Assembly: GCF_022352215.1 (NCBI RefSeq)
Contig: NZ_JAKRWF010000001.1
Location: forward strand, 1,364,001-1,428,000
DNA: 64,000 bases
Direction of reading: 5' to 3'
Origin: Flavihumibacter cheonanensis
GTDB taxonomy: Bacteria; Bacteroidota; Bacteroidia; Chitinophagales; Chitinophagaceae
In this document: positions 1 through 64,000 of the stretch, in pieces
Position numbering within the stretch: position 1 is the first letter of the stretch
How the letters are laid out: each line of letters opens with the position of its first letter
The notes under the pieces: model-generated
Told to the model about the DNA's origin: nothing
Seen by the model: the letters and a program-made list of their open reading frames with translations, nothing else
Databases searched by the model: none
Made by a program: the position numbers and the translations under genes

Positions 1-21
1 TACACTGATACCACAACGCAG

Positions 22-50
22 GCCGGTTCATTCCTGAACCGGCATTTTTA
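22..50 (+). terminator. Rho-independent terminator of an off-window gene
   Basis: A 9-bp perfect stem (GCCGGTTCA / TGAACCGGC) with loop TTCC is followed by ATTTTTAT on the + strand. It would end a rightward transcript entering from the left edge. Its T-tract overlaps the stop codon of the leftward DUF5916 gene. On the - strand there is no T-run after the stem, so it is probably not a terminator for that gene. Confidence 0.75.
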
Positions 51-2231
51 TAAACTAAACCAATAGGTGAATTTTGCGACCAGGGCGCGGTTCTTAACTG
101 ACATATACTCGGGGAGGTAGTTATCGGTATATACAATGAAAAAATCGGAGGCTGGTTTATAACGCCACTGTAATCGGGTATTCAGATTGACATTTTTGGT
201 TTGCTCATTATACTGTCCGAATGCAGTAAAGTAAAAATTATTGGTGAGTGTGACATCCACTCTTGGTCCGACCAGCCAGAAACTTCTCCTTCCCCAGCTA
301 CCCGGCACCCGAATATCATTATAGGTACTGCTCATCGTGATACCCACATAGGGCTGAAAGCGATAACCAAATTCACTGGTCAGTTGGAGTCGGCTTCCAT
401 CATTGTAATAGCCACCGTATCGAATATTCGCAGCATAGGTAAACAGGCTCTTGGGCTTGGAAATATATTCGATATAAGCAGTATTGAAATGGTGCTGTGT
501 GCCGGTTGCCAGTGAGTCAGACCCTGTATTGGTCGGATCAAAAGGCATCAGCAATTCAATATAGGTTTTCGATACGTAGGCATTCAGCACTGCCTGGTTT
601 CGAAAATTGGTGCGATAGGTCAGACTGTGTTCATAATCTGTTTTTCTACCTTGTTCATTGGTATAATAAATGGTTTGAAGCAAAGGACCATGACTGAGAA
701 CAGGAGATTTTTTCGGAAAAAATAAATAACCAGCCTGGGGATTGAATTTGAGGTAGCCGGTCCGTGGTACATATCCTACCTCGGCCTGGAAATCCTTTCC
801 TACATATTCATGTTGCCAGGATAAAAACAATTGGCGACTGGTATAATTCAGATTGGCAGCAGTGGTGATGGTACGATTACCACCAACCGGACTAAAAGAT
901 TTCAACACCAGCGCCTTACCAGTCCAGTAGTTACCGGGAGAAGCCAGGTTGTATTCCAATCCCAGGGTTCTGTTGTATTGCCGGTGCTCCGGAGTTACAG
1001 GATCCTTATCCGGTTCATAATTGATGGATTGCTTATTGACAAACAGGAACCCGATATTGGATCTTGAAAAAACTTTACGCTGCAATGATAACACTGCAAA
1101 ATTCTGAACCGGCAAATCCCGTTCCGGAACTGATTTTGTTTGCATATCCATCAGGCCAATGCGCCAGTCTTTGTTCAGTTTACCACTGAGACGGGCACCA
1201 AACTGGATGGGCACATTCAGACCGATTCGCCTTGAGAAAAACGGGCGGATGTTTGCATAACCGAAGTTGCCGAAGATGTCTGCATTCTCTAAAAAGAATT
1301 GCCTTCGTTCCGGAAAAAACAATTCAAAGCGATCCAGGTTGGTCACCTGACGGTCCACTTCCACCTGGGAGAAATCCGGGTTAACAGTAAGATCCAGGTT
1401 GAGTGAAGAAGTAATACTGATCTTGGCATCAGCTCCAATATCTTTTCTATACTCAGTGGGTGTTCCCTTGTCATAATCTTTGGAGAGACCACCAAGCACA
1501 TAGGGAATCAATGAAATATTGGCTCCGGTTGAAGGTGGTGGTGCATCCCATACAAGATTACCTGTATAGGCGAGTGAAACAGTAGGAAACTGCCTGGGAA
1601 CGGGTGCCCAGCTGCTCTTTTCAAAAGCTTGCAAATCATTCCGGCTAAAATTGATACCCCAGTTGGTAATTCCTTTTTTGTAGCGAATCGTTTTAAAAGG
1701 AACAGCTGCTTCAAAGACCCAGCGATCCTCGTAGTTGACAACTTTGGAAATCCATTTATGATCCCAGCTGAGATCCATTTTACCACCTTCGTAAATAAAA
1801 CCATCCCATTGTGCACCTGCTGCATTGGCACCAAATGAAAATCCGCTGGTCTGATCTTCAAAGGGATCAAAGAAAAACAGGAAGTTGTCATTTTTCTGAA
1901 AAGCAAAATCTCTTCGCAAAGACTCTACTACATAGTTACCAGTGTTGCCATGATAACACACTGCAACCAGGTAAATGAAATGATCATCGTAACTCATCTG
2001 TACTTCCGTTTTGATATTGGCAAAACTGGTATCCATGGGAAGTACCATGAAAAAATCACGCGCCTTATCAGCTTCCTGCCAGGCTGCATCATTTACGATA
2101 CCATCAATCTTAACGGGTTGCGAAGTTTTCCGAATGGAAAGATTGTACTTGTTATTAACCTTCTGTGCGAAAACAACATTTGTCAATAGTAAACAGCTGC
2201 CTGCTAACTGGAGCCACCTTAAAAAATTCAT
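48..2231 (-). CDS. DUF5916 / CBM9-like outer-membrane protein
   Basis: The 727-residue protein has a signal peptide (cleavage near VFAQ, about residue 23). A carbohydrate-binding family 9-like beta-sandwich follows at about residues 32-220, beginning KIDGIVNDAAWQEA. The rest is a long beta-rich DUF5916 region, with the typical SQVEVDRQVTNLDRFELFFPE segment around residue 290, ending in an aromatic residue plus leucine (WFSL), as outer-membrane barrels do. DUF5916 proteins are common in Bacteroidota and often labelled hydrolase, but no catalytic motif is visible. An outer-membrane role is inferred. It is divergent from a TonB-dependent receptor across about 158 bp. Confidence 0.8.
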   Translation of the reverse strand: MNFLRWLQLAGSCLLLTNVVFAQKVNNKYNLSIRKTSQPVKIDGIVNDAAWQEADKARDFFMVLPMDTSFANIKTEVQMSYDDHFIYLVAVCYHGNTGNYVVESLRRDFAFQKNDNFLFFFDPFEDQTSGFSFGANAAGAQWDGFIYEGGKMDLSWDHKWISKVVNYEDRWVFEAAVPFKTIRYKKGITNWGINFSRNDLQAFEKSSWAPVPRQFPTVSLAYTGNLVWDAPPPSTGANISLIPYVLGGLSKDYDKGTPTEYRKDIGADAKISITSSLNLDLTVNPDFSQVEVDRQVTNLDRFELFFPERRQFFLENADIFGNFGYANIRPFFSRRIGLNVPIQFGARLSGKLNKDWRIGLMDMQTKSVPERDLPVQNFAVLSLQRKVFSRSNIGFLFVNKQSINYEPDKDPVTPEHRQYNRTLGLEYNLASPGNYWTGKALVLKSFSPVGGNRTITTAANLNYTSRQLFLSWQHEYVGKDFQAEVGYVPRTGYLKFNPQAGYLFFPKKSPVLSHGPLLQTIYYTNEQGRKTDYEHSLTYRTNFRNQAVLNAYVSKTYIELLMPFDPTNTGSDSLATGTQHHFNTAYIEYISKPKSLFTYAANIRYGGYYNDGSRLQLTSEFGYRFQPYVGITMSSTYNDIRVPGSWGRRSFWLVGPRVDVTLTNNFYFTAFGQYNEQTKNVNLNTRLQWRYKPASDFFIVYTDNYLPEYMSVKNRALVAKFTYWFSL

Positions 2232-2389
2232 GCCGGGTTGTAATTATGCTGGTACTGGAATCCTGAGTGTGTATGTATGCAGCGTGTGCCTGAAATTAGG
2301 ACAAATCCTGTAATTCAGCAACTTGGATACTTTTTGTTGAACTTAATCCATGCCGGATTGTTGTTTGACTCAGATTATTATATTTTGAT

Positions 2390-4843
2390 ATGAAACTATC
2401 CTTTCCTATGCGCATTTATTTGAGCTTATTATGTTGTCTTTTGATTTCTAACACAGTACTGGCTCAATCCACCGGTTCTATCAGCGGTACCATTTTGGAT
2501 AGAAATACGCAAAAGCCTGTAATCGGAGCATCGGTTGAAGTACAACCTTCCAAAACAGGAACCAGCACAGATTCACTCGGAAGATTCCGGATTACCGGCT
2601 TAACACCCGGTTCTTATTCTCTCCGCATAACTGCAATAGGATTTGCAGCAAAAACCCTGACCAACCTGGTAATCACAACCGGAAACGAAAACAACCTGAA
2701 TATTGAACTGGATCCTGCAGGGGAAAATTTAAGTGAGGTTATTGTAAGTGGCAAACGTGCATCGGCCCGGGCTACCAGCCTCGAGTCTCCTTTAAGTATA
2801 CAACGATTAACTACAGAAGAAATCAAGGCCAACCCAGGTGGCAACTTTGATATTAGTCGGGTTATCCAGTCCCTGCCAGGAGTTGGAGGTGGAGTTGGTG
2901 GAGGTGGTTTTCGTAATGATATCATCATCCGTGGTGGCGCACCCAGTGAAAATGTATTTTACCTGGATGGAATTGAAGTTCCACTGATAAACCATTTTGG
3001 CACACAGGGAAGCGGTGGTGGTCCTCAGGGAATTCTGAACGTGAGTTTTATTGAAGATGTCAAACTCAGCAGTTCGGCATTTGATGCCAGGTATGATAAT
3101 GCCTTGAGCAGTGTGTTTCAATTCAAACAAAAAAATGGCAACCCCAACCGGCTGCAGGGAAATATCAGACTAAGTGCAACTGAACTGGCTGCTACTTTTG
3201 ATGGTCCGATCAGTCCGAAAACAACCTTCCTGGCAAGTGCTCGTCGCAGTTATTTACAATTGCTATTCCAGGCCCTTGATCTTCCGATCCGTCCCAATTA
3301 CTGGGATTTTCAATTCAAAACCAACACCCGGATCAATGACAAAACTACGTTGCAGGTATTAGGCATAGGAGCTATTGATGAGTTCCGCTTTGCTGCACCT
3401 AAAGAAGCTACTCCGGAAAAACTCTATGCGGTGAACAGCAGTCCGTTGATCAATCAATGGAACTATACAGTTGGAGCCAGCTTAAAGCGATTGACAGACC
3501 GTGGTTTCTGGACGCTATCCCTTAGTCGCAATACCCTCAATAACCGGGCAGATAAATATGAAGACAATGAGAACCCATCAGAGGGCACCCGAACATTTCG
3601 GATCAATAGCCAGGAAACGGAGAACAAACTTCGGTTCGACCAGACCGTTAGTATTGATAAATGGAAAATTACCTATGGTGCTTCTGCTCAGTATGTACAG
3701 TTCGGCAATGATTTTTACCAGCTCTTTCGTCCGGCGCTGACGGATGAACAGGGTAACCAGATTCAGCCTGCTGAAGAACTGCGAACGGATACACAATTAG
3801 ACTTTCTGCGATATGGTGCCTTCGTTCAAACGGGCCGCAGATTTTGGGAAAACCGGCTGGCAATAAGTGCAGGTATGCGGATAGATGGAAACTCAGCCAG
3901 CAACAGTGTCGCTAATCCATTGAAACAATGGAGTCCGCGCATCAGTGCGAGCCTGGCGTTGGCACCCGACTGGAATTTCAGTGCCAGTTATGGATTGTAT
4001 TACCGGTTGCCAAGTTATACCCAGCTTGCATTTGAAGCAAGCCAGACAGGTAGGATGAACCCGGGAGATTATATCCGAAGCAGACACCTGGTAGCTGGTT
4101 TTGAATGGCTGCCCTCCAACAATACCCGATTTACACTGGAAGGATTTTATAAAAAATATTCCAATTATCCGATCAGCATTCTGGATGGAATCAGTTTGGC
4201 CAACAAGGGAACAGAATTTGGAGCCGTAGGCAATGAACCAGTTGTGCAGGATGGTGAAGGAAAAGCGTATGGGATTGAGTTTTTTGCACAGCAAAAACTA
4301 AGTAAACGATTCTTTGGAGTGCTGAGTTATACTTTTTACCGTTCTGAGTTTACCGGATTGAATTCAGAATGGATCAGATCCAGCTGGGATAACCGTCACC
4401 TCTTAAGTTTGACAGCAGGATACAAGCTCAATCGCAACTGGGAGATTGGCTTAAAATTCCGTTACCAGGGTGCGGCACCTTACACGCCCTTTGACTTAAC
4501 CGCCAGCCAATTGAATTATTTAACATTGGGAACTGGTGTATTTGATTTTAGTCAGACCAATACATTGGAACTTCCTGCCTTTCATGCAAGTGATATCCGG
4601 ATTGATAAAAAATGGAACCTGCGCCGGTTTACACTGGATCTGTACCTGGATATCCAGAACTGGTACAATTCAAAAAATCCGGGCATTCCACAATATACTT
4701 TCCAGCGAACTGCCGATAACAGCGGGTTCCAGACTACGGATGGTCAACCGATCCGGCAAAATGGAAGTAATGCTATTCCGGTGATATTGGCTAACAATGA
4801 CGGGAGGTTACTGCCGACCTTAGGGTTTATTGTGGAGTTTTGA
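2390..4843 (+). CDS. TonB-dependent receptor with carboxypeptidase-like N-terminal domain
   Basis: The 817-residue protein has a signal peptide ending near VLAQ (about residue 26). A carboxypeptidase regulatory-like/CarboxypepD_reg fold follows at about 29-107 (GSISGTILDRNTQKPVIGA). The plug domain contains IIIRGGAPSENVFYLDGIEVP around residues 180-200, and the rest is a 22-strand-type barrel ending FIVEF with a terminal phenylalanine. It has no STN domain, so it is not expected to signal to a FecR protein. The substrate cannot be read from sequence, and no SusD partner is adjacent. It shares its architecture with the receptor at 61062-63407. Start could also be the Met at residue 7. Confidence 0.88.
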   Translation: MKLSFPMRIYLSLLCCLLISNTVLAQSTGSISGTILDRNTQKPVIGASVEVQPSKTGTSTDSLGRFRITGLTPGSYSLRITAIGFAAKTLTNLVITTGNENNLNIELDPAGENLSEVIVSGKRASARATSLESPLSIQRLTTEEIKANPGGNFDISRVIQSLPGVGGGVGGGGFRNDIIIRGGAPSENVFYLDGIEVPLINHFGTQGSGGGPQGILNVSFIEDVKLSSSAFDARYDNALSSVFQFKQKNGNPNRLQGNIRLSATELAATFDGPISPKTTFLASARRSYLQLLFQALDLPIRPNYWDFQFKTNTRINDKTTLQVLGIGAIDEFRFAAPKEATPEKLYAVNSSPLINQWNYTVGASLKRLTDRGFWTLSLSRNTLNNRADKYEDNENPSEGTRTFRINSQETENKLRFDQTVSIDKWKITYGASAQYVQFGNDFYQLFRPALTDEQGNQIQPAEELRTDTQLDFLRYGAFVQTGRRFWENRLAISAGMRIDGNSASNSVANPLKQWSPRISASLALAPDWNFSASYGLYYRLPSYTQLAFEASQTGRMNPGDYIRSRHLVAGFEWLPSNNTRFTLEGFYKKYSNYPISILDGISLANKGTEFGAVGNEPVVQDGEGKAYGIEFFAQQKLSKRFFGVLSYTFYRSEFTGLNSEWIRSSWDNRHLLSLTAGYKLNRNWEIGLKFRYQGAAPYTPFDLTASQLNYLTLGTGVFDFSQTNTLELPAFHASDIRIDKKWNLRRFTLDLYLDIQNWYNSKNPGIPQYTFQRTADNSGFQTTDGQPIRQNGSNAIPVILANNDGRLLPTLGFIVEF

Positions 4844-4845
4844 GG

Positions 4846-4925
4846 AAGGGAGAAGGGGGGAAACGAAGAAAGGAGGAAAGGAAGATAGTCTTCCATTCCT
4901 CCCTCTTCCCCTCTTCCTTTACTCC
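4846..4925. repeat. Purine/pyrimidine imperfect inverted repeat between convergent genes
   Basis: This is a purine-rich arm with GGAGGAAAGGAAGA, loop TAG, then TCTTCCATTCCTCC: a 14-bp stem with one mismatch. Further GGAAG/CTTCC pairing extends outward. It lies between the stops of the TonB receptor and the TlpA-like gene and could act as a two-way transcription barrier. Its word composition matches tracts at 28063, 31010 and inside the fecR gene. Confidence 0.6.
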
Positions 4926-4930
4926 CGTGT

Positions 4931-6028
4931 TTACTGCTCCTTGCACCCCAACAGCTCACATAACTTACTCTGCAATTCTTCTCCCCTGAGGTTTTTGCCA
5001 ATGATGATACCATTGGGGTCGATCAGCAAATTCTGCGGGATCGATTGAATTTTATATTGAAGTGCGACTGCATTTTGCCAATAGTTAAGATCACTGACCT
5101 GGGTCCAGTCGAGTTTATCGTCTTTGATTGCTTTCAGCCATTTCTCCTTGTTATTATCAAGGGAAACTCCCAATACAGTGAAATTTTTGTTTTTAAACCG
5201 ATCATGCGCCAATACCACATTCGGGTTTTCCTGCCTGCAGGGCCCACACCAGCTGGCCCAAAAATCAATCAAAACATATTTGCCCCGGAAAGAAGACAAA
5301 CTAACCGGCGTACCGGAAGGATCATTTTGCGTGAATTCAAGAGCAGGTGAACCTATCCGGCCAATCTTACTGTCTGTAATTCTGGCTTCCAGGAAACGTC
5401 CATAAAAACTGGACTTTACCTCAGGTGTAAATCTGGTAAAACTTTTTTCAACCAGGTCAGGATTTTCAACTACCTGCATAATGGTTGCCCACATAAAGGG
5501 AGCCACAACCTGGTCTTTCTTTTCATCAGCAAATTTTTCACCGGCTGCTGCAAGGTTGTCAACCAACTGTCGATACAACTGCATCAGACTATCGTTAATA
5601 CCAGACTTGTTCGCGGCCTGCGAGAGCTCCGAATATTTTCTAAAATAGGGTTCGAATTGTTGCTGAAATGCGATAAAGCCATCATGCGCAACAGACCCCT
5701 CCAATTTCAACTGCTGAATGGCATTGACATCTCCTGTAAGTTTCATTTTTTTGTTTTCCAGGAATAACAATCCTTTTTTATCGGAAGGCAGGAAGGAAAT
5801 GTTATACAATTTCACATCTGCAATAGCTCCATTCAATTTGAACTGGTTTTGCCTGGAAACAGCCCTGGCCAGGGTATCCGATGGATTGTCGGGATCAGTA
5901 ATGACTACGACAGATTTATCAGGGAGTCCGGTTATAGTTCCTTCAATCTGGAAACCTTGCTGGGAATAGCTTTCGACGCCTCCAAAAACCAGGGCAACCA
6001 GCGGCGCTATACGGAATAACAAGTTCAT
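4931..6028 (-). CDS. TlpA-like thiol-disulfide protein with DUF4369-like N-terminus
   Basis: The 365-residue exported protein has a signal peptide to about residue 22. A beta-rich DUF4369-like domain follows (about 25-115, starting FQIEGTITGLPDKS), then a helical linker. The C-terminal AhpC/TSA-thioredoxin fold begins near residue 225 and contains WASWCGPCRQ (C261, C264). It probably reduces periplasmic disulfides or serves cytochrome or stress functions, as its family members do. The substrate is unknown. It starts 9 bases after hisIE on the same strand, so it looks like the last gene of the trp/his transcript, although its function has no obvious tie to amino-acid synthesis. Confidence 0.85.
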   Translation of the reverse strand: MNLLFRIAPLVALVFGGVESYSQQGFQIEGTITGLPDKSVVVITDPDNPSDTLARAVSRQNQFKLNGAIADVKLYNISFLPSDKKGLLFLENKKMKLTGDVNAIQQLKLEGSVAHDGFIAFQQQFEPYFRKYSELSQAANKSGINDSLMQLYRQLVDNLAAAGEKFADEKKDQVVAPFMWATIMQVVENPDLVEKSFTRFTPEVKSSFYGRFLEARITDSKIGRIGSPALEFTQNDPSGTPVSLSSFRGKYVLIDFWASWCGPCRQENPNVVLAHDRFKNKNFTVLGVSLDNNKEKWLKAIKDDKLDWTQVSDLNYWQNAVALQYKIQSIPQNLLIDPNGIIIGKNLRGEELQSKLCELLGCKEQ

Positions 6029-6037
6029 AAGAGTACT

Positions 6038-6652
6038 TTATTTAGCGTGACGATCCTTCAAAATATCAATTACATCCTGCAGCTTAAAACCTTTCGCATT
6101 CAGCAAGATGAGGTAATGAAAAAGCAGATCCGCAGATTCATTTAAGAACAGCGCATCGTTATTGTCCTTGGCTTCAATTACCGTTTCTACTGCTTCCTCT
6201 CCTACTTTTTGCGCGATTTTATTCAAGCCTTTTGAGAACAGTTTCGCTACATAGGAGGAATCAGGAGAAGCCTGTTTACGCAGATCGATAATATCTTCCA
6301 GGTAAAAGAGAAAATCTTCCGCGTGATTTCGTTCACTCCAGCAGGTATCTGCGCCGGTATGGCAAGTTGGTCCCAGGGGATTTGCCTTTATCAGCAAGGT
6401 ATCCTGATCACAATCCACTGCCATGGATTTTAATTCCAGGAAATGACCACTCTCCTCTCCTTTTGTCCAGAGCCGGTTTTTAGAGCGGCTATAAAAAGTC
6501 ACTTTTCCGGTCTCTTCTGTTCGCCTGAGGGCCTCTTCGTTCATGAATCCCAGCATTAATACCTTTTGGGTAGTATGATCCTGAATAATTGCCGGAACCA
6601 AGCCATCTGTATATTTCTGAAAATCAACTTTCATACTTTCAAATGTACTCAA
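6038..6652 (-). CDS. hisIE: Phosphoribosyl-AMP cyclohydrolase / phosphoribosyl-ATP pyrophosphatase
   Basis: This 204-residue fusion enzyme catalyses histidine steps 2 and 3. The HisI half (about 10-110) carries the metal-site region DCDQDTLLIKA followed by PTCHTGADTCW. The HisE half (about 115-204) has the helical EEAVETVIEAK signature. The fused arrangement is standard in Bacteroidota. It lies 8 bases after hisF. A Met at residue 7 (MKVDFQKYTDG) is an alternative start at 6634 and fits the family N-terminus slightly better. It is the last recognised histidine gene of the transcript. Confidence 0.96.
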   Translation of the reverse strand: MSTFESMKVDFQKYTDGLVPAIIQDHTTQKVLMLGFMNEEALRRTEETGKVTFYSRSKNRLWTKGEESGHFLELKSMAVDCDQDTLLIKANPLGPTCHTGADTCWSERNHAEDFLFYLEDIIDLRKQASPDSSYVAKLFSKGLNKIAQKVGEEAVETVIEAKDNNDALFLNESADLLFHYLILLNAKGFKLQDVIDILKDRHAK

Positions 6653-6660
6653 TTTTAAAG

Positions 6661-7422
6661 CTACCCGATTCGAACCGGGATTCCCGAAACAGCCAGGCTG
6701 TTTTTTAAATCCGGGATAGCCACTTCTTTAAAATGAAAAATACTGGCTGCCAATGCAGCATCTGCATGTGCCTTTTCAAACACCTCCACGAAATGCTCCA
6801 CCGTACCACCACCCCCACTTGCGATTACCGGAACCGGTAGCCGGTTTGCCAATGTTCCGGTAATATCCAATGCAAATCCTTGTTTGGTTCCATCGTGATT
6901 CATGGACGTGAGCAGGATTTCGCCCGCCCCCAATGCAACTGCCTCTTCCGCCCAGTCAATGCAACGTCGGTCGGTTTTGGTACGCCCCCCATTGAGGTAC
7001 ACATACCATTCTCCATCTTCTTCCAGGCGGGTATCAATAGCCAGCACCACACACTGGCTGCCAAATTGTTTGGCAAGTTCTGCTATCAAAGCCGGACGTT
7101 TAAAAGCTGCTGTATTAACCGAAATTTTATCTGCCCCGTTTTGCAAAAGCAGGCTTACATCTTCCACACTGCTGATGCCACCACCAACCGTGAAGGGAAT
7201 ATTAATCTGGTGACTGATTCGGTTGACCAGCTCGCTTAATGTCTTTCTTTTTTCAACCGTAGCAGTAATGTCCAGGAAAACCAGCTCATCGGCACCCTGT
7301 TCGGCATAAAGCCTTCCCAGTTCAACCGGATCACCAGCATCCCGAAGGTCAACAAAGTTGGTTCCTTTCACAGTGCGACCATCTTTGATATCCAGGCAGG
7401 GAATGATACGTTTTGTAAGCAT
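6661..7422 (-). CDS. hisF: Imidazole glycerol phosphate synthase, cyclase subunit
   Basis: HisF is a (beta/alpha)8 barrel that works with HisH, using ammonia to turn PRFAR into imidazole glycerol phosphate and AICAR. From the chosen ATG at 7422 the protein is 253 residues and begins [15 protein letters not shown], placing the catalytic Asp at D11 as in other HisF proteins. The second catalytic Asp lies in VLAIDTRLE and the phosphate loop is IASGGGGT. An ATG at 7443 would add seven residues and overlap hisA by 20 bases. The chosen start lies one base past the hisA stop (TGACATG), suggesting translational coupling. Confidence 0.96.
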
Positions 7423-7423
7423 G

Positions 7424-8155
7424 TCAGTTTCTTTTTTGTTCATTAAACCGGGTCAGTTCAGGCAGCGAGATCCGGTTCTCATAAATGGCTTTCCCCACAA
7501 TGGCTCCACTACATCCAATTGATGCAAGCGCCTCGAGGTCAGTCCTATTGCTCACACCTCCACTGGCGATTAACCCCAGATCAGGATACAATTCAAGAAT
7601 GGACGCATACAGGTTGGTAGCCGGACCTTCCAATTTGCCATCCTTACTTACATCGGTACAGAAAATCTGTTTAACGCCCTTTGACAGATAGTTTCCAATA
7701 AACTCACGGATAGGAATATCCGTAGTTTCCAGCCATCCCGAAATGGCGATTTTTTCCTCCTTCACATCTGCGCCCAATAAAAACTTATCGGCCCCATACG
7801 TATTTATCCATTCAACAAAAAGAGCTTCCTGTTTTACAGCCAGGCTCCCGATAGTAGCCAATGCAGCACCTGATTCAAAAACTATTTTCAGGTCCTCTTC
7901 TTTTTTAATTCCACCGCCGAAATCAATTACCAAGCCTGTTTTTCCAGCCAGTTCTTCCAACACTTTCCAGTTTTTTACAGCGCCTGCTTTCGCACCATCC
8001 AGATCTACCAGGTGCAGTCTTGCCAATCCCGCATCCTCAAACTGTTTCGCCACTTCCAGTGGGCGTTCGTTATAAATTGTTTTTTGCGCATAATCACCCT
8101 GGGTCAACCGTACACATTTTCCATCTATTAAATCTATTGCAGGAATTATTTCCAT
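7424..8155 (-). CDS. hisA: Phosphoribosylformimino-5-aminoimidazole carboxamide ribotide isomerase
   Basis: The 243-residue TIM barrel performs the Amadori isomerisation of ProFAR to PRFAR. The N-terminus [20 protein letters not shown] holds the catalytic acid D8, the second Asp is in LLGADVKEE, and the C-terminal phosphate loop IASGGVSN is present. Its ATG overlaps the stop of the upstream GNAT gene by one base (TAATG), and its stop nearly abuts hisF. The gene is therefore in a tightly coupled string whose upstream members are not histidine genes. Confidence 0.96.
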
Positions 8156-8586
8156 TATCGCAGCGCTTTTTTTATGATGATATAATCAATTCCATTTTTT
8201 TGCCATGTATCCCCATCCTGACAAAAGCCAAAACGTTCGTAAAACCTAAGAGCAGAAACCCGGGCGTTACACCAGATAACCGCATAGCCTTGTGATACTG
8301 CATATTTTATTACTTCCTGCAGTAATTGTGAACCATATCCTTTTCCCTGGTCTTTTACCAGTGTAGCAAATTTCCGGAATTGCAGGGACCTGCCATATTT
8401 CAGACTGTTAAAAAGGGAGATAACGGACACCATTTTCTCACTTGCAAAAAGACCCCAATGGATAGCCTCTTCATCGCCTGCAATTTGCGCCAGCTCTGCA
8501 GCTTGGCCGGGATACATGACTTCCTGGCGAATCGGCAAAACCCATTCGAGCGGAATCGATTTGATTTCAAGTTTAGACTGTATCAT
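8155..8586 (-). CDS. GNAT-family N-acetyltransferase in the trp/his transcript
   Basis: The 143-residue protein covers the compact GNAT fold. The acetyl-CoA loop is DQGKGYGSQLL (family pattern Q/R-x-x-G-x-G/A), and the conserved C-terminal segment reads ALRFYERFGFCQDGDTW. No membrane or export signal is seen. Its ATG overlaps the decarboxylase stop (ATGA) and its stop overlaps the hisA start, so translation of all three is likely coupled. The substrate is unknown. Position right after an amino-acid decarboxylase makes an amine acetyltransferase a fair guess, but that is inference only. Confidence 0.85.
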   Translation of the reverse strand: MIQSKLEIKSIPLEWVLPIRQEVMYPGQAAELAQIAGDEEAIHWGLFASEKMVSVISLFNSLKYGRSLQFRKFATLVKDQGKGYGSQLLQEVIKYAVSQGYAVIWCNARVSALRFYERFGFCQDGDTWQKNGIDYIIIKKALR

Positions 8587-10013
8587 TTGGGAGAAGCCGT
8601 TTTAAGAGTACGCAGCTTTTCTACTGTCTTCACAATTGCAGTTATAGCGATATCAATATCCTTCGCGGTAGTTCTGTAATTAACAAGTGCCGCACGAATA
8701 CAGGACTCACCTTTATATACCGATGGCGTCATAAAAACCAGGCCATCCTGATTCAATTCGTTTAATAATGCTGGAATAGTCAGGCCGTTGGTTGTTTGAG
8801 GATCCGGTTGAAAGCAAACCGTATTCAATCTAACTGGAGCGAGTAACCGAAAATATCCGGTTTCCAAAAGTCTGGAACCGAATTCATTAGCAAGTGTAAT
8901 GCAATTCTCTACCAACTCCCGGTAACCGGCTTTACCATAAGCCATCAGGCTGAACCAAACCGGAAGAGCCCTGAAACGCCTGCTATTCTCCGGCACATAA
9001 TTGAGGTAGGAAAATTGTTCCCAGGGATTTCCCAGGTAAGGCGCTGCTGAGTTCTGAAAACTTTGTACCTGGTAAACGGCATGTTCTTTCCGCGTAAAGA
9101 TCATAGCGCTGTCATAAGGAACATTCAACCATTTGTGAAAATCAACGGTGATGCTATCCGCCATTTCCCAGCCCGTTAACAGGTGCGCATGCTTTTCAGA
9201 AAGCGCTGCAAACGCTCCAAAAGCAGCATCAATATGAATCCAGCAAGTACGGGTTTGTTTGATTCGAGCAATTGCTGCCAGGTCATCAAAATCTACACTA
9301 TTTACTGTTCCACCACTGGCAATCAGGATGAAGGGCTGAGTAGGATCAGCAGGCAGCTTTTCCAGTAAGACTTTAACATCCATTGCTTCTCTATCCGGCA
9401 AAGTGGGAATGATTTCTATGTTGGCGCTGCCCATACCCAACATCGCCAATGCTTTCAGACTACTGGAATGGGGAGCTGCTGAATAAACAGGTATGGATAC
9501 CCGAAGACCGTCACGGGCTATATCCTGACCCACTTGTTGCCCGGCCCACTGCCTGGCCACGGCCAATCCGGTGAAATTGGCCATGGTAGCGCCTGTTACA
9601 AATGCACCCATAAAATTTTCCGGCAAACCGAAGAGCTCAAGCAGTAAGGTAACCGTTTGCATTTCCAATAAGGCGGAAGCATCTCCAATCCCGGTGGATA
9701 ATTGCGCATTCTGATCAAATACGGAACTAAGCCAGTCGCCCAGTATGGCTGCCGGCGTTCCCCCCCCGGTAACAAAACCCCAATATCGGGGTCCCGAGCT
9801 CGCAACGATATAAGGATAAAAAAGATGGTTGAATTGAGTCAGTGTATCCAAGGCACCGGCCCCCCTTTCTGGTAATGAAGGCCAGTTTAATACGCCCGGA
9901 TGAGAAGTAGTTGCCCGATCCGGAAGTTCTTTCAGATAAGCAGCACCTGCATCTTTTGCAGCTTCCAGAATTTCAGCCAGCCGATGCAGGTCTTCCTGAA
10001 TAACCACGCTCAT
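8583..10013 (-). CDS. PLP-dependent group II amino-acid decarboxylase
   Basis: The 476-residue protein belongs to the aromatic-L-amino-acid decarboxylase/GadB superfamily. The cofactor lysine is K294 in DFHKWLN. Other PLP contacts are H182 (PHSSSLKA, the ring-stacking histidine), D262 (HIDAAFG) and the phosphate-binding region FVTGATMANFTGL near residue 140. Length matches the family. Substrate cannot be fixed from the motif; Trp, Tyr, Phe, His or Glu are possible. It sits between hisH and hisA with 4-base ATGA overlaps on the hisH side and towards a GNAT gene, so it is made under the same control as tryptophan and histidine synthesis. Confidence 0.85.
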   Translation of the reverse strand: MSVVIQEDLHRLAEILEAAKDAGAAYLKELPDRATTSHPGVLNWPSLPERGAGALDTLTQFNHLFYPYIVASSGPRYWGFVTGGGTPAAILGDWLSSVFDQNAQLSTGIGDASALLEMQTVTLLLELFGLPENFMGAFVTGATMANFTGLAVARQWAGQQVGQDIARDGLRVSIPVYSAAPHSSSLKALAMLGMGSANIEIIPTLPDREAMDVKVLLEKLPADPTQPFILIASGGTVNSVDFDDLAAIARIKQTRTCWIHIDAAFGAFAALSEKHAHLLTGWEMADSITVDFHKWLNVPYDSAMIFTRKEHAVYQVQSFQNSAAPYLGNPWEQFSYLNYVPENSRRFRALPVWFSLMAYGKAGYRELVENCITLANEFGSRLLETGYFRLLAPVRLNTVCFQPDPQTTNGLTIPALLNELNQDGLVFMTPSVYKGESCIRAALVNYRTTAKDIDIAITAIVKTVEKLRTLKTASPK

Positions 10014-10627
10014 ATCTTTTCGATAAAGTTTTTTAAAATCTGTTCTCCAACAGTCGCCGATTTTTCCGGGTGAAACTGTACGCCATAAAAATTATTACGG
10101 TGCAAGGCAGAACTATACGGCTTGAGGTAATCTGTTGTGGCAATAGTATCCGGACCAATCGCTGCATAAAAACCATGTACAAAATAACAATAGCTGTTTT
10201 CCGGCACTCCTTCAAAAAGCCGGGTCCGTAAATCAGTAATCGTATTCCATCCCATCTGTGGAATTTTATAGTTATGCACTTCCGCTTCCGGAAGGGCTGC
10301 TTTTAATGAATGAAAAGACTGAACATATTCTTCAAAAATTCCCAGGCATTCTGTATCGTTCTCTGCGGAATGTGTACACATTAATTGCATTCCCAGGCAG
10401 ATACCCAGTACAGGTTGCTGCAATTCTTTGATCAGCTGATCCAGTTTGCGTTCGCGCAGGTACTGCATAGCCGTACTGGCTTCTCCTACACCCGGAAAAA
10501 TAATTTTATCAGCTTTCCGCAGGACATCCAGATCATCTGTCACGGTTGCTGTTGCACCAATTCTTTCAAGTGCATAAAGTACACTCTGAATATTCCCTGC
10601 ATTGTATTTTACGATGGCTATATTCAT
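10010..10627 (-). CDS. hisH: Imidazole glycerol phosphate synthase, glutaminase subunit
   Basis: This class I glutamine amidotransferase supplies ammonia to HisF. From ATG 10627 it is 205 residues, starting MNIAIVKYNAGNI; an ATG two codons upstream (10633) is also possible. The nucleophile is C77 in GICLGMQ and the His-Glu pair is in VQFHPEKS near the C-terminus. It starts 9 bases after the trpA stop, so it is the junction where the tryptophan operon becomes a histidine operon. Its stop overlaps the decarboxylase start (ATGA). Confidence 0.96.
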   Translation of the reverse strand: MNIAIVKYNAGNIQSVLYALERIGATATVTDDLDVLRKADKIIFPGVGEASTAMQYLRERKLDQLIKELQQPVLGICLGMQLMCTHSAENDTECLGIFEEYVQSFHSLKAALPEAEVHNYKIPQMGWNTITDLRTRLFEGVPENSYCYFVHGFYAAIGPDTIATTDYLKPYSSALHRNNFYGVQFHPEKSATVGEQILKNFIEKI

Positions 10628-10636
10628 GCTCACAGA

Positions 10637-11404
10637 CTAAATTATTGTACTTAAAAATGCTTTGGTAACAGAACCTACATCACTTGTTCCTTCCAATGCT
10701 TTGATATAGGCAGTTCCAATGATGGCTCCATTTGCATGTGCACAGGCTGCATCAAAACTTTCGCGGTCCTTTATACCGAAACCAACCAATACGGGATTGG
10801 TTAACTGATAGGATTCCAGACGCTGCAAATAATCCTTCACACTAGTCATTTGTTTGTTGGATCCGGTTGTTGAGGAAGAAGAAACCGCGTATAAAAATCC
10901 GGTACTGAGACCATCCAGCTTTTTAACTCTATTTTCAGCCGTTTCCGGGGTTACCAGGAAAATAAAATCCAATCCATATTTTCTGATAATGGCGCCATAC
11001 TCTGATTCAAATTCATATTCTGGCAAATCGGGCAGAATTAACCCATCTACTCCAACACTTGCTGCATCTGCGCAAAAGCGTTCAAATCCATATTGCAATA
11101 CCGGATTCATATATCCCATCAGTATAACGGGAACAGTTATGCGATCCCGAAATCCATCCAGTTGTTCAAACAACCGCGAAATGGTCATACCATTTTCAAG
11201 AGCTATAGCACTGCTATGCTGAATAACAGGACCATCGGCGAGTGGATCACTATAAGGCATACCCAGCTCAATCAGGTCGGCCCCGTTTGCCTCTAAGGAT
11301 TCCATTACTGGCAGCGTGCTGTTGAGTTCAGGATAACCGGCAGTGCAGTATACATTTAATACCCGTTTATGCTTTTTTTGAAATAAACTTTGAATTCTGC
11401 TCAT
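10637..11404 (-). CDS. trpA: Tryptophan synthase alpha subunit
   Basis: The 255-residue TIM barrel cleaves indole-3-glycerol phosphate and hands indole to TrpB. The catalytic pair is E46 and D57 in LIELGMPYSDPLADGP. The phosphate-binding loop region VGFGIKDRESF is present. An acetyltransferase gene is wedged between trpB and trpA, 10 bases upstream of this start. The following gene, hisH, begins after only 9 bases and no terminator is visible, so transcription should continue into the histidine genes. Confidence 0.96.
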   Translation of the reverse strand: MSRIQSLFQKKHKRVLNVYCTAGYPELNSTLPVMESLEANGADLIELGMPYSDPLADGPVIQHSSAIALENGMTISRLFEQLDGFRDRITVPVILMGYMNPVLQYGFERFCADAASVGVDGLILPDLPEYEFESEYGAIIRKYGLDFIFLVTPETAENRVKKLDGLSTGFLYAVSSSSTTGSNKQMTSVKDYLQRLESYQLTNPVLVGFGIKDRESFDAACAHANGAIIGTAYIKALEGTSDVGSVTKAFLSTII

Positions 11405-11414
11405 ATCAATATTC

Positions 11415-11885
11415 TTAACTCGTCAGTATTTTTTCCATTTTAATATCAGATCTTTTGTAAATCGAATTACCAACCGGTATTTCAACAAATCCGAATTTCC
11501 TGTACAAATGAATGGCAGCTCCCAGTTTGGAATGAGAATACAACTGTAGCAGGTTGGCTCCCTTTTCTTTTGCTATTGCGATGGCATGCTGAACCAGCAA
11601 ATGTCCTGTATGACGGCCCTGAAAAGCTGTATCCACCGCCATTTTGGACAGTTCAAAACAATCGGCAGCGGATTTGATCAGCGCATAACAACCGATTACC
11701 TGCTCATTTAACAAAGCGAAATAGATAAATCCTCCTTTATCCAGGTAATAGGTACGAGGATTACTCAGCATTTCTTCATCCACCGGCTCCACTTCGAAAT
11801 AGGTTTCCAGCCAGGTCTCATTTAACCGTTTAAAATCGGGTGCCCAGCGATCTTCAAAAGGTTCTATCCTTATCATTTCTTTCAT
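11415..11885 (-). CDS. GNAT-family N-acetyltransferase between trpB and trpA
   Basis: The 156-residue protein has a GNAT fold with the acetyl-CoA loop FQGRHTGHLLVQHA and the C-terminal hallmark AIHLYRKFGFVEIP. No targeting signal is seen. Its ATG overlaps the trpB stop codon by one base and its stop is 10 bases before trpA, so it is co-translated with both tryptophan synthase subunits. GNAT proteins of this general type act on small amines or amino acids, or on protein termini. The substrate here is unknown. Splitting trpB from trpA is unusual because TrpA and TrpB form one complex. Confidence 0.85.
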   Translation of the reverse strand: MKEMIRIEPFEDRWAPDFKRLNETWLETYFEVEPVDEEMLSNPRTYYLDKGGFIYFALLNEQVIGCYALIKSAADCFELSKMAVDTAFQGRHTGHLLVQHAIAIAKEKGANLLQLYSHSKLGAAIHLYRKFGFVEIPVGNSIYKRSDIKMEKILTS

Positions 11886-13087
11886 CAGATGCCCGTCATT
11901 TCCATTTGTTTCATATAGGTGGCAAGATCTTTATCACCTCTGCCGCTCAGGCAAATCACTACCTGGTCTGTCGGTTTTAATGACAACTGAGACAGAGCGG
12001 AAAATGCATGTGCGGTTTCCAAAGCTGGAATAATTCCTTCTGTTCTTGCCACATCAAAAGCAGCACGCAGAGCATCCTCATCGGTTACAGCCAGGAAATG
12101 TCCTCTTCCACTATCAAATAAATTGGCATGCAAGGGCCCGATTCCCGGGTAATCGAGGCCGGCTGATATGCTATGCGGCTCCACCACCTGACCATCTTCC
12201 GTTTGCATAACCAGGCTCTTGCTGCCATGCAATACCCCCGGTTTACCCAGAGCCGTAGTTGCAGCAGACAGGCCACTGTTTACGCCATGGCCAGCCGCTT
12301 CAACTGCAACCAGTTGAACAGTCAGTTCATCCAGAAAATGATAAAAAGCACCTGCTGCATTACTTCCTCCACCTACACAGGCAATTACATGGGTGGGCAG
12401 CTCGGAACCGGTTTTTTCTTTTAGCTGCCAGCGGGTTTCTTCACTGATTACACTCTGAAACCTGGCCACCATATCCGGATAAGGATGAGGCCCCACCACA
12501 CTTCCTATAATGTAATGCGTGTCTGAAGGATTGTTGATCCAGTCGCGGATAGCTTCATTGGTAGCGTCTTTCAAAGTTTTACTTCCACTGGTGGCAGGCA
12601 CTACTTTTGCACCTAACATCCGCATGCGGGCAACATTGGGTGCCTGCCTTTCAATATCTTTTTCACCCATATAAACAATACACTCTACCCCTTTCAACGC
12701 GCAGACCGTAGCTGTTGCAACACCATGCTGCCCAGCACCAGTTTCCGCGATGATCCTGTTTTTACCCAGCTTTTGTGCCAGCAGGATTTGACCAATGGTA
12801 TTGTTGATCTTGTGTGCACCAGTGTGGCAGAGATCCTCCCTTTTCAGGTAGATATTGGTACCATGGGCAGCACTTAATCGTTTCGCAAAATAAAGTGGGG
12901 TTGGCCTTCCAACATAATCGCGCAGCAGGTCTCTGAACTCCAACTGGAAGGATGGCTCCTGCATGATTTCCAGGTAACGCGACTGTAATTCTTCCACATT
13001 CGGATGCAACATCTCTGGAATATAAGCACCACCAAATCGTCCATAGTAGCCGTGCACATCTGGCTGTTGATAGGTTTGCATATTCAT
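11885..13087 (-). CDS. trpB: Tryptophan synthase beta subunit
   Basis: The 400-residue PLP enzyme condenses indole with serine. The Schiff-base lysine is K93 in HTGAHKINN, and the phosphate-binding glycine loop is VGGGSNAAG. The long N-terminus ([18 protein letters not shown]) is typical of the TrpB1 class that pairs with TrpA. A Met at residue 3 is an alternative start. It lies 7 bases after trpF and overlaps the downstream acetyltransferase start by one base. Confidence 0.97.
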
Positions 13088-13094
13088 TTTCGTA

Positions 13095-13730
13095 TTAGTC
13101 GTTCAATTGTTTGATAAATTTTTGAACCATTTTCAAGTCTTTCACACCGGGACTTGTTTCGAACCGGCTATTAATATCCACAGCAAAAAGCGCTTTGGCT
13201 TCGGGTTGGGTTGAAAATTCTTTCAATGCACCCACATCATCCGGTTCAATTCCTCCACTCAGAAAATAAGGTTTTCCGATCTGTTGTGATTTCAACATGC
13301 TCCAATCGAATTTTTTTCCTGTACCGCCATAGCCCACTCCCATTGTATCAAAAAGAAACATATCACACACATCCAGATAGGGTTTGATCATCCATTCAAT
13401 GCTGTCGTTTTCGCTAAGTCGGAACGCTTTTACCACTGATACATAATCTGCTATTTTTTCGCAGTACTTTGGTGATTCATCCCCATGTAGTTGAACCATA
13501 TGAAGCCGGCATTCATCCACCATCTGAATCACTTCTTCCACACCCGAATTCACAAACACCCCCACTTTGTTGATCTTTTTTTCTTTTTTCAGTTCATTCG
13601 TTGTCAGGTACCGGAGCACATATCGGGGGCTCCTTGGATAAAAAATAAAACCGGCGAATGTAGCCCCCAGTTCCTCCAGTTGATCTACCTGTTGCAGCTG
13701 GGTCATACCACAAACCTTTACTCTCATCAT
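13095..13730 (-). CDS. trpF: Phosphoribosylanthranilate isomerase
   Basis: The TIM-barrel enzyme converts phosphoribosylanthranilate to CdRP. The family N-terminus VKVCGMT with its catalytic Cys follows two consecutive Met codons, and I chose the first (13730), giving 211 residues. An upstream in-frame ATG at 13772 would add a poorly conserved 14-residue tail. The catalytic Asp is in [17 protein letters not shown]. It lies 79 bases downstream of trpC, the largest gap inside the trp genes apart from the leader. Confidence 0.95.
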
Positions 13731-13809
13731 GCAATTTCTTTTTTTAAGTGTTAAGTTTTCTTCAATTGACATGTTAGTAGGTAATCACGGGAGTATCAGT
13801 CCCAGAGGA

Positions 13810-14604
13810 TTAACCAACTTTAGTTGTATTTAACTCCTGAATAAATAGTTCAAATGCTTTTGCAGGATCGGCAGCTTTCATAAACTGCTCTCCAATCAAA
13901 AACCCATCGAACCCATTTTCCCTGAACAGTTGAATAGTGGAAATTTTATCGATTCCGCTTTCTGCCACTTTAATAGCATGCGAAGGCAGTTTGGCTGCCA
14001 TCTCCAGGCTTTTTTCAATATTGACTTCAAAGGTTTTCAGGTTTCGGTTATTGATTCCAATGATGGGTGTAAACTCATTCACGTGTCCCAGTTCTTCCTC
14101 ATCGTGTAATTCCAGTAACACACTTAATTGCAGTTCAGCTGCGAGCATGGCCAATTTTCTTGTTTCTTGCGGTGTCAGGCAGGCTGCAATGAGCAGGATA
14201 ACATCCGCACCTATCGACCTGGCTTCATAAATCTGGTAAGAATCAATTATAAAATCTTTTCTTAGCAAGGGTATGTTCAGAGACCGTGCATCCATCAGAT
14301 CCTGGGAAGAACCTCCAAAAAATTCTGTATCTGTTAAAATAGAGATAGCTGATGCACCCAATCTGGCATAAGCTGCTGTAACATCCCGCAGATCCGCCGT
14401 TCCATTGATGATGCCTTTGGAGGGTGATTTCCGTTTGAATTCAGCAATGATGCCGGTTTTGGAAGGATCTTTTAAAAATTTAGCCAAAGAAAAAGTTGTT
14501 CTGTGAAAATGCTCTTTTTTTTCGAGTACATCCTGCGGTTGCCTGCGCTTACGCTCTTCTACTTCCTTTCGTTTGGCAGCTACTATAGTATCAAGAATAT
14601 TCAT
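13810..14604 (-). CDS. trpC: Indole-3-glycerol phosphate synthase
   Basis: The 264-residue TIM barrel closes the indole ring. The signature IIAEFKRKSPSKG places E55 and K57 at the active site, followed by the S-P-S motif. Further conserved segments are LLRKDFIID (catalytic Lys), LLELHDEEEL, GINNRNLKTFEV and VAESGI. It is a stand-alone enzyme, not fused to TrpF as in enterobacteria. It starts three bases after the trpD stop. Confidence 0.97.
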   Translation of the reverse strand: MNILDTIVAAKRKEVEERKRRQPQDVLEKKEHFHRTTFSLAKFLKDPSKTGIIAEFKRKSPSKGIINGTADLRDVTAAYARLGASAISILTDTEFFGGSSQDLMDARSLNIPLLRKDFIIDSYQIYEARSIGADVILLIAACLTPQETRKLAMLAAELQLSVLLELHDEEELGHVNEFTPIIGINNRNLKTFEVNIEKSLEMAAKLPSHAIKVAESGIDKISTIQLFRENGFDGFLIGEQFMKAADPAKAFELFIQELNTTKVG

Positions 14605-14607
14605 GCC

Positions 14608-15600
14608 TTATTGAAGTTCAACTAGTTTTTTAAGTGTGTTTCTGGCTTTTCCAGTTTCCAGGCTTTCAACGGCCGCATGGTAAGCATCTTCATAGGTCTT
14701 GTAATTGCCAGTGCTTTTCAGCGCCATCGCTGCATTCGCCAATACTACTGCATTCTGTGCCCAGCTGCCTTTTCCATCCAGTATTTTCAGGAAAATATTG
14801 GCTGCTTCCTCCACAGAATTGCCTCCGTAAATATCGGAAGGCTGGACCATTCTTTTACCCATTTGTTCAGGAGTAAGCAGTTGCTCTCCTTCATTGGTAA
14901 TTACTTTGGCATCCGATGTGAGGGATATTTCATCGTACCCATCCAGGCTGTGAATAATAGTAAAGGCTCCCCCGGTCTGCTGCAATAAATAATTATAGAC
15001 CCTCGCCATTTCAAGGCTATAAACTCCCACTACCTGGCAGGAAGGGGTGGCCGGATTTACCATCGGTCCTAACATGTTGAAAAAAGTACGCATTCCCAGG
15101 TTTTTCCGGATGGGCGCCACTATTTTCAGCGCAGGATGAAACATAGGTGCATGTAAAAAACAAATATTGGTTTCCGCCACTTCTTTTTGAAGGGCAGCCG
15201 GATCGTTTTTAAAGCGATATCCCAATTGTTCCATCACATTGGAAGCACCACTAATAGAAGAAGCGCCATAGTTACCATGTTTGGCTACCTTCTGACCAGC
15301 CCCTGCCACTATAAAACAGGCAAGGGTTGAAATATTAAAGGTATTCTTGCCATCGCCACCCGTACCTACAATATCAACGAGGTTATCTGCTTCCAGCCGA
15401 ACCGGAACGCAAAGCTCCAGCAAGGCATCGCGGAAACCCTGCAACTCTTCAATAGTTACACTTCGCATAAGGTAGACCGTCATGAATGAAGTGATTTCAT
15501 GTTCATTGTACAATCCCTTACCAATGTTTAGCAACACATCCTTTGCCATCGCCCTGCTCAGCGACTTGTGTTCAAATAAAAACTGTAATATCTTTTTCAT
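14608..15600 (-). CDS. trpD: Anthranilate phosphoribosyltransferase
   Basis: This enzyme transfers phosphoribose from PRPP to anthranilate. From ATG 15600 it is 330 residues, beginning MKKILQFLFEHKSLS. The PRPP-binding glycine loop VGTGGDGKNTFNIST and the anthranilate-site region VAKHGNYGASSISGASNVMEQLG are intact. In-frame non-ATG starts upstream would only translate a simple-sequence tract (GAGACGTCAGACG words), so the ATG is preferred. The gap to trpG is 38 bases and is made almost entirely of that tract. Confidence 0.96.
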   Translation of the reverse strand: MKKILQFLFEHKSLSRAMAKDVLLNIGKGLYNEHEITSFMTVYLMRSVTIEELQGFRDALLELCVPVRLEADNLVDIVGTGGDGKNTFNISTLACFIVAGAGQKVAKHGNYGASSISGASNVMEQLGYRFKNDPAALQKEVAETNICFLHAPMFHPALKIVAPIRKNLGMRTFFNMLGPMVNPATPSCQVVGVYSLEMARVYNYLLQQTGGAFTIIHSLDGYDEISLTSDAKVITNEGEQLLTPEQMGKRMVQPSDIYGGNSVEEAANIFLKILDGKGSWAQNAVVLANAAMALKSTGNYKTYEDAYHAAVESLETGKARNTLKKLVELQ

Positions 15601-15603
15601 TGC

Positions 15604-15645
15604 CTTTTTTTTTCGTCTCACGTCTGACGTCTCACATCTCACTTC
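15604..15645. repeat. GAGACGTCAGACGTGAGACG-type simple repeat between trpG and trpD
   Basis: Read on the - strand the tract is GTGAGATGTGAGACGTCAGA followed by CGTGAGACG and a run of A. The word TGAGACGTCAGACGT also occurs at about 30988-31004 downstream of an unrelated permease gene. Here it fills the trpG-trpD gap and covers the last codons of trpG. Confidence 0.6.
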
Positions 15646-16220
15646 CCCAACCAATTCCTCAGCATCTTCTCTCCATCTGGAGTTAACACACTTTCAGGAT
15701 GAAACTGCACACCTTGTACATCGTAGCTTTTATGCCGAAGTCCCATTATCTGTCCCGATTTATCCAATGCAGTAATCTCAAGGCAATCCGGCAATTCTTT
15801 ATCATCCACTACCCAGGAATGATACCTGCCTACTTCCAATGTGTCCGGAAGACCGGCAAATACATCCCCTTCTTTTTTCTCCCGATTTGCCACCCGCTGA
15901 ATTGGTGTAGCAACTCCATGATAAACATTCGCCAGGTTAATCAGTTTAGCACCAAAAGCTTCACCGATTGCCTGGTGCCCCAGGCATACTCCCAGGATAG
16001 ACTTGGTTGCTGCGTATTGTTTTATGAGCGGTATCAAACTCCCCGCTTCCGAAGGAATACCCGGACCAGGAGACAGAATAATCTTATCATAGTCGGCCGC
16101 CTTTTCCAGTGGCAGTTGGTCGTTGCGCACAACATCTACCTTCTCACCAGTAATTTTTTCAACCAGGTGTACCAGGTTATAGGTGAAGGAGTCGTAATTA
16201 TCAAAAACTAGAATCTTCAT
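15639..16220 (-). CDS. trpG: Anthranilate synthase component II (glutamine amidotransferase)
   Basis: This class I amidotransferase feeds ammonia to TrpE. From ATG 16220 it has 193 residues, beginning MKILVFDNYDSFTYNLVH, which is the family N-terminus. An upstream in-frame start at 16277 would overlap trpE and is rejected. The nucleophile is C79 in LGVCLGHQ and the partner dyad is H174/E176 in VQFHPES. It is not fused to TrpD. Homology also covers PabA, so it may serve folate synthesis too, but the position after trpE argues for tryptophan. Confidence 0.96.
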   Translation of the reverse strand: MKILVFDNYDSFTYNLVHLVEKITGEKVDVVRNDQLPLEKAADYDKIILSPGPGIPSEAGSLIPLIKQYAATKSILGVCLGHQAIGEAFGAKLINLANVYHGVATPIQRVANREKKEGDVFAGLPDTLEVGRYHSWVVDDKELPDCLEITALDKSGQIMGLRHKSYDVQGVQFHPESVLTPDGEKMLRNWLGK

Positions 16221-16251
16221 GTTAATTTTTGTACTTATGCTTTCATTGCGT

Positions 16252-17682
16252 TTAATGGATGGACTGGGCCAGTTCAATAGCTTTTTTCAGTGCTCCCAGT
16301 TTGTTATTTACTTCCTGCAATTCGCTGGCCGGCTGACTGGCGGCAACAACTCCGGCACCTGCCTGGTAGGTTAAGGTATTTTGCTTACTCAACAGGGTAC
16401 GAATCATGATGGCATGATTACAATTGCCATTGAATCCCATGAATCCAAGTGCCCCGCCATAAAATGAACGGGCAGTAGGTTCGAATTCATCAATCAATTG
16501 CATGGCCCGGATTTTAGGCGCTCCACTCAAGGTGCCGGCCGGAAAGGATTTTGCTAATAAAGTAAACGGATTGGTATCCTTTGGTACACGCCCGATTACT
16601 TCGCTCACCAGGTGAATTACATGGGAGAAATATTGAACCTGTTTATAGTGGGCAACTTCCACCTGGTCGCAGATTCTGCTCAGATCATTTCTAGCCAAAT
16701 CCACCAGCATTACATGTTCCGCATTCTCTTTTGCATCTGCCAGCAATTTTTCTGTCTCCTGCTGATCCAGCAGGTCATCACCACTTCTCTTGTAAGTACC
16801 TGCAATGGGATGAACAACAGCCTTTCCGTTATCGATAATAAGTTGCGATTCTGGAGATGACCCCATCAGTTTGTAATCGCCATAATCAAAAAAGAATAAA
16901 TAGGGTGAAGGATTTACACTTCTCAGCGCCCGGTATACATTGAATTCATCTCCCTTGAAAAGCTGACGAAAACGCCTGCTGACAACAATCTGAAATACAT
17001 CCCCCCGGTGGCAGGAACGAATTCCTTTTTTCACCATTTCCATGTATTCATCATCACTCATATTGGAAGACTCCGCACCATTCAGTTCAAACGGATAAAC
17101 CGGCACATCCTTGCCCCGGATCAACGATTCCAGCATATTGCTGTCTGACTCAATTCCATTGATCTTGTTTTCGCAGAGGTACAATTCATCTTTAAAGTGA
17201 TTGATGGCTATAACGTACTGGTATAACCGATAACGCATCAGCGGAATCGTTGTTTCAGTTGCTTTTTTTTCTGAAAAACGGATGGTATCAAAAAACTGAA
17301 CAGCATCATACGTGGTGTATCCAAACAATCCCTGAGCAAAACCTTTTATTTTATCTCCGGGCTCTACCACTTCAAATCGCTGCATGAAATTCCAGAGCTG
17401 ATCCGGCACTTCTTCCGGGCGCTGGATGGAAACCCTTTCAGGTGTTTGTCCCGGCAGTTTGTATTCGATGCGCTGCAGATCACTGATCTCCATACCTCCA
17501 ATTGCATTGATACAAATAAAAGAGTAACTATTATCCGCCGCATGGTGATCCGTACTTTCCAGCAGGATGGTATCACGAAACCGATCCCGCAGGCGGAGGT
17601 AAATTCCAACCGGTGTGTACACATCCGCCAGCATCGTTTTGACCGTTGTTTCGATTCGTATCTTCTTTTTTTCGTTGCTCAT
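16252..17682 (-). CDS. trpE: Anthranilate synthase component I
   Basis: The 476-residue protein makes anthranilate from chorismate. Near residues 40-43 it carries LLES, the element tied to tryptophan feedback inhibition in TrpE proteins. The C-terminal chorismate-binding domain shows HPIAGTYKRSG, VDLARNDLSRIC, PAGTLSGAPKIRAM and a final GAGVVAASQPASE. It is the first structural gene after the trp leader peptide and attenuator hairpin, whose stem ends about 30 bases upstream of this start. It is thus likely controlled both by feedback and by attenuation. Confidence 0.97.
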   Translation of the reverse strand: MSNEKKKIRIETTVKTMLADVYTPVGIYLRLRDRFRDTILLESTDHHAADNSYSFICINAIGGMEISDLQRIEYKLPGQTPERVSIQRPEEVPDQLWNFMQRFEVVEPGDKIKGFAQGLFGYTTYDAVQFFDTIRFSEKKATETTIPLMRYRLYQYVIAINHFKDELYLCENKINGIESDSNMLESLIRGKDVPVYPFELNGAESSNMSDDEYMEMVKKGIRSCHRGDVFQIVVSRRFRQLFKGDEFNVYRALRSVNPSPYLFFFDYGDYKLMGSSPESQLIIDNGKAVVHPIAGTYKRSGDDLLDQQETEKLLADAKENAEHVMLVDLARNDLSRICDQVEVAHYKQVQYFSHVIHLVSEVIGRVPKDTNPFTLLAKSFPAGTLSGAPKIRAMQLIDEFEPTARSFYGGALGFMGFNGNCNHAIMIRTLLSKQNTLTYQAGAGVVAASQPASELQEVNNKLGALKKAIELAQSIH

Positions 17683-17706
17683 AGTTGTTGATTTCCAGCA
17701 AAAATT

Positions 17707-17733
17707 AAAAAACCCCGATGGGTTACATCGGGG
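17707..17733 (-). terminator. trp attenuator terminator hairpin
   Basis: On the - strand CCCCGATG (17733-17726), loop TAACC and CATCGGGG (17720-17713) form a perfect 8-bp stem followed by TTTTTT (17712-17707). It stands between the trp leader peptide and trpE. The 5' arm can instead pair through CCCCG with CGGGG at 17781-17777, which lies inside the leader ORF just downstream of the Trp codons. Termination would then depend on where the ribosome stands. Confidence 0.85.
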
Positions 17734-17768
17734 CTTTAATTATGTCATCCTATACAATGGACACAGCA

Positions 17769-17831
17769 TTACAACACCCCGGAAGAGTTTGTATGCCACC
17801 ACCACTGAATAGTTTGAATGTTTTTTGTCAT
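17769..17831 (-). CDS. trpL: trp operon leader peptide with three consecutive Trp codons
   Basis: This is a 20-codon ORF, MTKNIQTIQWWWHTNSSGVL, followed by TAA. The three TGG codons occupy 17804-17796. It lies directly upstream of a terminator hairpin and trpE. A ribosome stalled on the Trp codons leaves CGGGG (17781-17777) free to pair with the 5' arm of the terminator. A ribosome that proceeds to the stop codon covers it and lets the terminator form. This is the layout of classical ribosome-mediated attenuation. The ATG is only 7 bases after a -7 box, so the mRNA may be almost leaderless. Confidence 0.85.
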   Translation of the reverse strand: MTKNIQTIQWWWHTNSSGVL

Positions 17832-17838
17832 ATCACTG

Positions 17839-17870
17839 CAAATATGAGGCACCAAATTGGAATGAACAAA
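17839..17870 (-). promoter_or_regulatory. Predicted trp operon promoter (Bacteroidota type)
   Basis: On the - strand TTTG (17870-17867) is followed after 20 bases by CATATTTG (17846-17839), one mismatch from the Bacteroidota -7 consensus TAnnTTTG. Transcription would begin about 4 bases further on, roughly 4 bases before the trpL ATG. Confidence 0.6.
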
Positions 17871-17904
17871 ACTTTTTTCAGTAGCTTACCTAAAATATCC
17901 GGTT

Positions 17905-18189
17905 ATGCTGATTCATCATACACAAAGAGATAGCAAAGGCGTATTTTATGTTGGTGATGGTGATTCCCCGATTGCTGAACTGGTATACACCAAACCGGCA
18001 TTTGATAAAATGATCCTGGAACATACGGAAGTTGCTGAAGAATTGAAGGGACAGAATGTAGGTTATCACCTGGTTGAAGCCGCTGTTGAGTATGCCCGGC
18101 AGCACCAGTTTAAAATTCTTCCGTTATGCCCCTTTGCTAATGCGGTTTTTAAAAAGAAACCTGAATACCAGGATGTATTAATGGACTAA
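17905..18189 (+). CDS. Small GNAT-like acetyltransferase (COG2388 / YjdJ type)
   Basis: The 94-residue protein matches the small Gcn5-related family (PF14542). It has an N-terminal beta hairpin with GVFYVGDGDSPIAELVYTK, then the acetyl-CoA segment VAEELKGQNVGYHLVEAAVEYARQH, and ends with the conserved ILPLCPFANAVFKKKPEYQDVL. These proteins bind acetyl-CoA, but substrates are generally unknown. It reads rightward, opposite to the flanking trp and his genes, and begins close to the trp promoter on the other strand. It is probably co-transcribed with the NAD(P)-binding gene 10 bases downstream. Confidence 0.85.
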   Translation: MLIHHTQRDSKGVFYVGDGDSPIAELVYTKPAFDKMILEHTEVAEELKGQNVGYHLVEAAVEYARQHQFKILPLCPFANAVFKKKPEYQDVLMD

Positions 18190-18199
18190 AATTAAAGTT

Positions 18200-18829
18200 A
18201 TGAAAGTTGTAATATTTGGAGCCACCGGCCAGGTAGGTCGTTATCTGGTACAACAGGCCATCCTGATGGGTCATCATGTAAGGGCTTTTGGCAGAAATGT
18301 ACATGAACTACCTGATGAAACACACCTGCTGGAGAAAATTAAGGGTGCCGTTTTTGATCCCGGTGAAGTATTCAACGCCATTAAGGGAACGGATGCTGTT
18401 TTAAGCGCATTGGGGGGTAGTTTTGATGGGACGGATAAAACCCGCTCTCTTGGGATTCGCAACATTGTTGAACAGATGAAAGCTTCCGGCGTGAAACGTA
18501 TTGTAGCCTTAGGAGGTGCTGGTGTACTGGATCATCCGGAAGGTGGATTGGCCATAGATCAGGAGTCCTACCCTCCGGAATATATTCCAGTAGGAAAAGA
18601 ACACCAGAAAGCCTGGGAAACCTTGGTAGACTCCGATCTTGAATGGACCTTTGTCTGCTCCCCGGATATCATTAATGCGGATGTTTCAGGCAGATTTCTG
18701 ACAGCAGTTAATCAGTTACCTGAAGGCGCAAAAGGTCATATTAATGCAGGCGACCTGGCACTTTGCATGCTACAGGAACTGGACAGAAAATCTCATATCC
18801 GGGAGCGGGTCGGTATTTCAGCCGTTTGA
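18200..18829 (+). CDS. NAD(P)-binding Rossmann-fold protein (NmrA/SDR-like)
   Basis: The 209-residue protein starts with a textbook dinucleotide-binding turn, VVIFGATGQVGRYLVQQAI. It continues through the atypical SDR/BLVRB-like domain (VLSALGGSFDGTDKTRSLG; VKRIVALGGAGVLD). It lacks a classical YxxxK catalytic pair, which fits the NAD(H)-binding, NmrA-like group. Its substrate or regulatory role is unknown. Its stop lies one base from the stop of hisB on the other strand, with no visible terminator, so converging transcripts could overlap. Confidence 0.85.
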   Translation: MKVVIFGATGQVGRYLVQQAILMGHHVRAFGRNVHELPDETHLLEKIKGAVFDPGEVFNAIKGTDAVLSALGGSFDGTDKTRSLGIRNIVEQMKASGVKRIVALGGAGVLDHPEGGLAIDQESYPPEYIPVGKEHQKAWETLVDSDLEWTFVCSPDIINADVSGRFLTAVNQLPEGAKGHINAGDLALCMLQELDRKSHIRERVGISAV

Positions 18830-18830
18830 A

Positions 18831-19976
18831 CTAAAGAATCCCTTTGGTGGATGGCAAGTAATTGCTGAAAGGATCACGCTTTACGGCCATCCGGACAGCT
18901 TTTGCAAATGCCTTGAATATGGCTTCTATTTTATGATGTTCATTCTCTCCGCGGCAGTAAATATTCAGATTGCATTTCGCTGCATCACTGAAGGATTTGA
19001 AAAAATGAAAGAACATTTCAGTTGGCATTTCACCGATTTTCTCACGCTTGAATTCTGCATCCCACACCAGCCAGTTACGTCCACCAAAATCAATCAGCAC
19101 TTTGGCTTCCGCTTCATCCATTGGTAATGCAAATCCATACCGCTCGAGCCCCTTTTTATCGGCCAGGGCTTTTGCAAAGGCTTCTCCCAATGCAATCCCG
19201 GTATCTTCGATCGTATGGTGTTCGTCAATGTGTAAATCACCGTTTGTTTCGACAGTAAGATCCAGTTTCCCATGCCTCGCGATCTGATCCAGCATATGAT
19301 CAAAAAAACCCAAACCCGTTTGGATTTTGGCTTTACCGGAACCATCCAGGTTCAACCCAATCCTGATCTTTGTTTCATTGGTATTGCGTTCATGTTCAAC
19401 TTTCCGTAATCCAAGTTTCAGGAAGGAATAGATTTCTGCCCAATCACAGGATTCAAGTGCTACAGTTGTTTCCCTTAACTCCATGGCTTTATCCTTGATC
19501 TCTGCACCACCCAGTTCAGGGTCAAGGTTTAACCAGATTGCTTTTGAGCCTATGTTTTTGGCCAGCTGGACATCTGTAATGCGATCACCGATTACATATG
19601 AATTTTCAAGATCGTATGCCGGATTATTCATGTAGTGAGTGAGCATACCTGTACCGGGTTTACGAGTAGGCAGGTTTTCATGCGGGTAACTTCTGTCGAT
19701 TAACACTTCCTTGAAAAAGATCCCTTCCCCTTCCAGACTTTTCATCACCAGGTTGTGAAGTGGCCAGAAGGTATCTTCCGGAAAACTGGCCGTTCCCAAT
19801 CCATCCTGGTTGGTAACCATTACCAGTTCATAATCCAGTTCACGGGCAATTCTTCCCATGTATTCAAACATTTTGGGATAGAAGGTCAGCTTGTCAAAGG
19901 AATCCAACTGATAAGTCGGAGGCGCCTCGTTGATCAGGGTGCCATCGCGATCGATAAATAAAACGCGTTTAGCCAT
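18831..19976 (-). CDS. hisB: Bifunctional histidinol-phosphatase / imidazoleglycerol-phosphate dehydratase
   Basis: The 381-residue fusion catalyses two histidine steps. The N-terminal HAD phosphatase (about 1-165) has the nucleophile motif [11 protein letters not shown] (D9, D11). The C-terminal dehydratase (about 185-381) has the metal-binding [14 protein letters not shown] and FGGRNW and a second His-rich segment [15 protein letters not shown]. The fusion occurs in enterobacteria and many Bacteroidota. It is the last gene of the his operon's first half. In the usual order hisH would follow, but here the next genes are on the opposite strand and hisH is about 8 kb away behind the trp genes. 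Confidence 0.97.
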
Positions 19977-19997
19977 AAGGGTTATTATCGATGAAAG

Positions 19998-21044
19998 TTA
20001 CTGATACTGTTTCAATGCTTCGATCAATTCTGAATTTTCTTTTTCCGTTCCTACTGTAATGCGAAGGCAATCGGCACAGAGAACAACAGATGATCGATCC
20101 CTCACCACAATGCCTTTATCCAGCAGGTATTGATATATTTTTTTCGCATCCCGGACTTTCACCAGGAGGAAATTTGCGTCAGAGGGATATACTTTCTGAA
20201 CGATCGCCAGGGATGGCAATTCACGCTCCAGCCTACCCCGCTCTTCCACCAACACCCGGATCATCTCATTTACCTGCTCCACTTCATCCAGGGCTTTTAG
20301 TACCAGCTCCTGGGATGCCTGGTTGATATTATAAGGAGGTTTCACCTTATTCATCACGTCAATGATTTCCTTGGATCCAAAGGCCATACCTACTCTCAGG
20401 GCAGCCAATCCCCAGGCTTTGGATAAGGTTTGTAGCACCACGAGGTTGGGATAGTCCTGCAGGTCAGCAAGAAAAGAACGTTGCCTTGAAAAGTTGATAT
20501 AAGCTTCATCCACTACCACAAGCCCGAAATAATTATTCAGCAGAGCTTCCACTGCACCCCTGTGCAAAGAATTACCTGTAGGATTATTTGGTGAGCAGAG
20601 AAAAATAATCTTGGTAAAATCGTCCACCGCTTCTTCCATTGCGGGAAGATCCAGTTGAAAATCCGGCGTAAGCGGAACTTTTTTGATTTGCACATTATTG
20701 ATGTGTGCACTTACCTCGTACATTCCATACGTAGGCGGTACAATCAGGATATTATCCATACCTGGTTCACAGAAGGCGCGGATCAGTACATCAATACATT
20801 CATCACTTCCGTTTCCAAGAAAAATATGTTCCGGCGTAACTCCCTTGATATTGGTGAGTTTTTCCTTTACGGCCATTTGCAAGGGGTCGGGATACCGGTT
20901 GTACCATTTCAACAGGGGTGAACCCAGTGAGTTTTCATTGGCATCCAGGTAAACACTGGCTTCTCCCTTGAACTCATCCCGCGCGGAGGAATAAGGTACC
21001 AGGTCTCGGATATTTGGCCTTAGTAATTCGTTCAGATTAAACAT
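19998..21044 (-). CDS. hisC: Histidinol-phosphate aminotransferase
   Basis: The 348-residue fold-type I PLP aminotransferase converts imidazole acetol phosphate to histidinol phosphate. The cofactor lysine is K209 in TLSKAWGLAALRVG, with SPNNPTGN and VVDEAYINF as the other PLP contacts. The N-terminal NIRDLVPYSSARDEF is typical of HisC. Its start overlaps the hisD stop by 8 bases, implying coupled translation, and hisB follows after 21 bases. Confidence 0.96.
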   Translation of the reverse strand: MFNLNELLRPNIRDLVPYSSARDEFKGEASVYLDANENSLGSPLLKWYNRYPDPLQMAVKEKLTNIKGVTPEHIFLGNGSDECIDVLIRAFCEPGMDNILIVPPTYGMYEVSAHINNVQIKKVPLTPDFQLDLPAMEEAVDDFTKIIFLCSPNNPTGNSLHRGAVEALLNNYFGLVVVDEAYINFSRQRSFLADLQDYPNLVVLQTLSKAWGLAALRVGMAFGSKEIIDVMNKVKPPYNINQASQELVLKALDEVEQVNEMIRVLVEERGRLERELPSLAIVQKVYPSDANFLLVKVRDAKKIYQYLLDKGIVVRDRSSVVLCADCLRITVGTEKENSELIEALKQYQ

Positions 21045-22320
21045 GGTTTTGCATTCTTATGGTTACTGCTTTGGCATGTGCATCCAATCCTTCTGCACCC
21101 GCCATTTCAACAACTGCGGGACCGATTGCCTTCAATCCTCCAGGGGAAAGTTCCTGGAATGTAATTTTCCTGACAAAGGAGTCTACACTCACCCCACTGT
21201 ACGCTTTGGCATAACCGTTAGTGGGGAGTGTATGGTTGGTACCGCTGGCATAATCGCCCACACTCTCGGGCGTAAGATGTCCTATAAAAACAGATCCTGC
21301 ATTCACAACTTTTTCTGCTATCTCAGTGCCCTGATCACTTGCCAGGATCAAATGTTCAGCAGCATAGAGATTCAATATTTCCAGTGCTTCTTCCTTATTG
21401 TTTACAACAATCGCAGAACTGTTTTGCAAGGCTTTTTCCGCAAGCTGCGCACGAGACAATTGTTCCAGTTGTTTTGTGAGTTCTTCGGAAACTTTTTCCG
21501 GCAGGTTTGCATCGGTGGTCACCAACAGCACCTGGCTATCTACTCCATGTTCGGCCTGGCTTAGCAAATCAGCGGCAACATACGCAGGATTGGCAGTAGC
21601 ATCTGCGAAAACAGCCACTTCAGAAGGACCGGCCGGCATATCAATTGCCAGGCCATCGCGTTGCACCAATTGTTTGGCGCAGGTTACATATTGGTTACCC
21701 GGACCGAAAATTTTATATACCTGGGGTATGGTTTCCGTACCATAAGCCATCGCAGCAATGGCCTGTGCTCCACCTGCTTTAAAAATGCAGGTAACTCCTA
21801 CCAATGAAGCAGCGTATAGTATGGCAGGATGAAGTTTTCCGGTTTTATCAGGAGGAGAACACAGAACGATTTCTTTACAACCAGCAATGGAAGCGGGTAT
21901 GCCCAGCATCAGGATGGTTGAAAAAAGTGGCGCCGTTCCTCCAGGAATATATAAACCAACCTTTTCAATGCCCACTGATTTGCGCCAGCATCGGATACCA
22001 GGCATGGTTTCGATGCTTTCAACAGGCTGCACCTGTGCCTGGTGAAAGCGTCGGATATTGGCAGCTGCCAGTTGCATGGCATCTTTAAGGGCTGGAGAAA
22101 CCAGGTTGGCGGCCTCCTGCTTTTCCTGCTCTGAAACTTCGAGTATATCCAATTGTACGCCATCAAACCGGGAGGTATATTCAAACAGAGCGGCATCTCC
22201 CCTGCGTTTTACTTCTGACAAAACTGTCTGTACGGCTGACTCGAGTGAGTAACTGTCCAGAACAGGCCTCGCCAACAGTGATGCATACTCGCTTTTTTCA
22301 GGATAGCGAACGATTTTCAT
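21037..22320 (-). CDS. hisD: Histidinol dehydrogenase
   Basis: The 427-residue zinc enzyme oxidises histidinol to histidine in two NAD-dependent steps. Visible signatures are [53 protein letters not shown] and the C-terminal [23 protein letters not shown]. It starts four bases after the hisG stop, and its end overlaps hisC. Confidence 0.97.
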
Positions 22321-22324
22321 ATAC

Positions 22325-23185
22325 TCAGATTATCATTTTTTCAATAGGAACTACCAGGATTCCCTGTGCACCGGCTGCTTTCAGTTGTTCAATGATATCC
22401 CAAAACTGATTTTCGCTCAGCACACTGTGTACACTGCTCCAACCGGGTTCTGCCAATGGTAATACAGTAGGACTTTTCATGCCAGGTAACAGGGAAATGA
22501 TTTCCTCCAGTTTTTCATTGGGGGCATTCAGCAAAACATATTTATTGTTCTTCGCTTTTTTAACCGCCCGGATCCTGAACAGCAAACGCTCCAGTACCTG
22601 CATTTGTTCAGCGGATAAATTTTCGTTCCGGATCAAAGCCGCCTGGCTTTTTAACACCACTTCCACTTCTTTCAGCCCATTCATAAAAAGCGTGGAACCG
22701 GAGCTAACCAGGTCAACAATTGCATCTGCCAGTCCTATGCCCGGAGCGATTTCCACCGAACCACTGATTTCATGTATTTCAGCCTTCACTCCTTTCGACT
22801 GAAGAAAGTTCTCAACCAAAACCGGATAACTGGTAGCGATGCGTTTTCCCTGTAAGGATGTTACCCCGGAATACTCATCTTTTCTTGCAACGGCTATGCT
22901 TAACCGACATTTTCCAAAGCCCAGCCCTTCTACAATCTGTACCTTTTTATTTTTTTCATACACCACATTCTCGCCTACGATACCAATATCTGCCACCGCA
23001 TCCTCTACATATTGTGGAATATCGTCGTCCCGTAAAAAATAAATTTCAAGCGGAAAGTTTTCAGCTTCGGTTTTCAGTTTGTTGATACCGTTCTTAACAT
23101 CAATACCGCAATCCTTCAACAATTTGACAGAATCCTCATAAAGGCGTCCGCTTTTCTGGATAGCGATTTTTAATTTCTGTTGCAT
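22325..23185 (-). CDS. hisG: ATP phosphoribosyltransferase, long form
   Basis: The 286-residue protein is the first committed histidine enzyme. The two-lobed periplasmic-binding-protein-like catalytic core spans about 1-210, including VEIAPGIGLADAIVDLVSSGSTL for PRPP binding. The C-terminal about 75 residues (LEEIISLLPGMKSPTVLPLAEPGW) are the ACT/PII-like regulatory domain of the long HisG_L form, so it should be inhibited by histidine directly without HisZ. It is the first structural gene after the hisL leader and attenuator hairpin, which ends 18 bases upstream. Confidence 0.97.
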   Translation of the reverse strand: MQQKLKIAIQKSGRLYEDSVKLLKDCGIDVKNGINKLKTEAENFPLEIYFLRDDDIPQYVEDAVADIGIVGENVVYEKNKKVQIVEGLGFGKCRLSIAVARKDEYSGVTSLQGKRIATSYPVLVENFLQSKGVKAEIHEISGSVEIAPGIGLADAIVDLVSSGSTLFMNGLKEVEVVLKSQAALIRNENLSAEQMQVLERLLFRIRAVKKAKNNKYVLLNAPNEKLEEIISLLPGMKSPTVLPLAEPGWSSVHSVLSENQFWDIIEQLKAAGAQGILVVPIEKMII

Positions 23186-23203
23186 ACAATTAAATAAAAT
23201 AAA

Positions 23204-23230
23204 GAGGGCTTACCGTGCAGGTAAGCCCTC
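23204..23230 (-). terminator. his attenuator terminator hairpin
   Basis: On the - strand GAGGGCTTACC (23230-23220), loop TGCAC and GGTAAGCCCTC (23214-23204) make a perfect 11-bp stem, followed by TTTATTTTATTT before hisG. The 5' arm segment GCTTACC (23226-23220) can instead pair with GGTAAGC at 23267-23261, which overlaps the stop codon of the leader peptide. Terminator formation therefore depends on ribosome position. Confidence 0.85.
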
Positions 23231-23262
23231 AAATGTTATCAATAGACATCAAACATCCTCGC

Positions 23263-23316
23263 TTACCGCGCTGGCAGTAAAACATGATGATGATGAATGT
23301 TGCTGTTTCTTTTCAT
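23263..23316 (-). CDS. hisL: his operon leader peptide with four consecutive His codons
   Basis: This is a 17-codon ORF, MKRNSNIHHHHVLLPAR, ending in TAA. The four CAT codons occupy 23295-23284. Its stop codon lies inside GGTAAGC (23267-23261), a copy of the 3' arm of the terminator. A ribosome at the stop masks this copy and the terminator forms. A ribosome stalled on the His codons about 17 bases earlier leaves it free to act as antiterminator. This is a classical histidine attenuator layout. The ATG lies 8 bases after a perfect TAnnTTTG box. Confidence 0.88.
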   Translation of the reverse strand: MKRNSNIHHHHVLLPAR

Positions 23317-23324
23317 TACGGATG

Positions 23325-23357
23325 CAAAAATAGGGGTATCAATTAATATGGACCAAA
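23325..23357 (-). promoter_or_regulatory. Predicted his operon promoter (Bacteroidota type)
   Basis: On the - strand TTTG (23357-23354) is followed after 21 bases by TATTTTTG (23332-23325), a perfect match to TAnnTTTG. The start of transcription would lie about 4 bases downstream, leaving only about 4-5 bases before the hisL ATG. Confidence 0.65.
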
Positions 23358-23397
23358 TTTTTTAAGATCCCGTAAATTAGACCCATAACACACACAT

Positions 23398-25836
23398 ATG
23401 AAAAAACTGCTTCTGTTAGTATGCATGGTCGGTTTCCGATTCCTGGTGATTGCCCAGGAAGAAGCAACCTACCAGACCCCACCAAAGGAGATCATGGACC
23501 TGGTGATGGCACGCCCAACTCCCATGGTCAGTTTTAATGCGAAAGCCGACCATATGGTTTTAATCCAGCGTGCCAGTATGCCCTCAGTGGAAGAACTTGC
23601 ACAACCTGAATACAGGATCGCTGGCTTACGTATGAATCCGGCAAATTTTGGTGGAAGTCGCCAGACTTATTTTAATGACCTGCAGGTAAAAGAAGTAGCT
23701 ACAGGTAAAACAACAGCTATAACCGGCTTGCCTGCTGACCTGAGAGGTACTTCCATGCAATGGAGTCCTTCCCAGCAGCGTTTCGCTTTTCTGCAATACA
23801 GTAATAGTGGTATTGACCTATATACAGTTGATCTACTGAATGCAACTGCTAAGAAAGTTAATCAGCACCCATTAAACGATGTATTGGGCACCAGCTTTAT
23901 CTGGCAGAATGATTCCACCATTATTTACAAAGCTGCTGTAAATGCCGGTAAAAAAGAACCAGCCAGACCAGCTGCACCATCCGGACCTGTAATTCAGGAG
24001 TCGTTAGGAAAAGCTGCTGCATCCAGGACCTACCAGGACCTGATCAAGTCGCCCTACGATGAATTATTATTCGAGCATTTTTCGAAGGGGCAGTTATACA
24101 GGTTGCAGTTAGGATCAGGAAAAGAAGAGAAACTGGGTGAAGAAGCTATTTATCGCAGCTTTTCTATTTCTCCCAATCAGGAGTTCCTATTAACTGCAAT
24201 CCTCGAAAAACCGTTTTCTTATCTTGTTCCCTGGAGTGGATTTCCCACCACTTATGCGGTCTCCAACCTGAAAGGAGAATTGGTAAAAACTATTGCCAAC
24301 AATCCTTCTTCTGAGGGAGCCCCTATTGGTTTTGATGATGTGGTACCCTATCCGCGAGGTATTAACTGGCGGGATGATCAACCTGCAACCATCTATTATG
24401 TTCAGGCATTGGACAACGGCAAGGGAAGAGTCAAATCCGAATTCCGGGATGGAGTGTATTGCATCGATTTGATGAAAGAAAAGGAACCCAGACTCTTTAC
24501 CAAAACATCCAAACGATTCAGGGGCATTGAATGGGGGAACGACCAGGTAGCGCTGCTTTATGAAGGTATGAATGCCAACAGGAGTTACCGGATCAACCTG
24601 CTGAATCCTGTGACTGGTAAACTTGACAGCCTGCAGGAGCGAAGCAGCAACGACCAATATAACGACCTTGGGCAACCGATAACTACCCGGAATCAGTATG
24701 GCCGCAATGTTATCCAGGTATTGAAGAACGGATCTATCCTGCTGACATCCAATGGGGCATCTGAAAAGGGAGATTTGCCCCTCCTGCGTTCCATGAATCT
24801 CAAAACAAGGGCCGTTAAAGACCTCTGGAGATGCCAGGAAGGATACTTTGAATATGTGGTTCGGGTGCTGGATGCCGAAAAAGGTGTTTTTATTACACGC
24901 AGGGAAAGTCCAACTGAAACGCCTAACTATTATGTAAGAAATCTAACTAAAAAGATAGCCCCTCTTGCACTGACTCAATTCACCAACCCTTATGCACAGC
25001 TGGAAGGGATCAGCAAAGAAAAGATCAAATATAAAAGAGCAGACGGCATTGATCTTACAGCTACCCTCTACCTTCCAAAAGGGTATGACAAAACAAAGGA
25101 TGGTCCTCTGCCGCTGCTGATCTGGGCTTATCCAAGGGAATATAAATCTGCAGCGGATGCTGCCCAGGTAAGAGGTTCCCAATACACTTTCCCAACCATT
25201 TCTTATGGCAGCCCGATTTTCTGGGCAACACAGGGATACGCGGTAATGGACAACGCGGAAATGCCAATCGTTGGGGAAGGAAATAAAGAACCCAATGACG
25301 CCTTCATACCCCAGTTATACCTGAATGCTCATGCTGCTATTCAGGCTGCTGCCAAAATGGGTGTGGGAGATAGTACCCGGGTTGGAGTTGGTGGCCACAG
25401 CTACGGCGCATTTATGACAGCCAATCTTCTTGCACATACCAATTTATTCAAGGCTGGTATTGCGCGTAGTGGTGCCTATAACCGTACCCTTACACCATTT
25501 GGATTTCAGGCTGAAGAGCGTACGTACTGGCAGGCCCCGGAAGTCTATTTTAATATGAGCCCTTTCAGTTTTGCAAATAAGATCAAAACACCCATCCTTT
25601 TGATTCATGGTGAGATGGATAACAACCCAGGCACTTTCCCCATTCAGAGTGAACGACTTTACAATGCGATCAAGGGACATGGCGGCACAACGCGTTATAT
25701 TTCACTCCCGTATGAAAGTCATGGCTATGCAGGTAAAGAAAACATCCTGCACATGCTGTGGGAACAACACCAGTGGCTTGAAAAATTCGTAAAACAGGCT
25801 AAGTCCTCAACCGGAGACGGAAAGAAAGCATTCTAA
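23398..25836 (+). CDS. Secreted S9-family prolyl oligopeptidase-like peptidase
   Basis: The 812-residue exported serine peptidase has a signal peptide ending near LVIAQ (about residue 20), then a beta-propeller-like region up to about residue 540. A C-terminal alpha/beta hydrolase follows. The nucleophile is S668 in GGHSYGAFM, the Asp is in LIHGEMDNNPG and the His in YESHGYAG. It resembles Bacteroidota dipeptidyl-peptidase-like S9 enzymes, sometimes called glutamyl endopeptidases. The exact specificity is not readable. It is divergent from the his operon. Confidence 0.88.
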   Translation: MKKLLLLVCMVGFRFLVIAQEEATYQTPPKEIMDLVMARPTPMVSFNAKADHMVLIQRASMPSVEELAQPEYRIAGLRMNPANFGGSRQTYFNDLQVKEVATGKTTAITGLPADLRGTSMQWSPSQQRFAFLQYSNSGIDLYTVDLLNATAKKVNQHPLNDVLGTSFIWQNDSTIIYKAAVNAGKKEPARPAAPSGPVIQESLGKAAASRTYQDLIKSPYDELLFEHFSKGQLYRLQLGSGKEEKLGEEAIYRSFSISPNQEFLLTAILEKPFSYLVPWSGFPTTYAVSNLKGELVKTIANNPSSEGAPIGFDDVVPYPRGINWRDDQPATIYYVQALDNGKGRVKSEFRDGVYCIDLMKEKEPRLFTKTSKRFRGIEWGNDQVALLYEGMNANRSYRINLLNPVTGKLDSLQERSSNDQYNDLGQPITTRNQYGRNVIQVLKNGSILLTSNGASEKGDLPLLRSMNLKTRAVKDLWRCQEGYFEYVVRVLDAEKGVFITRRESPTETPNYYVRNLTKKIAPLALTQFTNPYAQLEGISKEKIKYKRADGIDLTATLYLPKGYDKTKDGPLPLLIWAYPREYKSAADAAQVRGSQYTFPTISYGSPIFWATQGYAVMDNAEMPIVGEGNKEPNDAFIPQLYLNAHAAIQAAAKMGVGDSTRVGVGGHSYGAFMTANLLAHTNLFKAGIARSGAYNRTLTPFGFQAEERTYWQAPEVYFNMSPFSFANKIKTPILLIHGEMDNNPGTFPIQSERLYNAIKGHGGTTRYISLPYESHGYAGKENILHMLWEQHQWLEKFVKQAKSSTGDGKKAF

Positions 25837-25848
25837 ACCCTATACCAG

Positions 25849-25886
25849 ACGCTTTCGCCGGAGGCCCCGGCGAAAGCGTTATTTTT
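25849..25886 (+). terminator. Rho-independent terminator after the S9 peptidase gene
   Basis: ACGCTTTCGCCGG and CCGGCGAAAGCGT form a 13-bp perfect stem with loop AGGCC, followed by TATTTTTG. The T-tract merges with a -7-like box (TATTTTTG, 25880-25887) just ahead of the next gene. Confidence 0.85.
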
Positions 25887-25887
25887 G
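25880..25887 (+). promoter_or_regulatory. Possible -7 box of the sua5 gene within the terminator T-tract
   Basis: TATTTTTG fits TAnnTTTG and ends 4 bases before the ATG at 25892. If it is used, the sua5 mRNA would start at or next to its start codon. The same bases serve as the T-run of the preceding terminator, so the match could be a coincidence. Confidence 0.35.
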
Positions 25888-25891
25888 CACC

Positions 25892-26893
25892 ATGAGTAAT
25901 TCCATTGGTTCGGATATACAGAGGGCCGCCGAATGTCTGCGAGCAGGGGATTTGGTAGCTATCCCTACGGAAACAGTGTACGGATTAGCAGGCAATGGGC
26001 TATCGGAAGAGGCTGTTCTGAAAATCTACCAGGTAAAAAACAGGCCGCAGTTCAATCCCCTGATCCTGCATTTCGCCAACTATCAGCAGCTTACCAAATT
26101 GAACCTGGAACTGCCACCAAAGGCCCAGGCATTGGCTGCAAGGTTTAGTCCGGGTCCGCTTACCTATGTAATACCCGCTTCTTCGCTGATACCAGCCATA
26201 GTAACAGCAGGTACTCCGGCAGTTGCCATCCGTTTTCCCAACCACCCGCTTACTTTAGAATTGTTGCAGCAACTTGAATTCCCGCTGGCCGCTCCCAGTG
26301 CCAATCCATCAGGGTATGTAAGTCCCACTACCGCTGCTCATGTTGCCAATCAATTGGGTGATAAAGTTTCGTATATACTCGATGGTGGCGATTGCCAGGT
26401 TGGACTGGAATCCACCATAGTATCCTTCCTTGAAGAGCAACCAAGACTCTTGCGGTATGGAGGGATTTCACTGGAAGCAATTGAAGCAGTTATCGGACCC
26501 GTTTCCCTGCCACCGGAAGGATATGTTGATAATCCGGTTGCCCCAGGTATGCTGGCTAGACATTATGCAACCCGGCACCCTCTGAAGTTTGGAAAGATTG
26601 CCGACCTCGCAGTGGAGGCTTTAAAAAATCATGCACCTCAACAGATTGCAACAATCAGTTTTCAGGAGGTAGTACCTGGAATACCCGATACTAACCAGTT
26701 TATATTGTCACTAAACGGCGACTTAACAGAGGCCGCGAGGAGGTTATTCAGTGCATTGCGCCTGGCTGACAATATGAATATTGCTGTTATAGTTGCAGAA
26801 CGATTTCCGGATGAAGGCCTCGGGCGTGCCATCAATGATCGCCTGCAAAGGGCTGCAACACCGCTGAAAATAACTGATTTAACACCAGGTTAA
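25892..26893 (+). CDS. L-threonylcarbamoyladenylate synthase (Sua5/YrdC)
   Basis: The 333-residue enzyme makes threonylcarbamoyl-AMP for the tRNA t6A modification. The N-terminal YrdC domain (about 10-190) shows IPTETVYGLAGNG, the KNRPQFNPLILHF loop and LAAPSANPSGYVSPTTAAHV. The C-terminal Sua5 domain (about 210-333), after the linker APGMLARHYATRHPL, makes it the long Sua5 form. It is likely followed in the same transcript by the small secreted protein 24 bases downstream. Confidence 0.93.
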   Translation: MSNSIGSDIQRAAECLRAGDLVAIPTETVYGLAGNGLSEEAVLKIYQVKNRPQFNPLILHFANYQQLTKLNLELPPKAQALAARFSPGPLTYVIPASSLIPAIVTAGTPAVAIRFPNHPLTLELLQQLEFPLAAPSANPSGYVSPTTAAHVANQLGDKVSYILDGGDCQVGLESTIVSFLEEQPRLLRYGGISLEAIEAVIGPVSLPPEGYVDNPVAPGMLARHYATRHPLKFGKIADLAVEALKNHAPQQIATISFQEVVPGIPDTNQFILSLNGDLTEAARRLFSALRLADNMNIAVIVAERFPDEGLGRAINDRLQRAATPLKITDLTPG

Positions 26894-26917
26894 ACCCTGG
26901 ACGGAACCCATGGTCTA

Positions 26918-27364
26918 ATGGATATGAGCCGAATTCTACTGGCAATTGCCCTGCTGATACTGAGCCAATCTGGAATTGCACAAAAGAAAAAAAGCAATTC
27001 CGGGAAAACAACTACCCCCTTGGTGGATAGTATTGCCTTCCATCTGTATACCGACAGCCTGAAAAAGGGTGTTCATAATTACATTAATGTAGATGGTTTG
27101 GTAGCCGGTAAAAGCTGGTACCCGCTGAGTTCCGAGGATATCCAATTTGAATCAGATGAAGGTCAATTTGAAGGCAACAGCCTTGTATTGCCAGTTGATT
27201 TCAGCAAGGAAAAAGTAACGATAACAGCTACCTATAAGCGAAATCCAAAATTACGCAAAGAAATTACGATTTATATCAAAAAACTGGAGGAAGGCCCACT
27301 CAAATCAAAGGATGAAATCATGGAGGAGATCCGTAGAGGGGGCAAAAAGAAAAGAGGCCGGTAG
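26918..27364 (+). CDS. Small secreted protein of unknown function
   Basis: The 148-residue protein has a signal peptide (cleavage near GIAQ, about residue 21) and a Lys/Ser-rich linker. A short beta-rich domain (about 35-125) includes FHLYTDSLKKGVHNYINVDG. The C-terminal tail is very basic (GGKKKRGR). I do not recognise a family. The beta-domain resembles small immunoglobulin-like or periplasmic adaptor domains only in general pattern. The stop codon lies inside a hairpin terminator. A Met at residue 3 is an alternative start. Confidence 0.7.
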   Translation: MDMSRILLAIALLILSQSGIAQKKKSNSGKTTTPLVDSIAFHLYTDSLKKGVHNYINVDGLVAGKSWYPLSSEDIQFESDEGQFEGNSLVLPVDFSKEKVTITATYKRNPKLRKEITIYIKKLEEGPLKSKDEIMEEIRRGGKKKRGR

Positions 27365-27377
27365 GGCCTCTTTTTTA
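27351..27377. terminator. Bidirectional terminator between convergent genes
   Basis: AAAGAGGCC, loop GGTAG and GGCCTC followed by TTTTTT form the hairpin on the + strand. The A-rich 5' flank gives CTTTTCTTTTT on the - strand, so it can stop transcription from both the small secreted protein and the transaldolase-like gene. It overlaps the stop codon of the former. Confidence 0.8.
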
Positions 27378-28028
27378 TTACATTTTCTTGGCATCTTCCA
27401 GGAATTTCGCCAGGCCGATATCCGTAAGCGGATGTTTCAGGAGTCCCAGGATGGAATCCAGCGGACAGGTACAAACATCAGCACCCAACTCAGCACATTT
27501 GATGATATGATTGGCGTTGCGGATAGAAGCTGCGAGGATTTCTGTTTTGAAGCCCTGGATACTGTAAATATTCGCAATCTGGCCGATCAGTTCAGTTCCT
27601 TCCCAACCGCTGTCGTCAATACGCCCGATAAAGGGAGATACATAGGTTGCACCAGCTTTTGCAGCGAGAATTGCCTGTCCGGCTGAAAACACCAGTGTAC
27701 AATTGGTTTTAATACCATTATCCGTAAACCACTTGATAGCTTTAATACCATCTTTGATCATAGGTACTTTCACCACAATGTTTGGATGGATGGCGGCCAG
27801 TTTCTTACCTTCTTCTACCATTGACGCATAGTCAGTGGACAACACTTCTGCGCTTATATCACCGTCAACCAGTTCACAGATGTCCTTATAGTGCTGGATT
27901 ATATTATCCTCTCCTTTAATACCTTCTTTGGCCATCAGGGAGGGATTGGTAGTTACCCCATCCAAAATTCCCAATTCATTGGCTTCTTTGATCTGGGCCA
28001 GGTTGGCCGTATCAATAAAAAATTTCAT
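27378..28028 (-). CDS. Fructose-6-phosphate aldolase / transaldolase-like protein
   Basis: The 216-residue TIM barrel is of the short transaldolase family (TalC/FSA). From ATG 28028 it begins [20 protein letters not shown], the family N-terminus. The Schiff-base lysine is K87 in VVKVPM. Other signatures are DGVTTNPSL and [18 protein letters not shown]. An in-frame extension upstream to 28157 translates only a purine/pyrimidine-biased repeat and is rejected. Whether it works as transaldolase or as aldolase cannot be told from length alone. Confidence 0.92.
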
Positions 28029-28062
28029 GTAGTCGATTTTGGTTTTACGCCAGCGAAGATAA

Positions 28063-28165
28063 GGAAGAATGGAAGAGGAAACAACGGAGACAGGAGACAA
28101 AGGAGGCATGGAAGATGGACAATGGAAGACGGATGAATAGAAAATGGAGGAAAGCAAGAAAGGGG
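28063..28165. repeat. Purine-rich simple-sequence tract
   Basis: The + strand here is almost entirely A and G, built of degenerate GGAAGA, GGAGAC and GGAAGATGG words. It lies upstream of the transaldolase-like gene and next to the SRP RNA, in the only region longer than 300 bases without a protein gene (28029-28338). Similar tracts occur at 4846, 31010 and in frame inside the fecR gene (58414-58480). Confidence 0.6.
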
Positions 28166-28189
28166 GTACGGGAGTTCAAGGCATAAAAA

Positions 28190-28288
28190 AATGGCAGGCT
28201 TATCATATCGCGCCGCTACGACCACCTACCCTTGCTGCCTTCCGGCCCTGGGGGAGTTCAGTAGGAGCTGGCCGTATGAGACCTGCCG
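28190..28288 (-). ncRNA. ffs: Bacterial signal recognition particle RNA (4.5S type)
   Basis: Read on the - strand, the region contains the SRP domain IV hallmark GGGCCGGAAGGCAGCAAGGG with its GGAA tetraloop and asymmetric loop. It is flanked by arms (CTACTGAACTCCC / GGTGGTCGTAG) and outer pairing GCAGG.../...CCTGC that closes a long hairpin, then a run of T. Size is about 95-100 nt. It binds Ffh and targets membrane proteins. A TACTTTTG -7 box lies directly upstream. Confidence 0.93.
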
Positions 28289-28291
28289 CTG

Positions 28292-28299
28292 CAAAAGTA
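28292..28299 (-). promoter_or_regulatory. -7 box of the SRP RNA gene
   Basis: TACTTTTG on the - strand matches TAnnTTTG and ends about 4 bases before the expected 5' end of the SRP RNA. A TTTA at the -33 distance is a weak match to TTTG. Confidence 0.55.
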
Positions 28300-28338
28300 T
28301 AGATTACAAAGTAAACTGTAAAATATAATTAGCGATTG

Positions 28339-29622
28339 TTATTGATTTCGGCCGCCTAGTGAGTTAATGCGACCAATGGCAACCAGTTCATCCGATCGGC
28401 CACCCAGGCTTCTGTAGTAAACCAGCACGGTATAACTGTTTTCGGTTTCCCAGAAATTACCTTCTGTTTTATCTGTAACAAATACATCCCGCCCACCGGT
28501 TGTTTCTTTTAGCGCATAACCATAATCGTAGTACCCCTGCTTCAACCAGATGGAAGTTTCATATACCCCTCTCTCCTTGTTGTATGTCATTTTCGACTGC
28601 GGATCCTTTCCATAATTTGTCAGCTCACCAAACAAATACAAGTCCTGCCGGAAGGGCATTCCCGCAGGCGGGCGAAAACTAAACTGTACAGACGCATAAT
28701 CTCCCTGCCAGTAAGGATTCATCCCATCCAGGGTTTCATTAAAGAACATACCGTTCCCATCCCGGTAGTACACTACCCGTAAGCCCGAGCGGTCAATATC
28801 TGGTTTTACAAACACGGTTGTACCGGTCTTTTCATACACGGCACTGTCTACCCGCTCAGACTGCAACCGAAAACTCCGCAAATCAAGCCATCTCCACTCC
28901 TTTCCTCCAGGAAAAACAGCATCCTGTTCCGTATTGTATTCCAACTGGCTTTGGCGGATAAATGTGGGTTTTAAATCCCTTTTTGCATTGTCCCACCGGT
29001 TGTTCTGTAACAGCACTACCTGTACCTGCTGCATGGGATTCACAAGGTTGAGCTGCCGCATATTCACTGTAAACACCAACTTCTGGTGAGTAGTGAATAC
29101 CTGGTTATTAAAGGGTTGTTGTACCTGCAAACCAACAGCAGCCTTCTCCTCCACTACCAGCACCCGTCGGGTAAAGGCAAGCTGGGAAGGATCGCCATTC
29201 AGAAAAACCTTTAGCAGATAATTTCCTGAACGTGAAGGTGCTGAATTTCGGTCGGGGAGCTGTGCCTGGTAATGGGTATAACGGGTAAGCGCAACCGAAG
29301 AACTCCTGTAAGTGGTAATTCGTTGCTGCGAAAATCCTTTAATATAATCCATACTGTTCAGGTTCACCGGAGTCCAGTCTGCATTACAAAGCTGCCAGGC
29401 ATAGGAAAATCCTTTGGTCCCTCCTTCCCTGTCATCAAAATGAAGTTCCAACTGATCAGCCGAGCCTAAACGGATAACCGGATATCCTAATGGATTACCT
29501 ACCGGAAATAATTTCACCTGTTGAATATTCGTCTGATAAACCTGATCTGGTTCTATTTGCTGAGCCAGGGCCGCACAACCAATACAGGCAAACACCCAGC
29601 TAAATAACAGTTTTCTATACAT
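28339..29622 (-). CDS. DUF5103 domain-containing exported protein
   Basis: From ATG 29622 the protein is 427 residues and begins MYRKLLFSWVFACIGCAALAQ, a clear signal peptide. A non-ATG start 12 codons upstream is rejected. The body matches the DUF5103 family, with PVIRLGSADQLELHFDD, SYAWQLCNADWTPVNLNSMDYIKGF and a C-terminal CBM48-like beta domain (MTYNKERGVYETSIWLKQGYYDYGYA). The family is nearly confined to Bacteroidota and has been linked to type IX secretion, but a biochemical role is not known. It is divergent from an ABC permease gene. Confidence 0.85.
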   Translation of the reverse strand: MYRKLLFSWVFACIGCAALAQQIEPDQVYQTNIQQVKLFPVGNPLGYPVIRLGSADQLELHFDDREGGTKGFSYAWQLCNADWTPVNLNSMDYIKGFSQQRITTYRSSSVALTRYTHYQAQLPDRNSAPSRSGNYLLKVFLNGDPSQLAFTRRVLVVEEKAAVGLQVQQPFNNQVFTTHQKLVFTVNMRQLNLVNPMQQVQVVLLQNNRWDNAKRDLKPTFIRQSQLEYNTEQDAVFPGGKEWRWLDLRSFRLQSERVDSAVYEKTGTTVFVKPDIDRSGLRVVYYRDGNGMFFNETLDGMNPYWQGDYASVQFSFRPPAGMPFRQDLYLFGELTNYGKDPQSKMTYNKERGVYETSIWLKQGYYDYGYALKETTGGRDVFVTDKTEGNFWETENSYTVLVYYRSLGGRSDELVAIGRINSLGGRNQ

Positions 29623-29696
29623 GAAATTTTTTCTTGGTGATTGTTTCACAGGGAGCAATCTACAAAACGCATCCGGTTAAAAATAGTTTTCTCACC

Positions 29697-29704
29697 TATA
29701 TTTG
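29697..29704 (+). promoter_or_regulatory. -7 box upstream of the ABC permease gene
   Basis: TATATTTG is a perfect TAnnTTTG match. The predicted start of transcription (about 29708) lies downstream of the more distal in-frame TTG at 29634 and supports the TTG at 29724 as the start codon. No good TTTG is seen at the -33 distance. Confidence 0.45.
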
Positions 29705-29723
29705 GCGACTAAAACCATGCCGA

Positions 29724-30956
29724 TTGAATATCGCCGGATTTATTGCACGCAAAGTTGCTTTCAACAATAACCAATCTTTTTCCCGGTTTATCATCCGGCT
29801 GGCGATTGCTGCAACCACGATCAGTGTTGCAGCCATGATTCTGGCACTTGCATTTACCAATGGCTTTCAGTCGGCCATCAGTCAGAAGATTTTCAATTTC
29901 TGGGGACATATCCGTGTTCAACATTATGAACCTACCAAATCTGTGATTTCTGAGGAATACCCGATCGACCGGAATGATACGGTAGAACAGCTTCCAAAAA
30001 CACTTGCAGGGATTCGTGGCATCCAGGCCTACGCCACCAAAAATGCCATTTTAAAAACTGCGGAAAGCCTCGAAGGGGTACTGTTTAAAGGAATTGATCA
30101 GTTGTATGATTCGGTGCGTTTACAAAGTTTTCTGAAAGAGGGACGTTGGATGCAATTCCCTGATTCCGGTTACAGTAATGAAATCGTATTAAGTGCTTAT
30201 ACAGCCGGACAGCTCAAACTGAAAACCAACGACCAGGTGCTGATCTATTTTATCCAGAGCGATGGGAGTCCGCCCAGGGCACGCAAACTAACGGTTTCGG
30301 GCATCTACAAAACCGGAATTGAAGAGTACGACAAACTAATTGCAATGGGAGACCTCCGGCTCATACAGCGACTTAATAACTGGTTGCCGAACCAGGTGGG
30401 TGGATATGAAGTGTTTCTCGAAAAGCAGGAAGACATGGACCTGATGAATGAAGCGATCTTCAGCCGATTACCCATGTTATGGAATAGCAAGACAATCTTT
30501 GAAATCTACCCCAATATCTTTGACTGGCTCTCCCTGCAAGATCAGACCATCGGCATCACCCTGATCATTATGATCATCGTAGCCGTTTTGAATCTGATCA
30601 CCTGTCTGATCATTTTGGTATTGGAACGCACGCGGATGGTAGGAATTCTCAAGGCCCTGGGGGCCAGTGATCGCACTATCCAGCATATATTCCTGTATAA
30701 TGGTGCCATTATCACTCTGATGGGTATTGGGTTTGGCAACCTGCTTGGTTTCATACTTTTATGGCTGCAGAATAAATTCAAGTTCATCCGCCTGCCGGAA
30801 GACATGTATTATATTGATAAAGCGGAAATCCTGGTTATCCCCTGGCAAATAGTAGCGGTAAACCTGGGAACTTTTTTCATCTGCATCGCAGTCCTGACCA
30901 TCCCCAGCCTGATTGTCAGAAAAATTCAGCCGGTGAAAGCGATACAATGGAAGTGA
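29724..30956 (+). CDS. FtsX/LolC-type ABC transporter permease
   Basis: This is a MacB/LolC-like inner-membrane subunit of about 410 residues. It has one N-terminal membrane helix (RLAIAATTISVAAMILALAF), a large periplasmic domain with GIDQLYDSVRLQSFL, and three C-terminal helices (IGITLIIMIIVAVLNLITCLIILV; IITLMGIGFGNLLGFILLW; IVAVNLGTFFICIAVLTIP) with the FtsX coupling segment RMVGILKALGASDRTIQHIF. Such permeases move lipoproteins or other envelope cargo with an ATPase that is not encoded next to it. I chose TTG 29724, so the protein starts NIAGFIARKVAF like its relatives. A TTG at 29634 is the alternative. Confidence 0.85.
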   Translation: MNIAGFIARKVAFNNNQSFSRFIIRLAIAATTISVAAMILALAFTNGFQSAISQKIFNFWGHIRVQHYEPTKSVISEEYPIDRNDTVEQLPKTLAGIRGIQAYATKNAILKTAESLEGVLFKGIDQLYDSVRLQSFLKEGRWMQFPDSGYSNEIVLSAYTAGQLKLKTNDQVLIYFIQSDGSPPRARKLTVSGIYKTGIEEYDKLIAMGDLRLIQRLNNWLPNQVGGYEVFLEKQEDMDLMNEAIFSRLPMLWNSKTIFEIYPNIFDWLSLQDQTIGITLIIMIIVAVLNLITCLIILVLERTRMVGILKALGASDRTIQHIFLYNGAIITLMGIGFGNLLGFILLWLQNKFKFIRLPEDMYYIDKAEILVIPWQIVAVNLGTFFICIAVLTIPSLIVRKIQPVKAIQWK

Positions 30957-31100
30957 AAGGTGAAAGGTGAAAAGTGAAAGAAAAGTGAGACGTCAGACGT
31001 AAGACGTGAGAAAGCATGGAAGAGGAGACAAAGGATGCGGGAGGATGGGCATCTTCCATTCCCGCGTCTCCTTTGTTTCCCTTCTCCTTTGTTTCCTCTT
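30957..31100. repeat. Mixed simple-sequence tract downstream of the permease gene
   Basis: The first part repeats GGTGAAAGGTGAAAAGTGAAAG and then GTGAGACGTCAGACGTAAGACG. The second part pairs a purine arm (GGAAGAGGAGACAAAGGATG) with a pyrimidine arm (CGTCTCCTTTGTTTCC) in an imperfect hairpin. Both word types recur elsewhere in the window. It separates the permease gene from the convergent RNA methyltransferase gene and may terminate both. Confidence 0.6.
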
Positions 31101-31103
31101 CCA

Positions 31104-31838
31104 TTACTCCATTATCCCTGCCAATAAAATCCCTGTCGCTACAGCAGCATTGAGCGATTCGGCGGCGCCTTTCCGGGGGATGGTTACGAAATGACGTAAT
31201 ACCTCCCGTAGTTCAGGACGAATTCCTTTGGATTCATTTCCGATTACCAATGCGGCAGGCTGATGGATTTTGAGCTCCTTTAAGGGGGTGCCATCCAGCG
31301 TAGCTGCAATAAAATCACGGTGTGCATGTGCTTTCACATAGGCAACCAGGTCTGTGTAAATGATTTCAACCCTGCCAATGCTGGCCATGGTACTCTGTAC
31401 TACTTTAGGATTAAAAGCATCGGCAGCGTCCTCACTGCAAATGATCTGCTGAATTCCAAACCAATCGGCAATCCGGATGATAGTACCCATGTTTCCGGGA
31501 TCCTGGATCCCATCCAGTAACAACTGCCAGCCACCGGGTTCAATGGTGAGATCCGGTTTTTCAAAAACTGCTAACACCTGGTTGGGTGTCTTCAGGAAGG
31601 AGATTTTTTCGAGTTCTGCTTCGGTGATCATCACTGCCCAACTGGCCGATTGCCATTCCGGATGAAGCTGCCACCAGCTTTCCAATCCATATACCTGCCT
31701 GGGCCGCATATGAGACAGTTCAAGCAGTTCTGCAACGGTTTTAGTTCCTTCCGATACAAATACGCCCTCCTCATCTCTGAATTTTTTATGGCTCAAACTT
31801 TGGATATATTTGGCCTGATTTTTCGTCATCATTTGCAT
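31104..31838 (-). CDS. TrmH/SpoU-family RNA 2'-O-methyltransferase
   Basis: The 244-residue protein has an N-terminal L30e-like substrate domain (about 1-90, MTKNQAKYIQSLSHKKFRDEEGVFVSEG). The C-terminal SPOUT knot carries the three family motifs: DGIQDPGNMGTIIRIADWFG, LVIGNESKGI and IPRKGAAESLNAAVATGILL. It most resembles rRNA or tRNA ribose methyltransferases such as RlmB or TrmH relatives; the exact target nucleotide is unknown. A Met at residue 4 may be the true start. It is divergent from tamL, with only 16 bases between start codons. Confidence 0.9.
   Translation of the reverse strand: MQMMTKNQAKYIQSLSHKKFRDEEGVFVSEGTKTVAELLELSHMRPRQVYGLESWWQLHPEWQSASWAVMITEAELEKISFLKTPNQVLAVFEKPDLTIEPGGWQLLLDGIQDPGNMGTIIRIADWFGIQQIICSEDAADAFNPKVVQSTMASIGRVEIIYTDLVAYVKAHAHRDFIAATLDGTPLKELKIHQPAALVIGNESKGIRPELREVLRHFVTIPRKGAAESLNAAVATGILLAGIME
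31805..31812 (+). promoter_or_regulatory. -7 box for the TamL gene, inside the divergent methyltransferase gene
   Basis: TATATTTG matches TAnnTTTG on the + strand, about 42 bases before the tamL ATG. It overlaps the first codons of the divergent RNA methyltransferase gene, since the two starts are only 16 bases apart. Confidence 0.45.
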
Positions 31839-31854
31839 TATTTTTCAATCAACT

Positions 31855-34182
31855 ATGCCTTTTACCAAGAACAACTACATCCGTACAAGCTGGCTCCGGG
31901 TGTATGGGTACGCTTTGTTGTTCCTGGTTACGGGATGCAAGGTCATAAAAAATTACCCCAGTCCCCAACCCTTTGTTTATAAAACTACGATCAAACTGGA
32001 TGCAAAACTTCCTTCCACTGATAGGGCAAATCTTATTAGTAAAATTGAAAACCAGTTATCCGACAGCCTGCAGGTCCGTTATAGCAAAAAGGGCTTTTTG
32101 AAAAAACAACTCGACCGGCCAGCTGTATTTGACACTTCCTATGCGGTTGAATCTGTCCGTTATATTAATGACCTTCTGCGCGCCTATGGATATATGTATG
32201 GAAAAATCAGCTGGGACAGTTCAATTACCAAGGTCGAAGATCAAAAAAGAGTGACTACTACTTTTCGGGTTAATCCGGGGAAAGTATTACGTCTCGATTC
32301 CATCGGTTTTGATTTTCGGGACAGCACGCTGCAAACCCTGGTGCAGAACTCCAGGAAAGAAAGCACACTGAAAAAAGGAGATCCCTACTCCAATGAAAAA
32401 ATATCGGCTGAAATTGACCGGATGTTAAATGTCTTCCGCGATAATGGGTACCTGAAAATAACCAGGCAGGATGTGTATGCGGAAGTGGACACTATTGTAG
32501 CCGCGTTGATTGACCCGGGACTGGACCCTTTCGAACAGATCCGCTTATTGGAAGAAGTGCAGAAGCGAAGAGAGAACCCGCAAATTGATATAATATTTAA
32601 ACAGCGGGGTACAGAAAACCCGGAACATCTTCAGCAATACCGGTTTCGATACATTCGGTTTTATCCGGATCTGTCAATTGTAGCTGACAGTTCTATCTCC
32701 ACCAATAAAGACACGGTTAGCCGCAGGAATATTAGTGTAATCCGCTCACGCGACATGACCAAGCCTTCTTTTCTTTTCCGTAACAACCAGATGATCCCAG
32801 GTAACCTGTACCGCCAAAAAGATGTGTACCGAACCAATAATGTCTTTCAGCAGATGAGTGCCTGGCAGCAGGTCGGTATCGACTTATTTCCGGTTGACAG
32901 CCTGGGCGTGGTAGATGCAGATGTTAATATGTACCTCGCTAAAAAACAGAATATTTCAGTGGATGTGGAAGCCAGCCGAAACGCAACAGATCTTATCACT
33001 ACCACCAACCTTTTCGGTTTGGCGCTCAATTTTGGATTGCAGGACCGTAACCTGAGTAAACAATCTGTATTGGCAAGCACCAATTTTCGTTTTGGTATTG
33101 AACTGGGTAACCAGGGCAGAATTATTCAAACTTTTCAAACCAGCATAACACAAAGTTTTACCATACCAAAATTCGTAACACCCTTCAAAATTCCGAGGGA
33201 ACGCCGGCTGCAGAGTTCCCGCACCTTACTTTCTGCCAGTGGTTCTATCACCAACCTGCGTGATTTCTTACGGGTACAATCTATTAATACGGCAATCGGC
33301 TATGAATGGACGAATGCGAAGAATCGAAACTGGTATTACAGTCCGCTGAATGTAGAATATGTTCGTTTGTACAAAACCGATAGTTTTTATAAACAGGCAG
33401 CGATCATTCCCAATCTGGAAAACTTCTATAATGATGGCCTTATCATATCACAATACCTAATTCTGCGCAATGCCTGGGCCAGAAACAAAAAAGTGTATAA
33501 CCTGAAAATTCAACTGGAAGAAAGTGGCGGTATATTTGGAAACTTTAAACAGTTTGATCTGAAAGCCCGCCTGTTCCGGTTTGCCAAAGCCGATATTGAC
33601 TTCAGACATTATATCAATAAGAGAAACACCTCCTGGGCTTTTCGATTTTTTGTGGGTTTGGGTATCCCTTATGGCAAACAATATGACTCCCTGGGTAATA
33701 TCATTACGGAACCTAATCTCCCTTTCTTCAAATCTTATTTTGCCGGCGGCCCCAGCAGTATGAGAGCCTGGCAGGTAAGACAATTAGGACCCGGTTCGTC
33801 AAAGTTCTTCCAGGGTACCAATACCTTTCGGTTTGCCGACTTTCAACTGGAATCCAATATTGAATACAGGTTTCCTTTGGGCACCCTCTTTGGTATTAAC
33901 CTGAAAAGTGCCTTTTTTGCCGACATTGGTAATATTTGGTATCGGAACAACCAGGGTAATCCTGCATTAGACGATGGTGTTTTCAGATTTAAAAATTTAT
34001 ATAGGGATATCGCCGTTGCTGGTGGCACCAGCCTTCGACTCGATTTTAATTATTTCATGATTCGGTTCGACTGGGCTTACAAACTAAAAGATCCGCTGTT
34101 TGCTGAACAGCAGAATGGCTGGTTTCAAAATATAAACCTGTTGAAAGGCCAATTTCAGCTAGGTATCAACGCTCCTTTCTAA
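31855..34182 (+). CDS. tamL: TamL-type Omp85 outer-membrane lipoprotein
   Basis: The 775-residue protein has an N-terminal lipobox (LVTGC, Cys about residue 28) instead of a normal signal peptidase I site. POTRA-like repeats follow to about residue 320, then an Omp85 surface-antigen barrel with YFAGGPSSMRAWQVRQLGPGS around residue 635 (the loop-6 region) and a C-terminal IRFDWAYKLKDPLF...APF. Lipidated TamA relatives in Bacteroidota have been called TamL and are thought to assist outer-membrane assembly. No tamB is adjacent. The end overlaps truB convergently by 24 bases. Confidence 0.85.
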   Translation: MPFTKNNYIRTSWLRVYGYALLFLVTGCKVIKNYPSPQPFVYKTTIKLDAKLPSTDRANLISKIENQLSDSLQVRYSKKGFLKKQLDRPAVFDTSYAVESVRYINDLLRAYGYMYGKISWDSSITKVEDQKRVTTTFRVNPGKVLRLDSIGFDFRDSTLQTLVQNSRKESTLKKGDPYSNEKISAEIDRMLNVFRDNGYLKITRQDVYAEVDTIVAALIDPGLDPFEQIRLLEEVQKRRENPQIDIIFKQRGTENPEHLQQYRFRYIRFYPDLSIVADSSISTNKDTVSRRNISVIRSRDMTKPSFLFRNNQMIPGNLYRQKDVYRTNNVFQQMSAWQQVGIDLFPVDSLGVVDADVNMYLAKKQNISVDVEASRNATDLITTTNLFGLALNFGLQDRNLSKQSVLASTNFRFGIELGNQGRIIQTFQTSITQSFTIPKFVTPFKIPRERRLQSSRTLLSASGSITNLRDFLRVQSINTAIGYEWTNAKNRNWYYSPLNVEYVRLYKTDSFYKQAAIIPNLENFYNDGLIISQYLILRNAWARNKKVYNLKIQLEESGGIFGNFKQFDLKARLFRFAKADIDFRHYINKRNTSWAFRFFVGLGIPYGKQYDSLGNIITEPNLPFFKSYFAGGPSSMRAWQVRQLGPGSSKFFQGTNTFRFADFQLESNIEYRFPLGTLFGINLKSAFFADIGNIWYRNNQGNPALDDGVFRFKNLYRDIAVAGGTSLRLDFNYFMIRFDWAYKLKDPLFAEQQNGWFQNINLLKGQFQLGINAPF

Positions 34183-34947
34183 CTGGTCACGGATAAATAC
34201 TGCAGCCTGTTCCATATTCAGGGCATCCTCCACATTAAAATTTCCAATTCTGGTTCTGCGAAGACTGGTAAGATAAGCACCACAACCCAGTGTCTGCCCC
34301 AGGTCATTGGCCAAACTGCGTATATAGGTACCCGTTGTACAGACAACTTTAAAATGAACGAGTCCCGCTTCCAGTTTGGTACAACTGAATTCAAGAATAG
34401 TTAAAGGTCGGGGTTCGAGTTTTACCTCTTTTCCCTTACGGGCCAGTTCATACACCCGTTTGCCATTGATCTTGATAGCAGAGTGTATGGGAGGAACCTG
34501 CATGATGGGGCCACGAAAAGCCTCCATGGCGGCATCCACCTCCTTCCAATCAATTTTATTTCCATCTTCTCTGTACACACCGCCTTCTTTTATAGAAAAA
34601 CCCGCTGTTGGCACCGGCTCGGATTCAAGGTCATAAGTTGGCGTAGAAGCTCCCAACTGAAGGGTGCCGGTATACTCCTTTTCCTGCGCCATGTATTCAT
34701 TGATCTTCTTGGTAAACTTTCCGGTACAGACAATTAGTAATCCGGTAGCCAGCGGATCAAGGGTACCCGCATGGCCCACTTTTTTTGTTCGGACCTGGTT
34801 CCTGAGTTTCCTTACCACGTCAAATGAGGTCCAGTCGAGTGGTTTGTCAATCAATAACACAGTACCGGCAGCAAAGGGGTTTTCAGTTGTTATATCTTGT
34901 GTGTTTGTCAATTTTTTTTGCAAAGGTAAGTCCGCACCTCTTAGCAT
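34159..34947 (-). CDS. truB: tRNA pseudouridine-55 synthase
   Basis: TruB converts U55 of tRNA to pseudouridine. The conserved GTVLLIDKPLDWTSFDVVRKLR and the catalytic-Asp motif GHAGTLDPLATGLL are present, as are HSAIKINGKRVYELARKG and TGTYIRSLANDLGQ. The 262-residue form from ATG 34947 has a non-conserved N-terminus containing a TACCTTTG box, so a TTG at 34911 (LTNTQDITTENP) may be the real start. It overlaps the tamL stop on the other strand by 24 bases and follows the M48 protease gene by 3 bases. Confidence 0.94.
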   Translation of the reverse strand: MLRGADLPLQKKLTNTQDITTENPFAAGTVLLIDKPLDWTSFDVVRKLRNQVRTKKVGHAGTLDPLATGLLIVCTGKFTKKINEYMAQEKEYTGTLQLGASTPTYDLESEPVPTAGFSIKEGGVYREDGNKIDWKEVDAAMEAFRGPIMQVPPIHSAIKINGKRVYELARKGKEVKLEPRPLTILEFSCTKLEAGLVHFKVVCTTGTYIRSLANDLGQTLGCGAYLTSLRRTRIGNFNVEDALNMEQAAVFIRDQLERSVDT

Positions 34948-34950
34948 GTA

Positions 34951-36048
34951 TCACCATTCATTCTTTCCCGATCCGGAAATGCTGTTCCTAAGTTGTTTCC
35001 AGGATTCCTCAATGGACGCGGGTGTTTCAAAGGTTTGAGGAAATTGCCGGATATATTGTTCAGCAGTCGCTTTTCGATCGGCAGTCAAGGGATGCGTGCT
35101 TAAAAAACCTGGCAGTGTTGTGCCCGATTCCGCTTTTTTCAGTCGATCCATAAGGCCAATCATGCCCCTTGGATCCACCCGATTGCCTCTCATCAGGTCC
35201 ATTGCGCTTGCATCTGCTTCTTCTTCCAGCGAACGTGAATAGGAAAGGGAACGCAACTGATCAGCCTGACCAACCACTGCTGAGCCGATTGATCCCAGGT
35301 CACCAAAGACCATGGACAAGAGAACCGAGCCGGATAACTGGCGAAGAATGGATCGGAGACTGTGTCGTTCATTAACATGGCTGGCTTCATGTCCAAGTAA
35401 GGCTACCAGTTCTTCAGGCTTCTCCATTTCTTCCAGAATACCTTTATAAACAACGATACGCCCTCCCGGAATGGCAAATGCGTTGATTTCCTTTTCATCC
35501 ACTACTGTAAAATTCAGTTTATACTGTTCACTCAGTTTGAGTTCATGAGCAAACAGGGTTAGTTTTTCAGTTGCTGCGGAATCAATTTTTAATACTTCAG
35601 CCATGGATGCATAGATCATCTCTCCTAACTCCCTTTCCTTTTCCGTCGAAACCAATTGCAGACCTATGCCTGTTATGAGGGAAATAAGCAGAAAATAAAT
35701 ACCAAGTAAGCCACCAGCAATTACGAGCAGCAAGACCGGCCATTTCCAATGTTTTTTTGCTTTTGTTGAAAATGTCTTGGCACCCGAAACTTTCTTGTTT
35801 AGTTCCGGCCAAAGCAGGTGGTTAACAGAAACAGTCAATCTTTCAAAACCATCAGGCAACAATTGAAGCAAGGCCACTCCGTTACTGGTTTCAACCAGAC
35901 GAATACCGTCAATTGCAAATGCTCCAATAAAAGATTCGTCTGCAGCATCATATAATTGAATGGCCTGATCAAATATTAATATACGAACCTTTCTGGCAGG
36001 CTCCTGTTGCCTTGCCTGGTACCAAACCTCATGTTGCTTATCGAGCAT
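34951..36048 (-). CDS. Membrane-anchored M48-family zinc metalloprotease
   Basis: The 365-residue protein has a PH-like beta domain at about 20-80 and one membrane helix at about 103-128 (WPVLLLVIAGGLLGIYFLLISLI). The M48 peptidase domain follows, with zinc motif LLGHEASHVNERHS (H220, E221, H224) and the third ligand probably in SLEEEADASAMDLM near residue 272. M48 proteases such as HtpX and BepA take part in envelope protein quality control. Downstream truB starts three bases later. A TAATTTTG box ends 4 bases before the ATG. Confidence 0.9.
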   Translation of the reverse strand: MLDKQHEVWYQARQQEPARKVRILIFDQAIQLYDAADESFIGAFAIDGIRLVETSNGVALLQLLPDGFERLTVSVNHLLWPELNKKVSGAKTFSTKAKKHWKWPVLLLVIAGGLLGIYFLLISLITGIGLQLVSTEKERELGEMIYASMAEVLKIDSAATEKLTLFAHELKLSEQYKLNFTVVDEKEINAFAIPGGRIVVYKGILEEMEKPEELVALLGHEASHVNERHSLRSILRQLSGSVLLSMVFGDLGSIGSAVVGQADQLRSLSYSRSLEEEADASAMDLMRGNRVDPRGMIGLMDRLKKAESGTTLPGFLSTHPLTADRKATAEQYIRQFPQTFETPASIEESWKQLRNSISGSGKNEW

Positions 36049-36052
36049 GCTG

Positions 36053-36060
36053 CAAAATTA
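36053..36060 (-). promoter_or_regulatory. -7 box directly upstream of the M48 protease gene
   Basis: TAATTTTG on the - strand fits TAnnTTTG and ends 4 bases before the ATG at 36048, the same spacing as at sua5. If active it would give a leaderless mRNA starting inside an otherwise continuous gene string. Confidence 0.4.
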
Positions 36061-37404
36061 AATAATCTGCCTTGCCTTCCACTCCAGGTATTTGTTAATG
36101 GTTTGTGTAGTCAATTGCCTGGGAGGGGTAAGTATAGACTGAATTCCATATTTCTGAAGTTCCTTGACCATTCGTTTTTTTTCAAGAATAAACTTCTCGG
36201 TTATAACCTTAATATAAAGTTGCTCCAGGTTTTCTACCGGTTGTTCCGCTTGTTGCTGTAATTCGGTATTCTCGAAAAACACTACCAGCAATTGATGTTG
36301 CCTGGCCAGTGAACGGATATAGGGCAGTTGCCTTTGCAAACTACTCATCGATTCAAAATTGGTAAACAATATCAGTAAACTACGATGGGTAATCCGGCTT
36401 TTCACAAGTGTGACCAGTTTTTCATAATCCGCTTCCAAAAAATTGGTCTGCTGGCGATAGAGCGTTTCAGCCAGCAAACTCATTTGCATGCCTTTTCGGT
36501 CTGCTGGTACGAACTGCCCCATGGTTTCTGCGAAACAGATCAATCCGGCTTTATCGTATTTAACCAGTGCAACCCTGCTAAGCACCAGGCTAGCATTGAT
36601 TGCATAATCGAGCAGCGTCATTCCTTCAAACGGCTGTTTCATTACCCGACTTTTATCGATCAGGCAATACACCTGTTGGCTTCTTTCATCCGTGTAGTTG
36701 TTCACCATCAGGGCACCGCCTTTTCTTGCAGTGGCTTTCCAGTTAATGGTACGAAGATCGTCGCCGGGTACATAGTCCTTGATCTCTTCAAACTCCATAC
36801 TATGCCCAACTTTACGGATTTTCCTGTTTCCAATATCAGACGTTGTGGCATTATGCGCTACTAATTCATATTGCCGAAGCGAATGAAAAGCAGGCCATAC
36901 CATAACCATTTTCTCAGCTGGCAAACTGTATTTTCTTTCAGCAAGCGACAGCGGAGAACGAACCAGTACCGTTATATTCCCAAACATATATTCTCCCCTG
37001 CTGACCGGCCGGAGTGAATACAGCAGTTGTTTTTTCTCATTCGCTTCCAGGGTAACCGGAATTAAAAAGTTGCGCGCCTGAAACTGAATGGGAACTTCAT
37101 CTATCAGATCGGCTTTAACAGAAAAGGGATAATCCGATTGAACATCCACATAAATTTTATTTTCATCCCCATTGCTGAAAACATCCGCCATCCTTCTACT
37201 TGCTTTGATGCCTTCCTTTAACCGGAACAACATCAAAATATCGATAAGCGTTAGCAGGATCAGTGTTCCAAGCAAAATGAGTCCCAATTCAAACAAAACG
37301 GGAATAAAAAAAGTGAGAACAAAAAAACAGGCTATCCCGATCAGCATCCTGAAGAGACGGGGTGTAAAAAAAAGGCGGTATACAACTAATTCCTTTTCAG
37401 CCAT
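36058..37404 (-). CDS. DUF58 domain-containing protein
   Basis: The 448-residue protein has two N-terminal membrane helices (about 14-55) and a beta region. The DUF58 signature VPGDDLRTINWKATARKGGALMVNNYTDERSQ falls around residues 210-240, ahead of a von Willebrand-like C-terminal half (YCLIDKSRVM). DUF58 proteins are almost always encoded next to MoxR ATPases, as here, where the MoxR gene ends at this gene's start codon. The family resembles BatA/YeaD proteins and is thought to be a MoxR client or adaptor. Its function is unproven. Confidence 0.9.
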   Translation of the reverse strand: MAEKELVVYRLFFTPRLFRMLIGIACFFVLTFFIPVLFELGLILLGTLILLTLIDILMLFRLKEGIKASRRMADVFSNGDENKIYVDVQSDYPFSVKADLIDEVPIQFQARNFLIPVTLEANEKKQLLYSLRPVSRGEYMFGNITVLVRSPLSLAERKYSLPAEKMVMVWPAFHSLRQYELVAHNATTSDIGNRKIRKVGHSMEFEEIKDYVPGDDLRTINWKATARKGGALMVNNYTDERSQQVYCLIDKSRVMKQPFEGMTLLDYAINASLVLSRVALVKYDKAGLICFAETMGQFVPADRKGMQMSLLAETLYRQQTNFLEADYEKLVTLVKSRITHRSLLILFTNFESMSSLQRQLPYIRSLARQHQLLVVFFENTELQQQAEQPVENLEQLYIKVITEKFILEKKRMVKELQKYGIQSILTPPRQLTTQTINKYLEWKARQII

Positions 37405-38381
37405 TAGCGGGGTACTTCAATGGTTTGTACTATTTCCTTAATCACTTCATCAGCGGTGCCACCTTCCATCTCCTTTTCGGGTGTTATTATAATCCGATGG
37501 CGCAAAACCGGAGCCGTAACAAATACCACATCTTCCGGTGTTACAAAATCTCTTGCATTGATAGCAGCATATGCTTTGGATGCATTGAGTATCCCAATAG
37601 AAGCACGGGGTGAGGCACCCAGGTAGATATGTTTATGATTACGCGTCTGATTTACGATGGCAGCAATAAATCCAAGCAACTTCTCTTCTACATGAATTTG
37701 TTTCACCTGTTGCCGTAATAACAATAATTGTTCTTTGTTTAATACAGGTCGGATAACATTAAGCAAATTTTCAGCACCTTTCTCGTGATGTAATTTAAGA
37801 ATGGTTACCTCTTCCTCAATGGTTGGATAATCTATGAGAATCTTGAATAAAAAGCGATCCAGCTGAGCTTCCGGCAAGTGATAAGTCCCCTCCTGTTCAA
37901 CCGGATTCTGTGTTGCCACTACCAGGAACGGCGGATCCATTGTATAGGTACTTCCATCAATGGTAACCTGCTTTTCTTCCATTACTTCAAAGAGTGCAGC
38001 CTGTGTTTTTGCAGGAGCCCGGTTGATTTCATCAATCAGCACCAGGTTGCTGAAAATCGGCCCCTTCCGAAACTGGAAACTGGCTTGTTGTGGATGGAAG
38101 ATACTGGTTCCCAGAACATCACCCGGCATCAGATCAGGCGTAAATTGGATACGCGAAAAACCAACATCTACTGCCTTGCTTAGCAAACGGGCAGTGAGTG
38201 TTTTGGCAACACCCGGAACCCCTTCTATCAGGACATGCCCATCGGCCAGTAATGCTACCAGCAGTAATTCAACCATCGCTTCCTGGCCGATAATTACCCT
38301 GGACACTTCCTGCTTAAGTTCATCAACCGCCTGGTTGAGTTGTTGGAGATTTGTTCTTTCTTCAAAAAATTGTTCTTCCAT
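37404..38381 (-). CDS. MoxR-family AAA+ ATPase
   Basis: The 325-residue ATPase has Walker A GVPGVAKTLTARLLS at about residues 59-72 and Walker B NLVLIDEINRAPAKTQAALFEVMEE. Sensor 1 is VVATQNPVEQEGTYHLPEAQLDRF and the C-terminal lid carries the conserved GASPRASIG. MoxR proteins act as chaperone-like motors that mature or regulate complexes, often with VWA proteins. Here it is flanked on either side by single-base or few-base junctions with DUF58 and DUF4350 genes, an arrangement repeated in many Bacteroidota. Confidence 0.95.
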   Translation of the reverse strand: MEEQFFEERTNLQQLNQAVDELKQEVSRVIIGQEAMVELLLVALLADGHVLIEGVPGVAKTLTARLLSKAVDVGFSRIQFTPDLMPGDVLGTSIFHPQQASFQFRKGPIFSNLVLIDEINRAPAKTQAALFEVMEEKQVTIDGSTYTMDPPFLVVATQNPVEQEGTYHLPEAQLDRFLFKILIDYPTIEEEVTILKLHHEKGAENLLNVIRPVLNKEQLLLLRQQVKQIHVEEKLLGFIAAIVNQTRNHKHIYLGASPRASIGILNASKAYAAINARDFVTPEDVVFVTAPVLRHRIIITPEKEMEGGTADEVIKEIVQTIEVPR

Positions 38382-39628
38382 CAGGATCGTTTTATGTGAA
38401 ATTGTTCTATTAAATCATTCATGCGCAACAGGTCTTCGTCCGACACAGTCCCATGCTCCTCTATCATCCGGAATTCATAAAACAGGCTAGTAAGTAATGC
38501 TGGCGCTACACCGCTTTTCAGAGACAACTGTCTCACCAGCTGATCTTCCGGCAGATTGCCCTGAATATGATAATGCTGCCGTATGAATTCCATTAAATAG
38601 GTTTCCATTTTTATGGCAAGATCACTATTGTCCTTATGCTGGTAATACAGTCTTCCAATGGTTTTTACAAAATCAAGCGAACTGTTTTCAGGAGGAGTTA
38701 AGACAGGAATTATTTTCCTCCTTCTTTTCATTTCACTAAACAACAAGATACCCAGTAAAAAAAGTATGGTATACAAAGCCCATTTTAAAGCAGGATACTT
38801 CATAAACACACCTAGGCTAGAAAAATTATTTGTATCAGTCTTAGGTGTCCTGAAGTAATCATCCCACCAGATAAAGGAATACGAATGGGACAGCCCACTC
38901 AACAAATCTGACCAATACCGATGATTGTCTTTATGAAGTAAAAAGAAATTGGTTAGCTGCAATGGATTTGAATGAAGGGTAATAGTTCCCGAATCCAATC
39001 GCATCCTGATACAGTTGGGCGCACCCGATTGAATAGTTCCAAGAATCTCCCATCCCGAACTACTATCAACAGTAAAATGATAGGGGTTTTTTTCACCCGG
39101 GTATCCATAGGTTTGGTAGGTATTGAGGGCAGAAGTGCGGAGCATGTAGAGAATGGTGTCCGCAGAACTGATCACCGGTTGATCGTATACTATCTGAACC
39201 CCAAGGGAATCTAAAAAGGAATTATCATATTCTAGTGAGGCTATAACCAGGTGATTACCTTTCCTGACAAAACGCAGGAGATCCTCTTTTTCCGCATCAG
39301 TTGGTAAAAAACGGGGGGAAACAACTACATATAATTCCGGCAGCAAATCTTCCGTTTCGGTCGAATCATTCGATTCAGCCGGGTCTTCCCAATCTACCGA
39401 AGACCCACCAATACCAAGTGCTGGTGATTCTTTAATAAGGAAGATATCTTCTGCCTCGGGGAAATAGGTAAATAAGCTATTATAGGCATACCAGGTGCCA
39501 TATGGAATTTTATCCTGTTGCCAAAGACTAATCCTGGGATTGATAAACTTCGAATCGCAGCCGGCGCAACCCACAAGGCAGCAGGTTATCAGCAAGAGCA
39601 GCATTTTATCCAGCCCCTTTATCCTCAT
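38381..39628 (-). CDS. DUF4350 domain-containing membrane protein
   Basis: The 415-residue protein has an N-terminal hydrophobic signal with a lipobox-like CLVGC (Cys about 21). The DUF4350 domain lies at about 40-240 (SWYAYNSLFTYFPEAE-like GTWYAYNSLFTYFP; LLRFVRKGNHLVIAS). One membrane helix follows at about 283-301 (WALYTILFLLGILLFSEMKRRR), and a cytoplasmic tail includes FVKTIGRLYYQHKDNSDLAIKM. It belongs to the MoxR neighbourhood. Activity is unknown. Its start overlaps the DUF4129 gene stop by four bases. Confidence 0.85.
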   Translation of the reverse strand: MRIKGLDKMLLLLITCCLVGCAGCDSKFINPRISLWQQDKIPYGTWYAYNSLFTYFPEAEDIFLIKESPALGIGGSSVDWEDPAESNDSTETEDLLPELYVVVSPRFLPTDAEKEDLLRFVRKGNHLVIASLEYDNSFLDSLGVQIVYDQPVISSADTILYMLRTSALNTYQTYGYPGEKNPYHFTVDSSSGWEILGTIQSGAPNCIRMRLDSGTITLHSNPLQLTNFFLLHKDNHRYWSDLLSGLSHSYSFIWWDDYFRTPKTDTNNFSSLGVFMKYPALKWALYTILFLLGILLFSEMKRRRKIIPVLTPPENSSLDFVKTIGRLYYQHKDNSDLAIKMETYLMEFIRQHYHIQGNLPEDQLVRQLSLKSGVAPALLTSLFYEFRMIEEHGTVSDEDLLRMNDLIEQFHIKRS

Positions 39629-40203
39629 ACAGTCTGTTGAAAATTGGAAAATTCCTGTTTGATAACTTGATACTTAGCGGCATCGGCAGGAAACCCACCA
39701 TAGCATACATATTCATATATTCTTGAAAGCTGACGAAACTGTTCAAACTTTTGGTGCTTTCGAAACTGTTGTAAATACCGGGCATTGGTCCATTCTGGAT
39801 GGTATTCCAGTAAACCCTTTCTTTTCAAAAGCAAGAGTGTTTTAAGATATTGAAGCCGCACCGATTCATGGTAATCCTTCATCGCTTCTGCAGAATTCAA
39901 GAGTTGATCCAGGTCAGGCTCTTGAATTCCGGCAGGAGTACCTGCTGTTTTTTTACGTGCTTTAGATTTTTTTGTAAAAAGCAGCAAATTTCGTTCAGAC
40001 AAGATTCGATATAAAATAAAGCCCAGGAATAGTATAAGCAGCACATAAAAAAATAGTTTTAACCAACCGCTTTTTAAGAAAGATTCCAGCCAGTCCAATT
40101 GTTGCTCATTTTTTACTTCCACCTTTTTAGGCCAGTAAGCAGGATCATTGGCATACCTGAATTCTTTTAATGCTTTCAGTGAATCGATCTGTTGTACAGG
40201 CAT
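39625..40203 (-). CDS. DUF4129-type membrane protein, start codon uncertain
   Basis: From ATG 40203 the protein is 192 residues, with one membrane helix at about 48-66 (WLKLFFYVLLILFLGFILYRIL) and a C-terminal DUF4129-like helical region (about 105-190, LLLLKRKGLLEYHPEWTNARYLQ). In the same frame, upstream of the ATG, a good signal peptide is encoded (HSLAVVLILIFSGFCAYAQ) with no ATG, GTG or TTG before the stop codon at 40302-40300. Only a CTG at 40293 is available. The real protein may therefore start at CTG. The DUF4350 gene overlaps its end. Confidence 0.75.
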   Translation of the reverse strand: MPVQQIDSLKALKEFRYANDPAYWPKKVEVKNEQQLDWLESFLKSGWLKLFFYVLLILFLGFILYRILSERNLLLFTKKSKARKKTAGTPAGIQEPDLDQLLNSAEAMKDYHESVRLQYLKTLLLLKRKGLLEYHPEWTNARYLQQFRKHQKFEQFRQLSRIYEYVCYGGFPADAAKYQVIKQEFSNFQQTV

Positions 40204-40303
40204 TTCCAGCTTGTCCTGTGCATAAGCGCAAAACCCGCTAAAAATAAGGATAAGTACTACCGCCAGAGAATGATATAAGAATCGTGCTTTCAGCTTTCGT
40301 CAA

Positions 40304-41263
40304 TTAAACTTGATTTTCCAATTGGATTTTCTTTGCTAACCGGATAGGATAATAAATAAAATACCATCCAATAAATGTAAAGGATCCGATTAATATAAAC
40401 AGACTTAACCAAACCGGCATCCCGGTATGACGGGTTATATAGCCTTCAAAAAAAGCAGCACACATGAATACCGGCACAAGGCCAATCATGATTTTAAGTC
40501 CGTCTTTAACACCCATTCGCAATGATTGCAAATGTGTATAGGTTCCCGGAAACAGCAAACTTCGACCAATTACCAATCCGGCACCACCTGCAATTACGAT
40601 CGCTGAAATCTCCAGTGCACCATGTATCCAGATTACCAATATAGATTCCCATCCCAGTCCTTTAGCAAAAAAGAAATATTGAAAGGATCCCAGCATCACC
40701 CCATTTTTGAACAGCATGTAAACTGTTCCAACGCCGGCAAAAAATCCTGCTACAAACATGTTAAATGCCACCCTGATATTATTAAGGGCTATCGCTAGAA
40801 ACATGTACAACTCACCTTCCTGTTTATACACACCAAAAGGATCTCCTTTTGCAATATTTTCTTCTGTCATATCAACATACTGACTGCCCAGTACTCCCCG
40901 AACAAATTCCTGGTCCTGTGCGGAAGAAAAGACTGCAATCAATGCAAATACAACAAACACCAGTAGAGAGTAAAACAACATTTGATGGTGCTTTCGGACT
41001 ACTAATGGCAATTCAGTAACAAAAAAACGACGAAGCCGGGAGGTTTCTTCTTTTTTATTGCTATAGATAGAAAGATATTTTGAACTTGCCAGCCCGTTTA
41101 GATAAATGGTAACCTGGCTTTTGGGATAAAATGTTTTAGCATATCCAAGATCATTTACCAGTTCCGTGAACTGAGTAGCTAGTTCATCCGGACCAGCGGC
41201 ACCATTTTCCTGGATGCTTTTCCATTTTTCAATATTCGTTTGCAGGAATTTTCCTTCACGCAT
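40304..41263 (-). CDS. SpoIIM-like (DUF95) stage II sporulation protein M family membrane protein
   Basis: From ATG 41263 the protein is 319 residues and begins MREGKFLQTNIEKWKSI. A Leu-coded start 7 codons upstream is not preferred. After a helical N-terminal region there are about five membrane segments, including LLVFVVFALIAVFSS, NMFVAGFFAGVGTVYMLF, WIHGALEISAIVIAGGAGLVIG and LSLFILIGSFTFIGWYF. The WIHG-ALE-IAGGAGL signature is typical of the SpoIIM/DUF95 family. Non-sporulating bacteria carry it beside RDD and MoxR genes. Function is unknown. Confidence 0.88.
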   Translation of the reverse strand: MREGKFLQTNIEKWKSIQENGAAGPDELATQFTELVNDLGYAKTFYPKSQVTIYLNGLASSKYLSIYSNKKEETSRLRRFFVTELPLVVRKHHQMLFYSLLVFVVFALIAVFSSAQDQEFVRGVLGSQYVDMTEENIAKGDPFGVYKQEGELYMFLAIALNNIRVAFNMFVAGFFAGVGTVYMLFKNGVMLGSFQYFFFAKGLGWESILVIWIHGALEISAIVIAGGAGLVIGRSLLFPGTYTHLQSLRMGVKDGLKIMIGLVPVFMCAAFFEGYITRHTGMPVWLSLFILIGSFTFIGWYFIYYPIRLAKKIQLENQV

Positions 41264-41334
41264 AGGCCAACAATATAAGGTCAAAATTTTATTTCCGGAA
41301 ATCAGTATGAGGTATTATCTTTTCGCACTGTACT

Positions 41335-42102
41335 ATGCCTGTAACAAAACTTCATACCGGTTTTAACATTGAGGTAGAATTTACAATCAGTGCTTTTCAC
41401 AAACGACTACTAGCCTGGTTCATTGACCTTGTAGTAGTACTAATTTATAGCTGGCTGGTCAATAAATTCGTAAATAGTTTTAAATCGAGCCCGTTTGACA
41501 CTTCCTTAGGATGGTTGGATATACTTGCATGGATTCCTATTTTACTCTATTTCCTGATTGCAGAAGTTACCATGAACGGGCAAACGCCGGGCAAGCGAAT
41601 CATGCGAATAAAGGTCATTACCGCAACCGGAGGTCAACCAACGCTCAGCCAATACCTGATACGGTGGCTTTTTCGGTCAGTAGATTTTCCATTGATGGTG
41701 TTTTTTTCTCTGATTTATTCAATCTGGCCCTGGTATTTATTTCCCCTGTTATTCACAGGATTGATCAGTTTTATACTAACTCCGCTTTCACAACGAATTG
41801 GGGACCTCCTGGCTGGCACCATAGTCATAGACACCAATACAGAATCTGCCTGGCAGCATACTGTTTTCACGGAGGTCGAAGATAATTATCAGGCTGTATT
41901 TCCGGGCGTAATGAAATTAAGCGACCGGGACATGAACACGATTAAGCAGGTACTGCTATACACACGAAAAAGACCGGGTGATCCGGTGTTGGAAAGAGTT
42001 GCTTATAAAATAAAAATGGCACTCAAAATCGAAACCGATCTGAGTGCCGAAAACTTTCTGCAAACCCTTCTGAAGGATTATAATTACCTGTCGAGAAAAT
42101 AA
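41335..42102 (+). CDS. RDD family membrane protein
   Basis: The 255-residue protein has an RDD domain (about 20-165) whose first helix carries the arginine-aspartate signature KRLLAWFIDLVVVLIYSWL. The second conserved segment is NGQTPGKRIMRIKVITATGG, and the third is QRIGDLLAGTIVIDT. A cytoplasmic tail of about 80 residues follows. RDD proteins have been proposed as transporters in some bacteria. Its position divergent from the SpoIIM gene matches a recurrent RDD-SpoIIM-MoxR neighbourhood. The stop is one base from the convergent DUF5362 gene stop. Confidence 0.92.
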   Translation: MPVTKLHTGFNIEVEFTISAFHKRLLAWFIDLVVVLIYSWLVNKFVNSFKSSPFDTSLGWLDILAWIPILLYFLIAEVTMNGQTPGKRIMRIKVITATGGQPTLSQYLIRWLFRSVDFPLMVFFSLIYSIWPWYLFPLLFTGLISFILTPLSQRIGDLLAGTIVIDTNTESAWQHTVFTEVEDNYQAVFPGVMKLSDRDMNTIKQVLLYTRKRPGDPVLERVAYKIKMALKIETDLSAENFLQTLLKDYNYLSRK

Positions 42103-42103
42103 C

Positions 42104-42553
42104 TTAAAAGGAAGCAAATCCGATTATAGCAACCCCCACTATTACCAGCAGGTAGATAGACATTAAGATTATTGTCAGTATGCCAATAAAGCGAAAACAG
42201 GATTTCAGGTTCCTGAAGGACGTCTGCAGTTGAACAGGTTCACCCGCCTGGAGAGCAGCCTGCATTCCCGCTGCGAACCGATACAGGTATAAACAGGGAA
42301 AAAAGTACAACGCAGCCATGGCAATATAAACCAGTGAAAGACCAGAGGAATACATACCTACAGGTCCGGCTAACTCACGCGAATTAACAGAAGAAAAGAA
42401 AAACGTCATGCCCAGTCCGATTAATACAATCAGACCGCATCCAATAAAGCCGAGGATCGACAAAAACTTTGCCCACTTGGCAGTTTCTTTGAGATAACCG
42501 TTTGACAGCTCATCAATTTGCAATTCAAACAGGTTTGATTGGGTTGTTTCCAT
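42104..42553 (-). CDS. DUF5362-like membrane protein
   Basis: The 149-residue protein has four membrane helices: ILGFIGCGLIVLIGLGMTFFF, LSLVYIAMAALYFFPCLYLYRF, then two at the C-terminus (FIGILTIILMSIYLLVIVGVAIIG). The soluble N-terminus ELSNGYLKETAKWAKFLSI is typical of DUF5362. Function is unknown. It lies 27 bases downstream of a paralogous gene with the same helix layout and the shared AKWAKF/AKWARW, LYFFP/FLYFPF and SFR/SFF segments, so the two look like an old tandem duplication. Confidence 0.8.
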   Translation of the reverse strand: METTQSNLFELQIDELSNGYLKETAKWAKFLSILGFIGCGLIVLIGLGMTFFFSSVNSRELAGPVGMYSSGLSLVYIAMAALYFFPCLYLYRFAAGMQAALQAGEPVQLQTSFRNLKSCFRFIGILTIILMSIYLLVIVGVAIIGFASF

Positions 42554-42580
42554 TATGATTGATTTGGTTTAAGGAAGTAT

Positions 42581-43030
42581 TCATTGCGCACCCCAGCCCA
42601 GTATGGAGGCAATTCCGGTAAACACAATAAAGGCCGCATATAATCCAATTATCAGAAAAGTCCATATTGCCAGATAGCGAAAAAATGAACGGAGACAAAG
42701 CAGTGAAATTGTCAGACTGGTGGAATTTTCCTGACCAGCCATCCGTTTCATGTGAAATCCAAACCTGTACAACCAACGGAACGGAAAATAAAGAAACAAT
42801 ACAGCCAACAAGGATGCAACGCTAGTTGTGGCTGCCAGATCCCTGGCAGCTTCCTCTTTTACCTGTAATACAACTAACGAATATATCGACCTCGCACCGA
42901 GATAAACCAGGCCAATCAAAAACAGGTATCCGGCAATTGCCAGCCATCGGGCCCATTTGGCAGCATCCTGTAAAAGCAGCCAGTTACCCGCTTCCACTTC
43001 TATCCGATTCTTTGAATTTTCCGCTATCAT
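42581..43030 (-). CDS. DUF5362-like membrane protein (paralogue of the next gene downstream)
   Basis: From ATG 43030 the protein is 149 residues, the same length as its neighbour. It shows LLLQDAAKWARWLAIAGYLFLIGLVYLG, then VASLLAVLFLYFPFRWLYRFGFHMKRM, then SFFRYLAIWTFLIIGLYAAFIVFTGIASI. An upstream in-frame start at 43084 would enter the proS terminator region and is rejected. No partner domain is seen. The family is small and uncharacterised. Confidence 0.78.
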   Translation of the reverse strand: MIAENSKNRIEVEAGNWLLLQDAAKWARWLAIAGYLFLIGLVYLGARSIYSLVVLQVKEEAARDLAATTSVASLLAVLFLYFPFRWLYRFGFHMKRMAGQENSTSLTISLLCLRSFFRYLAIWTFLIIGLYAAFIVFTGIASILGWGAQ

Positions 43031-43049
43031 AACATTTAAAGCTTTAATA

Positions 43050-43090
43050 TAAAAAAAACATGCAGAAGCCAACCAGCTCTGCATGTTTAT
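43050..43090 (-). terminator. Terminator of proS
   Basis: On the - strand ACATGCAGA (43086-43078) pairs with TCTGCATGT (43066-43058) over a 9-bp perfect stem with an 11-base loop, followed by TTTTTTTT (43057-43050). It stands 25 bases after the proS stop. Confidence 0.85.
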
Positions 43091-43111
43091 ATTTTTTATG
43101 GTATCCCCGGA

Positions 43112-44587
43112 TTAGTATGCTCTTGCAAACAAAACCCGCTGTGTACTAGGCTTTCCTGTCAGGATACAGGTGCCTGCTTCCTGTTTGTTGTCAAGCGGGA
43201 TACAACGAATGGTTGCCTTTGTTTTTTCCTTTATGGCTTCTTCTGTTTCAGCTGTCCCATCCCAATGAGCAGCCAGGAATCCACCCTTTTCATCCAATAG
43301 CCGTTCGAATTCAGCCCAATCATTCACCTCGGTAATATGACTATCTCTGTACGCTTTTGCCTTATTGAACATGTTCTCCTGAATTTCATCCAGCAAGTTT
43401 TTTACCTGCTCTGCCAGGTTTTCCAAAGGAAGGGTTTGTTTTTCCTTGGTATCTCTCCTGGCTACTTCAGCTACTTTGTTTTCCAGGTCCCTCGCTCCTA
43501 AGGCGATCCTCACCGGAACACCTTTCATTTCGTATTCAGCGAACTTCCAGCCCGGACGCGTATTATCGCTATCGTCGTATTTTACGGATATGCCAAGTGC
43601 TTTCAATCCTGTGATGATTTCATTCACCTTTTCGCCAATCAGCGCTTTTTGCTCATCCCCCTTATAAATTGGTACAATTACTACTTGTAACGGTGCAATT
43701 TTCGGAGGCAGGATCAGTCCCTGGTCATCACTATGCGCCATCACCAGCGCTCCAATCAAGCGAGTACTTACCCCCCAGCTGGTAGCCCAAACATATTCCA
43801 GCTTGTTTTCTTTCGTCAGAAATTTTACATCAAAGGCCCGGGCGAAATTTTGTCCGAGAAAATGAGAGGTTCCAGCCTGCAGTGCTTTTCCATCCTGCAT
43901 CAGCGCTTCAATACAATAGGTGTCCTCCGCTCCTGCAAACCGTTCGGAAGGCGTTTTTACACCCTTAATAACGGGTACTGCCATATATTCCTCCACAAAG
44001 CGAGCATATACATCCAGCATTTTTTCGGTTTCCTCTACCGCTTCTTCTTTTGTAGCATGGGCGGTATGGCCTTCCTGCCACAGAAACTCGGCGGTTCTGA
44101 GAAATAGCCGGGTTCTCATCTCCCAGCGAACCACATTGGCCCACTGGTTGATCAGCAGAGGAAGATCACGATAACTCTGGATCCAGTCTTTATAGGTATT
44201 CCAAATGATCGTTTCAGAAGTCGGACGAACAATCAGTTCCTCTTCCAGTTTGGCTTCCGGATCAACAACTACTCCACCCCCATTCGGATCATTTTTCAAT
44301 CGATAGTGGGTTACAACGGCACACTCTTTGGCAAAGCCTTCCACATGGGCTGCCTCTTTGGAAAGGAAGCTTTTCGGGATGAACAGCGGGAAATAGGCGT
44401 TCACATGCCCAGTCTCCTTGAACATCCGGTCGAGCTGGTCGCGCATATTCTCCCAGAGAGTAAACCCATAAGGTTTTATTACCATACAACCTCTAACGGC
44501 AGAGTAATCCGCCAGTCCGCCTTTCAGAACTAAATCGTTATACCACTGGCTATAATCCGCTTCCCGGCTCGTAATTTCTTTACTCAT
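43112..44587 (-). CDS. proS: Prolyl-tRNA synthetase (short, eukaryote/archaea-like type)
   Basis: This 491-residue class II synthetase lacks the bacterial INS editing insertion between motifs 2 and 3. Motif 1 lies around [27 protein letters not shown]. Motif 2 is [27 protein letters not shown]. The anticodon-binding domain [15 protein letters not shown] starts near residue 290, and the C-terminal zinc-like extension ends with Tyr (RVLFARAY), as in the ProS3 type. It is common in Bacteroidota. The gene stands alone with its own terminator. Confidence 0.96.
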
Positions 44588-44704
44588 GCTAACTGATTGG
44601 GTTTTAACATTTAACTTGCAACGAAAGATTAAAAATCGCTGTCTAATTTGTACTTTAGTAGAGCGAACGCAAAAGTAATTTTTTAACTCATTAATCGCTG
44701 AGCC

Positions 44705-45559
44705 ATGAACCTCAAAATTTCTTCCTTACTGGTGGTGGCCGCTGCTCTTACACTGGGTAGCTGTTCCTCCGTATACAAATCCGGACAAACACCGGATGAT
44801 GTTTATTATTCTCCCGGAAGAACGGGGGCGGCCTATGCATCAGGAAATGATGACAATGGCTCAGATTATCTTGCAACCAATCAGCGCCGTCGGTACAATG
44901 ATCGCGTAACTGATCCGAACTACGCGGATGATCAATACATGCGAATGGCCATCGCTACTGGCCGTCGTCCTATGTTCTTTGATGATTTTGCCATGATGAA
45001 TCCCTATTACCGAAACAACTGGGCGTTTAACAGCTGGATGGTTTGGAATAGCCCCTGGAACAGCCCCTGGAATTCCATGTACATGTGGAACAGTTTTTAT
45101 AATCCTTACTGGGGAATTGGAAACGGCTGGTATGGCGGAGGATTTGGCCTTGGCTGGTCTCCCGGATGGGGAACTGGTTGGGGTCCGGGCTGGGGTGGTG
45201 GTCACTGGGCTGGTGGTGGAATCATCAACAAGCCCGGCTATTATACAGCTCCGCGTCCAAGTCGCCCAAGATCTGGTTTTACAATGGGTAGCTATTTGAA
45301 CACCAATAACAACCGGAACAGTTATCGTGTAAACAATTCTTATTACGGAAACTATAACAACCGGAATAGTTACAACGATAACCGCAGTTTCAACAACAGC
45401 AACAACCGGAGCATGTATAACAACAATCGCTCTACCAATTCAGGCTCTTTCGACAGGCCTACGCGCTCTTATTCACCCTCTTCCTCACCATCTGGCGGTA
45501 GCCGTGGTAGTTCAGGAGGTGGCGGTGGAGTGAGTCGCCCAACCCGCTCAGGTAATTAA
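44705..45559 (+). CDS. Low-complexity Trp/Asn/Gly-rich lipoprotein
   Basis: The 284-residue protein has a lipoprotein signal with lipobox LGSC (Cys about residue 20). A central block at about 100-180 is built of repeated W-N-S-P and G-W-G-P-G units ([34 protein letters not shown]). An Asn/Arg/Ser-rich tail follows, ending in glycine and serine runs. I recognise no family domain. Such composition suggests a surface-exposed or secreted disordered protein. It has its own terminator and is not obviously in an operon. Confidence 0.75.
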
Positions 45560-45578
45560 ACTTTTCATATAACGTATC

Positions 45579-45618
45579 GGAGGAAACAACCAAAACAGGC
45601 CGTTTCCTCCTTTTTTAT
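45579..45618 (+). terminator. Terminator after the W/N-rich lipoprotein gene
   Basis: GGAGGAAAC (45579-45587) pairs perfectly with GTTTCCTCC (45602-45610) across a 14-base loop and is followed by TTTTTTAT. Confidence 0.8.
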
Positions 45619-45646
45619 ATCCATCCTGTATCTAAAGTAAAGGCAC

Positions 45647-47206
45647 ATGCGAAAAAAAGTTCTTCTTGTATCCTTCAGTTTCTGTTCACTAATTGGTTTT
45701 GCCCAGGTACCCGAAGATGCACTGCGAATGTCCTGGAATACACCCGGTGGTACAGCTCGCAACCAGGCTATCGGTGGCGTGATGGGTTCACTTGGAGGAG
45801 ATATAACATCGAATTTCATCAACCCCGCCGGTATCGGTATTTACCGAACCAGCGAGGTAGTTATCAGTCCGGGATTCAATTTTTTAAACAATGACGGCAC
45901 TTTCAGAGGCACCAAAACAAGCCAGAATAATTCCAATGCATTTTTTGGAACAAGCGGATTTGTATTAGGTATTCCATCCAATCCGCGAAGCCGTAATAAA
46001 AGCAGCAGCGCTTTCAGTATTGCTATCAACCGGGCGGCAGATTTTAACCAGAAAATAAATTATCGCGGCCAGAATGATTTCAGCTCTTTTTCTGAAGCCT
46101 ACGCTTCCGAAATTGCCAATTCAGGTCTTTCCCTCGATGATGCACTGAACTCCAATAGTATTTCCTTCCCTGCCCGAATGGGCCTTTATACCTACCTGGT
46201 TGATACCCTTACCACTCCTGGTTTTGGCACTGAAGTAGTGGCATCTCCTCTCCGGTATGCTTTTGAACAGGATACTGCCTTCTTACTGAATCAGGATAAT
46301 TATATTGAATCCAAAGGAGGTATTACAGAATTAGCATTCAGTTTTGCCGGTTCCAGCAAGGAGAAAATCTTCTGGGGTGTAAGCCTGGGAGTTCCCATTA
46401 TGAATTATGAGCGGGCCAGTACCCTTACTGAATCCGATGCTACTGATAATAACACCAATTATTTCAAAGAAACCTACCTCCGCGAGCGCTTTACCAGCCG
46501 GGGAGTTGGACTGAACCTGAAAATGGGATTGATTGTGCGTCCGGTTGAATCTATTCGACTGGGTGCAGCCATCCATACGCCTACTATTTATGGCATGCGC
46601 GAAACCTATGATGCAGAGCTATTTGCTGACCTGGAAAACTATAACGCACCCACCACTGTGAACGTTGGAACTCTGAATGAAGGATTTACTCCTGAATACC
46701 GGTACGACCTCACTTCTCCCTGGAAGTTCCTGGTTAGTGGTGCCTACATTTTCCGTGAAGTTGAGGACACCCGCCAACAGAAAGGCTTTATTTCAGCTGA
46801 CCTGGAATATGTTACTCATTCTTCCAGCCGCTTCCGCGATGCCGAATTGGATGGTTCTGGCAGTAATAACTATTTCAATGCAGTTAACAATGTTATCCGC
46901 GATATCTACAAAGGAACGCTGAACATGAAAATTGGTGGAGAGTTGAAATTCAACACCATTATGGCAAGAGCTGGATTTGCTTATTATGGAAATCCCTACC
47001 GGGACGAAGCCTTAAACGGCAAGCGTATGTTCATCAGCGGTGGACTGGGGTATCGCAATAAAGGTTATTTCATTGATCTGGCTTATGTACATCGAATCAC
47101 CAATGACGTAAACTTTCCCTACCGTTTGAACGATAAGGCCAACACGTTTGCAGATCTGCGTGGTGGTGGCGGTAATGTAGTGGCTACCGTAGGTTTCAAG
47201 TTTTAA
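45647..47206 (+). CDS. FadL/OmpP1-like outer-membrane transport protein
   Basis: The 519-residue protein has a signal peptide ending near IGFAQ (about residue 20). The N-terminal hatch-like segment TARNQAIGGVMGSLGGDITSNFINPAGIGIYRTSEVVISPG has the NPAG motif of the FadL family of hydrophobic-compound channels. The rest is a beta barrel ending VVATVGFKF with terminal Phe. Substrate is unknown; hydrophobic molecules are typical for the family. It overlaps the convergent GH1 gene by 11 bases. Confidence 0.85.
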   Translation: MRKKVLLVSFSFCSLIGFAQVPEDALRMSWNTPGGTARNQAIGGVMGSLGGDITSNFINPAGIGIYRTSEVVISPGFNFLNNDGTFRGTKTSQNNSNAFFGTSGFVLGIPSNPRSRNKSSSAFSIAINRAADFNQKINYRGQNDFSSFSEAYASEIANSGLSLDDALNSNSISFPARMGLYTYLVDTLTTPGFGTEVVASPLRYAFEQDTAFLLNQDNYIESKGGITELAFSFAGSSKEKIFWGVSLGVPIMNYERASTLTESDATDNNTNYFKETYLRERFTSRGVGLNLKMGLIVRPVESIRLGAAIHTPTIYGMRETYDAELFADLENYNAPTTVNVGTLNEGFTPEYRYDLTSPWKFLVSGAYIFREVEDTRQQKGFISADLEYVTHSSSRFRDAELDGSGSNNYFNAVNNVIRDIYKGTLNMKIGGELKFNTIMARAGFAYYGNPYRDEALNGKRMFISGGLGYRNKGYFIDLAYVHRITNDVNFPYRLNDKANTFADLRGGGGNVVATVGFKF

Positions 47207-48542
47207 GAAAATCTCTCCACCAGAAGCCGGAATCTTTCACGGTTCGGAGCTGTGTTTTAAAGTCGACATGAACCAGCCCGAACCGTGCTTCATATCCCTC
47301 CGCCCACTCGAAATTATCCATGAGGGTCCAGGCAAAATAACCGCCCAGTTTTACACCTTCCCTTTTTGATTTTAAAAGTGCCTGAAGATACAATTGAAAA
47401 TAGCTGATCCTTTCCTGGTCATGTACTTTACCCTGCAGTACCTGATCTTTAAAGGCTGCTCCATTTTCGGTAATCATAATTTCTTTAATTGCACCATATT
47501 TCCAAAATCTTCTTATAATGTGCTGGAATGCATCCGCATTGATCTCCCATCCCAGGGCAGTAACCGGCACCTTTCGCTCTTTGGGTTTAACTTCAACAGC
47601 CTGTATCAACGGTATAAAAGAATGATGTTTCACAACTATCGGAAAATAATTCTGTAGTCCAATAAAATCCATATCAAACTGCATCTGCTCTGCAAATTTC
47701 CAGCTCTTATTTTTCCGGTTCATTTTGTCTACAATGCCTCTGTCATCTTCCGGAAATCCTTTACCCAATAAAGGCTCAACGAACAACCGGTTCATGAAGA
47801 GGTCAATCCTGCGGGCAGCTGCCAGATCAGCGGGAGTATCCGAAAATGGAATCACTTCCGAACAGGAAAAACTAGTCCCAATAACGGCATCCGGAATATA
47901 CTGGCGTAGAATTCTTCCCCCATCCGCCTGCGCAAGGGCAGCATGATGAACTGATTTCAGAAATCCTTCCAGGGAGCGTCTTCCGGGAGCGTGCATACCC
48001 AGCATATGTCCCAATGTGGTGAATCCCGATGGCTCATTCAATACCAGCCAGTGTTTAACGGATCCGAAATTTTTGGCACACACTTTTGCGTAATGGCGGA
48101 ACCATCGATTGATAAGCGGACTCTCCCAGCCCCCCTCGGCCTGTAATACCTGAGGTAGATCCCAGTGATAAAGGGTTACAAAAGGGGTGAGTCCCAGTGA
48201 ATAACATTCATCGACGAGTCGCTGATAAAATGCAATCCCTTCTGCATTTGCTTTTCCGGAACCATCCGGAAGAATACGCGACCAGGAAATACTGAACCGG
48301 AACGAGTTGAATCCAAGTGCTTTTACCAATAACAAATCATCTCTGTACCGATGATAGAAATCACAGGCAACTGTAGGCCTTGCTCCCTTTTTGATCACTC
48401 CCTTTCGCCTGGCAAACTGGTCCCAGATGGAGGGCGACCTTCCGTCTTCCGAAACAGCCCCTTCATTCTGGGCAGCAGATAGAGCAACACCCCAATGAAA
48501 ATCCTTTCCAAATGATGACGCTTTCAGTTCGGATGTTACCAT
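47196..48542 (-). CDS. Glycoside hydrolase family 1 beta-glucosidase
   Basis: The 448-residue cytoplasmic enzyme is a full-length GH1 barrel. The acid/base Glu is in WLVLNEPSGFTTLG and the nucleophile Glu in IMITENGAAF. Substrate-site segments FRFSISWSRILPDGSG, FVTLYHWDLPQVL, GYFAWTLMDNFEWAEGY and ARFGLVHVDF are present. No signal peptide is seen, so it probably acts on short imported glucosides. No transporter gene is adjacent. The start region FHWGVALSAAQNEGAV is the expected N-terminus. Confidence 0.93.
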   Translation of the reverse strand: MVTSELKASSFGKDFHWGVALSAAQNEGAVSEDGRSPSIWDQFARRKGVIKKGARPTVACDFYHRYRDDLLLVKALGFNSFRFSISWSRILPDGSGKANAEGIAFYQRLVDECYSLGLTPFVTLYHWDLPQVLQAEGGWESPLINRWFRHYAKVCAKNFGSVKHWLVLNEPSGFTTLGHMLGMHAPGRRSLEGFLKSVHHAALAQADGGRILRQYIPDAVIGTSFSCSEVIPFSDTPADLAAARRIDLFMNRLFVEPLLGKGFPEDDRGIVDKMNRKNKSWKFAEQMQFDMDFIGLQNYFPIVVKHHSFIPLIQAVEVKPKERKVPVTALGWEINADAFQHIIRRFWKYGAIKEIMITENGAAFKDQVLQGKVHDQERISYFQLYLQALLKSKREGVKLGGYFAWTLMDNFEWAEGYEARFGLVHVDFKTQLRTVKDSGFWWRDFLKT

Positions 48543-48585
48543 TTCAGCAAATTAGCATTACTGCCAATTGACCCATATTATGAAA

Positions 48586-49515
48586 TCATGAAATCTGCTT
48601 TTGTATAAAATTCAGCATGCCCTCCCTGTCTGAAGGATGAAACCATTGGAAGGCAGTATCTTTTTTAAACCAGGTCATCTGCCTCTTGGCATATTGGCGG
48701 GTATGTTGTTTGATTTTTTCAACCGCCTCGTCCAGCGACAACTCTCCTTCCAGGTACATAAACAGTTCTTTGTATCCAACTGTTTGCAAGGAAGTGATGG
48801 TCTTCCAGGATTTTCCTTTCTGATCTAATACTGCCTGCACTGATTTTACTTCTTCCAGTAAGCCGGCCTCCATCATCTGATCTACCCGTTTGTCAATGCG
48901 TACAACCAATTCCTGCCGGGGCAGTTCAAGCGCAATTTTCACCGTTTGAAAAAAGCGGGGCTTAACCTGACCAGTTTGAAAACTTCGTATACTCCTGCCC
49001 GTTGACAATACTACTTCCAGTGCGCGCAGCAACCGATGTGGATTCTGAATTTCGCCGGTGGAATAATAGAGAGGATCGTTCTCCTGAATCATTTGCTGAA
49101 GCCATGGCATCCCTTTTTGCTCGTATTCCAGTTGAATGGATTGCCGGATTACCGGATCAACAGTTGGCACATCATCCAACCCTTCTGTGAGCGCTTTGAT
49201 GTACAGGCCGGTTCCGCCTACGATTACAGCGGTATCGTGATCAGTAAAAATCTGCCGAAGCACTTCCATACCATAGCTGGCATACCGCGCAGCATTCCAG
49301 TCTTCCAGTATGGAATGAGATGCAACAAAATGATGAGGAACTGCTGCCAGTTCCTGCTCATCCGGCCGGGCTACCCCAATGGATAACTCCCGATAACATT
49401 GCCTGGAGTCAGCTGATAGAATCTCTGTTTTAAGTGACTGGGCCACCAAAATTGCCGCAGCTGTTTTTCCTACGGCCGTAGGCCCGGCTATGACTATACT
49501 AAAATTCTTCTTCAC
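48586..49515 (-). CDS. miaA: tRNA dimethylallyltransferase
   Basis: MiaA prenylates A37 of tRNAs that read UNN codons. I chose the GTG at 49515, which gives 309 residues (the family norm) and begins next to the P-loop FSIVIAGPTAVGKT. The DSRQ motif (LSADSRQCYRELSIGVARPD), VGGTGLYIKAL and the C-terminal KRQMTWFKKD region are present. Longer in-frame versions up to 49656 would overlap the upstream gene's acidic tail. Even the GTG start overlaps that gene's stop by 17 bases, so coupling is likely. Confidence 0.93.
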   Translation of the reverse strand: MKKNFSIVIAGPTAVGKTAAAILVAQSLKTEILSADSRQCYRELSIGVARPDEQELAAVPHHFVASHSILEDWNAARYASYGMEVLRQIFTDHDTAVIVGGTGLYIKALTEGLDDVPTVDPVIRQSIQLEYEQKGMPWLQQMIQENDPLYYSTGEIQNPHRLLRALEVVLSTGRSIRSFQTGQVKPRFFQTVKIALELPRQELVVRIDKRVDQMMEAGLLEEVKSVQAVLDQKGKSWKTITSLQTVGYKELFMYLEGELSLDEAVEKIKQHTRQYAKRQMTWFKKDTAFQWFHPSDREGMLNFIQKQIS

Positions 49516-50065
49516 TGTTTTCTTCTTCAGCACCAAAGCTATCGCTCTCTTCATCTTCACCTTCTCCTTCAGTACCAAATCCTTCTGCCCCGGACTGGAG
49601 ATCATACTTCTCTTCCATTTCTGCCAACTTATCACCCACCAATCCTTTGGTTCCATATTGCGACGGTGCTATTCCTTCCGTACGAACCACAGCAGGATAC
49701 TCTATTTTCGGATTTTCTTCTTTTGAAACATTGATCAATTCAACCAGGAAGGTCCAGTTCCGATTGAAATCATACTGATAAATGAATTTCTGATTCGGAT
49801 CAAAAATCTCGGTACCAATGGTAGTGGATTCCATCAGCAATGGCTCTACCACGTATGATTTATCATATTTCTCAAGAGAGATTTCCCTTCCACGCTGCCA
49901 GTTATCATTACTGCGGTAAAAGGTTGCCGCATGTTTGGAATCAAATTCGTAGGCTTTTAAAATTGCCTGGTGCAGATCAAGGAAATATTGCTTGTGCCGG
50001 ATTGCAATATCTCTGTAAATACTGTCGTCTTCTTCAAAATACACCCTGAACTTCAGAATTGCCAT
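49499..50065 (-). CDS. pRiA4b ORF-3-like protein (PF07929-type)
   Basis: The 188-residue protein matches the plasmid pRiA4b ORF-3-like fold: FRVYFEEDDSIYRDIAIRHKQYFLDLHQAILKAYEFDSKHAATFY, then a region with YQYDFNRNWTFLVELI, as seen for the family. The last about 30 residues are highly acidic (EDEESDSFGAEEENSEEEF). Despite the plasmid-derived name, these proteins are common chromosomally and function is unknown. The acidic tail's coding sequence overlaps the start of miaA in another frame. Confidence 0.8.
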   Translation of the reverse strand: MAILKFRVYFEEDDSIYRDIAIRHKQYFLDLHQAILKAYEFDSKHAATFYRSNDNWQRGREISLEKYDKSYVVEPLLMESTTIGTEIFDPNQKFIYQYDFNRNWTFLVELINVSKEENPKIEYPAVVRTEGIAPSQYGTKGLVGDKLAEMEEKYDLQSGAEGFGTEGEGEDEESDSFGAEEENSEEEF

Positions 50066-50126
50066 AATATAGCTGCTGTTGATTTCGGGCCTAAAATAGC
50101 ACCTTTTATTGAATATGAAGCCGGCA

Positions 50127-51545
50127 TTACTGCTTCGGTTGCAGGTTGTATTCCTTTGCTTTCTCCACCATCAGGGTGTAAGCGGCTTCGTAACTATTTG
50201 GAATTTCTCCATCCAGGATGGCTTCCCGGATCGCATTTTTAATATCTCCCACAATACGCCCGGGAGCCAATCCGAAAATTTCCATGATGAGCTCCCCGGA
50301 AATCGGAGGTTGCCAGTTGCGTATACGGTCATTTTCTTCCACCTCCTGCAAACGTTGTTTCACCAGGGCAAAATTGCTCAGGTACTTTTTAACCTTAAAC
50401 TTATTCTTTGACGTGATATCGGCAGAACATAAAAGCATCAGATCCTCAATTTCATCTCCTGCATCGAATAGCAGGCGCCGGATAGCACTGTCTGTAATAT
50501 TTTCTTTTGTCAAACTGATAGGTCTTAAATGGAGTTCCACCAGTTTTCTTACATATCGCATTTTTTCATTCTGCGGGAGCTTCAGCTTAGCAAAGATCCT
50601 TGGCACCATTCGCCCACCGACTACTTCATGCCCATGAAAGGTCCATCCATGACCCGGTTCAAATTTTTTTGTTGCAGGTTTTCCAATATCATGCAAAAGA
50701 GCAGCCCAGCGCAACCACAGATCATTGGTATGAACAGCAATATTATCCACCACCTGCAACGTATGGTAAAAATTATCCTTGTGCCCTTTACCATCAATAT
50801 ACTCTGCACCGGCAAGGTCTACCAGTTGCGGGAATATAATATGCAACAAACCGGATTTGTACAACAGATCAAGCCCTATGGAAGGTTGTGTACTTTGTAA
50901 AATTTTATTGAGCTCTTCGGTTATGCGTTCCTGTGATATTATGCGGATTCGTTCCACATGCATGCAAATACCTTTCCATGTGCTTTCTTCAATGGAAAAG
51001 CCCAGCTGGGACGCAAAGCGGATCGCCCGCAGCATGCGCAGCGGGTCATCGCTAAAGGTTTGGCCGGGTTCCAGCGGAGTGCGGATGATTTTATTTTCCA
51101 GGTCTTTGCGGCCCTTAAACGGATCTATCAATACTCCATAGTTCTGCTCATTCAGGCTGACAGCCATGGCATTGATGGTAAAATCCCGGCGCAATTGATC
51201 TTCTTCCAGGGTACCCGGTTCAACCTCCGGATTCCTGCTATGGTACCGATAACTCTCCTTTCGGGCACCAACAAACTCCACATCAAACTCTTCGATTTTC
51301 AGTGCTGCCGTACCGAAGTTTTTATAGAATGCGACACTTGGAGCGGGACTAAACCGTTGTGCAACTGCATTGGCCAGCGCTATACCATCGCCCACGCAAA
51401 CGATATCTGCATCTTTTGTGAGTCGCCCTAATAATTTGTCGCGAACAAATCCCCCAACCACATAGCTTTCCAATCCCAAATCGGCAGCAGCATGTGCGAT
51501 TTTTTTGAAAACAAACAATTCTTTCGCTGAACAGGTAATTTCCAT
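50127..51545 (-). CDS. cca: CCA tRNA nucleotidyltransferase / poly(A) polymerase family with HD domain
   Basis: The 472-residue protein is a class II nucleotidyltransferase. The head motif [22 protein letters not shown] lies at about 31-52, with the DxD metal site. Next come ETS-like [13 protein letters not shown] and the RNA-binding [18 protein letters not shown] (here [12 protein letters not shown]). The C-terminal half has an HD domain ([17 protein letters not shown]), as in bacterial CCA-adding enzymes with phosphatase-like domains. It is monocistronic, divergent from a DUF1801 gene by 41 bases. Confidence 0.9.
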
Positions 51546-51586
51546 CGGGCTGCAAATTAGTTTAATTTAAGGGTAAATTTCAGACC

Positions 51587-52051
51587 ATGGTCAGTTCCGC
51601 AGCCTCCTCTGTGCCGGATTATTTATCAGAACTACCGGAAGAGAAACGAGCCGTAATGCAGTCATTACGAAGCATTGTTCAAAAAAACATTCCTACAGGA
51701 TTTCAGGAATGTATGCAATACGGCATGATCAGTTATGTGGTTCCGCATTCCATTTATCCTTCCGGTTACCATTGTGATCCCAGACTGCCCCTGCCTTTTA
51801 TGAGCCTGGCAGCGCAAAAAAATCATTTTGCCGTTTACCACATGGGTATGTATTCGGATCCTGAACTGCTTAGTTGGTTTCAGGAAGCGTTTGCCGCTCG
51901 CTATGCCTACAAATTGGACATGGGTAAAAGCTGTATACGTTTTAATAAACCAGACCAGGTACCTGTGGAACTCATCGGTGAACTGGCTGCAAGAATGAGT
52001 CCGAGTGATTGGATCAGCCTCTATGAGGCGCAGCTAAAAAAGAAAAAATAG
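51587..52051 (+). CDS. DUF1801 domain-containing protein
   Basis: The 154-residue cytoplasmic protein has the DUF1801/YdhG-like fold, with YLSELPEEKRAVMQSLRSIVQKNIPTGFQECMQYGMISYVVPHS, LPFMSLAAQKNHFAVYHMG and a C-terminal CIRFNKPDQVPVELIGELAARM. Family members are small single-domain proteins with unknown or putative iron or small-molecule roles. Its neighbours give no further hint. Confidence 0.85.
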   Translation: MVSSAASSVPDYLSELPEEKRAVMQSLRSIVQKNIPTGFQECMQYGMISYVVPHSIYPSGYHCDPRLPLPFMSLAAQKNHFAVYHMGMYSDPELLSWFQEAFAARYAYKLDMGKSCIRFNKPDQVPVELIGELAARMSPSDWISLYEAQLKKKK

Positions 52052-52059
52052 CAATGGTA

Positions 52060-53184
52060 TCAACTTTTTTCCAGGGTTGATTTCATCAAATCAAACAAGG
52101 ATTGAATCTGTTGTTCAATACTATAGTGTTGCTCCATATGGAGTCGGGCTTTTTGACCCATGACCCGCATTTGATCCGGATTATATAACAACTGCAGTAT
52201 ACCTTCCACCATTCCTTTTTCATCCCATTCGTCCACCAGAATCCCGGTTTCCCCTTCTACCACAGCATCCATAATTCCACCGTGACGTGTACTTACAATG
52301 GGCAATCCGCTGGCTGCAGCTTCCAGGATTGAGTTGGGGGTGCCTTCCATGTCTCCATTGGAAGCTGTAACAGAATGCTGTACAAAAAGATGCGCCCGTT
52401 TCATATAGTCTGCAATTTTATCCGGGGGCAAAATACCAGGAAACTCCACAGCCGATTCAATCGATAAGGCACGAACGAGTTGCTGGCATTGCTCAAATGC
52501 TTCTTCCCTCCCACCAATCATGACCAGTTTCGCATCAGGAAACAGCTTAATTACTTCATGAAAAGCACGAATGGTGACGTGTGGGGCTTTTTTTTCGGTA
52601 AACCGTCCGACTGCAAGCAATAATGGGTAAGTGGCTTTTTTAGTAGTATCCGGGTTAAATTGATTCAGTTGAATGCCATAGGGAATGATCTTTACTTTTT
52701 CTTCGGGTGCGCCTATTTTAACCAATTGCTTCTTCATTACGTTTGAAACAGCAATAATGGCCGGAGCATACTCAAATAATTGGCGATAACCTGCACCATA
52801 TTTTTTAAGAACAGAAAGCTGGGTGGCATCATATCCATGAAAATGCGGAATCAACGGAATGTTCAAATCCCTGCAAACCGGCACCATGTGTACAGCAGAC
52901 AATCCATAATTAGCCAAAACCAGTTCAACCTGGTTGGATAACAGGATTTTTTTCATTCCGTAGTTGCTGAAATAATTATTCCGGTTCCCTGTTATTGCTT
53001 TCAGCACCAGGTTACCAATCCAGAAGGGAAGTGAATGAATCCTCCGCCCATCCTCTACCCTGGAAGGCATCCTGCCGGAGTGAAGCGTTAGCACCTCACA
53101 ACGTTTGGAGAGCTCATCAATCTGACGTTTGATAAAGGTTTCAGAATAGGTTGAACGTTGAGAGCGGGTAATACAAATTCGCAT
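52060..53184 (-). CDS. Glycosyltransferase family 4-like protein
   Basis: From ATG 53184 the protein is 374 residues, starting MRICITRSQRSTYSETFIK. In-frame codons upstream overlap the divergent gene's leader and are not needed. The C-terminal GT-B nucleotide-sugar domain has LLAVGRFTEKKAPHVTIRAF, VEFPGILPPDKIADYMKRAHLFVQHSV and the donor-binding EGTPNSILEAAASGLPIVSTRHGGIMDAVVEGETG with its GT4 E(X7)E. It likely builds a surface or exported glycan. A GT2 gene is divergent next to it. Confidence 0.88.
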   Translation of the reverse strand: MRICITRSQRSTYSETFIKRQIDELSKRCEVLTLHSGRMPSRVEDGRRIHSLPFWIGNLVLKAITGNRNNYFSNYGMKKILLSNQVELVLANYGLSAVHMVPVCRDLNIPLIPHFHGYDATQLSVLKKYGAGYRQLFEYAPAIIAVSNVMKKQLVKIGAPEEKVKIIPYGIQLNQFNPDTTKKATYPLLLAVGRFTEKKAPHVTIRAFHEVIKLFPDAKLVMIGGREEAFEQCQQLVRALSIESAVEFPGILPPDKIADYMKRAHLFVQHSVTASNGDMEGTPNSILEAAASGLPIVSTRHGGIMDAVVEGETGILVDEWDEKGMVEGILQLLYNPDQMRVMGQKARLHMEQHYSIEQQIQSLFDLMKSTLEKS

Positions 53185-53251
53185 GGGTGAAAGGTTGTCT
53201 GTACCGACAATCCTACAAATGTATATTTTTGCCGGAAATTCAATTGGATTC

Positions 53252-54100
53252 ATGCAGTTATCTGTTATTATAACCACCTATAATTCTCCGGAATGGCTGG
53301 AAAAAGTGTTGTGGGGATTTGAAGCGCAAAGCTACCGCGACTTTGAAGTGGTCATTGCAGATGATGGCTCAGGGGAAACAACACGTGCCTTAATCGAAAC
53401 AATGAAGGCAACTGTTAGTTATCCAATACAACATGTGTGGCACGAGGATATCGGATTTCGGAAGTGTACTATATTGAACAAAGCCATTGAAGCATCCCAA
53501 ACAGATTATTTGGTTTTTACTGACGGCGACTGTATTCCCAGGAAAGATTTCCTGCAGGTACATGCCGATCGGCGGGAAAATGGTCATTTTCTATCCGGTG
53601 GTTATTTTATGCTGCCAATGTCTATTTCCAGGGAGATTACAAAAGAACATATTTTATCACAGGACTGCTTCAGGCTTTCCTGGCTTAAGGCAAAGGGATT
53701 ACCCACTTCCTTCAAAAACAGCAAGATTTCAGTAAAAGGAGGATTGGCTGAATTCATGAATGCTATCACTCCTACAAAGGCAACCTGGAACGGTCACAAT
53801 GTTTCCGGCTGGAAAACCGATATCCTGGCAGTTAACGGATATGATGAACGCATGCGCTATGGAGCCCTGGACCGTGAATTGGGTGAACGCCTGATGAATA
53901 AGGGAATAAAAGGAATTCAGATCCGGTACAGTGCCATTTGTATTCACCTGGATCATTCCCGTGGTTACAAAAACACGAAGGATATCAATTTCAACAAAGG
54001 CATCCGTAAAACCACCGCGGAAGAGAAAAGAACCTGGACCGATTTCGGTATTGAAAGAACCCATCGATTCCCTAATGATCCGGTGGAGCAGCCAGCCTGA
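53252..54100 (+). CDS. Glycosyltransferase family 2 protein
   Basis: From ATG 53252 the protein is 282 residues and begins MQLSVIITTYNSPEWLEKVL. The GT-A nucleotide-binding acids lie in DFEVVIADDGSG and the metal site DxD in YLVFTDGDCIPRKDFL. The acceptor domain of the chondroitin-polymerase-like group follows: GLAEFMNAITPTKATWNGHNVSGWKTDILAVNGYDERMRYGALDRELGERL. It may work with the adjacent GT4 enzyme on one glycan. Its 3' end overlaps the convergent short gene by 29 bases. Confidence 0.9.
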   Translation: MQLSVIITTYNSPEWLEKVLWGFEAQSYRDFEVVIADDGSGETTRALIETMKATVSYPIQHVWHEDIGFRKCTILNKAIEASQTDYLVFTDGDCIPRKDFLQVHADRRENGHFLSGGYFMLPMSISREITKEHILSQDCFRLSWLKAKGLPTSFKNSKISVKGGLAEFMNAITPTKATWNGHNVSGWKTDILAVNGYDERMRYGALDRELGERLMNKGIKGIQIRYSAICIHLDHSRGYKNTKDINFNKGIRKTTAEEKRTWTDFGIERTHRFPNDPVEQPA

Positions 54101-54494
54101 AACCTACCAGTGGGGCGCGAAGGCGTTTGATTAAGGTAAAAAGATGCTGATCCTGAACCATAGCCACCATTGCTGATTGCATGGTTCCAAGCCATTGCTG
54201 TTCAATACCCAGGAATCCATTCATCTCCAACCATTCTCCCGCTTCCAGCTTTTCCGTATCAGCCAGGTCGTAGGCACTGACAAACTGCACCAACTGTCTC
54301 TCCTCTGCAAAAAACAGTACAGGTTGTATTGCCAGCTGAAATTGCTTCAGTTGCTGTTTCGTGGAAGGTTCCAAAATGGCGTCCCAGGCGGCATTTGCTA
54401 CAAGTCCATACCAGCTGCCAGCCTGCACCGGAATGGCTTTGCCGGCTCTTAATGCTGCCAGGTTATTTTCTATAAGCTGCTCAAAATCAGACAT
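54072..54494 (-). CDS. Conserved small protein of unknown function
   Basis: The 140-residue soluble protein has no signal or helix typical of membranes. It begins MSDFEQLIENNLAALRAGK and has a central PVLFFAEERQLVQFVSAYDLADTEKLEAGEW. I do not recognise a family. It is divergent from sucC by 51 bases and overlaps the glycosyltransferase gene by 29 bases at its end. Good coding continuity and a sensible start near a shared intergenic region support it as a real gene. Confidence 0.6.
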   Translation of the reverse strand: MSDFEQLIENNLAALRAGKAIPVQAGSWYGLVANAAWDAILEPSTKQQLKQFQLAIQPVLFFAEERQLVQFVSAYDLADTEKLEAGEWLEMNGFLGIEQQWLGTMQSAMVAMVQDQHLFTLIKRLRAPLVGFRLAAPPDH

Positions 54495-54545
54495 GCGGCA
54501 AAATTATAGCCCAGTTTCTATTATCTTCGCCCCAAATTTTGCTAT

Positions 54546-55763
54546 ATGAACTTGCACGAATACCAAGCAAAGGAATTATTGAAGAAATACCAGGTGCCGG
54601 TGCAGGAAGGCATCGCCTGCAGCACCCCGGCTGAGGCAGAAGAAGCCTATCGCACAATCCATACCCAGTACGGCAGCAAGTTTGCTGTTGTAAAAGCCCA
54701 GATTCATGCGGGCGGTCGTGGTAAAGGTAAAATACGCGGAACCGAACAAAGAGGGGTGGCCGTAGGAAAAAACGCAGAAGCCATTAAAGAAATCGCTCAG
54801 AATATATTGGGGGGCACCCTGGTAACCATCCAGACCGGTGAAGCCGGCAAAGTGGTTAACAAAGTACTGGTTGCACAGGACGTGTATTACGAAGGACCTA
54901 ATCCCGTAAAAGAATTTTACCTGTCTATTCTCCTGGACCGCGCAAAAGGGCAGAATGTAATCATGTACAGTACCGAAGGCGGTATGGATATTGAAGAAGT
55001 GGCGCACAACACACCGGATAAGATCTTCAAGGAGTGGGTTCACCCGGGCGGACCCTTACAGGCATTCCAGGCAAGAAAAATCGCTTTCAACCTCGGACTG
55101 AGTGGCGAAGCGTTCAAAAACTGCGTGAAGTTTGTAACAAATTTGTATAATGCCTATGTGGGATTGGATTGTGCCATGCTGGAAATCAACCCACTCTTCA
55201 AAACATCCGATGAAAAAATCATTGCGGTGGATTGTAAGATGAATATTGATGACAATGCGCTTACCCGTCACGCTGAATTGGCCAACCTGCGCGATTTGTC
55301 GGAAGAAGATCCGACTGAAGTGGAAGCAGGTAAATTCAATCTGAACTTTGTAAAACTGGACGGTAACGTAGGTTGTATGGTGAATGGTGCCGGACTGGCG
55401 ATGGCAACCATGGATATGATCAAACTCAGCGGTGGTGAGCCTGCCAACTTCCTTGATGTAGGTGGTACTGCCAATGCGCAAACCGTGGAAGCCGGATTCC
55501 GCATCATTTTGAAAGACCCTAAAGTGAAAGCGATCCTGATTAATATCTTCGGAGGTATCGTACGCTGCGACCGTGTAGCGCAGGGTGTGATTGACGCTTA
55601 CAAGACCATGGGTAATATCGAAGTACCCATCATTGTACGTCTGCAGGGAACCAATGCGGAAGAAGCCAAGAAACTGATCGACGAAAGCGGACTGAAAGTT
55701 CAGAGCGCTATTTTGTTAAGCGAAGCTGCCGACCTGGTAAACAAGGCGGTAACTGCTGCCTAA
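54546..55763 (+). CDS. sucC: ADP-forming succinate-CoA ligase beta subunit
   Basis: The 405-residue beta subunit of succinyl-CoA synthetase runs from MNLHEYQAKELLKKYQVPV through the ATP-grasp segment VVKAQIHAGGRGKGK. Metal-binding MLEINPLF and the C-terminal ligase domain NFLDVGGTANAQTVEAGFRIIL and INIFGGIVRCDRVAQG follow. It makes ATP in the TCA cycle with SucD, which is not in the window, so the pair is split here. It has its own strong terminator. AAATTTTG lies 4 bases before the ATG but matches the -7 consensus poorly. Confidence 0.96.
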   Translation: MNLHEYQAKELLKKYQVPVQEGIACSTPAEAEEAYRTIHTQYGSKFAVVKAQIHAGGRGKGKIRGTEQRGVAVGKNAEAIKEIAQNILGGTLVTIQTGEAGKVVNKVLVAQDVYYEGPNPVKEFYLSILLDRAKGQNVIMYSTEGGMDIEEVAHNTPDKIFKEWVHPGGPLQAFQARKIAFNLGLSGEAFKNCVKFVTNLYNAYVGLDCAMLEINPLFKTSDEKIIAVDCKMNIDDNALTRHAELANLRDLSEEDPTEVEAGKFNLNFVKLDGNVGCMVNGAGLAMATMDMIKLSGGEPANFLDVGGTANAQTVEAGFRIILKDPKVKAILINIFGGIVRCDRVAQGVIDAYKTMGNIEVPIIVRLQGTNAEEAKKLIDESGLKVQSAILLSEAADLVNKAVTAA

Positions 55764-55786
55764 CGATCAGATATAACCGAATACAA

Positions 55787-55817
55787 AAGCCAGGGAACTA
55801 TTTCCCTGGCTTTTTTT
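55787..55817 (+). terminator. Terminator of sucC
   Basis: AAGCCAGGGAA and TTCCCTGGCTT form an 11-bp perfect stem around loop CTAT, followed by TTTTT. It ends only 11 bases before the GH16 start codon. Confidence 0.92.
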
Positions 55818-55828
55818 ATCTTAGAAAG

Positions 55829-56611
55829 ATGAAACAGTTCCTTTTTTTCCTGTTACTGGCCTTTTGTTCAAAGGCCACACTGGCACAACAGTGGAAACTC
55901 GTTTGGTCGGATGAGTTCACGCAGCCTGGCTTACCGGATCCTTCCAAATGGGATTATGATATCGGAGGCAATGGTTGGGGCAACCAGGAAAAGCAGGTGT
56001 ATACCAGGGCGGATCCCAAAACCGTGAGTATACGAAATGGCTCGCTGTTTATTACTGCCTATAAAACCCCGGAGGGCAAATATCATTCGGCCCGCCTGGT
56101 TACCCGCGGAAAAGCCGATTGGCGATATGGCCGGATAGAGATTCGGGCAAGGCTGCCCAGAGGGCGCGGGGTTTGGCCAGCCATCTGGATGTTACCAACA
56201 GACGATGCCTATGGCGATTGGCCAACCAGTGGAGAAATTGATATCATGGAATTTGTCGGATACAACCCGGATTCGGTTTTCACCAGTGTTCACACCGACG
56301 CCTACAATCACATGATGGGTACACAGAAAACAAAGGGTCATCTCTTACGAATGAACTGGCAGGATTTTCATGTATATGCCATCGAATGGCTGGAAAATCA
56401 CATTCATTTTAAAATTGATGGCAATACCGTATTCAGCTTTAAAAAAGAAAAGGATGAGGCGGAAGTCTGGCCATTTGACCAACCCTTCTACCTCATCCTC
56501 AACCTTGCCATTGGTGGTACCTGGGGCGGTCAGAAAGGAATTGATGACAGTATCTTTCCACAATCCCTGGAAATAGATTATGTCCGGGTTTCCCAACCCG
56601 CTGCCCATTAA
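55829..56611 (+). CDS. Secreted GH16 beta-glucanase-like glycoside hydrolase
   Basis: The 260-residue exported enzyme has a signal peptide to about residue 20 (ATLAQ). The GH16 jelly-roll catalytic motif SGEIDIMEF lies at about 135-142, with nucleophile E136, D138 and acid/base E141. Substrate-site aromatic residues occur in WSDEFTQPGLPDPSKWDYDIGG and WGNQEKQVYT. The family hydrolyses beta-1,3- or mixed-linkage glucans such as laminarin. No SusCD pair is adjacent. Its stop TAA overlaps the stop of the convergent CDGSH gene in TTAA. Confidence 0.9.
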   Translation: MKQFLFFLLLAFCSKATLAQQWKLVWSDEFTQPGLPDPSKWDYDIGGNGWGNQEKQVYTRADPKTVSIRNGSLFITAYKTPEGKYHSARLVTRGKADWRYGRIEIRARLPRGRGVWPAIWMLPTDDAYGDWPTSGEIDIMEFVGYNPDSVFTSVHTDAYNHMMGTQKTKGHLLRMNWQDFHVYAIEWLENHIHFKIDGNTVFSFKKEKDEAEVWPFDQPFYLILNLAIGGTWGGQKGIDDSIFPQSLEIDYVRVSQPAAH

Positions 56612-56835
56612 GGCGTTTTTTTCGGTGGAAGGGCGAAAGCCTTCGCTTCATGTTCAAAATGGCCTTTGTGTGAACCATCGCAAAATGGTTTGTTCTGTGA
56701 TAATCCACAGCGACAGATACTCACCAATGTACGACCACCTAAATCATAGAGATTGCCATCTTTATCGCGGATCTCAAAATCACCTTCCACACGAAGGGAT
56801 CCATTGTTATTAACTGTAATGATTGTTCCAGCCAT
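56608..56835 (-). CDS. CDGSH iron-sulfur domain protein
   Basis: The 75-residue protein carries the CDGSH cluster motif, C41-x-C43 and C52-D-G-S-H56, which binds a [2Fe-2S] cluster with three Cys and one His ligand. The preceding beta segment GDFEIRDKDGNLYDLGGRTLVSICRCG is typical of the bacterial single-domain group. The role in electron transfer or cluster handling is inferred from the family. It is convergent with the GH16 gene and divergent from the DUF1415 gene. Confidence 0.92.
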   Translation of the reverse strand: MAGTIITVNNNGSLRVEGDFEIRDKDGNLYDLGGRTLVSICRCGLSQNKPFCDGSHKGHFEHEAKAFALPPKKTP

Positions 56836-56879
56836 TAGTCTATTTTTTAAGATGCTAAAATAAGGGTTTAATTTGCACT

Positions 56880-57425
56880 ATGCAGGACACAGAAAACATA
56901 CTAACTGCCACGCGGAACTGGATCAACAACGTGGTCATCGGTTGTAATTTCTGTCCGTTTGCTGCGCGTGAAATACGGCGTAACAGCGTGCATTTTGAAC
57001 TGGCATCCGCAACCGATCCGGACCAGGTACTGGAACAGTACCATCAATTACTTCAGCAAATGGATGAAAATCCTGCAATAGAAACCGCTTTTCTGATACT
57101 ACCGGAAGGGTTTAGCGATTTTATCTACTACCTGGATCTGGTTGAAATGGCAGAAGAACTGATTGAAGATGAAGACTACGAAGGCATTTACCAGGTTGCC
57201 AGCTTTCACCCGGATTATCTTTTTGCAGGCTCCGATACGCTTGATCCGGCAAATTATACAAACCGATCCCCTTACCCTATGTTGCACCTGCTGCGGGAAG
57301 AAAGTATTGAAAAAGCGTTGGAACACTATCCAGGTGATCCCGACGAAATACCCGAGCGAAACATCCGGTTTGCAAGAGAGAAAGGCCTTGCATACATGAA
57401 AACGCTGTTTAATAGCGGTCTATAG
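56880..57425 (+). CDS. DUF1415 domain-containing protein
   Basis: The 181-residue soluble protein starts [23 protein letters not shown], where the paired cysteines (GCNFCPFA) are the family hallmark. It continues through [15 protein letters not shown] and [18 protein letters not shown], also DUF1415 signatures. Function is unknown; the conserved Cys pair suggests metal or redox chemistry, which is inference. A short palindrome overlaps its stop codon. Confidence 0.9.
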
Positions 57426-57431
57426 ACCGCT
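57414..57431 (+). terminator. Possible weak terminator palindrome at the DUF1415 stop
   Basis: AGCGGTC, TATA loop and GACCGCT form a 7-bp perfect stem spanning the stop codon. The following bases (CATACCATTTTAAAC) have only a short T-run, so termination would be weak. Confidence 0.35.
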
Positions 57432-57477
57432 CATACCATTTTAAACATCCTTAACCAGAACCGGGGCCATCCTGGCT

Positions 57478-57485
57478 TAGTTTTG
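57478..57485 (+). promoter_or_regulatory. Housekeeping-type -7 box upstream of the ECF sigma gene
   Basis: TAGTTTTG matches TAnnTTTG about 130 bases before the sigma gene. It could supply basal expression, with the ECF-type promoter at 57527-57553 providing autoregulated expression. Confidence 0.35.
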
Positions 57486-57526
57486 CGGTCGATTCCCGAC
57501 CCGGTGAAAAATAGTTTGAATTGAAA

Positions 57527-57553
57527 TAGGGGTAAGAAGCAGGCAGGTTGTCG
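57527..57553 (+). promoter_or_regulatory. Candidate ECF sigma-dependent promoter (autoregulatory)
   Basis: TAGGGGTAA, 11 bases, then GTTGTCG. The identical two words with identical spacing occur at 61018-61044, upstream of the TonB receptor gene of the same cluster. ECF promoters typically combine a -35 with purine-rich GG/AA and a -10 containing CGTC or similar, and the spacing here fits. Confidence 0.6.
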
Positions 57554-57614
57554 AAAGGTAAAAGACCCTGTGTCGCTGAGTTTACCCATATCATACCAGC
57601 ACCAACATGAACCA

Positions 57615-58187
57615 ATGGCCACTACTGAAGCCAGGCAGCCCATAGTACGCACCGATTTTGGATTGTTGCGATTTGAAGAGGTATTTAAAACACATTTTAA
57701 AGCCCTCCACGCCTATGCCTATACGCTGGTACGGGAAGACATGCTGGCAGAAGAAATGGTGCAACAGGTTTTCTTCAAACTCTGGGAAAAAAAAGACACA
57801 TTAAAGATCGAATCATCCGCAACTGCTTATCTCTACCGCTCTGTATACCACGAATGCCTGAATTACCTGAAACACCAGAAAGTAAAAGCGGCCTATCAGC
57901 AGTACGCAAAAGCAATGCCCGAAGCGGCTGCTGGCGGAGCCGCCCAAAAAATCCAGCTAAGTGAGCTACAACAACACCTGAACAAGGCATTAAGTGAATT
58001 ACCCGAACAATGCCGAACCATCTTTCAAATGAGCCGGTATGAAGAACTGAAGTACCAGGAAATTGCGGATCGCCTGGGCCTTTCGGTTAAAACCATTGAA
58101 AACCAGATGGGGAAAGCACTCCGTTTGCTGAGAGAAAAATTGAAAGATTTTTTACCCGTATTATTATTAATCCTGCTCAATCTCTGA
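57615..58187 (+). CDS. ECF-family RNA polymerase sigma factor
   Basis: From ATG 57615 the protein is 190 residues, beginning MATTEARQPIVRTDFG. Region 2 is FKTHFKALHAYAYTLVREDMLAEEMVQQVFFKLWEK, with the promoter-melting helix. Region 4 is ALSELPEQCRTIFQMSRYEELKYQEIADRLGLSVKTIENQMGKALRLLREKL, a helix-turn-helix. This is the FecI-like or Bacteroidota type. A GTG start 15 codons upstream is also open. The next gene is FecR-like, 2 bases later, so it is likely controlled by that anti-sigma factor. The putative ECF promoter upstream suggests self-activation. Confidence 0.93.
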   Translation: MATTEARQPIVRTDFGLLRFEEVFKTHFKALHAYAYTLVREDMLAEEMVQQVFFKLWEKKDTLKIESSATAYLYRSVYHECLNYLKHQKVKAAYQQYAKAMPEAAAGGAAQKIQLSELQQHLNKALSELPEQCRTIFQMSRYEELKYQEIADRLGLSVKTIENQMGKALRLLREKLKDFLPVLLLILLNL

Positions 58188-58188
58188 T

Positions 58189-59202
58189 ATGCTGCCCTTC
58201 CAATCCAACCATGCCATAGATGAGCTGCTGGTCAGCTACCTGCTGGGAGAAGCCACAGAGGTGCAACAGCGATCTGCACTCAAATGGATCAGTGCCTCAC
58301 CGGAAAATGAACGGTATTTTCAGGAATTCCAGCAGATTTGGGAGAAAAGCCGCGAACTGGCAGCCAATTCTTCAGTAGATGTTAACGCAGCCTGGGAAAG
58401 GATGCGGGAAAAACTGGAAAAGGGGAAAAATGGAGGAAAGGAAGAAGGGAAGACAGGAAGACGGGAAGATGGAAAGGTGGTGAGTTTGGCGGGATGGTGG
58501 AGAAGGGCTGCGGCTATCCTTGCAATTGTTGTGACTGGTACAGTAGGCTGGACGATCTACCGGCAATGGACAAACGCCGGGTGGATGGAACTGGCCAGCC
58601 AGGAGACGACGCTTCAACAATTATTACCCGACAGTTCAAAAATCACTTTGAACAAAGGCGCAACCATTGAATATCCAAAACAGTTTGCCCGCAATAAGCG
58701 CCGGATTAAACTGAAAGGGGAGGCTTTTTTTGATGTAAAGAGAATCCCTGAGCAACCATTTGAAGTGGAGGTTAATCAACTCACCGTTACTGTTTTGGGT
58801 ACTTCCTTTAATATCCGGGAAACGGATTCTGTTACCGTTGTAATCGTGGAAACGGGAACTGTCCAGGTAAGTGATGGCAACCAGTCCATCGTATTGCATG
58901 CGGGAGAACAGATCATTGCCGGCAAGAATTTAAGAAGCTGGACAAAGGTTCAGCAAACCGATAAACTCTATCAGTATTACAGAACCCGTACGTTCAACTG
59001 CGACCGTACCCCCTTATGGAAACTGGTGGAAGTACTGAATGAAGCCTATGATTCGAATATAGTCATTATCAATCCTGCCATCCGGGAACTGCCCATAACT
59101 ACTGTATTTGAAAACCAGCCACTGGATGAAGTTTTATCCATCATCGCCCAGACCCTGGACATTACCATCACCCGGAAAGCCGACCAGATTTATGTGGAGT
59201 AA
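58189..59202 (+). CDS. FecR-family anti-sigma factor
   Basis: The 337-residue transmembrane regulator has a cytoplasmic N-terminal sigma-binding helix bundle (about 5-75). A charged linker (about 76-97) is encoded by an AG-rich repeat and rich in Lys, Glu and Gly. One membrane helix follows at about 103-125 (RAAAILAIVVTGTVGWTIY). The FecR domain lies at about 135-245 (LPDSSKITLNKGATIEYP, AFFDVKR). A C-terminal DUF4974-like segment (RTPLWKLVEVLNEAYDSNIVII) normally receives a signal from an outer-membrane STN domain. Its stop overlaps the STN protein start by 11 bases. Confidence 0.92.
   Translation: MLPFQSNHAIDELLVSYLLGEATEVQQRSALKWISASPENERYFQEFQQIWEKSRELAANSSVDVNAAWERMREKLEKGKNGGKEEGKTGRREDGKVVSLAGWWRRAAAILAIVVTGTVGWTIYRQWTNAGWMELASQETTLQQLLPDSSKITLNKGATIEYPKQFARNKRRIKLKGEAFFDVKRIPEQPFEVEVNQLTVTVLGTSFNIRETDSVTVVIVETGTVQVSDGNQSIVLHAGEQIIAGKNLRSWTKVQQTDKLYQYYRTRTFNCDRTPLWKLVEVLNEAYDSNIVIINPAIRELPITTVFENQPLDEVLSIIAQTLDITITRKADQIYVE
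58414..58480. repeat. Purine-rich repeat in frame inside the fecR gene
   Basis: The coding strand here is almost pure A and G, with repeated GGAAGA, GGAAGACGG and GGAAGATGG words. It encodes a Lys/Glu/Gly-rich linker at about residues 76-97. Related tracts lie between genes elsewhere in the window, which suggests that such DNA was captured in frame at a tolerant site. Confidence 0.55.
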
Positions 59203-61000
59203 TTGTATAAACAGACGCACCATCTTCCGGAAATTAATGATACTACTTGGTTTTCTGGGTATGATGAACAGCCTGAAGGCACAGGAACATTTGAATAAAC
59301 AAATAACCCTTTCCGTAAACCGGCAGCCAATTGCAGATGTACTAGAGATCATCAGTAACAAAGGAAATTTCTACTTCAGTTACAATTCCAATATACTTCC
59401 AAAAGACAGCCTGGTAAGTCTGCCGGCAGGTACCCGAACGGTACGCAACCTGCTGGAACTGCTGTTCCCGACTGGTTTTGAGTTCAGGGAAAGCGGACAA
59501 TACATTATCATCCGGAGAACCCCACTCCAACTCAGCCTGGTAATTAAGGAATCCGCCACCAACGATAATCATTATTGGGTAAGTGGATATGTAAGGGATG
59601 ACCAAACCGGCGAGTTGGTTCGGGATGCCAGCGTTTATGAAAAAGACAGGCTTGTAGCGGCGCTTACCAATCGGCAGGGATATTTCCGGATCAAATTAAA
59701 AACACGTTATCCGAGAGCCAGCCTGACAGTCAGCAAAGAATTTTACAGAGATACTACTGTCACGATCCGTTCCGGTTATAACCAGGAAGTTCGTATCACA
59801 CTGGCGCCCGTTGATCTACAGGGCGCCACAGTTGTTGTTGGTCCGGCCCGGTTACCCGCCCCCGATTCCCTCTATATGGCCATTCCCCAACCCGATAGCT
59901 CTACCCTGCTCTATTTGTATAAAAGGATGGATTCGCTTCGGGTGCAGCGCACGGCTCTTGGTAAATTTTTCCTGTCCTCCAAACTTAAAGTGCAAAGCAT
60001 TAACCTGAGTCGGTTTTTCACAGTAAGACCGGTGCAGGTTTCACTTACTCCCGGACTGTCAAGTAATGGAAAGATGAATGCACAGGTAGTGAATAATTTC
60101 TCCTTTAACGCTCTGGGTGGTTATTCCGGCGGCGTGAACGGAGCAGAGCTTGGAGGGATATTTAACCTCAATAAAAAAGATGTACAGTATGCACAGGTGG
60201 CCGGTGTTGTGAATATAGTAGGCGGCAATATGAAAGGCGTGCAGGTTGCCGGAGTACACAACATGGTACTTGATTCCGTTACAGGGGTGCAGGTAGGAGG
60301 AGTAGTCAACTTTGTGAAGGGATCTTTTACCGGTGGACAGGTTGGAGGTGTTATTAATTATACCAATCATGCTGTGACCGGGCTTCAGGTTGCCGGAGTT
60401 GGTAATGTGAGTGGCAGAGAAATGAATGGGGTCCAGATCGGGGGCGTATTTAATTATGCGAAAAAATTAAATGGTGTACAAATCGGACTAATCAATATTG
60501 CAGACAGTTCAGACGGTTATAGTATCGGCCTGATCAATGTGGTATTGAAAGGATATCATAAGCTGGCTTTTTATTCTACGGAAGTCATGCCTTTTAATGC
60601 CGCATTTAAAACAGGTAACCACAAATTATACAGTATCCTACTGGGAGGAGCGCATCCGGATACCGGCAGAAGAGTGATTAGTTTTGGTTATGGCATCGGA
60701 ACTGAAAGACGACTGGGCAAGCAGTTCTCGCTTAACCTGGAAGCAAGTACCCAATATGTTTTCCTTGGTAGTTGGGAATACACCAATCTTTTAACCAGGG
60801 CAACAGTAAATCTTCACTGGAAAATCAGCAAACATTTTTCTTTGTTTGCCGGACCTGCATTTTCGGTTTACCAGTCTGACCAGGATATTAAGTTTAACGG
60901 TTATGCCTACCCGATACCAGAAGCAGCTTACAAAACAGTTTCACTTGGTGGTAATCGCACCGGATGGCTGGGCTGGACGGGTGGCATACATTTATTCTGA
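59192..61000 (+). CDS. STN-domain protein with carboxypeptidase-like domain and LA_2272-like repeats
   Basis: From ATG 59192 the protein is about 602 residues. The membrane/signal start is followed by an STN (secretin/TonB N-terminal) domain (ITLSVNRQPIADVLEIISNKGNFYFSYNSN) and a CarboxypepD-like domain (YWVSGYVRDDQTGELVRDASV). About seven copies of a roughly 20-residue unit with core GVQVAGVxN or GGQVGGVxN follow, resembling LA_2272-type surface repeats. The C-terminus looks like a small beta barrel. STN domains normally sit on TonB receptors that signal to FecR. Here the domain is on a separate protein, while the receptor that follows lacks it. The start overlaps fecR by 11 bases. Confidence 0.78.
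   Translation: MWSNCINRRTIFRKLMILLGFLGMMNSLKAQEHLNKQITLSVNRQPIADVLEIISNKGNFYFSYNSNILPKDSLVSLPAGTRTVRNLLELLFPTGFEFRESGQYIIIRRTPLQLSLVIKESATNDNHYWVSGYVRDDQTGELVRDASVYEKDRLVAALTNRQGYFRIKLKTRYPRASLTVSKEFYRDTTVTIRSGYNQEVRITLAPVDLQGATVVVGPARLPAPDSLYMAIPQPDSSTLLYLYKRMDSLRVQRTALGKFFLSSKLKVQSINLSRFFTVRPVQVSLTPGLSSNGKMNAQVVNNFSFNALGGYSGGVNGAELGGIFNLNKKDVQYAQVAGVVNIVGGNMKGVQVAGVHNMVLDSVTGVQVGGVVNFVKGSFTGGQVGGVINYTNHAVTGLQVAGVGNVSGREMNGVQIGGVFNYAKKLNGVQIGLINIADSSDGYSIGLINVVLKGYHKLAFYSTEVMPFNAAFKTGNHKLYSILLGGAHPDTGRRVISFGYGIGTERRLGKQFSLNLEASTQYVFLGSWEYTNLLTRATVNLHWKISKHFSLFAGPAFSVYQSDQDIKFNGYAYPIPEAAYKTVSLGGNRTGWLGWTGGIHLF
60190..60540 (+). repeat. In-protein tandem repeat (GVQVAGV-N units)
   Basis: Within the STN-domain protein, units such as AQVAGVVNIVGGNM, GVQVAGVHNMVLDSV, GVQVGGVVNFVKGSF, GGQVGGVINYTNHAV, GLQVAGVGNVSGRE, GVQIGGVFNYAKKL and GVQIGLINIADSS repeat about every 20-21 residues, diverged in DNA but steady in period. 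This suggests a beta-solenoid-like or stacked-strand structure. Confidence 0.75.
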
Positions 61001-61017
61001 TATTTTTTTTGCACACG

Positions 61018-61044
61018 TAGGGGTAAAGACATCGATCGTTGTCG
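61018..61044 (+). promoter_or_regulatory. Candidate ECF promoter before the TonB receptor gene
   Basis: TAGGGGTAA-N11-GTTGTCG, identical in words and spacing to 57527-57553. It lies 17 bases before the ATG at 61062 and would give a very short 5' leader. Together the two sites define a candidate regulon of this sigma factor. Confidence 0.6.
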
Positions 61045-61061
61045 GATAAAAAAACGATTTT

Positions 61062-63407
61062 ATGTATCGCAGGATCATTAACCTTATCCTTATTCAATGC
61101 ATCTTTTTATTGCCACTTACGGCACAGGTAAAACAGACCATAAAAGGTCAGCTGACAGACCAACTACTGCAACAACCTATTTCAGGAGCAACTGTAGAAA
61201 TCATTGGTCAGCGGAGAACCACTACAACAGGCAGTGATGGAACTTTCAAATTTACGTTGGTACCCATTGGGGTGCACCAGCTGCGCATCACGCATGCCGG
61301 TTACAAACCCATCCTGCTTGAAAACATCATATTAAATGCAGGAAAGGAACTGGTATTGAATCCTGCCATGGAACTGGATGTTCAAACACAGCAAGAAGTA
61401 ACAGTAAAAGCCCGTGGTGTACGATCAAAACCCTTAAATGAACTCAGTCTGGTTAGCGCCAGAGCTTTTTCAGTTGAAGAAACACAACGCTATGCGGCAG
61501 CAGTTAACGATCCGCTCCGGATGGCAACCAGTTTTGCAGGTGTAATCAGCGTAAATGACGGAGGGAATCATATTGTGGTTCGAGGCAATGCGCCCAATGC
61601 ACTTTTGTGGCGGATGGAAGGTGTTGAAATTCCAAATCCCAACCATTTTTCTGTTCAAGGCAGCAGCGGAGGAGGCATTTCTATTCTAAGTGCGCAAGTA
61701 CTTGCCAATTCCGATTTTGTAACCGGTGCATTTGCGGCAGAGTATGGAAATGCAGTAGGAGGTGTTTTTGATCTCCGGTTGCGAAAAGGCAATAACGAAA
61801 AAAGAGAACATACCATTGAAGCAGGCGTCCTTGGAATCAATGTTGCAAGCGAAGGGCCTTTTAGTAAAAACTACAAAGGGTCTTACCTGGTCAATTACAG
61901 GTATTCCACACTTGGGTTATTAAGTAAAATGGGACTAAAAACAGTAGGGGAAGGAAGCACCAATTTCAGTGATCTCTCCTACAATATTAACCTGCCTGCA
62001 GGTAAAGCAGGGCAGTTCACCCTATTTGGACTCAATGGTTGGAATAGCCAGGATTTACCGATGGAAAAAGACCCTTCAAAATGGGAGGAAGAATGGAACA
62101 GATACGGAGGCAGGTACAGAGGTGCGACCAATGCCAATGGATTAACCCATTCGATCGCGCTTTCCGCTCGCACAAAATTAAAAACTGCCCTTGTCCATAG
62201 CCAACAGGAAAACACCAGTGATCAACAGTATATGGAAAATGATGAATCGATCACCAATCCCTTTCGTGAAAAATTCTCAACGAGCAAATGGACGGTAAGC
62301 AGCACACTGAATAGCCAACTGAGTCGTAAACAGGCCATTCGTGCAGGAGTGATCTTTCAGCAAATCAACTTTAATTTCCTGCAACATTCCAGGGAAAACA
62401 ACCAGGCACCAGTGGAAGAACGTATTAATGTAAAGGATCAAACTCAACAGGTACAAGCTTTTGCCCAATGGCAATACAAACCTTCCAATCAACTCGTATT
62501 TACTGGCGGCCTGCATTTTCTGCACTTGATGCTAAATAAAACAACAGCAGTAGAACCCCGCTTTGCCATGCAGTGGACACCGGATTCCAAAAACAGTTTT
62601 GGGCTTGGTTACGGCTTGCACAGCCAGGCACAGATCATGGGTGTATATTTTGCCCGTACCAACATTAACGGTGATTGGATCCAGCCGAATAAGGAACTGG
62701 GTTTTACGAAATCCCATCACCTGGTCGGATCCTATACCCGGCAACTAATGAAAGGGTTACGATTGAGAACTGAAGTGTATTACCAGCAACTCTTTAATGT
62801 TCCGGTAAGCATCTATGATACCAGCAGTTTATCAACGCTAAACATCGGTGAAAATTACATACTTGATCCGCTGACAAACCAAGGAAAGGGTAAAAATTAT
62901 GGAGTAGAGATTTCACTGGAAAAACAGTTACGCAACAATTTCTATTTTCTTTTTTCCAATTCCTTCTACCAATCCAAATATACGCCTGCTGATGGTGTCG
63001 AACGAAATACCCGGTACAATGGCGGGCATGCCAATTCACTTACGCTGGGCAAAGAATTTATTCATCCCGGTAAACAACGAAGTTTTGCGGCCAATATCAA
63101 AGTCATTTATGCCGGAGGCTTCCGGGAGACACCTATGGATGAGGAAGCAACACTTGAGCTGGGCTATGCGAAATATCGCGAAGCATTAGCATTTACGATA
63201 CAGCATCCAGCTTATTTCAGAACCGATATCCGGTTGAGCATGAAATGGAATGCTACCAGTATGACACATGTATTATCACTTGATATACAAAACCTGACCA
63301 ATCGCCAGAATATTTATGCCCGCTATTTCGACAGTGTCAAAGGGGGGATCAGAACTGCTTATCAGGCAGGTATTATTCCGGTAATCGCCTATCGACTTGA
63401 ATTTTAA
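61062..63407 (+). CDS. TonB-dependent receptor of the ECF/FecR cluster
   Basis: The 781-residue protein has a signal peptide ending near LTAQ (about 22) and a carboxypeptidase-like domain (TIKGQLTDQLLQQPISGATVEIIGQRRTTTTGSDGTFKF, about 24-105). The plug has NHIVVRGNAPNALLWRMEGVEIPNPNHFS, and a barrel ends PVIAYRLEF with terminal Phe. No STN domain is present, unlike classical FecA-type transducers. It carries the ECF-like promoter upstream. The ligand is unknown, and no SusD-type gene follows. It shares its architecture with the receptor at 2390-4843. Confidence 0.9.
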   Translation: MYRRIINLILIQCIFLLPLTAQVKQTIKGQLTDQLLQQPISGATVEIIGQRRTTTTGSDGTFKFTLVPIGVHQLRITHAGYKPILLENIILNAGKELVLNPAMELDVQTQQEVTVKARGVRSKPLNELSLVSARAFSVEETQRYAAAVNDPLRMATSFAGVISVNDGGNHIVVRGNAPNALLWRMEGVEIPNPNHFSVQGSSGGGISILSAQVLANSDFVTGAFAAEYGNAVGGVFDLRLRKGNNEKREHTIEAGVLGINVASEGPFSKNYKGSYLVNYRYSTLGLLSKMGLKTVGEGSTNFSDLSYNINLPAGKAGQFTLFGLNGWNSQDLPMEKDPSKWEEEWNRYGGRYRGATNANGLTHSIALSARTKLKTALVHSQQENTSDQQYMENDESITNPFREKFSTSKWTVSSTLNSQLSRKQAIRAGVIFQQINFNFLQHSRENNQAPVEERINVKDQTQQVQAFAQWQYKPSNQLVFTGGLHFLHLMLNKTTAVEPRFAMQWTPDSKNSFGLGYGLHSQAQIMGVYFARTNINGDWIQPNKELGFTKSHHLVGSYTRQLMKGLRLRTEVYYQQLFNVPVSIYDTSSLSTLNIGENYILDPLTNQGKGKNYGVEISLEKQLRNNFYFLFSNSFYQSKYTPADGVERNTRYNGGHANSLTLGKEFIHPGKQRSFAANIKVIYAGGFRETPMDEEATLELGYAKYREALAFTIQHPAYFRTDIRLSMKWNATSMTHVLSLDIQNLTNRQNIYARYFDSVKGGIRTAYQAGIIPVIAYRLEF

Positions 63408-63432
63408 TTAGTAACCATACAGATTTTATACC

Positions 63433-64000
63433 ATGAAAAAAACTACGTTTTTATTCGCGCTACTGATCCTTGGGATTGGCGCACTACTACCCTCCTGTAA
63501 AAAAGTAAACGGCAAAGGCCCGGTTGTATCCGAGATCCGGGAGGTCGGCAATTTTACTAAAATTGATTTTGGAACAACAGGACGACTTTATTACAAGACA
63601 GGATCTCAGCATCGGGTTGAAATCCGTGCACAACGAAATATTCAGGATGTAATTGAAGTTTTTGTCAGTAATGGGGAATTAAATTTAAAGATCCGTAACA
63701 ATACCTGGATTCATTCCTATGAAACCATAGAAGTATTCATTGAATCTCCTTCCATTAATGGTTTTAAAGTAAATGGTTCCGGAGACATTTATGCGAATGA
63801 ACCAATTGAAACTAATCAGTTTTATACAGATATCAATGGGTCTGGAAAAATAGATATCCGGGAACTGGTCACTCCTCAGCTGGAAGCTGATGTGAATGGG
63901 AGTGGCGATATCCTTATCCGTGCAGGATCCGTTGGGAATGCCGACCTGGACATCTCCGGCAGCGGCGATATCAATATGATCGGGTGCGAAACGACTGAAA
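63433..64000 (+). CDS. GIN-domain (DUF2807) lipoprotein, cut by the window end
   Basis: The partial gene starts at ATG 63433 with a lipoprotein-like signal (LLPSC, Cys about 22) and then the head GIN domain, a right-handed beta-helix: REVGNFTKIDFGTTGRLYYKTG, FKVNGSGDIYANEPI, DINGSGKIDIREL and DVNGSGDILIRAGSV. Such proteins are common in Bacteroidota outer envelopes and are predicted to be surface or periplasmic; function is not settled. It is 25 bases after the receptor stop, so likely the fifth gene of the ECF/FecR operon. The C-terminus lies beyond the window. Confidence 0.85.
   Translation, partial: MKKTTFLFALLILGIGALLPSCKKVNGKGPVVSEIREVGNFTKIDFGTTGRLYYKTGSQHRVEIRAQRNIQDVIEVFVSNGELNLKIRNNTWIHSYETIEVFIESPSINGFKVNGSGDIYANEPIETNQFYTDINGSGKIDIRELVTPQLEADVNGSGDILIRAGSVGNADLDISGSGDINMIGCETTE

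Follow-up and report, generated by a model that had tools for sequence, protein, structure and literature searches.

A very probable ribosome-mediated attenuator, with a leader mRNA predicted to be near-leaderless, upstream of trpE in Flavihumibacter cheonanensis and other Chitinophagaceae

The trp operon of Flavihumibacter cheonanensis is very probably controlled by a ribosome-mediated transcription attenuator, which best explains a short leader region on the minus strand of the window (the whole stretch of 64,000 nucleotides from contig NZ_JAKRWF010000001.1 that was analysed). The original prediction had placed a promoter, a 20-codon ORF with three adjacent TGG codons, a CGGGG copy and a terminator with a T run upstream of trpE. 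Direct reading of the sequence located the complete trp leader architecture, with every element where it had been placed (the ORF at 17831-17769 and its Trp codons at 17804-17796). The attenuation reading is supported, and a protector hairpin, a predicted near-leaderless start, a his-operon leader and the relationship to the Rfam family RF01692 are added here. The features are as follows.

17867..17870, minus strand: -33 promoter element TTTG (consensus TTTG/TAnnTTTG, as quoted in PMC7366714 and PMC6847099)
17839..17846, minus strand: -7 promoter element CATATTTG, matching TAnnTTTG at 7/8 positions with one mismatch
17833..17834, minus strand: predicted transcription start, 2-3 nt before the leader ATG, from the spacing given for F. 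johnsoniae in PMC6847099
17769..17831, minus strand: leader ORF MTKNIQTIQWWWHTNSSGVL, with ATG at 17831, twenty sense codons and stop TAA at 17771-17769
17796..17804, minus strand: three Trp codons TGG TGG TGG, read directly from the sequence
17777..17781, minus strand: antiterminator core CGGGG, placed by sequence, position in the family and folds
17729..17781, minus strand: antiterminator hairpin (segments 2:3), CGGGGU with GCCCCG at 17734-17729, -19.3 kcal/mol
17729-17733, minus strand: CCCCG in the terminator 5' arm, letters checked
17745..17817, minus strand: protector hairpin (segments 1:2), formed between the HTNS codons, together with part of the Trp codons, and a stretch that surrounds the stop and continues beyond it
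17709..17737, minus strand: intrinsic terminator (segments 3:4) AAAGCCCCGATG-TAACC-CATCGGGGTTTT, -17.6 kcal/mol, followed by a T-rich stretch
16252..17682, minus strand: trpE, first gene of the regulated operon, from the ORF list and domains
10637..16277, minus strand: remaining trp operon (trpG, trpD, trpC, trpF, trpB, a GNAT gene and trpA), named after the Pfam domains

The two promoter elements, TTTG and CATATTTG, are separated by a spacer of 20 nt. The trpE gene of the window shares 99% identity with its F. fluminis counterpart, and a GNAT acetyltransferase gene lies between trpB and trpA (11415-11885, minus strand). Behind the operon lies a further group of genes (10633-6038, minus strand). 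In it, hisH (named by NCBIfam) starts 3 nt past the trpA stop and is followed by ORFs identified by eye, namely a PLP decarboxylase gene and, after a gap of 427 nt, ORFs resembling hisA, hisF and hisIE. Half of the his pathway is located here and may be under Trp control.

In the proposed mechanism, RNA polymerase would start 2-3 nt before the leader ATG, so that the first ribosome, independently of any Shine-Dalgarno site, would load right at the 5' end or beside it. With Trp-tRNA in short supply, this ribosome would stall on the three Trp codons and leave CGGGG free just past its leading edge, whereupon CGGGG would pair with CCCCG of the terminator 5' arm and transcription would continue into trpE. 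With ample Trp-tRNA, the ribosome would reach the stop and cover CGGGG, allowing the terminator to form. Should no ribosome load, a hairpin between the Trp and HTNS codons and the stop region would hide CGGGG, making termination the default outcome.

The folding energies of both structures, a check suggested in the original prediction, were computed as -19.3 kcal/mol for the antiterminator and -17.6 kcal/mol for the terminator. For the stalled states a ribosome footprint was adopted in which the RNA is free from 13 nt after the first base of the A-site codon. With the ribosome on any of the three Trp codons and the polymerase just past the 5' arm, the antiterminator is formed in the computed fold, and its core is the anticipated pairing of CGGGG (17781-17777) with CCCCG (17733-17729). 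With the ribosome at the stop, the terminator alone remains. The models thus agree with the claim that stalling on the Trp codons would free CGGGG and that a ribosome at the stop would abolish the pairing. In the computed fold without a ribosome, the Trp codons pair with the region around and after the stop, which would hide the antiterminator G's, and the terminator forms. Once the whole terminator has been transcribed, the fold is the terminator again for stalls on the first and second Trp codons, and the antiterminator persists for the third; since the terminator is favoured at that point for the first two, the order of folding must decide. The computations hence describe a mutually exclusive antiterminator that would be freed by a stall, although the signal is weak in many single loci. 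The intrinsic terminator sits between the leader ORF and the first gene, as in an attenuator. Its predicted length of 8 bp holds for the core, CCCCGATG/CATCGGGG, but the terminator scan gave a full stem of 12 pairs when the A-U flanks are counted.

The proposed alignment of upstream regions across Chitinophagaceae was then drawn from at least 585 relatives found, of which the best 80 loci were analysed; one (L080) lacks upstream DNA, leaving 79 usable; to this set one leader was added, and four of its starts were assigned manually. Both the Trp leader and the terminator are kept in 79/79. A short ORF with codons for the end product therefore precedes the biosynthetic operon in every usable relative, as in ribosome-mediated attenuators: 68 leaders carry WWW, five have two Trp codons (L065, L073, L076, L077 and L079) and six have one (L055, L060, L063, L067, L068 and L070). 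The original prediction had named loss of the Trp codons with retention of the terminator as the pattern that would speak against it; at least one Trp codon is present in 79/79 and at least two in 73/79. The six single-Trp leaders read GWH and retain a GGGG core and the terminator. Short leader ORFs of such kind may well escape annotation. An NCBIfam search with the leader peptides returned no match and is uninformative at 20 residues. A genome pattern search for further near-leaderless Trp leaders was too loose, with 113 matches against 55 in the backward control; among the matches listed from it, inspected by eye, an in-frame triple TGG after an ATG occurs only at the trp locus.

The leader search favours Trp ORFs, so controls are needed. 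In a survey of 247 genomes of the phylum, trpE was matched in 211 and upstream DNA was available for 60, namely 45/55 at family, order and class level and 15/155 others. By the strict criterion a Trp leader was found in 51/60 trpE upstream regions, 0/60 on the opposite strand and 3/1200 mononucleotide shuffles; a looser criterion (WW or WxW) found it in 57/60, the shuffle control covering the strict one. A terminator follows the leader in 54 of these 57 loci, as against 4/570 shuffles, and the script detected none after the Trp leaders of L087, L115 and L138.

Among the 79 relatives, the terminator was recognised by script in 76 and by eye in three, and an alignment of 68 of them shows double changes at 6/9 consensus pairs. 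The zero terminator counts for L041, L081 and L082 in the family fold test stem from hand-set arms and are not meaningful. RNAalifold on the alignment (A1) showed the terminator as the sole structure, probably because the SGVL and RGL forms carry the core one column apart and because the alternative structures are mutually exclusive.

Evidence for the antiterminator comes from position, partner swaps, energies and covariation. Shuffled linkers pair with the terminator 5' arm in 77% of cases, which makes a pass/fail antiterminator test weak (61/79 expected by shuffle), and protector pairing is likewise expected from shuffles in 69/79; the bare existence of these pairings is thus weak evidence. 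The relatedness of the loci moreover inflates all antiterminator and terminator tests. With this in mind, a G-core is present in 68/79 loci, 13-19 nt past the last Trp codon (sd 0.98), the sd of its distance to the stop being 2.74. It is found in all three reading frames (38/17/13), pointing to conservation of RNA and not peptide. When partners were swapped among 76 loci, the own antiterminator:terminator pairs summed to -1027.8 kcal/mol against -897 (sd 17), with 0/5000 permutations as good, and the own partner was better than the median foreign one in 52/76. The stalled fold is stabler than shuffles with a median z of -2.1 (z<-1.5 in 59/79), and the protector fold with a median z of -2.35 (z<-1.5 in 63/79). 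Participation in the protector hairpin is probably why the non-Trp codons HTNS...GVL/RGL are conserved.

Compensatory change in the antiterminator is partial. Double changes exceed shuffles at 4/11 positions (reached by 30, 1, 5 and 20 of 1000 shuffles, uncorrected), and the other 7/11 show no clear excess. In an anchored pair count over 62 distinct rows, paired cells total 483, compared with a shuffle mean of 464.8 and a best shuffle of 485. The clearest cases are L056, L031, L039, L042 and L058, and the duplex of a single locus beats shuffles at p<=0.05 in just 34/76. The G-core is absent from 11/79 loci, among them the Chitinophaga-type leaders L074-L076, L078 and L079, which have a different, GCTGTTACACAGC-like terminator; measured against the median foreign partner, pairing is slightly stronger in two of these five and no stronger in the other three.

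The position of the promoter bears on where the message begins. In 72/79 loci the leader start is preceded by a -7 box at a distance of 4-9 nt (exactly 7 nt in 43), compared with 130/3800 dinucleotide shuffles. Outside the 72, L034 also has its box at 7 nt, L016 starts at a contig end, L012 shows no more than GATATTCG, a box is absent nearby in L045, and the gap is 17, 19 and 31 nt in L051, L078 and L079, respectively. In F. johnsoniae, transcription starts 4-5 nt after the -7 element (stated in PMC6847099). Combined with this distance, the box position predicts a 5' UTR of 0-5 nt, suggesting that the trp leader mRNA is near-leaderless, its 5' end falling at or a few nt from the start codon. 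The spacing, taken by itself, fits the leaderless-mRNA class.

The same geometry recurs before the his operon of the window.

23332-23206, minus strand: his-operon leader MKRNSNIHHHHVLLPAR with four His codons, ATG at 23316 and stop at 23265-23263

This leader is built like the trp leader, with a box 8 nt before the ATG, a terminator at 23228-23206 and a GGTAAGC copy across the stop as antiterminator copy. hisG was found in 64 family genomes, and 34/35 of the upstream regions examined carry a His leader, the sole exception (L182) having just 173 bases of upstream sequence. The box lies at 4-10 nt in 26/35, a count favoured by the choice of the His start nearest to near-leaderless spacing.

An attenuator working as proposed could, however, be transcribed from a start further upstream, in which case CATATTTG would not be the -7 box in use and the mRNA would not be near-leaderless. 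We regard this as rather unlikely. It would accommodate the first base of the box, which is C rather than T in the window (17846) and in 51/76 family loci with a box, and which perhaps makes for a weaker or differently tuned promoter; T is mostly present at this position in His leaders. It would also fit the three long gaps in the family and the mixed spacing across the phylum, where the box lies at 4-10 nt in 25/57 leaders, at 16-19 nt in 11 and elsewhere in six, with no box in 15. In the same genome, leaders precede ilvD (Ile/Val-rich; L156, 558-454, minus strand), thrA (Thr-rich; L158, 2644-2591, minus strand) and pheA (Phe/Tyr-rich; L160, 397-302, minus strand), each followed by a terminator-like hairpin by eye. 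In all three cases the 50 nt next to the ATG are free of a -7 box; this argues against a general rule of near-leaderlessness, and the claim is accordingly narrowed to Trp and His leaders. Against the upstream start stand the excess over dinucleotide shuffles in the family and the spacing shared by the His leaders. In addition, among the 26 window ORFs preceded by 60 nt or more, only one has a comparable box at 4-10 nt, though 16/26 show no box at all, making this base rate rough. Among the three Bacteroidota species whose published maps are considered here, short 5' UTRs are uncommon, yet Trp and His leaders share the near-leaderless geometry: according to the portions of the reports considered here, 87% of F. 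johnsoniae transcripts with a probable promoter have leaders >10 nt (PMC6847099), leaderless mRNAs make up 5.5% in F. psychrophilum (PMC9723704), and ~3.7% of 5' UTRs in B. thetaiotaomicron are <10 nt (PMC7366714).

It is highly improbable that the Trp-rich ORF is incidental and that the terminator acts constitutively, as a 5' terminator or transcript-end signal that senses nothing. The terminator is indeed the most strongly conserved structure, and both strands score as terminator-like. However, it sits after the leader promoter. Going upstream, the first gene end on this strand is that of hisB at 18831, ~1 kb before that promoter, with two opposite-strand ORFs (17905-18189 and 18200-18829) in between, so the terminator is not positioned as the end of an upstream gene. 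A signal of this kind would also leave unexplained the Trp codons in all usable relatives and in 57/60 regions across the phylum, and their replacement by His codons before hisG in 34/35. Control at the leader by a protein or a tRNA-binding RNA (TrpR, TRAP or T-box) is scarcely credible and was set aside for these three kinds, though a regulator of another kind may act here: the two weak PF01371 matches in the genome, one barely above the cut-off (27.5 vs 27 bits), both lie inside ORFs that by eye resemble IS30-type transposase starts and that we take to be IS30-like transposases, TRAP was found in 0/1 genome, and no T-box matched at E<=1 in window positions 9000-25000.

Ribosome-mediated attenuation of trp operons is known in several forms. 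The E. coli trp attenuator comprises Trp codons, protector, antiterminator and terminator, and the window leader would work in the same way as this leader (RF00513 Trp_leader); unlike the E. coli leader as commonly described, it has three adjacent Trp codons, an antiterminator core inside the ORF and a near-leaderless start by prediction, and no TrpR was found. The window scores 17.5 bits against RF00513, short of the gathering score of 41. Sinorhizobium meliloti is an alphaproteobacterium. Leaderless short ORFs are also said, by the title of Canestrari 2020, to be cysteine-responsive attenuators in mycobacteria, and on that title they differ from the window leader in organism and amino acid. 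The Trp attenuator RNA of S. meliloti trpL begins at the ATG of the leader ORF and is leaderless (as stated in PMC7298713); its sequence is different, and its 5' end is known, whereas that of the window is predicted. In the same phylum as the window, PMC9723704 reports "strong clues" for leader-peptide attenuation upstream of amino-acid operons of Flavobacterium psychrophilum and structured 5' elements upstream of pheA and hisG, and the parts of it considered here do not mention a Trp leader or leaderless leader ORFs.

The closest known relative is RF01692 (Bacteroid-trp), listed in Weinberg et al. 2010 (PMC2864571, in the part considered). It resembles the window in preceding trpE in Bacteroidota, in having a Trp-codon leader with a hairpin over the Trp codons and in aligning over its full length, but it ends in a GGCTTGTC terminator where the window has CCCCG arms. 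The window scores 24.3 bits, below the gathering score of 49. None of the 79 sampled family genomes reached this cut-off (strict filters lose weak matches), the best being 41.7 bits in one genome, and leaders of another family (f5, presumably Flavobacteriaceae) passed it in 11/20 sources in one search and 2/20 in another. The kind of element is thus known, and its Chitinophagaceae form falls outside the Rfam model. Matches to XIST, mir-586 and rnk stay below their gathering scores, coincide with either the terminator or the leader in full, and were ignored. Among the literature matches listed, no description of a Chitinophagaceae trp attenuator was found, and, in the portions considered, none combines a Bacteroidota promoter, a near-leaderless leader ORF and attenuation.

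These results extend the Bacteroid-trp attenuator to Chitinophagaceae, where the Rfam model misses it in the sampled genomes, and supply a concrete four-segment mechanism for it. The attenuation mechanism itself is textbook; the less usual aspect seems to be a message that apparently starts almost at the leader start codon. Bacteroidota do without Shine-Dalgarno sites. We put forward, as a proposal with evenly balanced prospects, that throughout Chitinophagaceae and partly in the wider phylum Trp and His attenuation works through near-leaderless leader ORFs, in which a 5'-terminal start codon would let the first ribosome load as the RNA emerges and so solve the timing of coupling without a Shine-Dalgarno site. 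The conserved promoter-to-start spacing makes this a testable case, namely that Bacteroidota may use near-leaderless mRNAs for Trp and His attenuation at the least.
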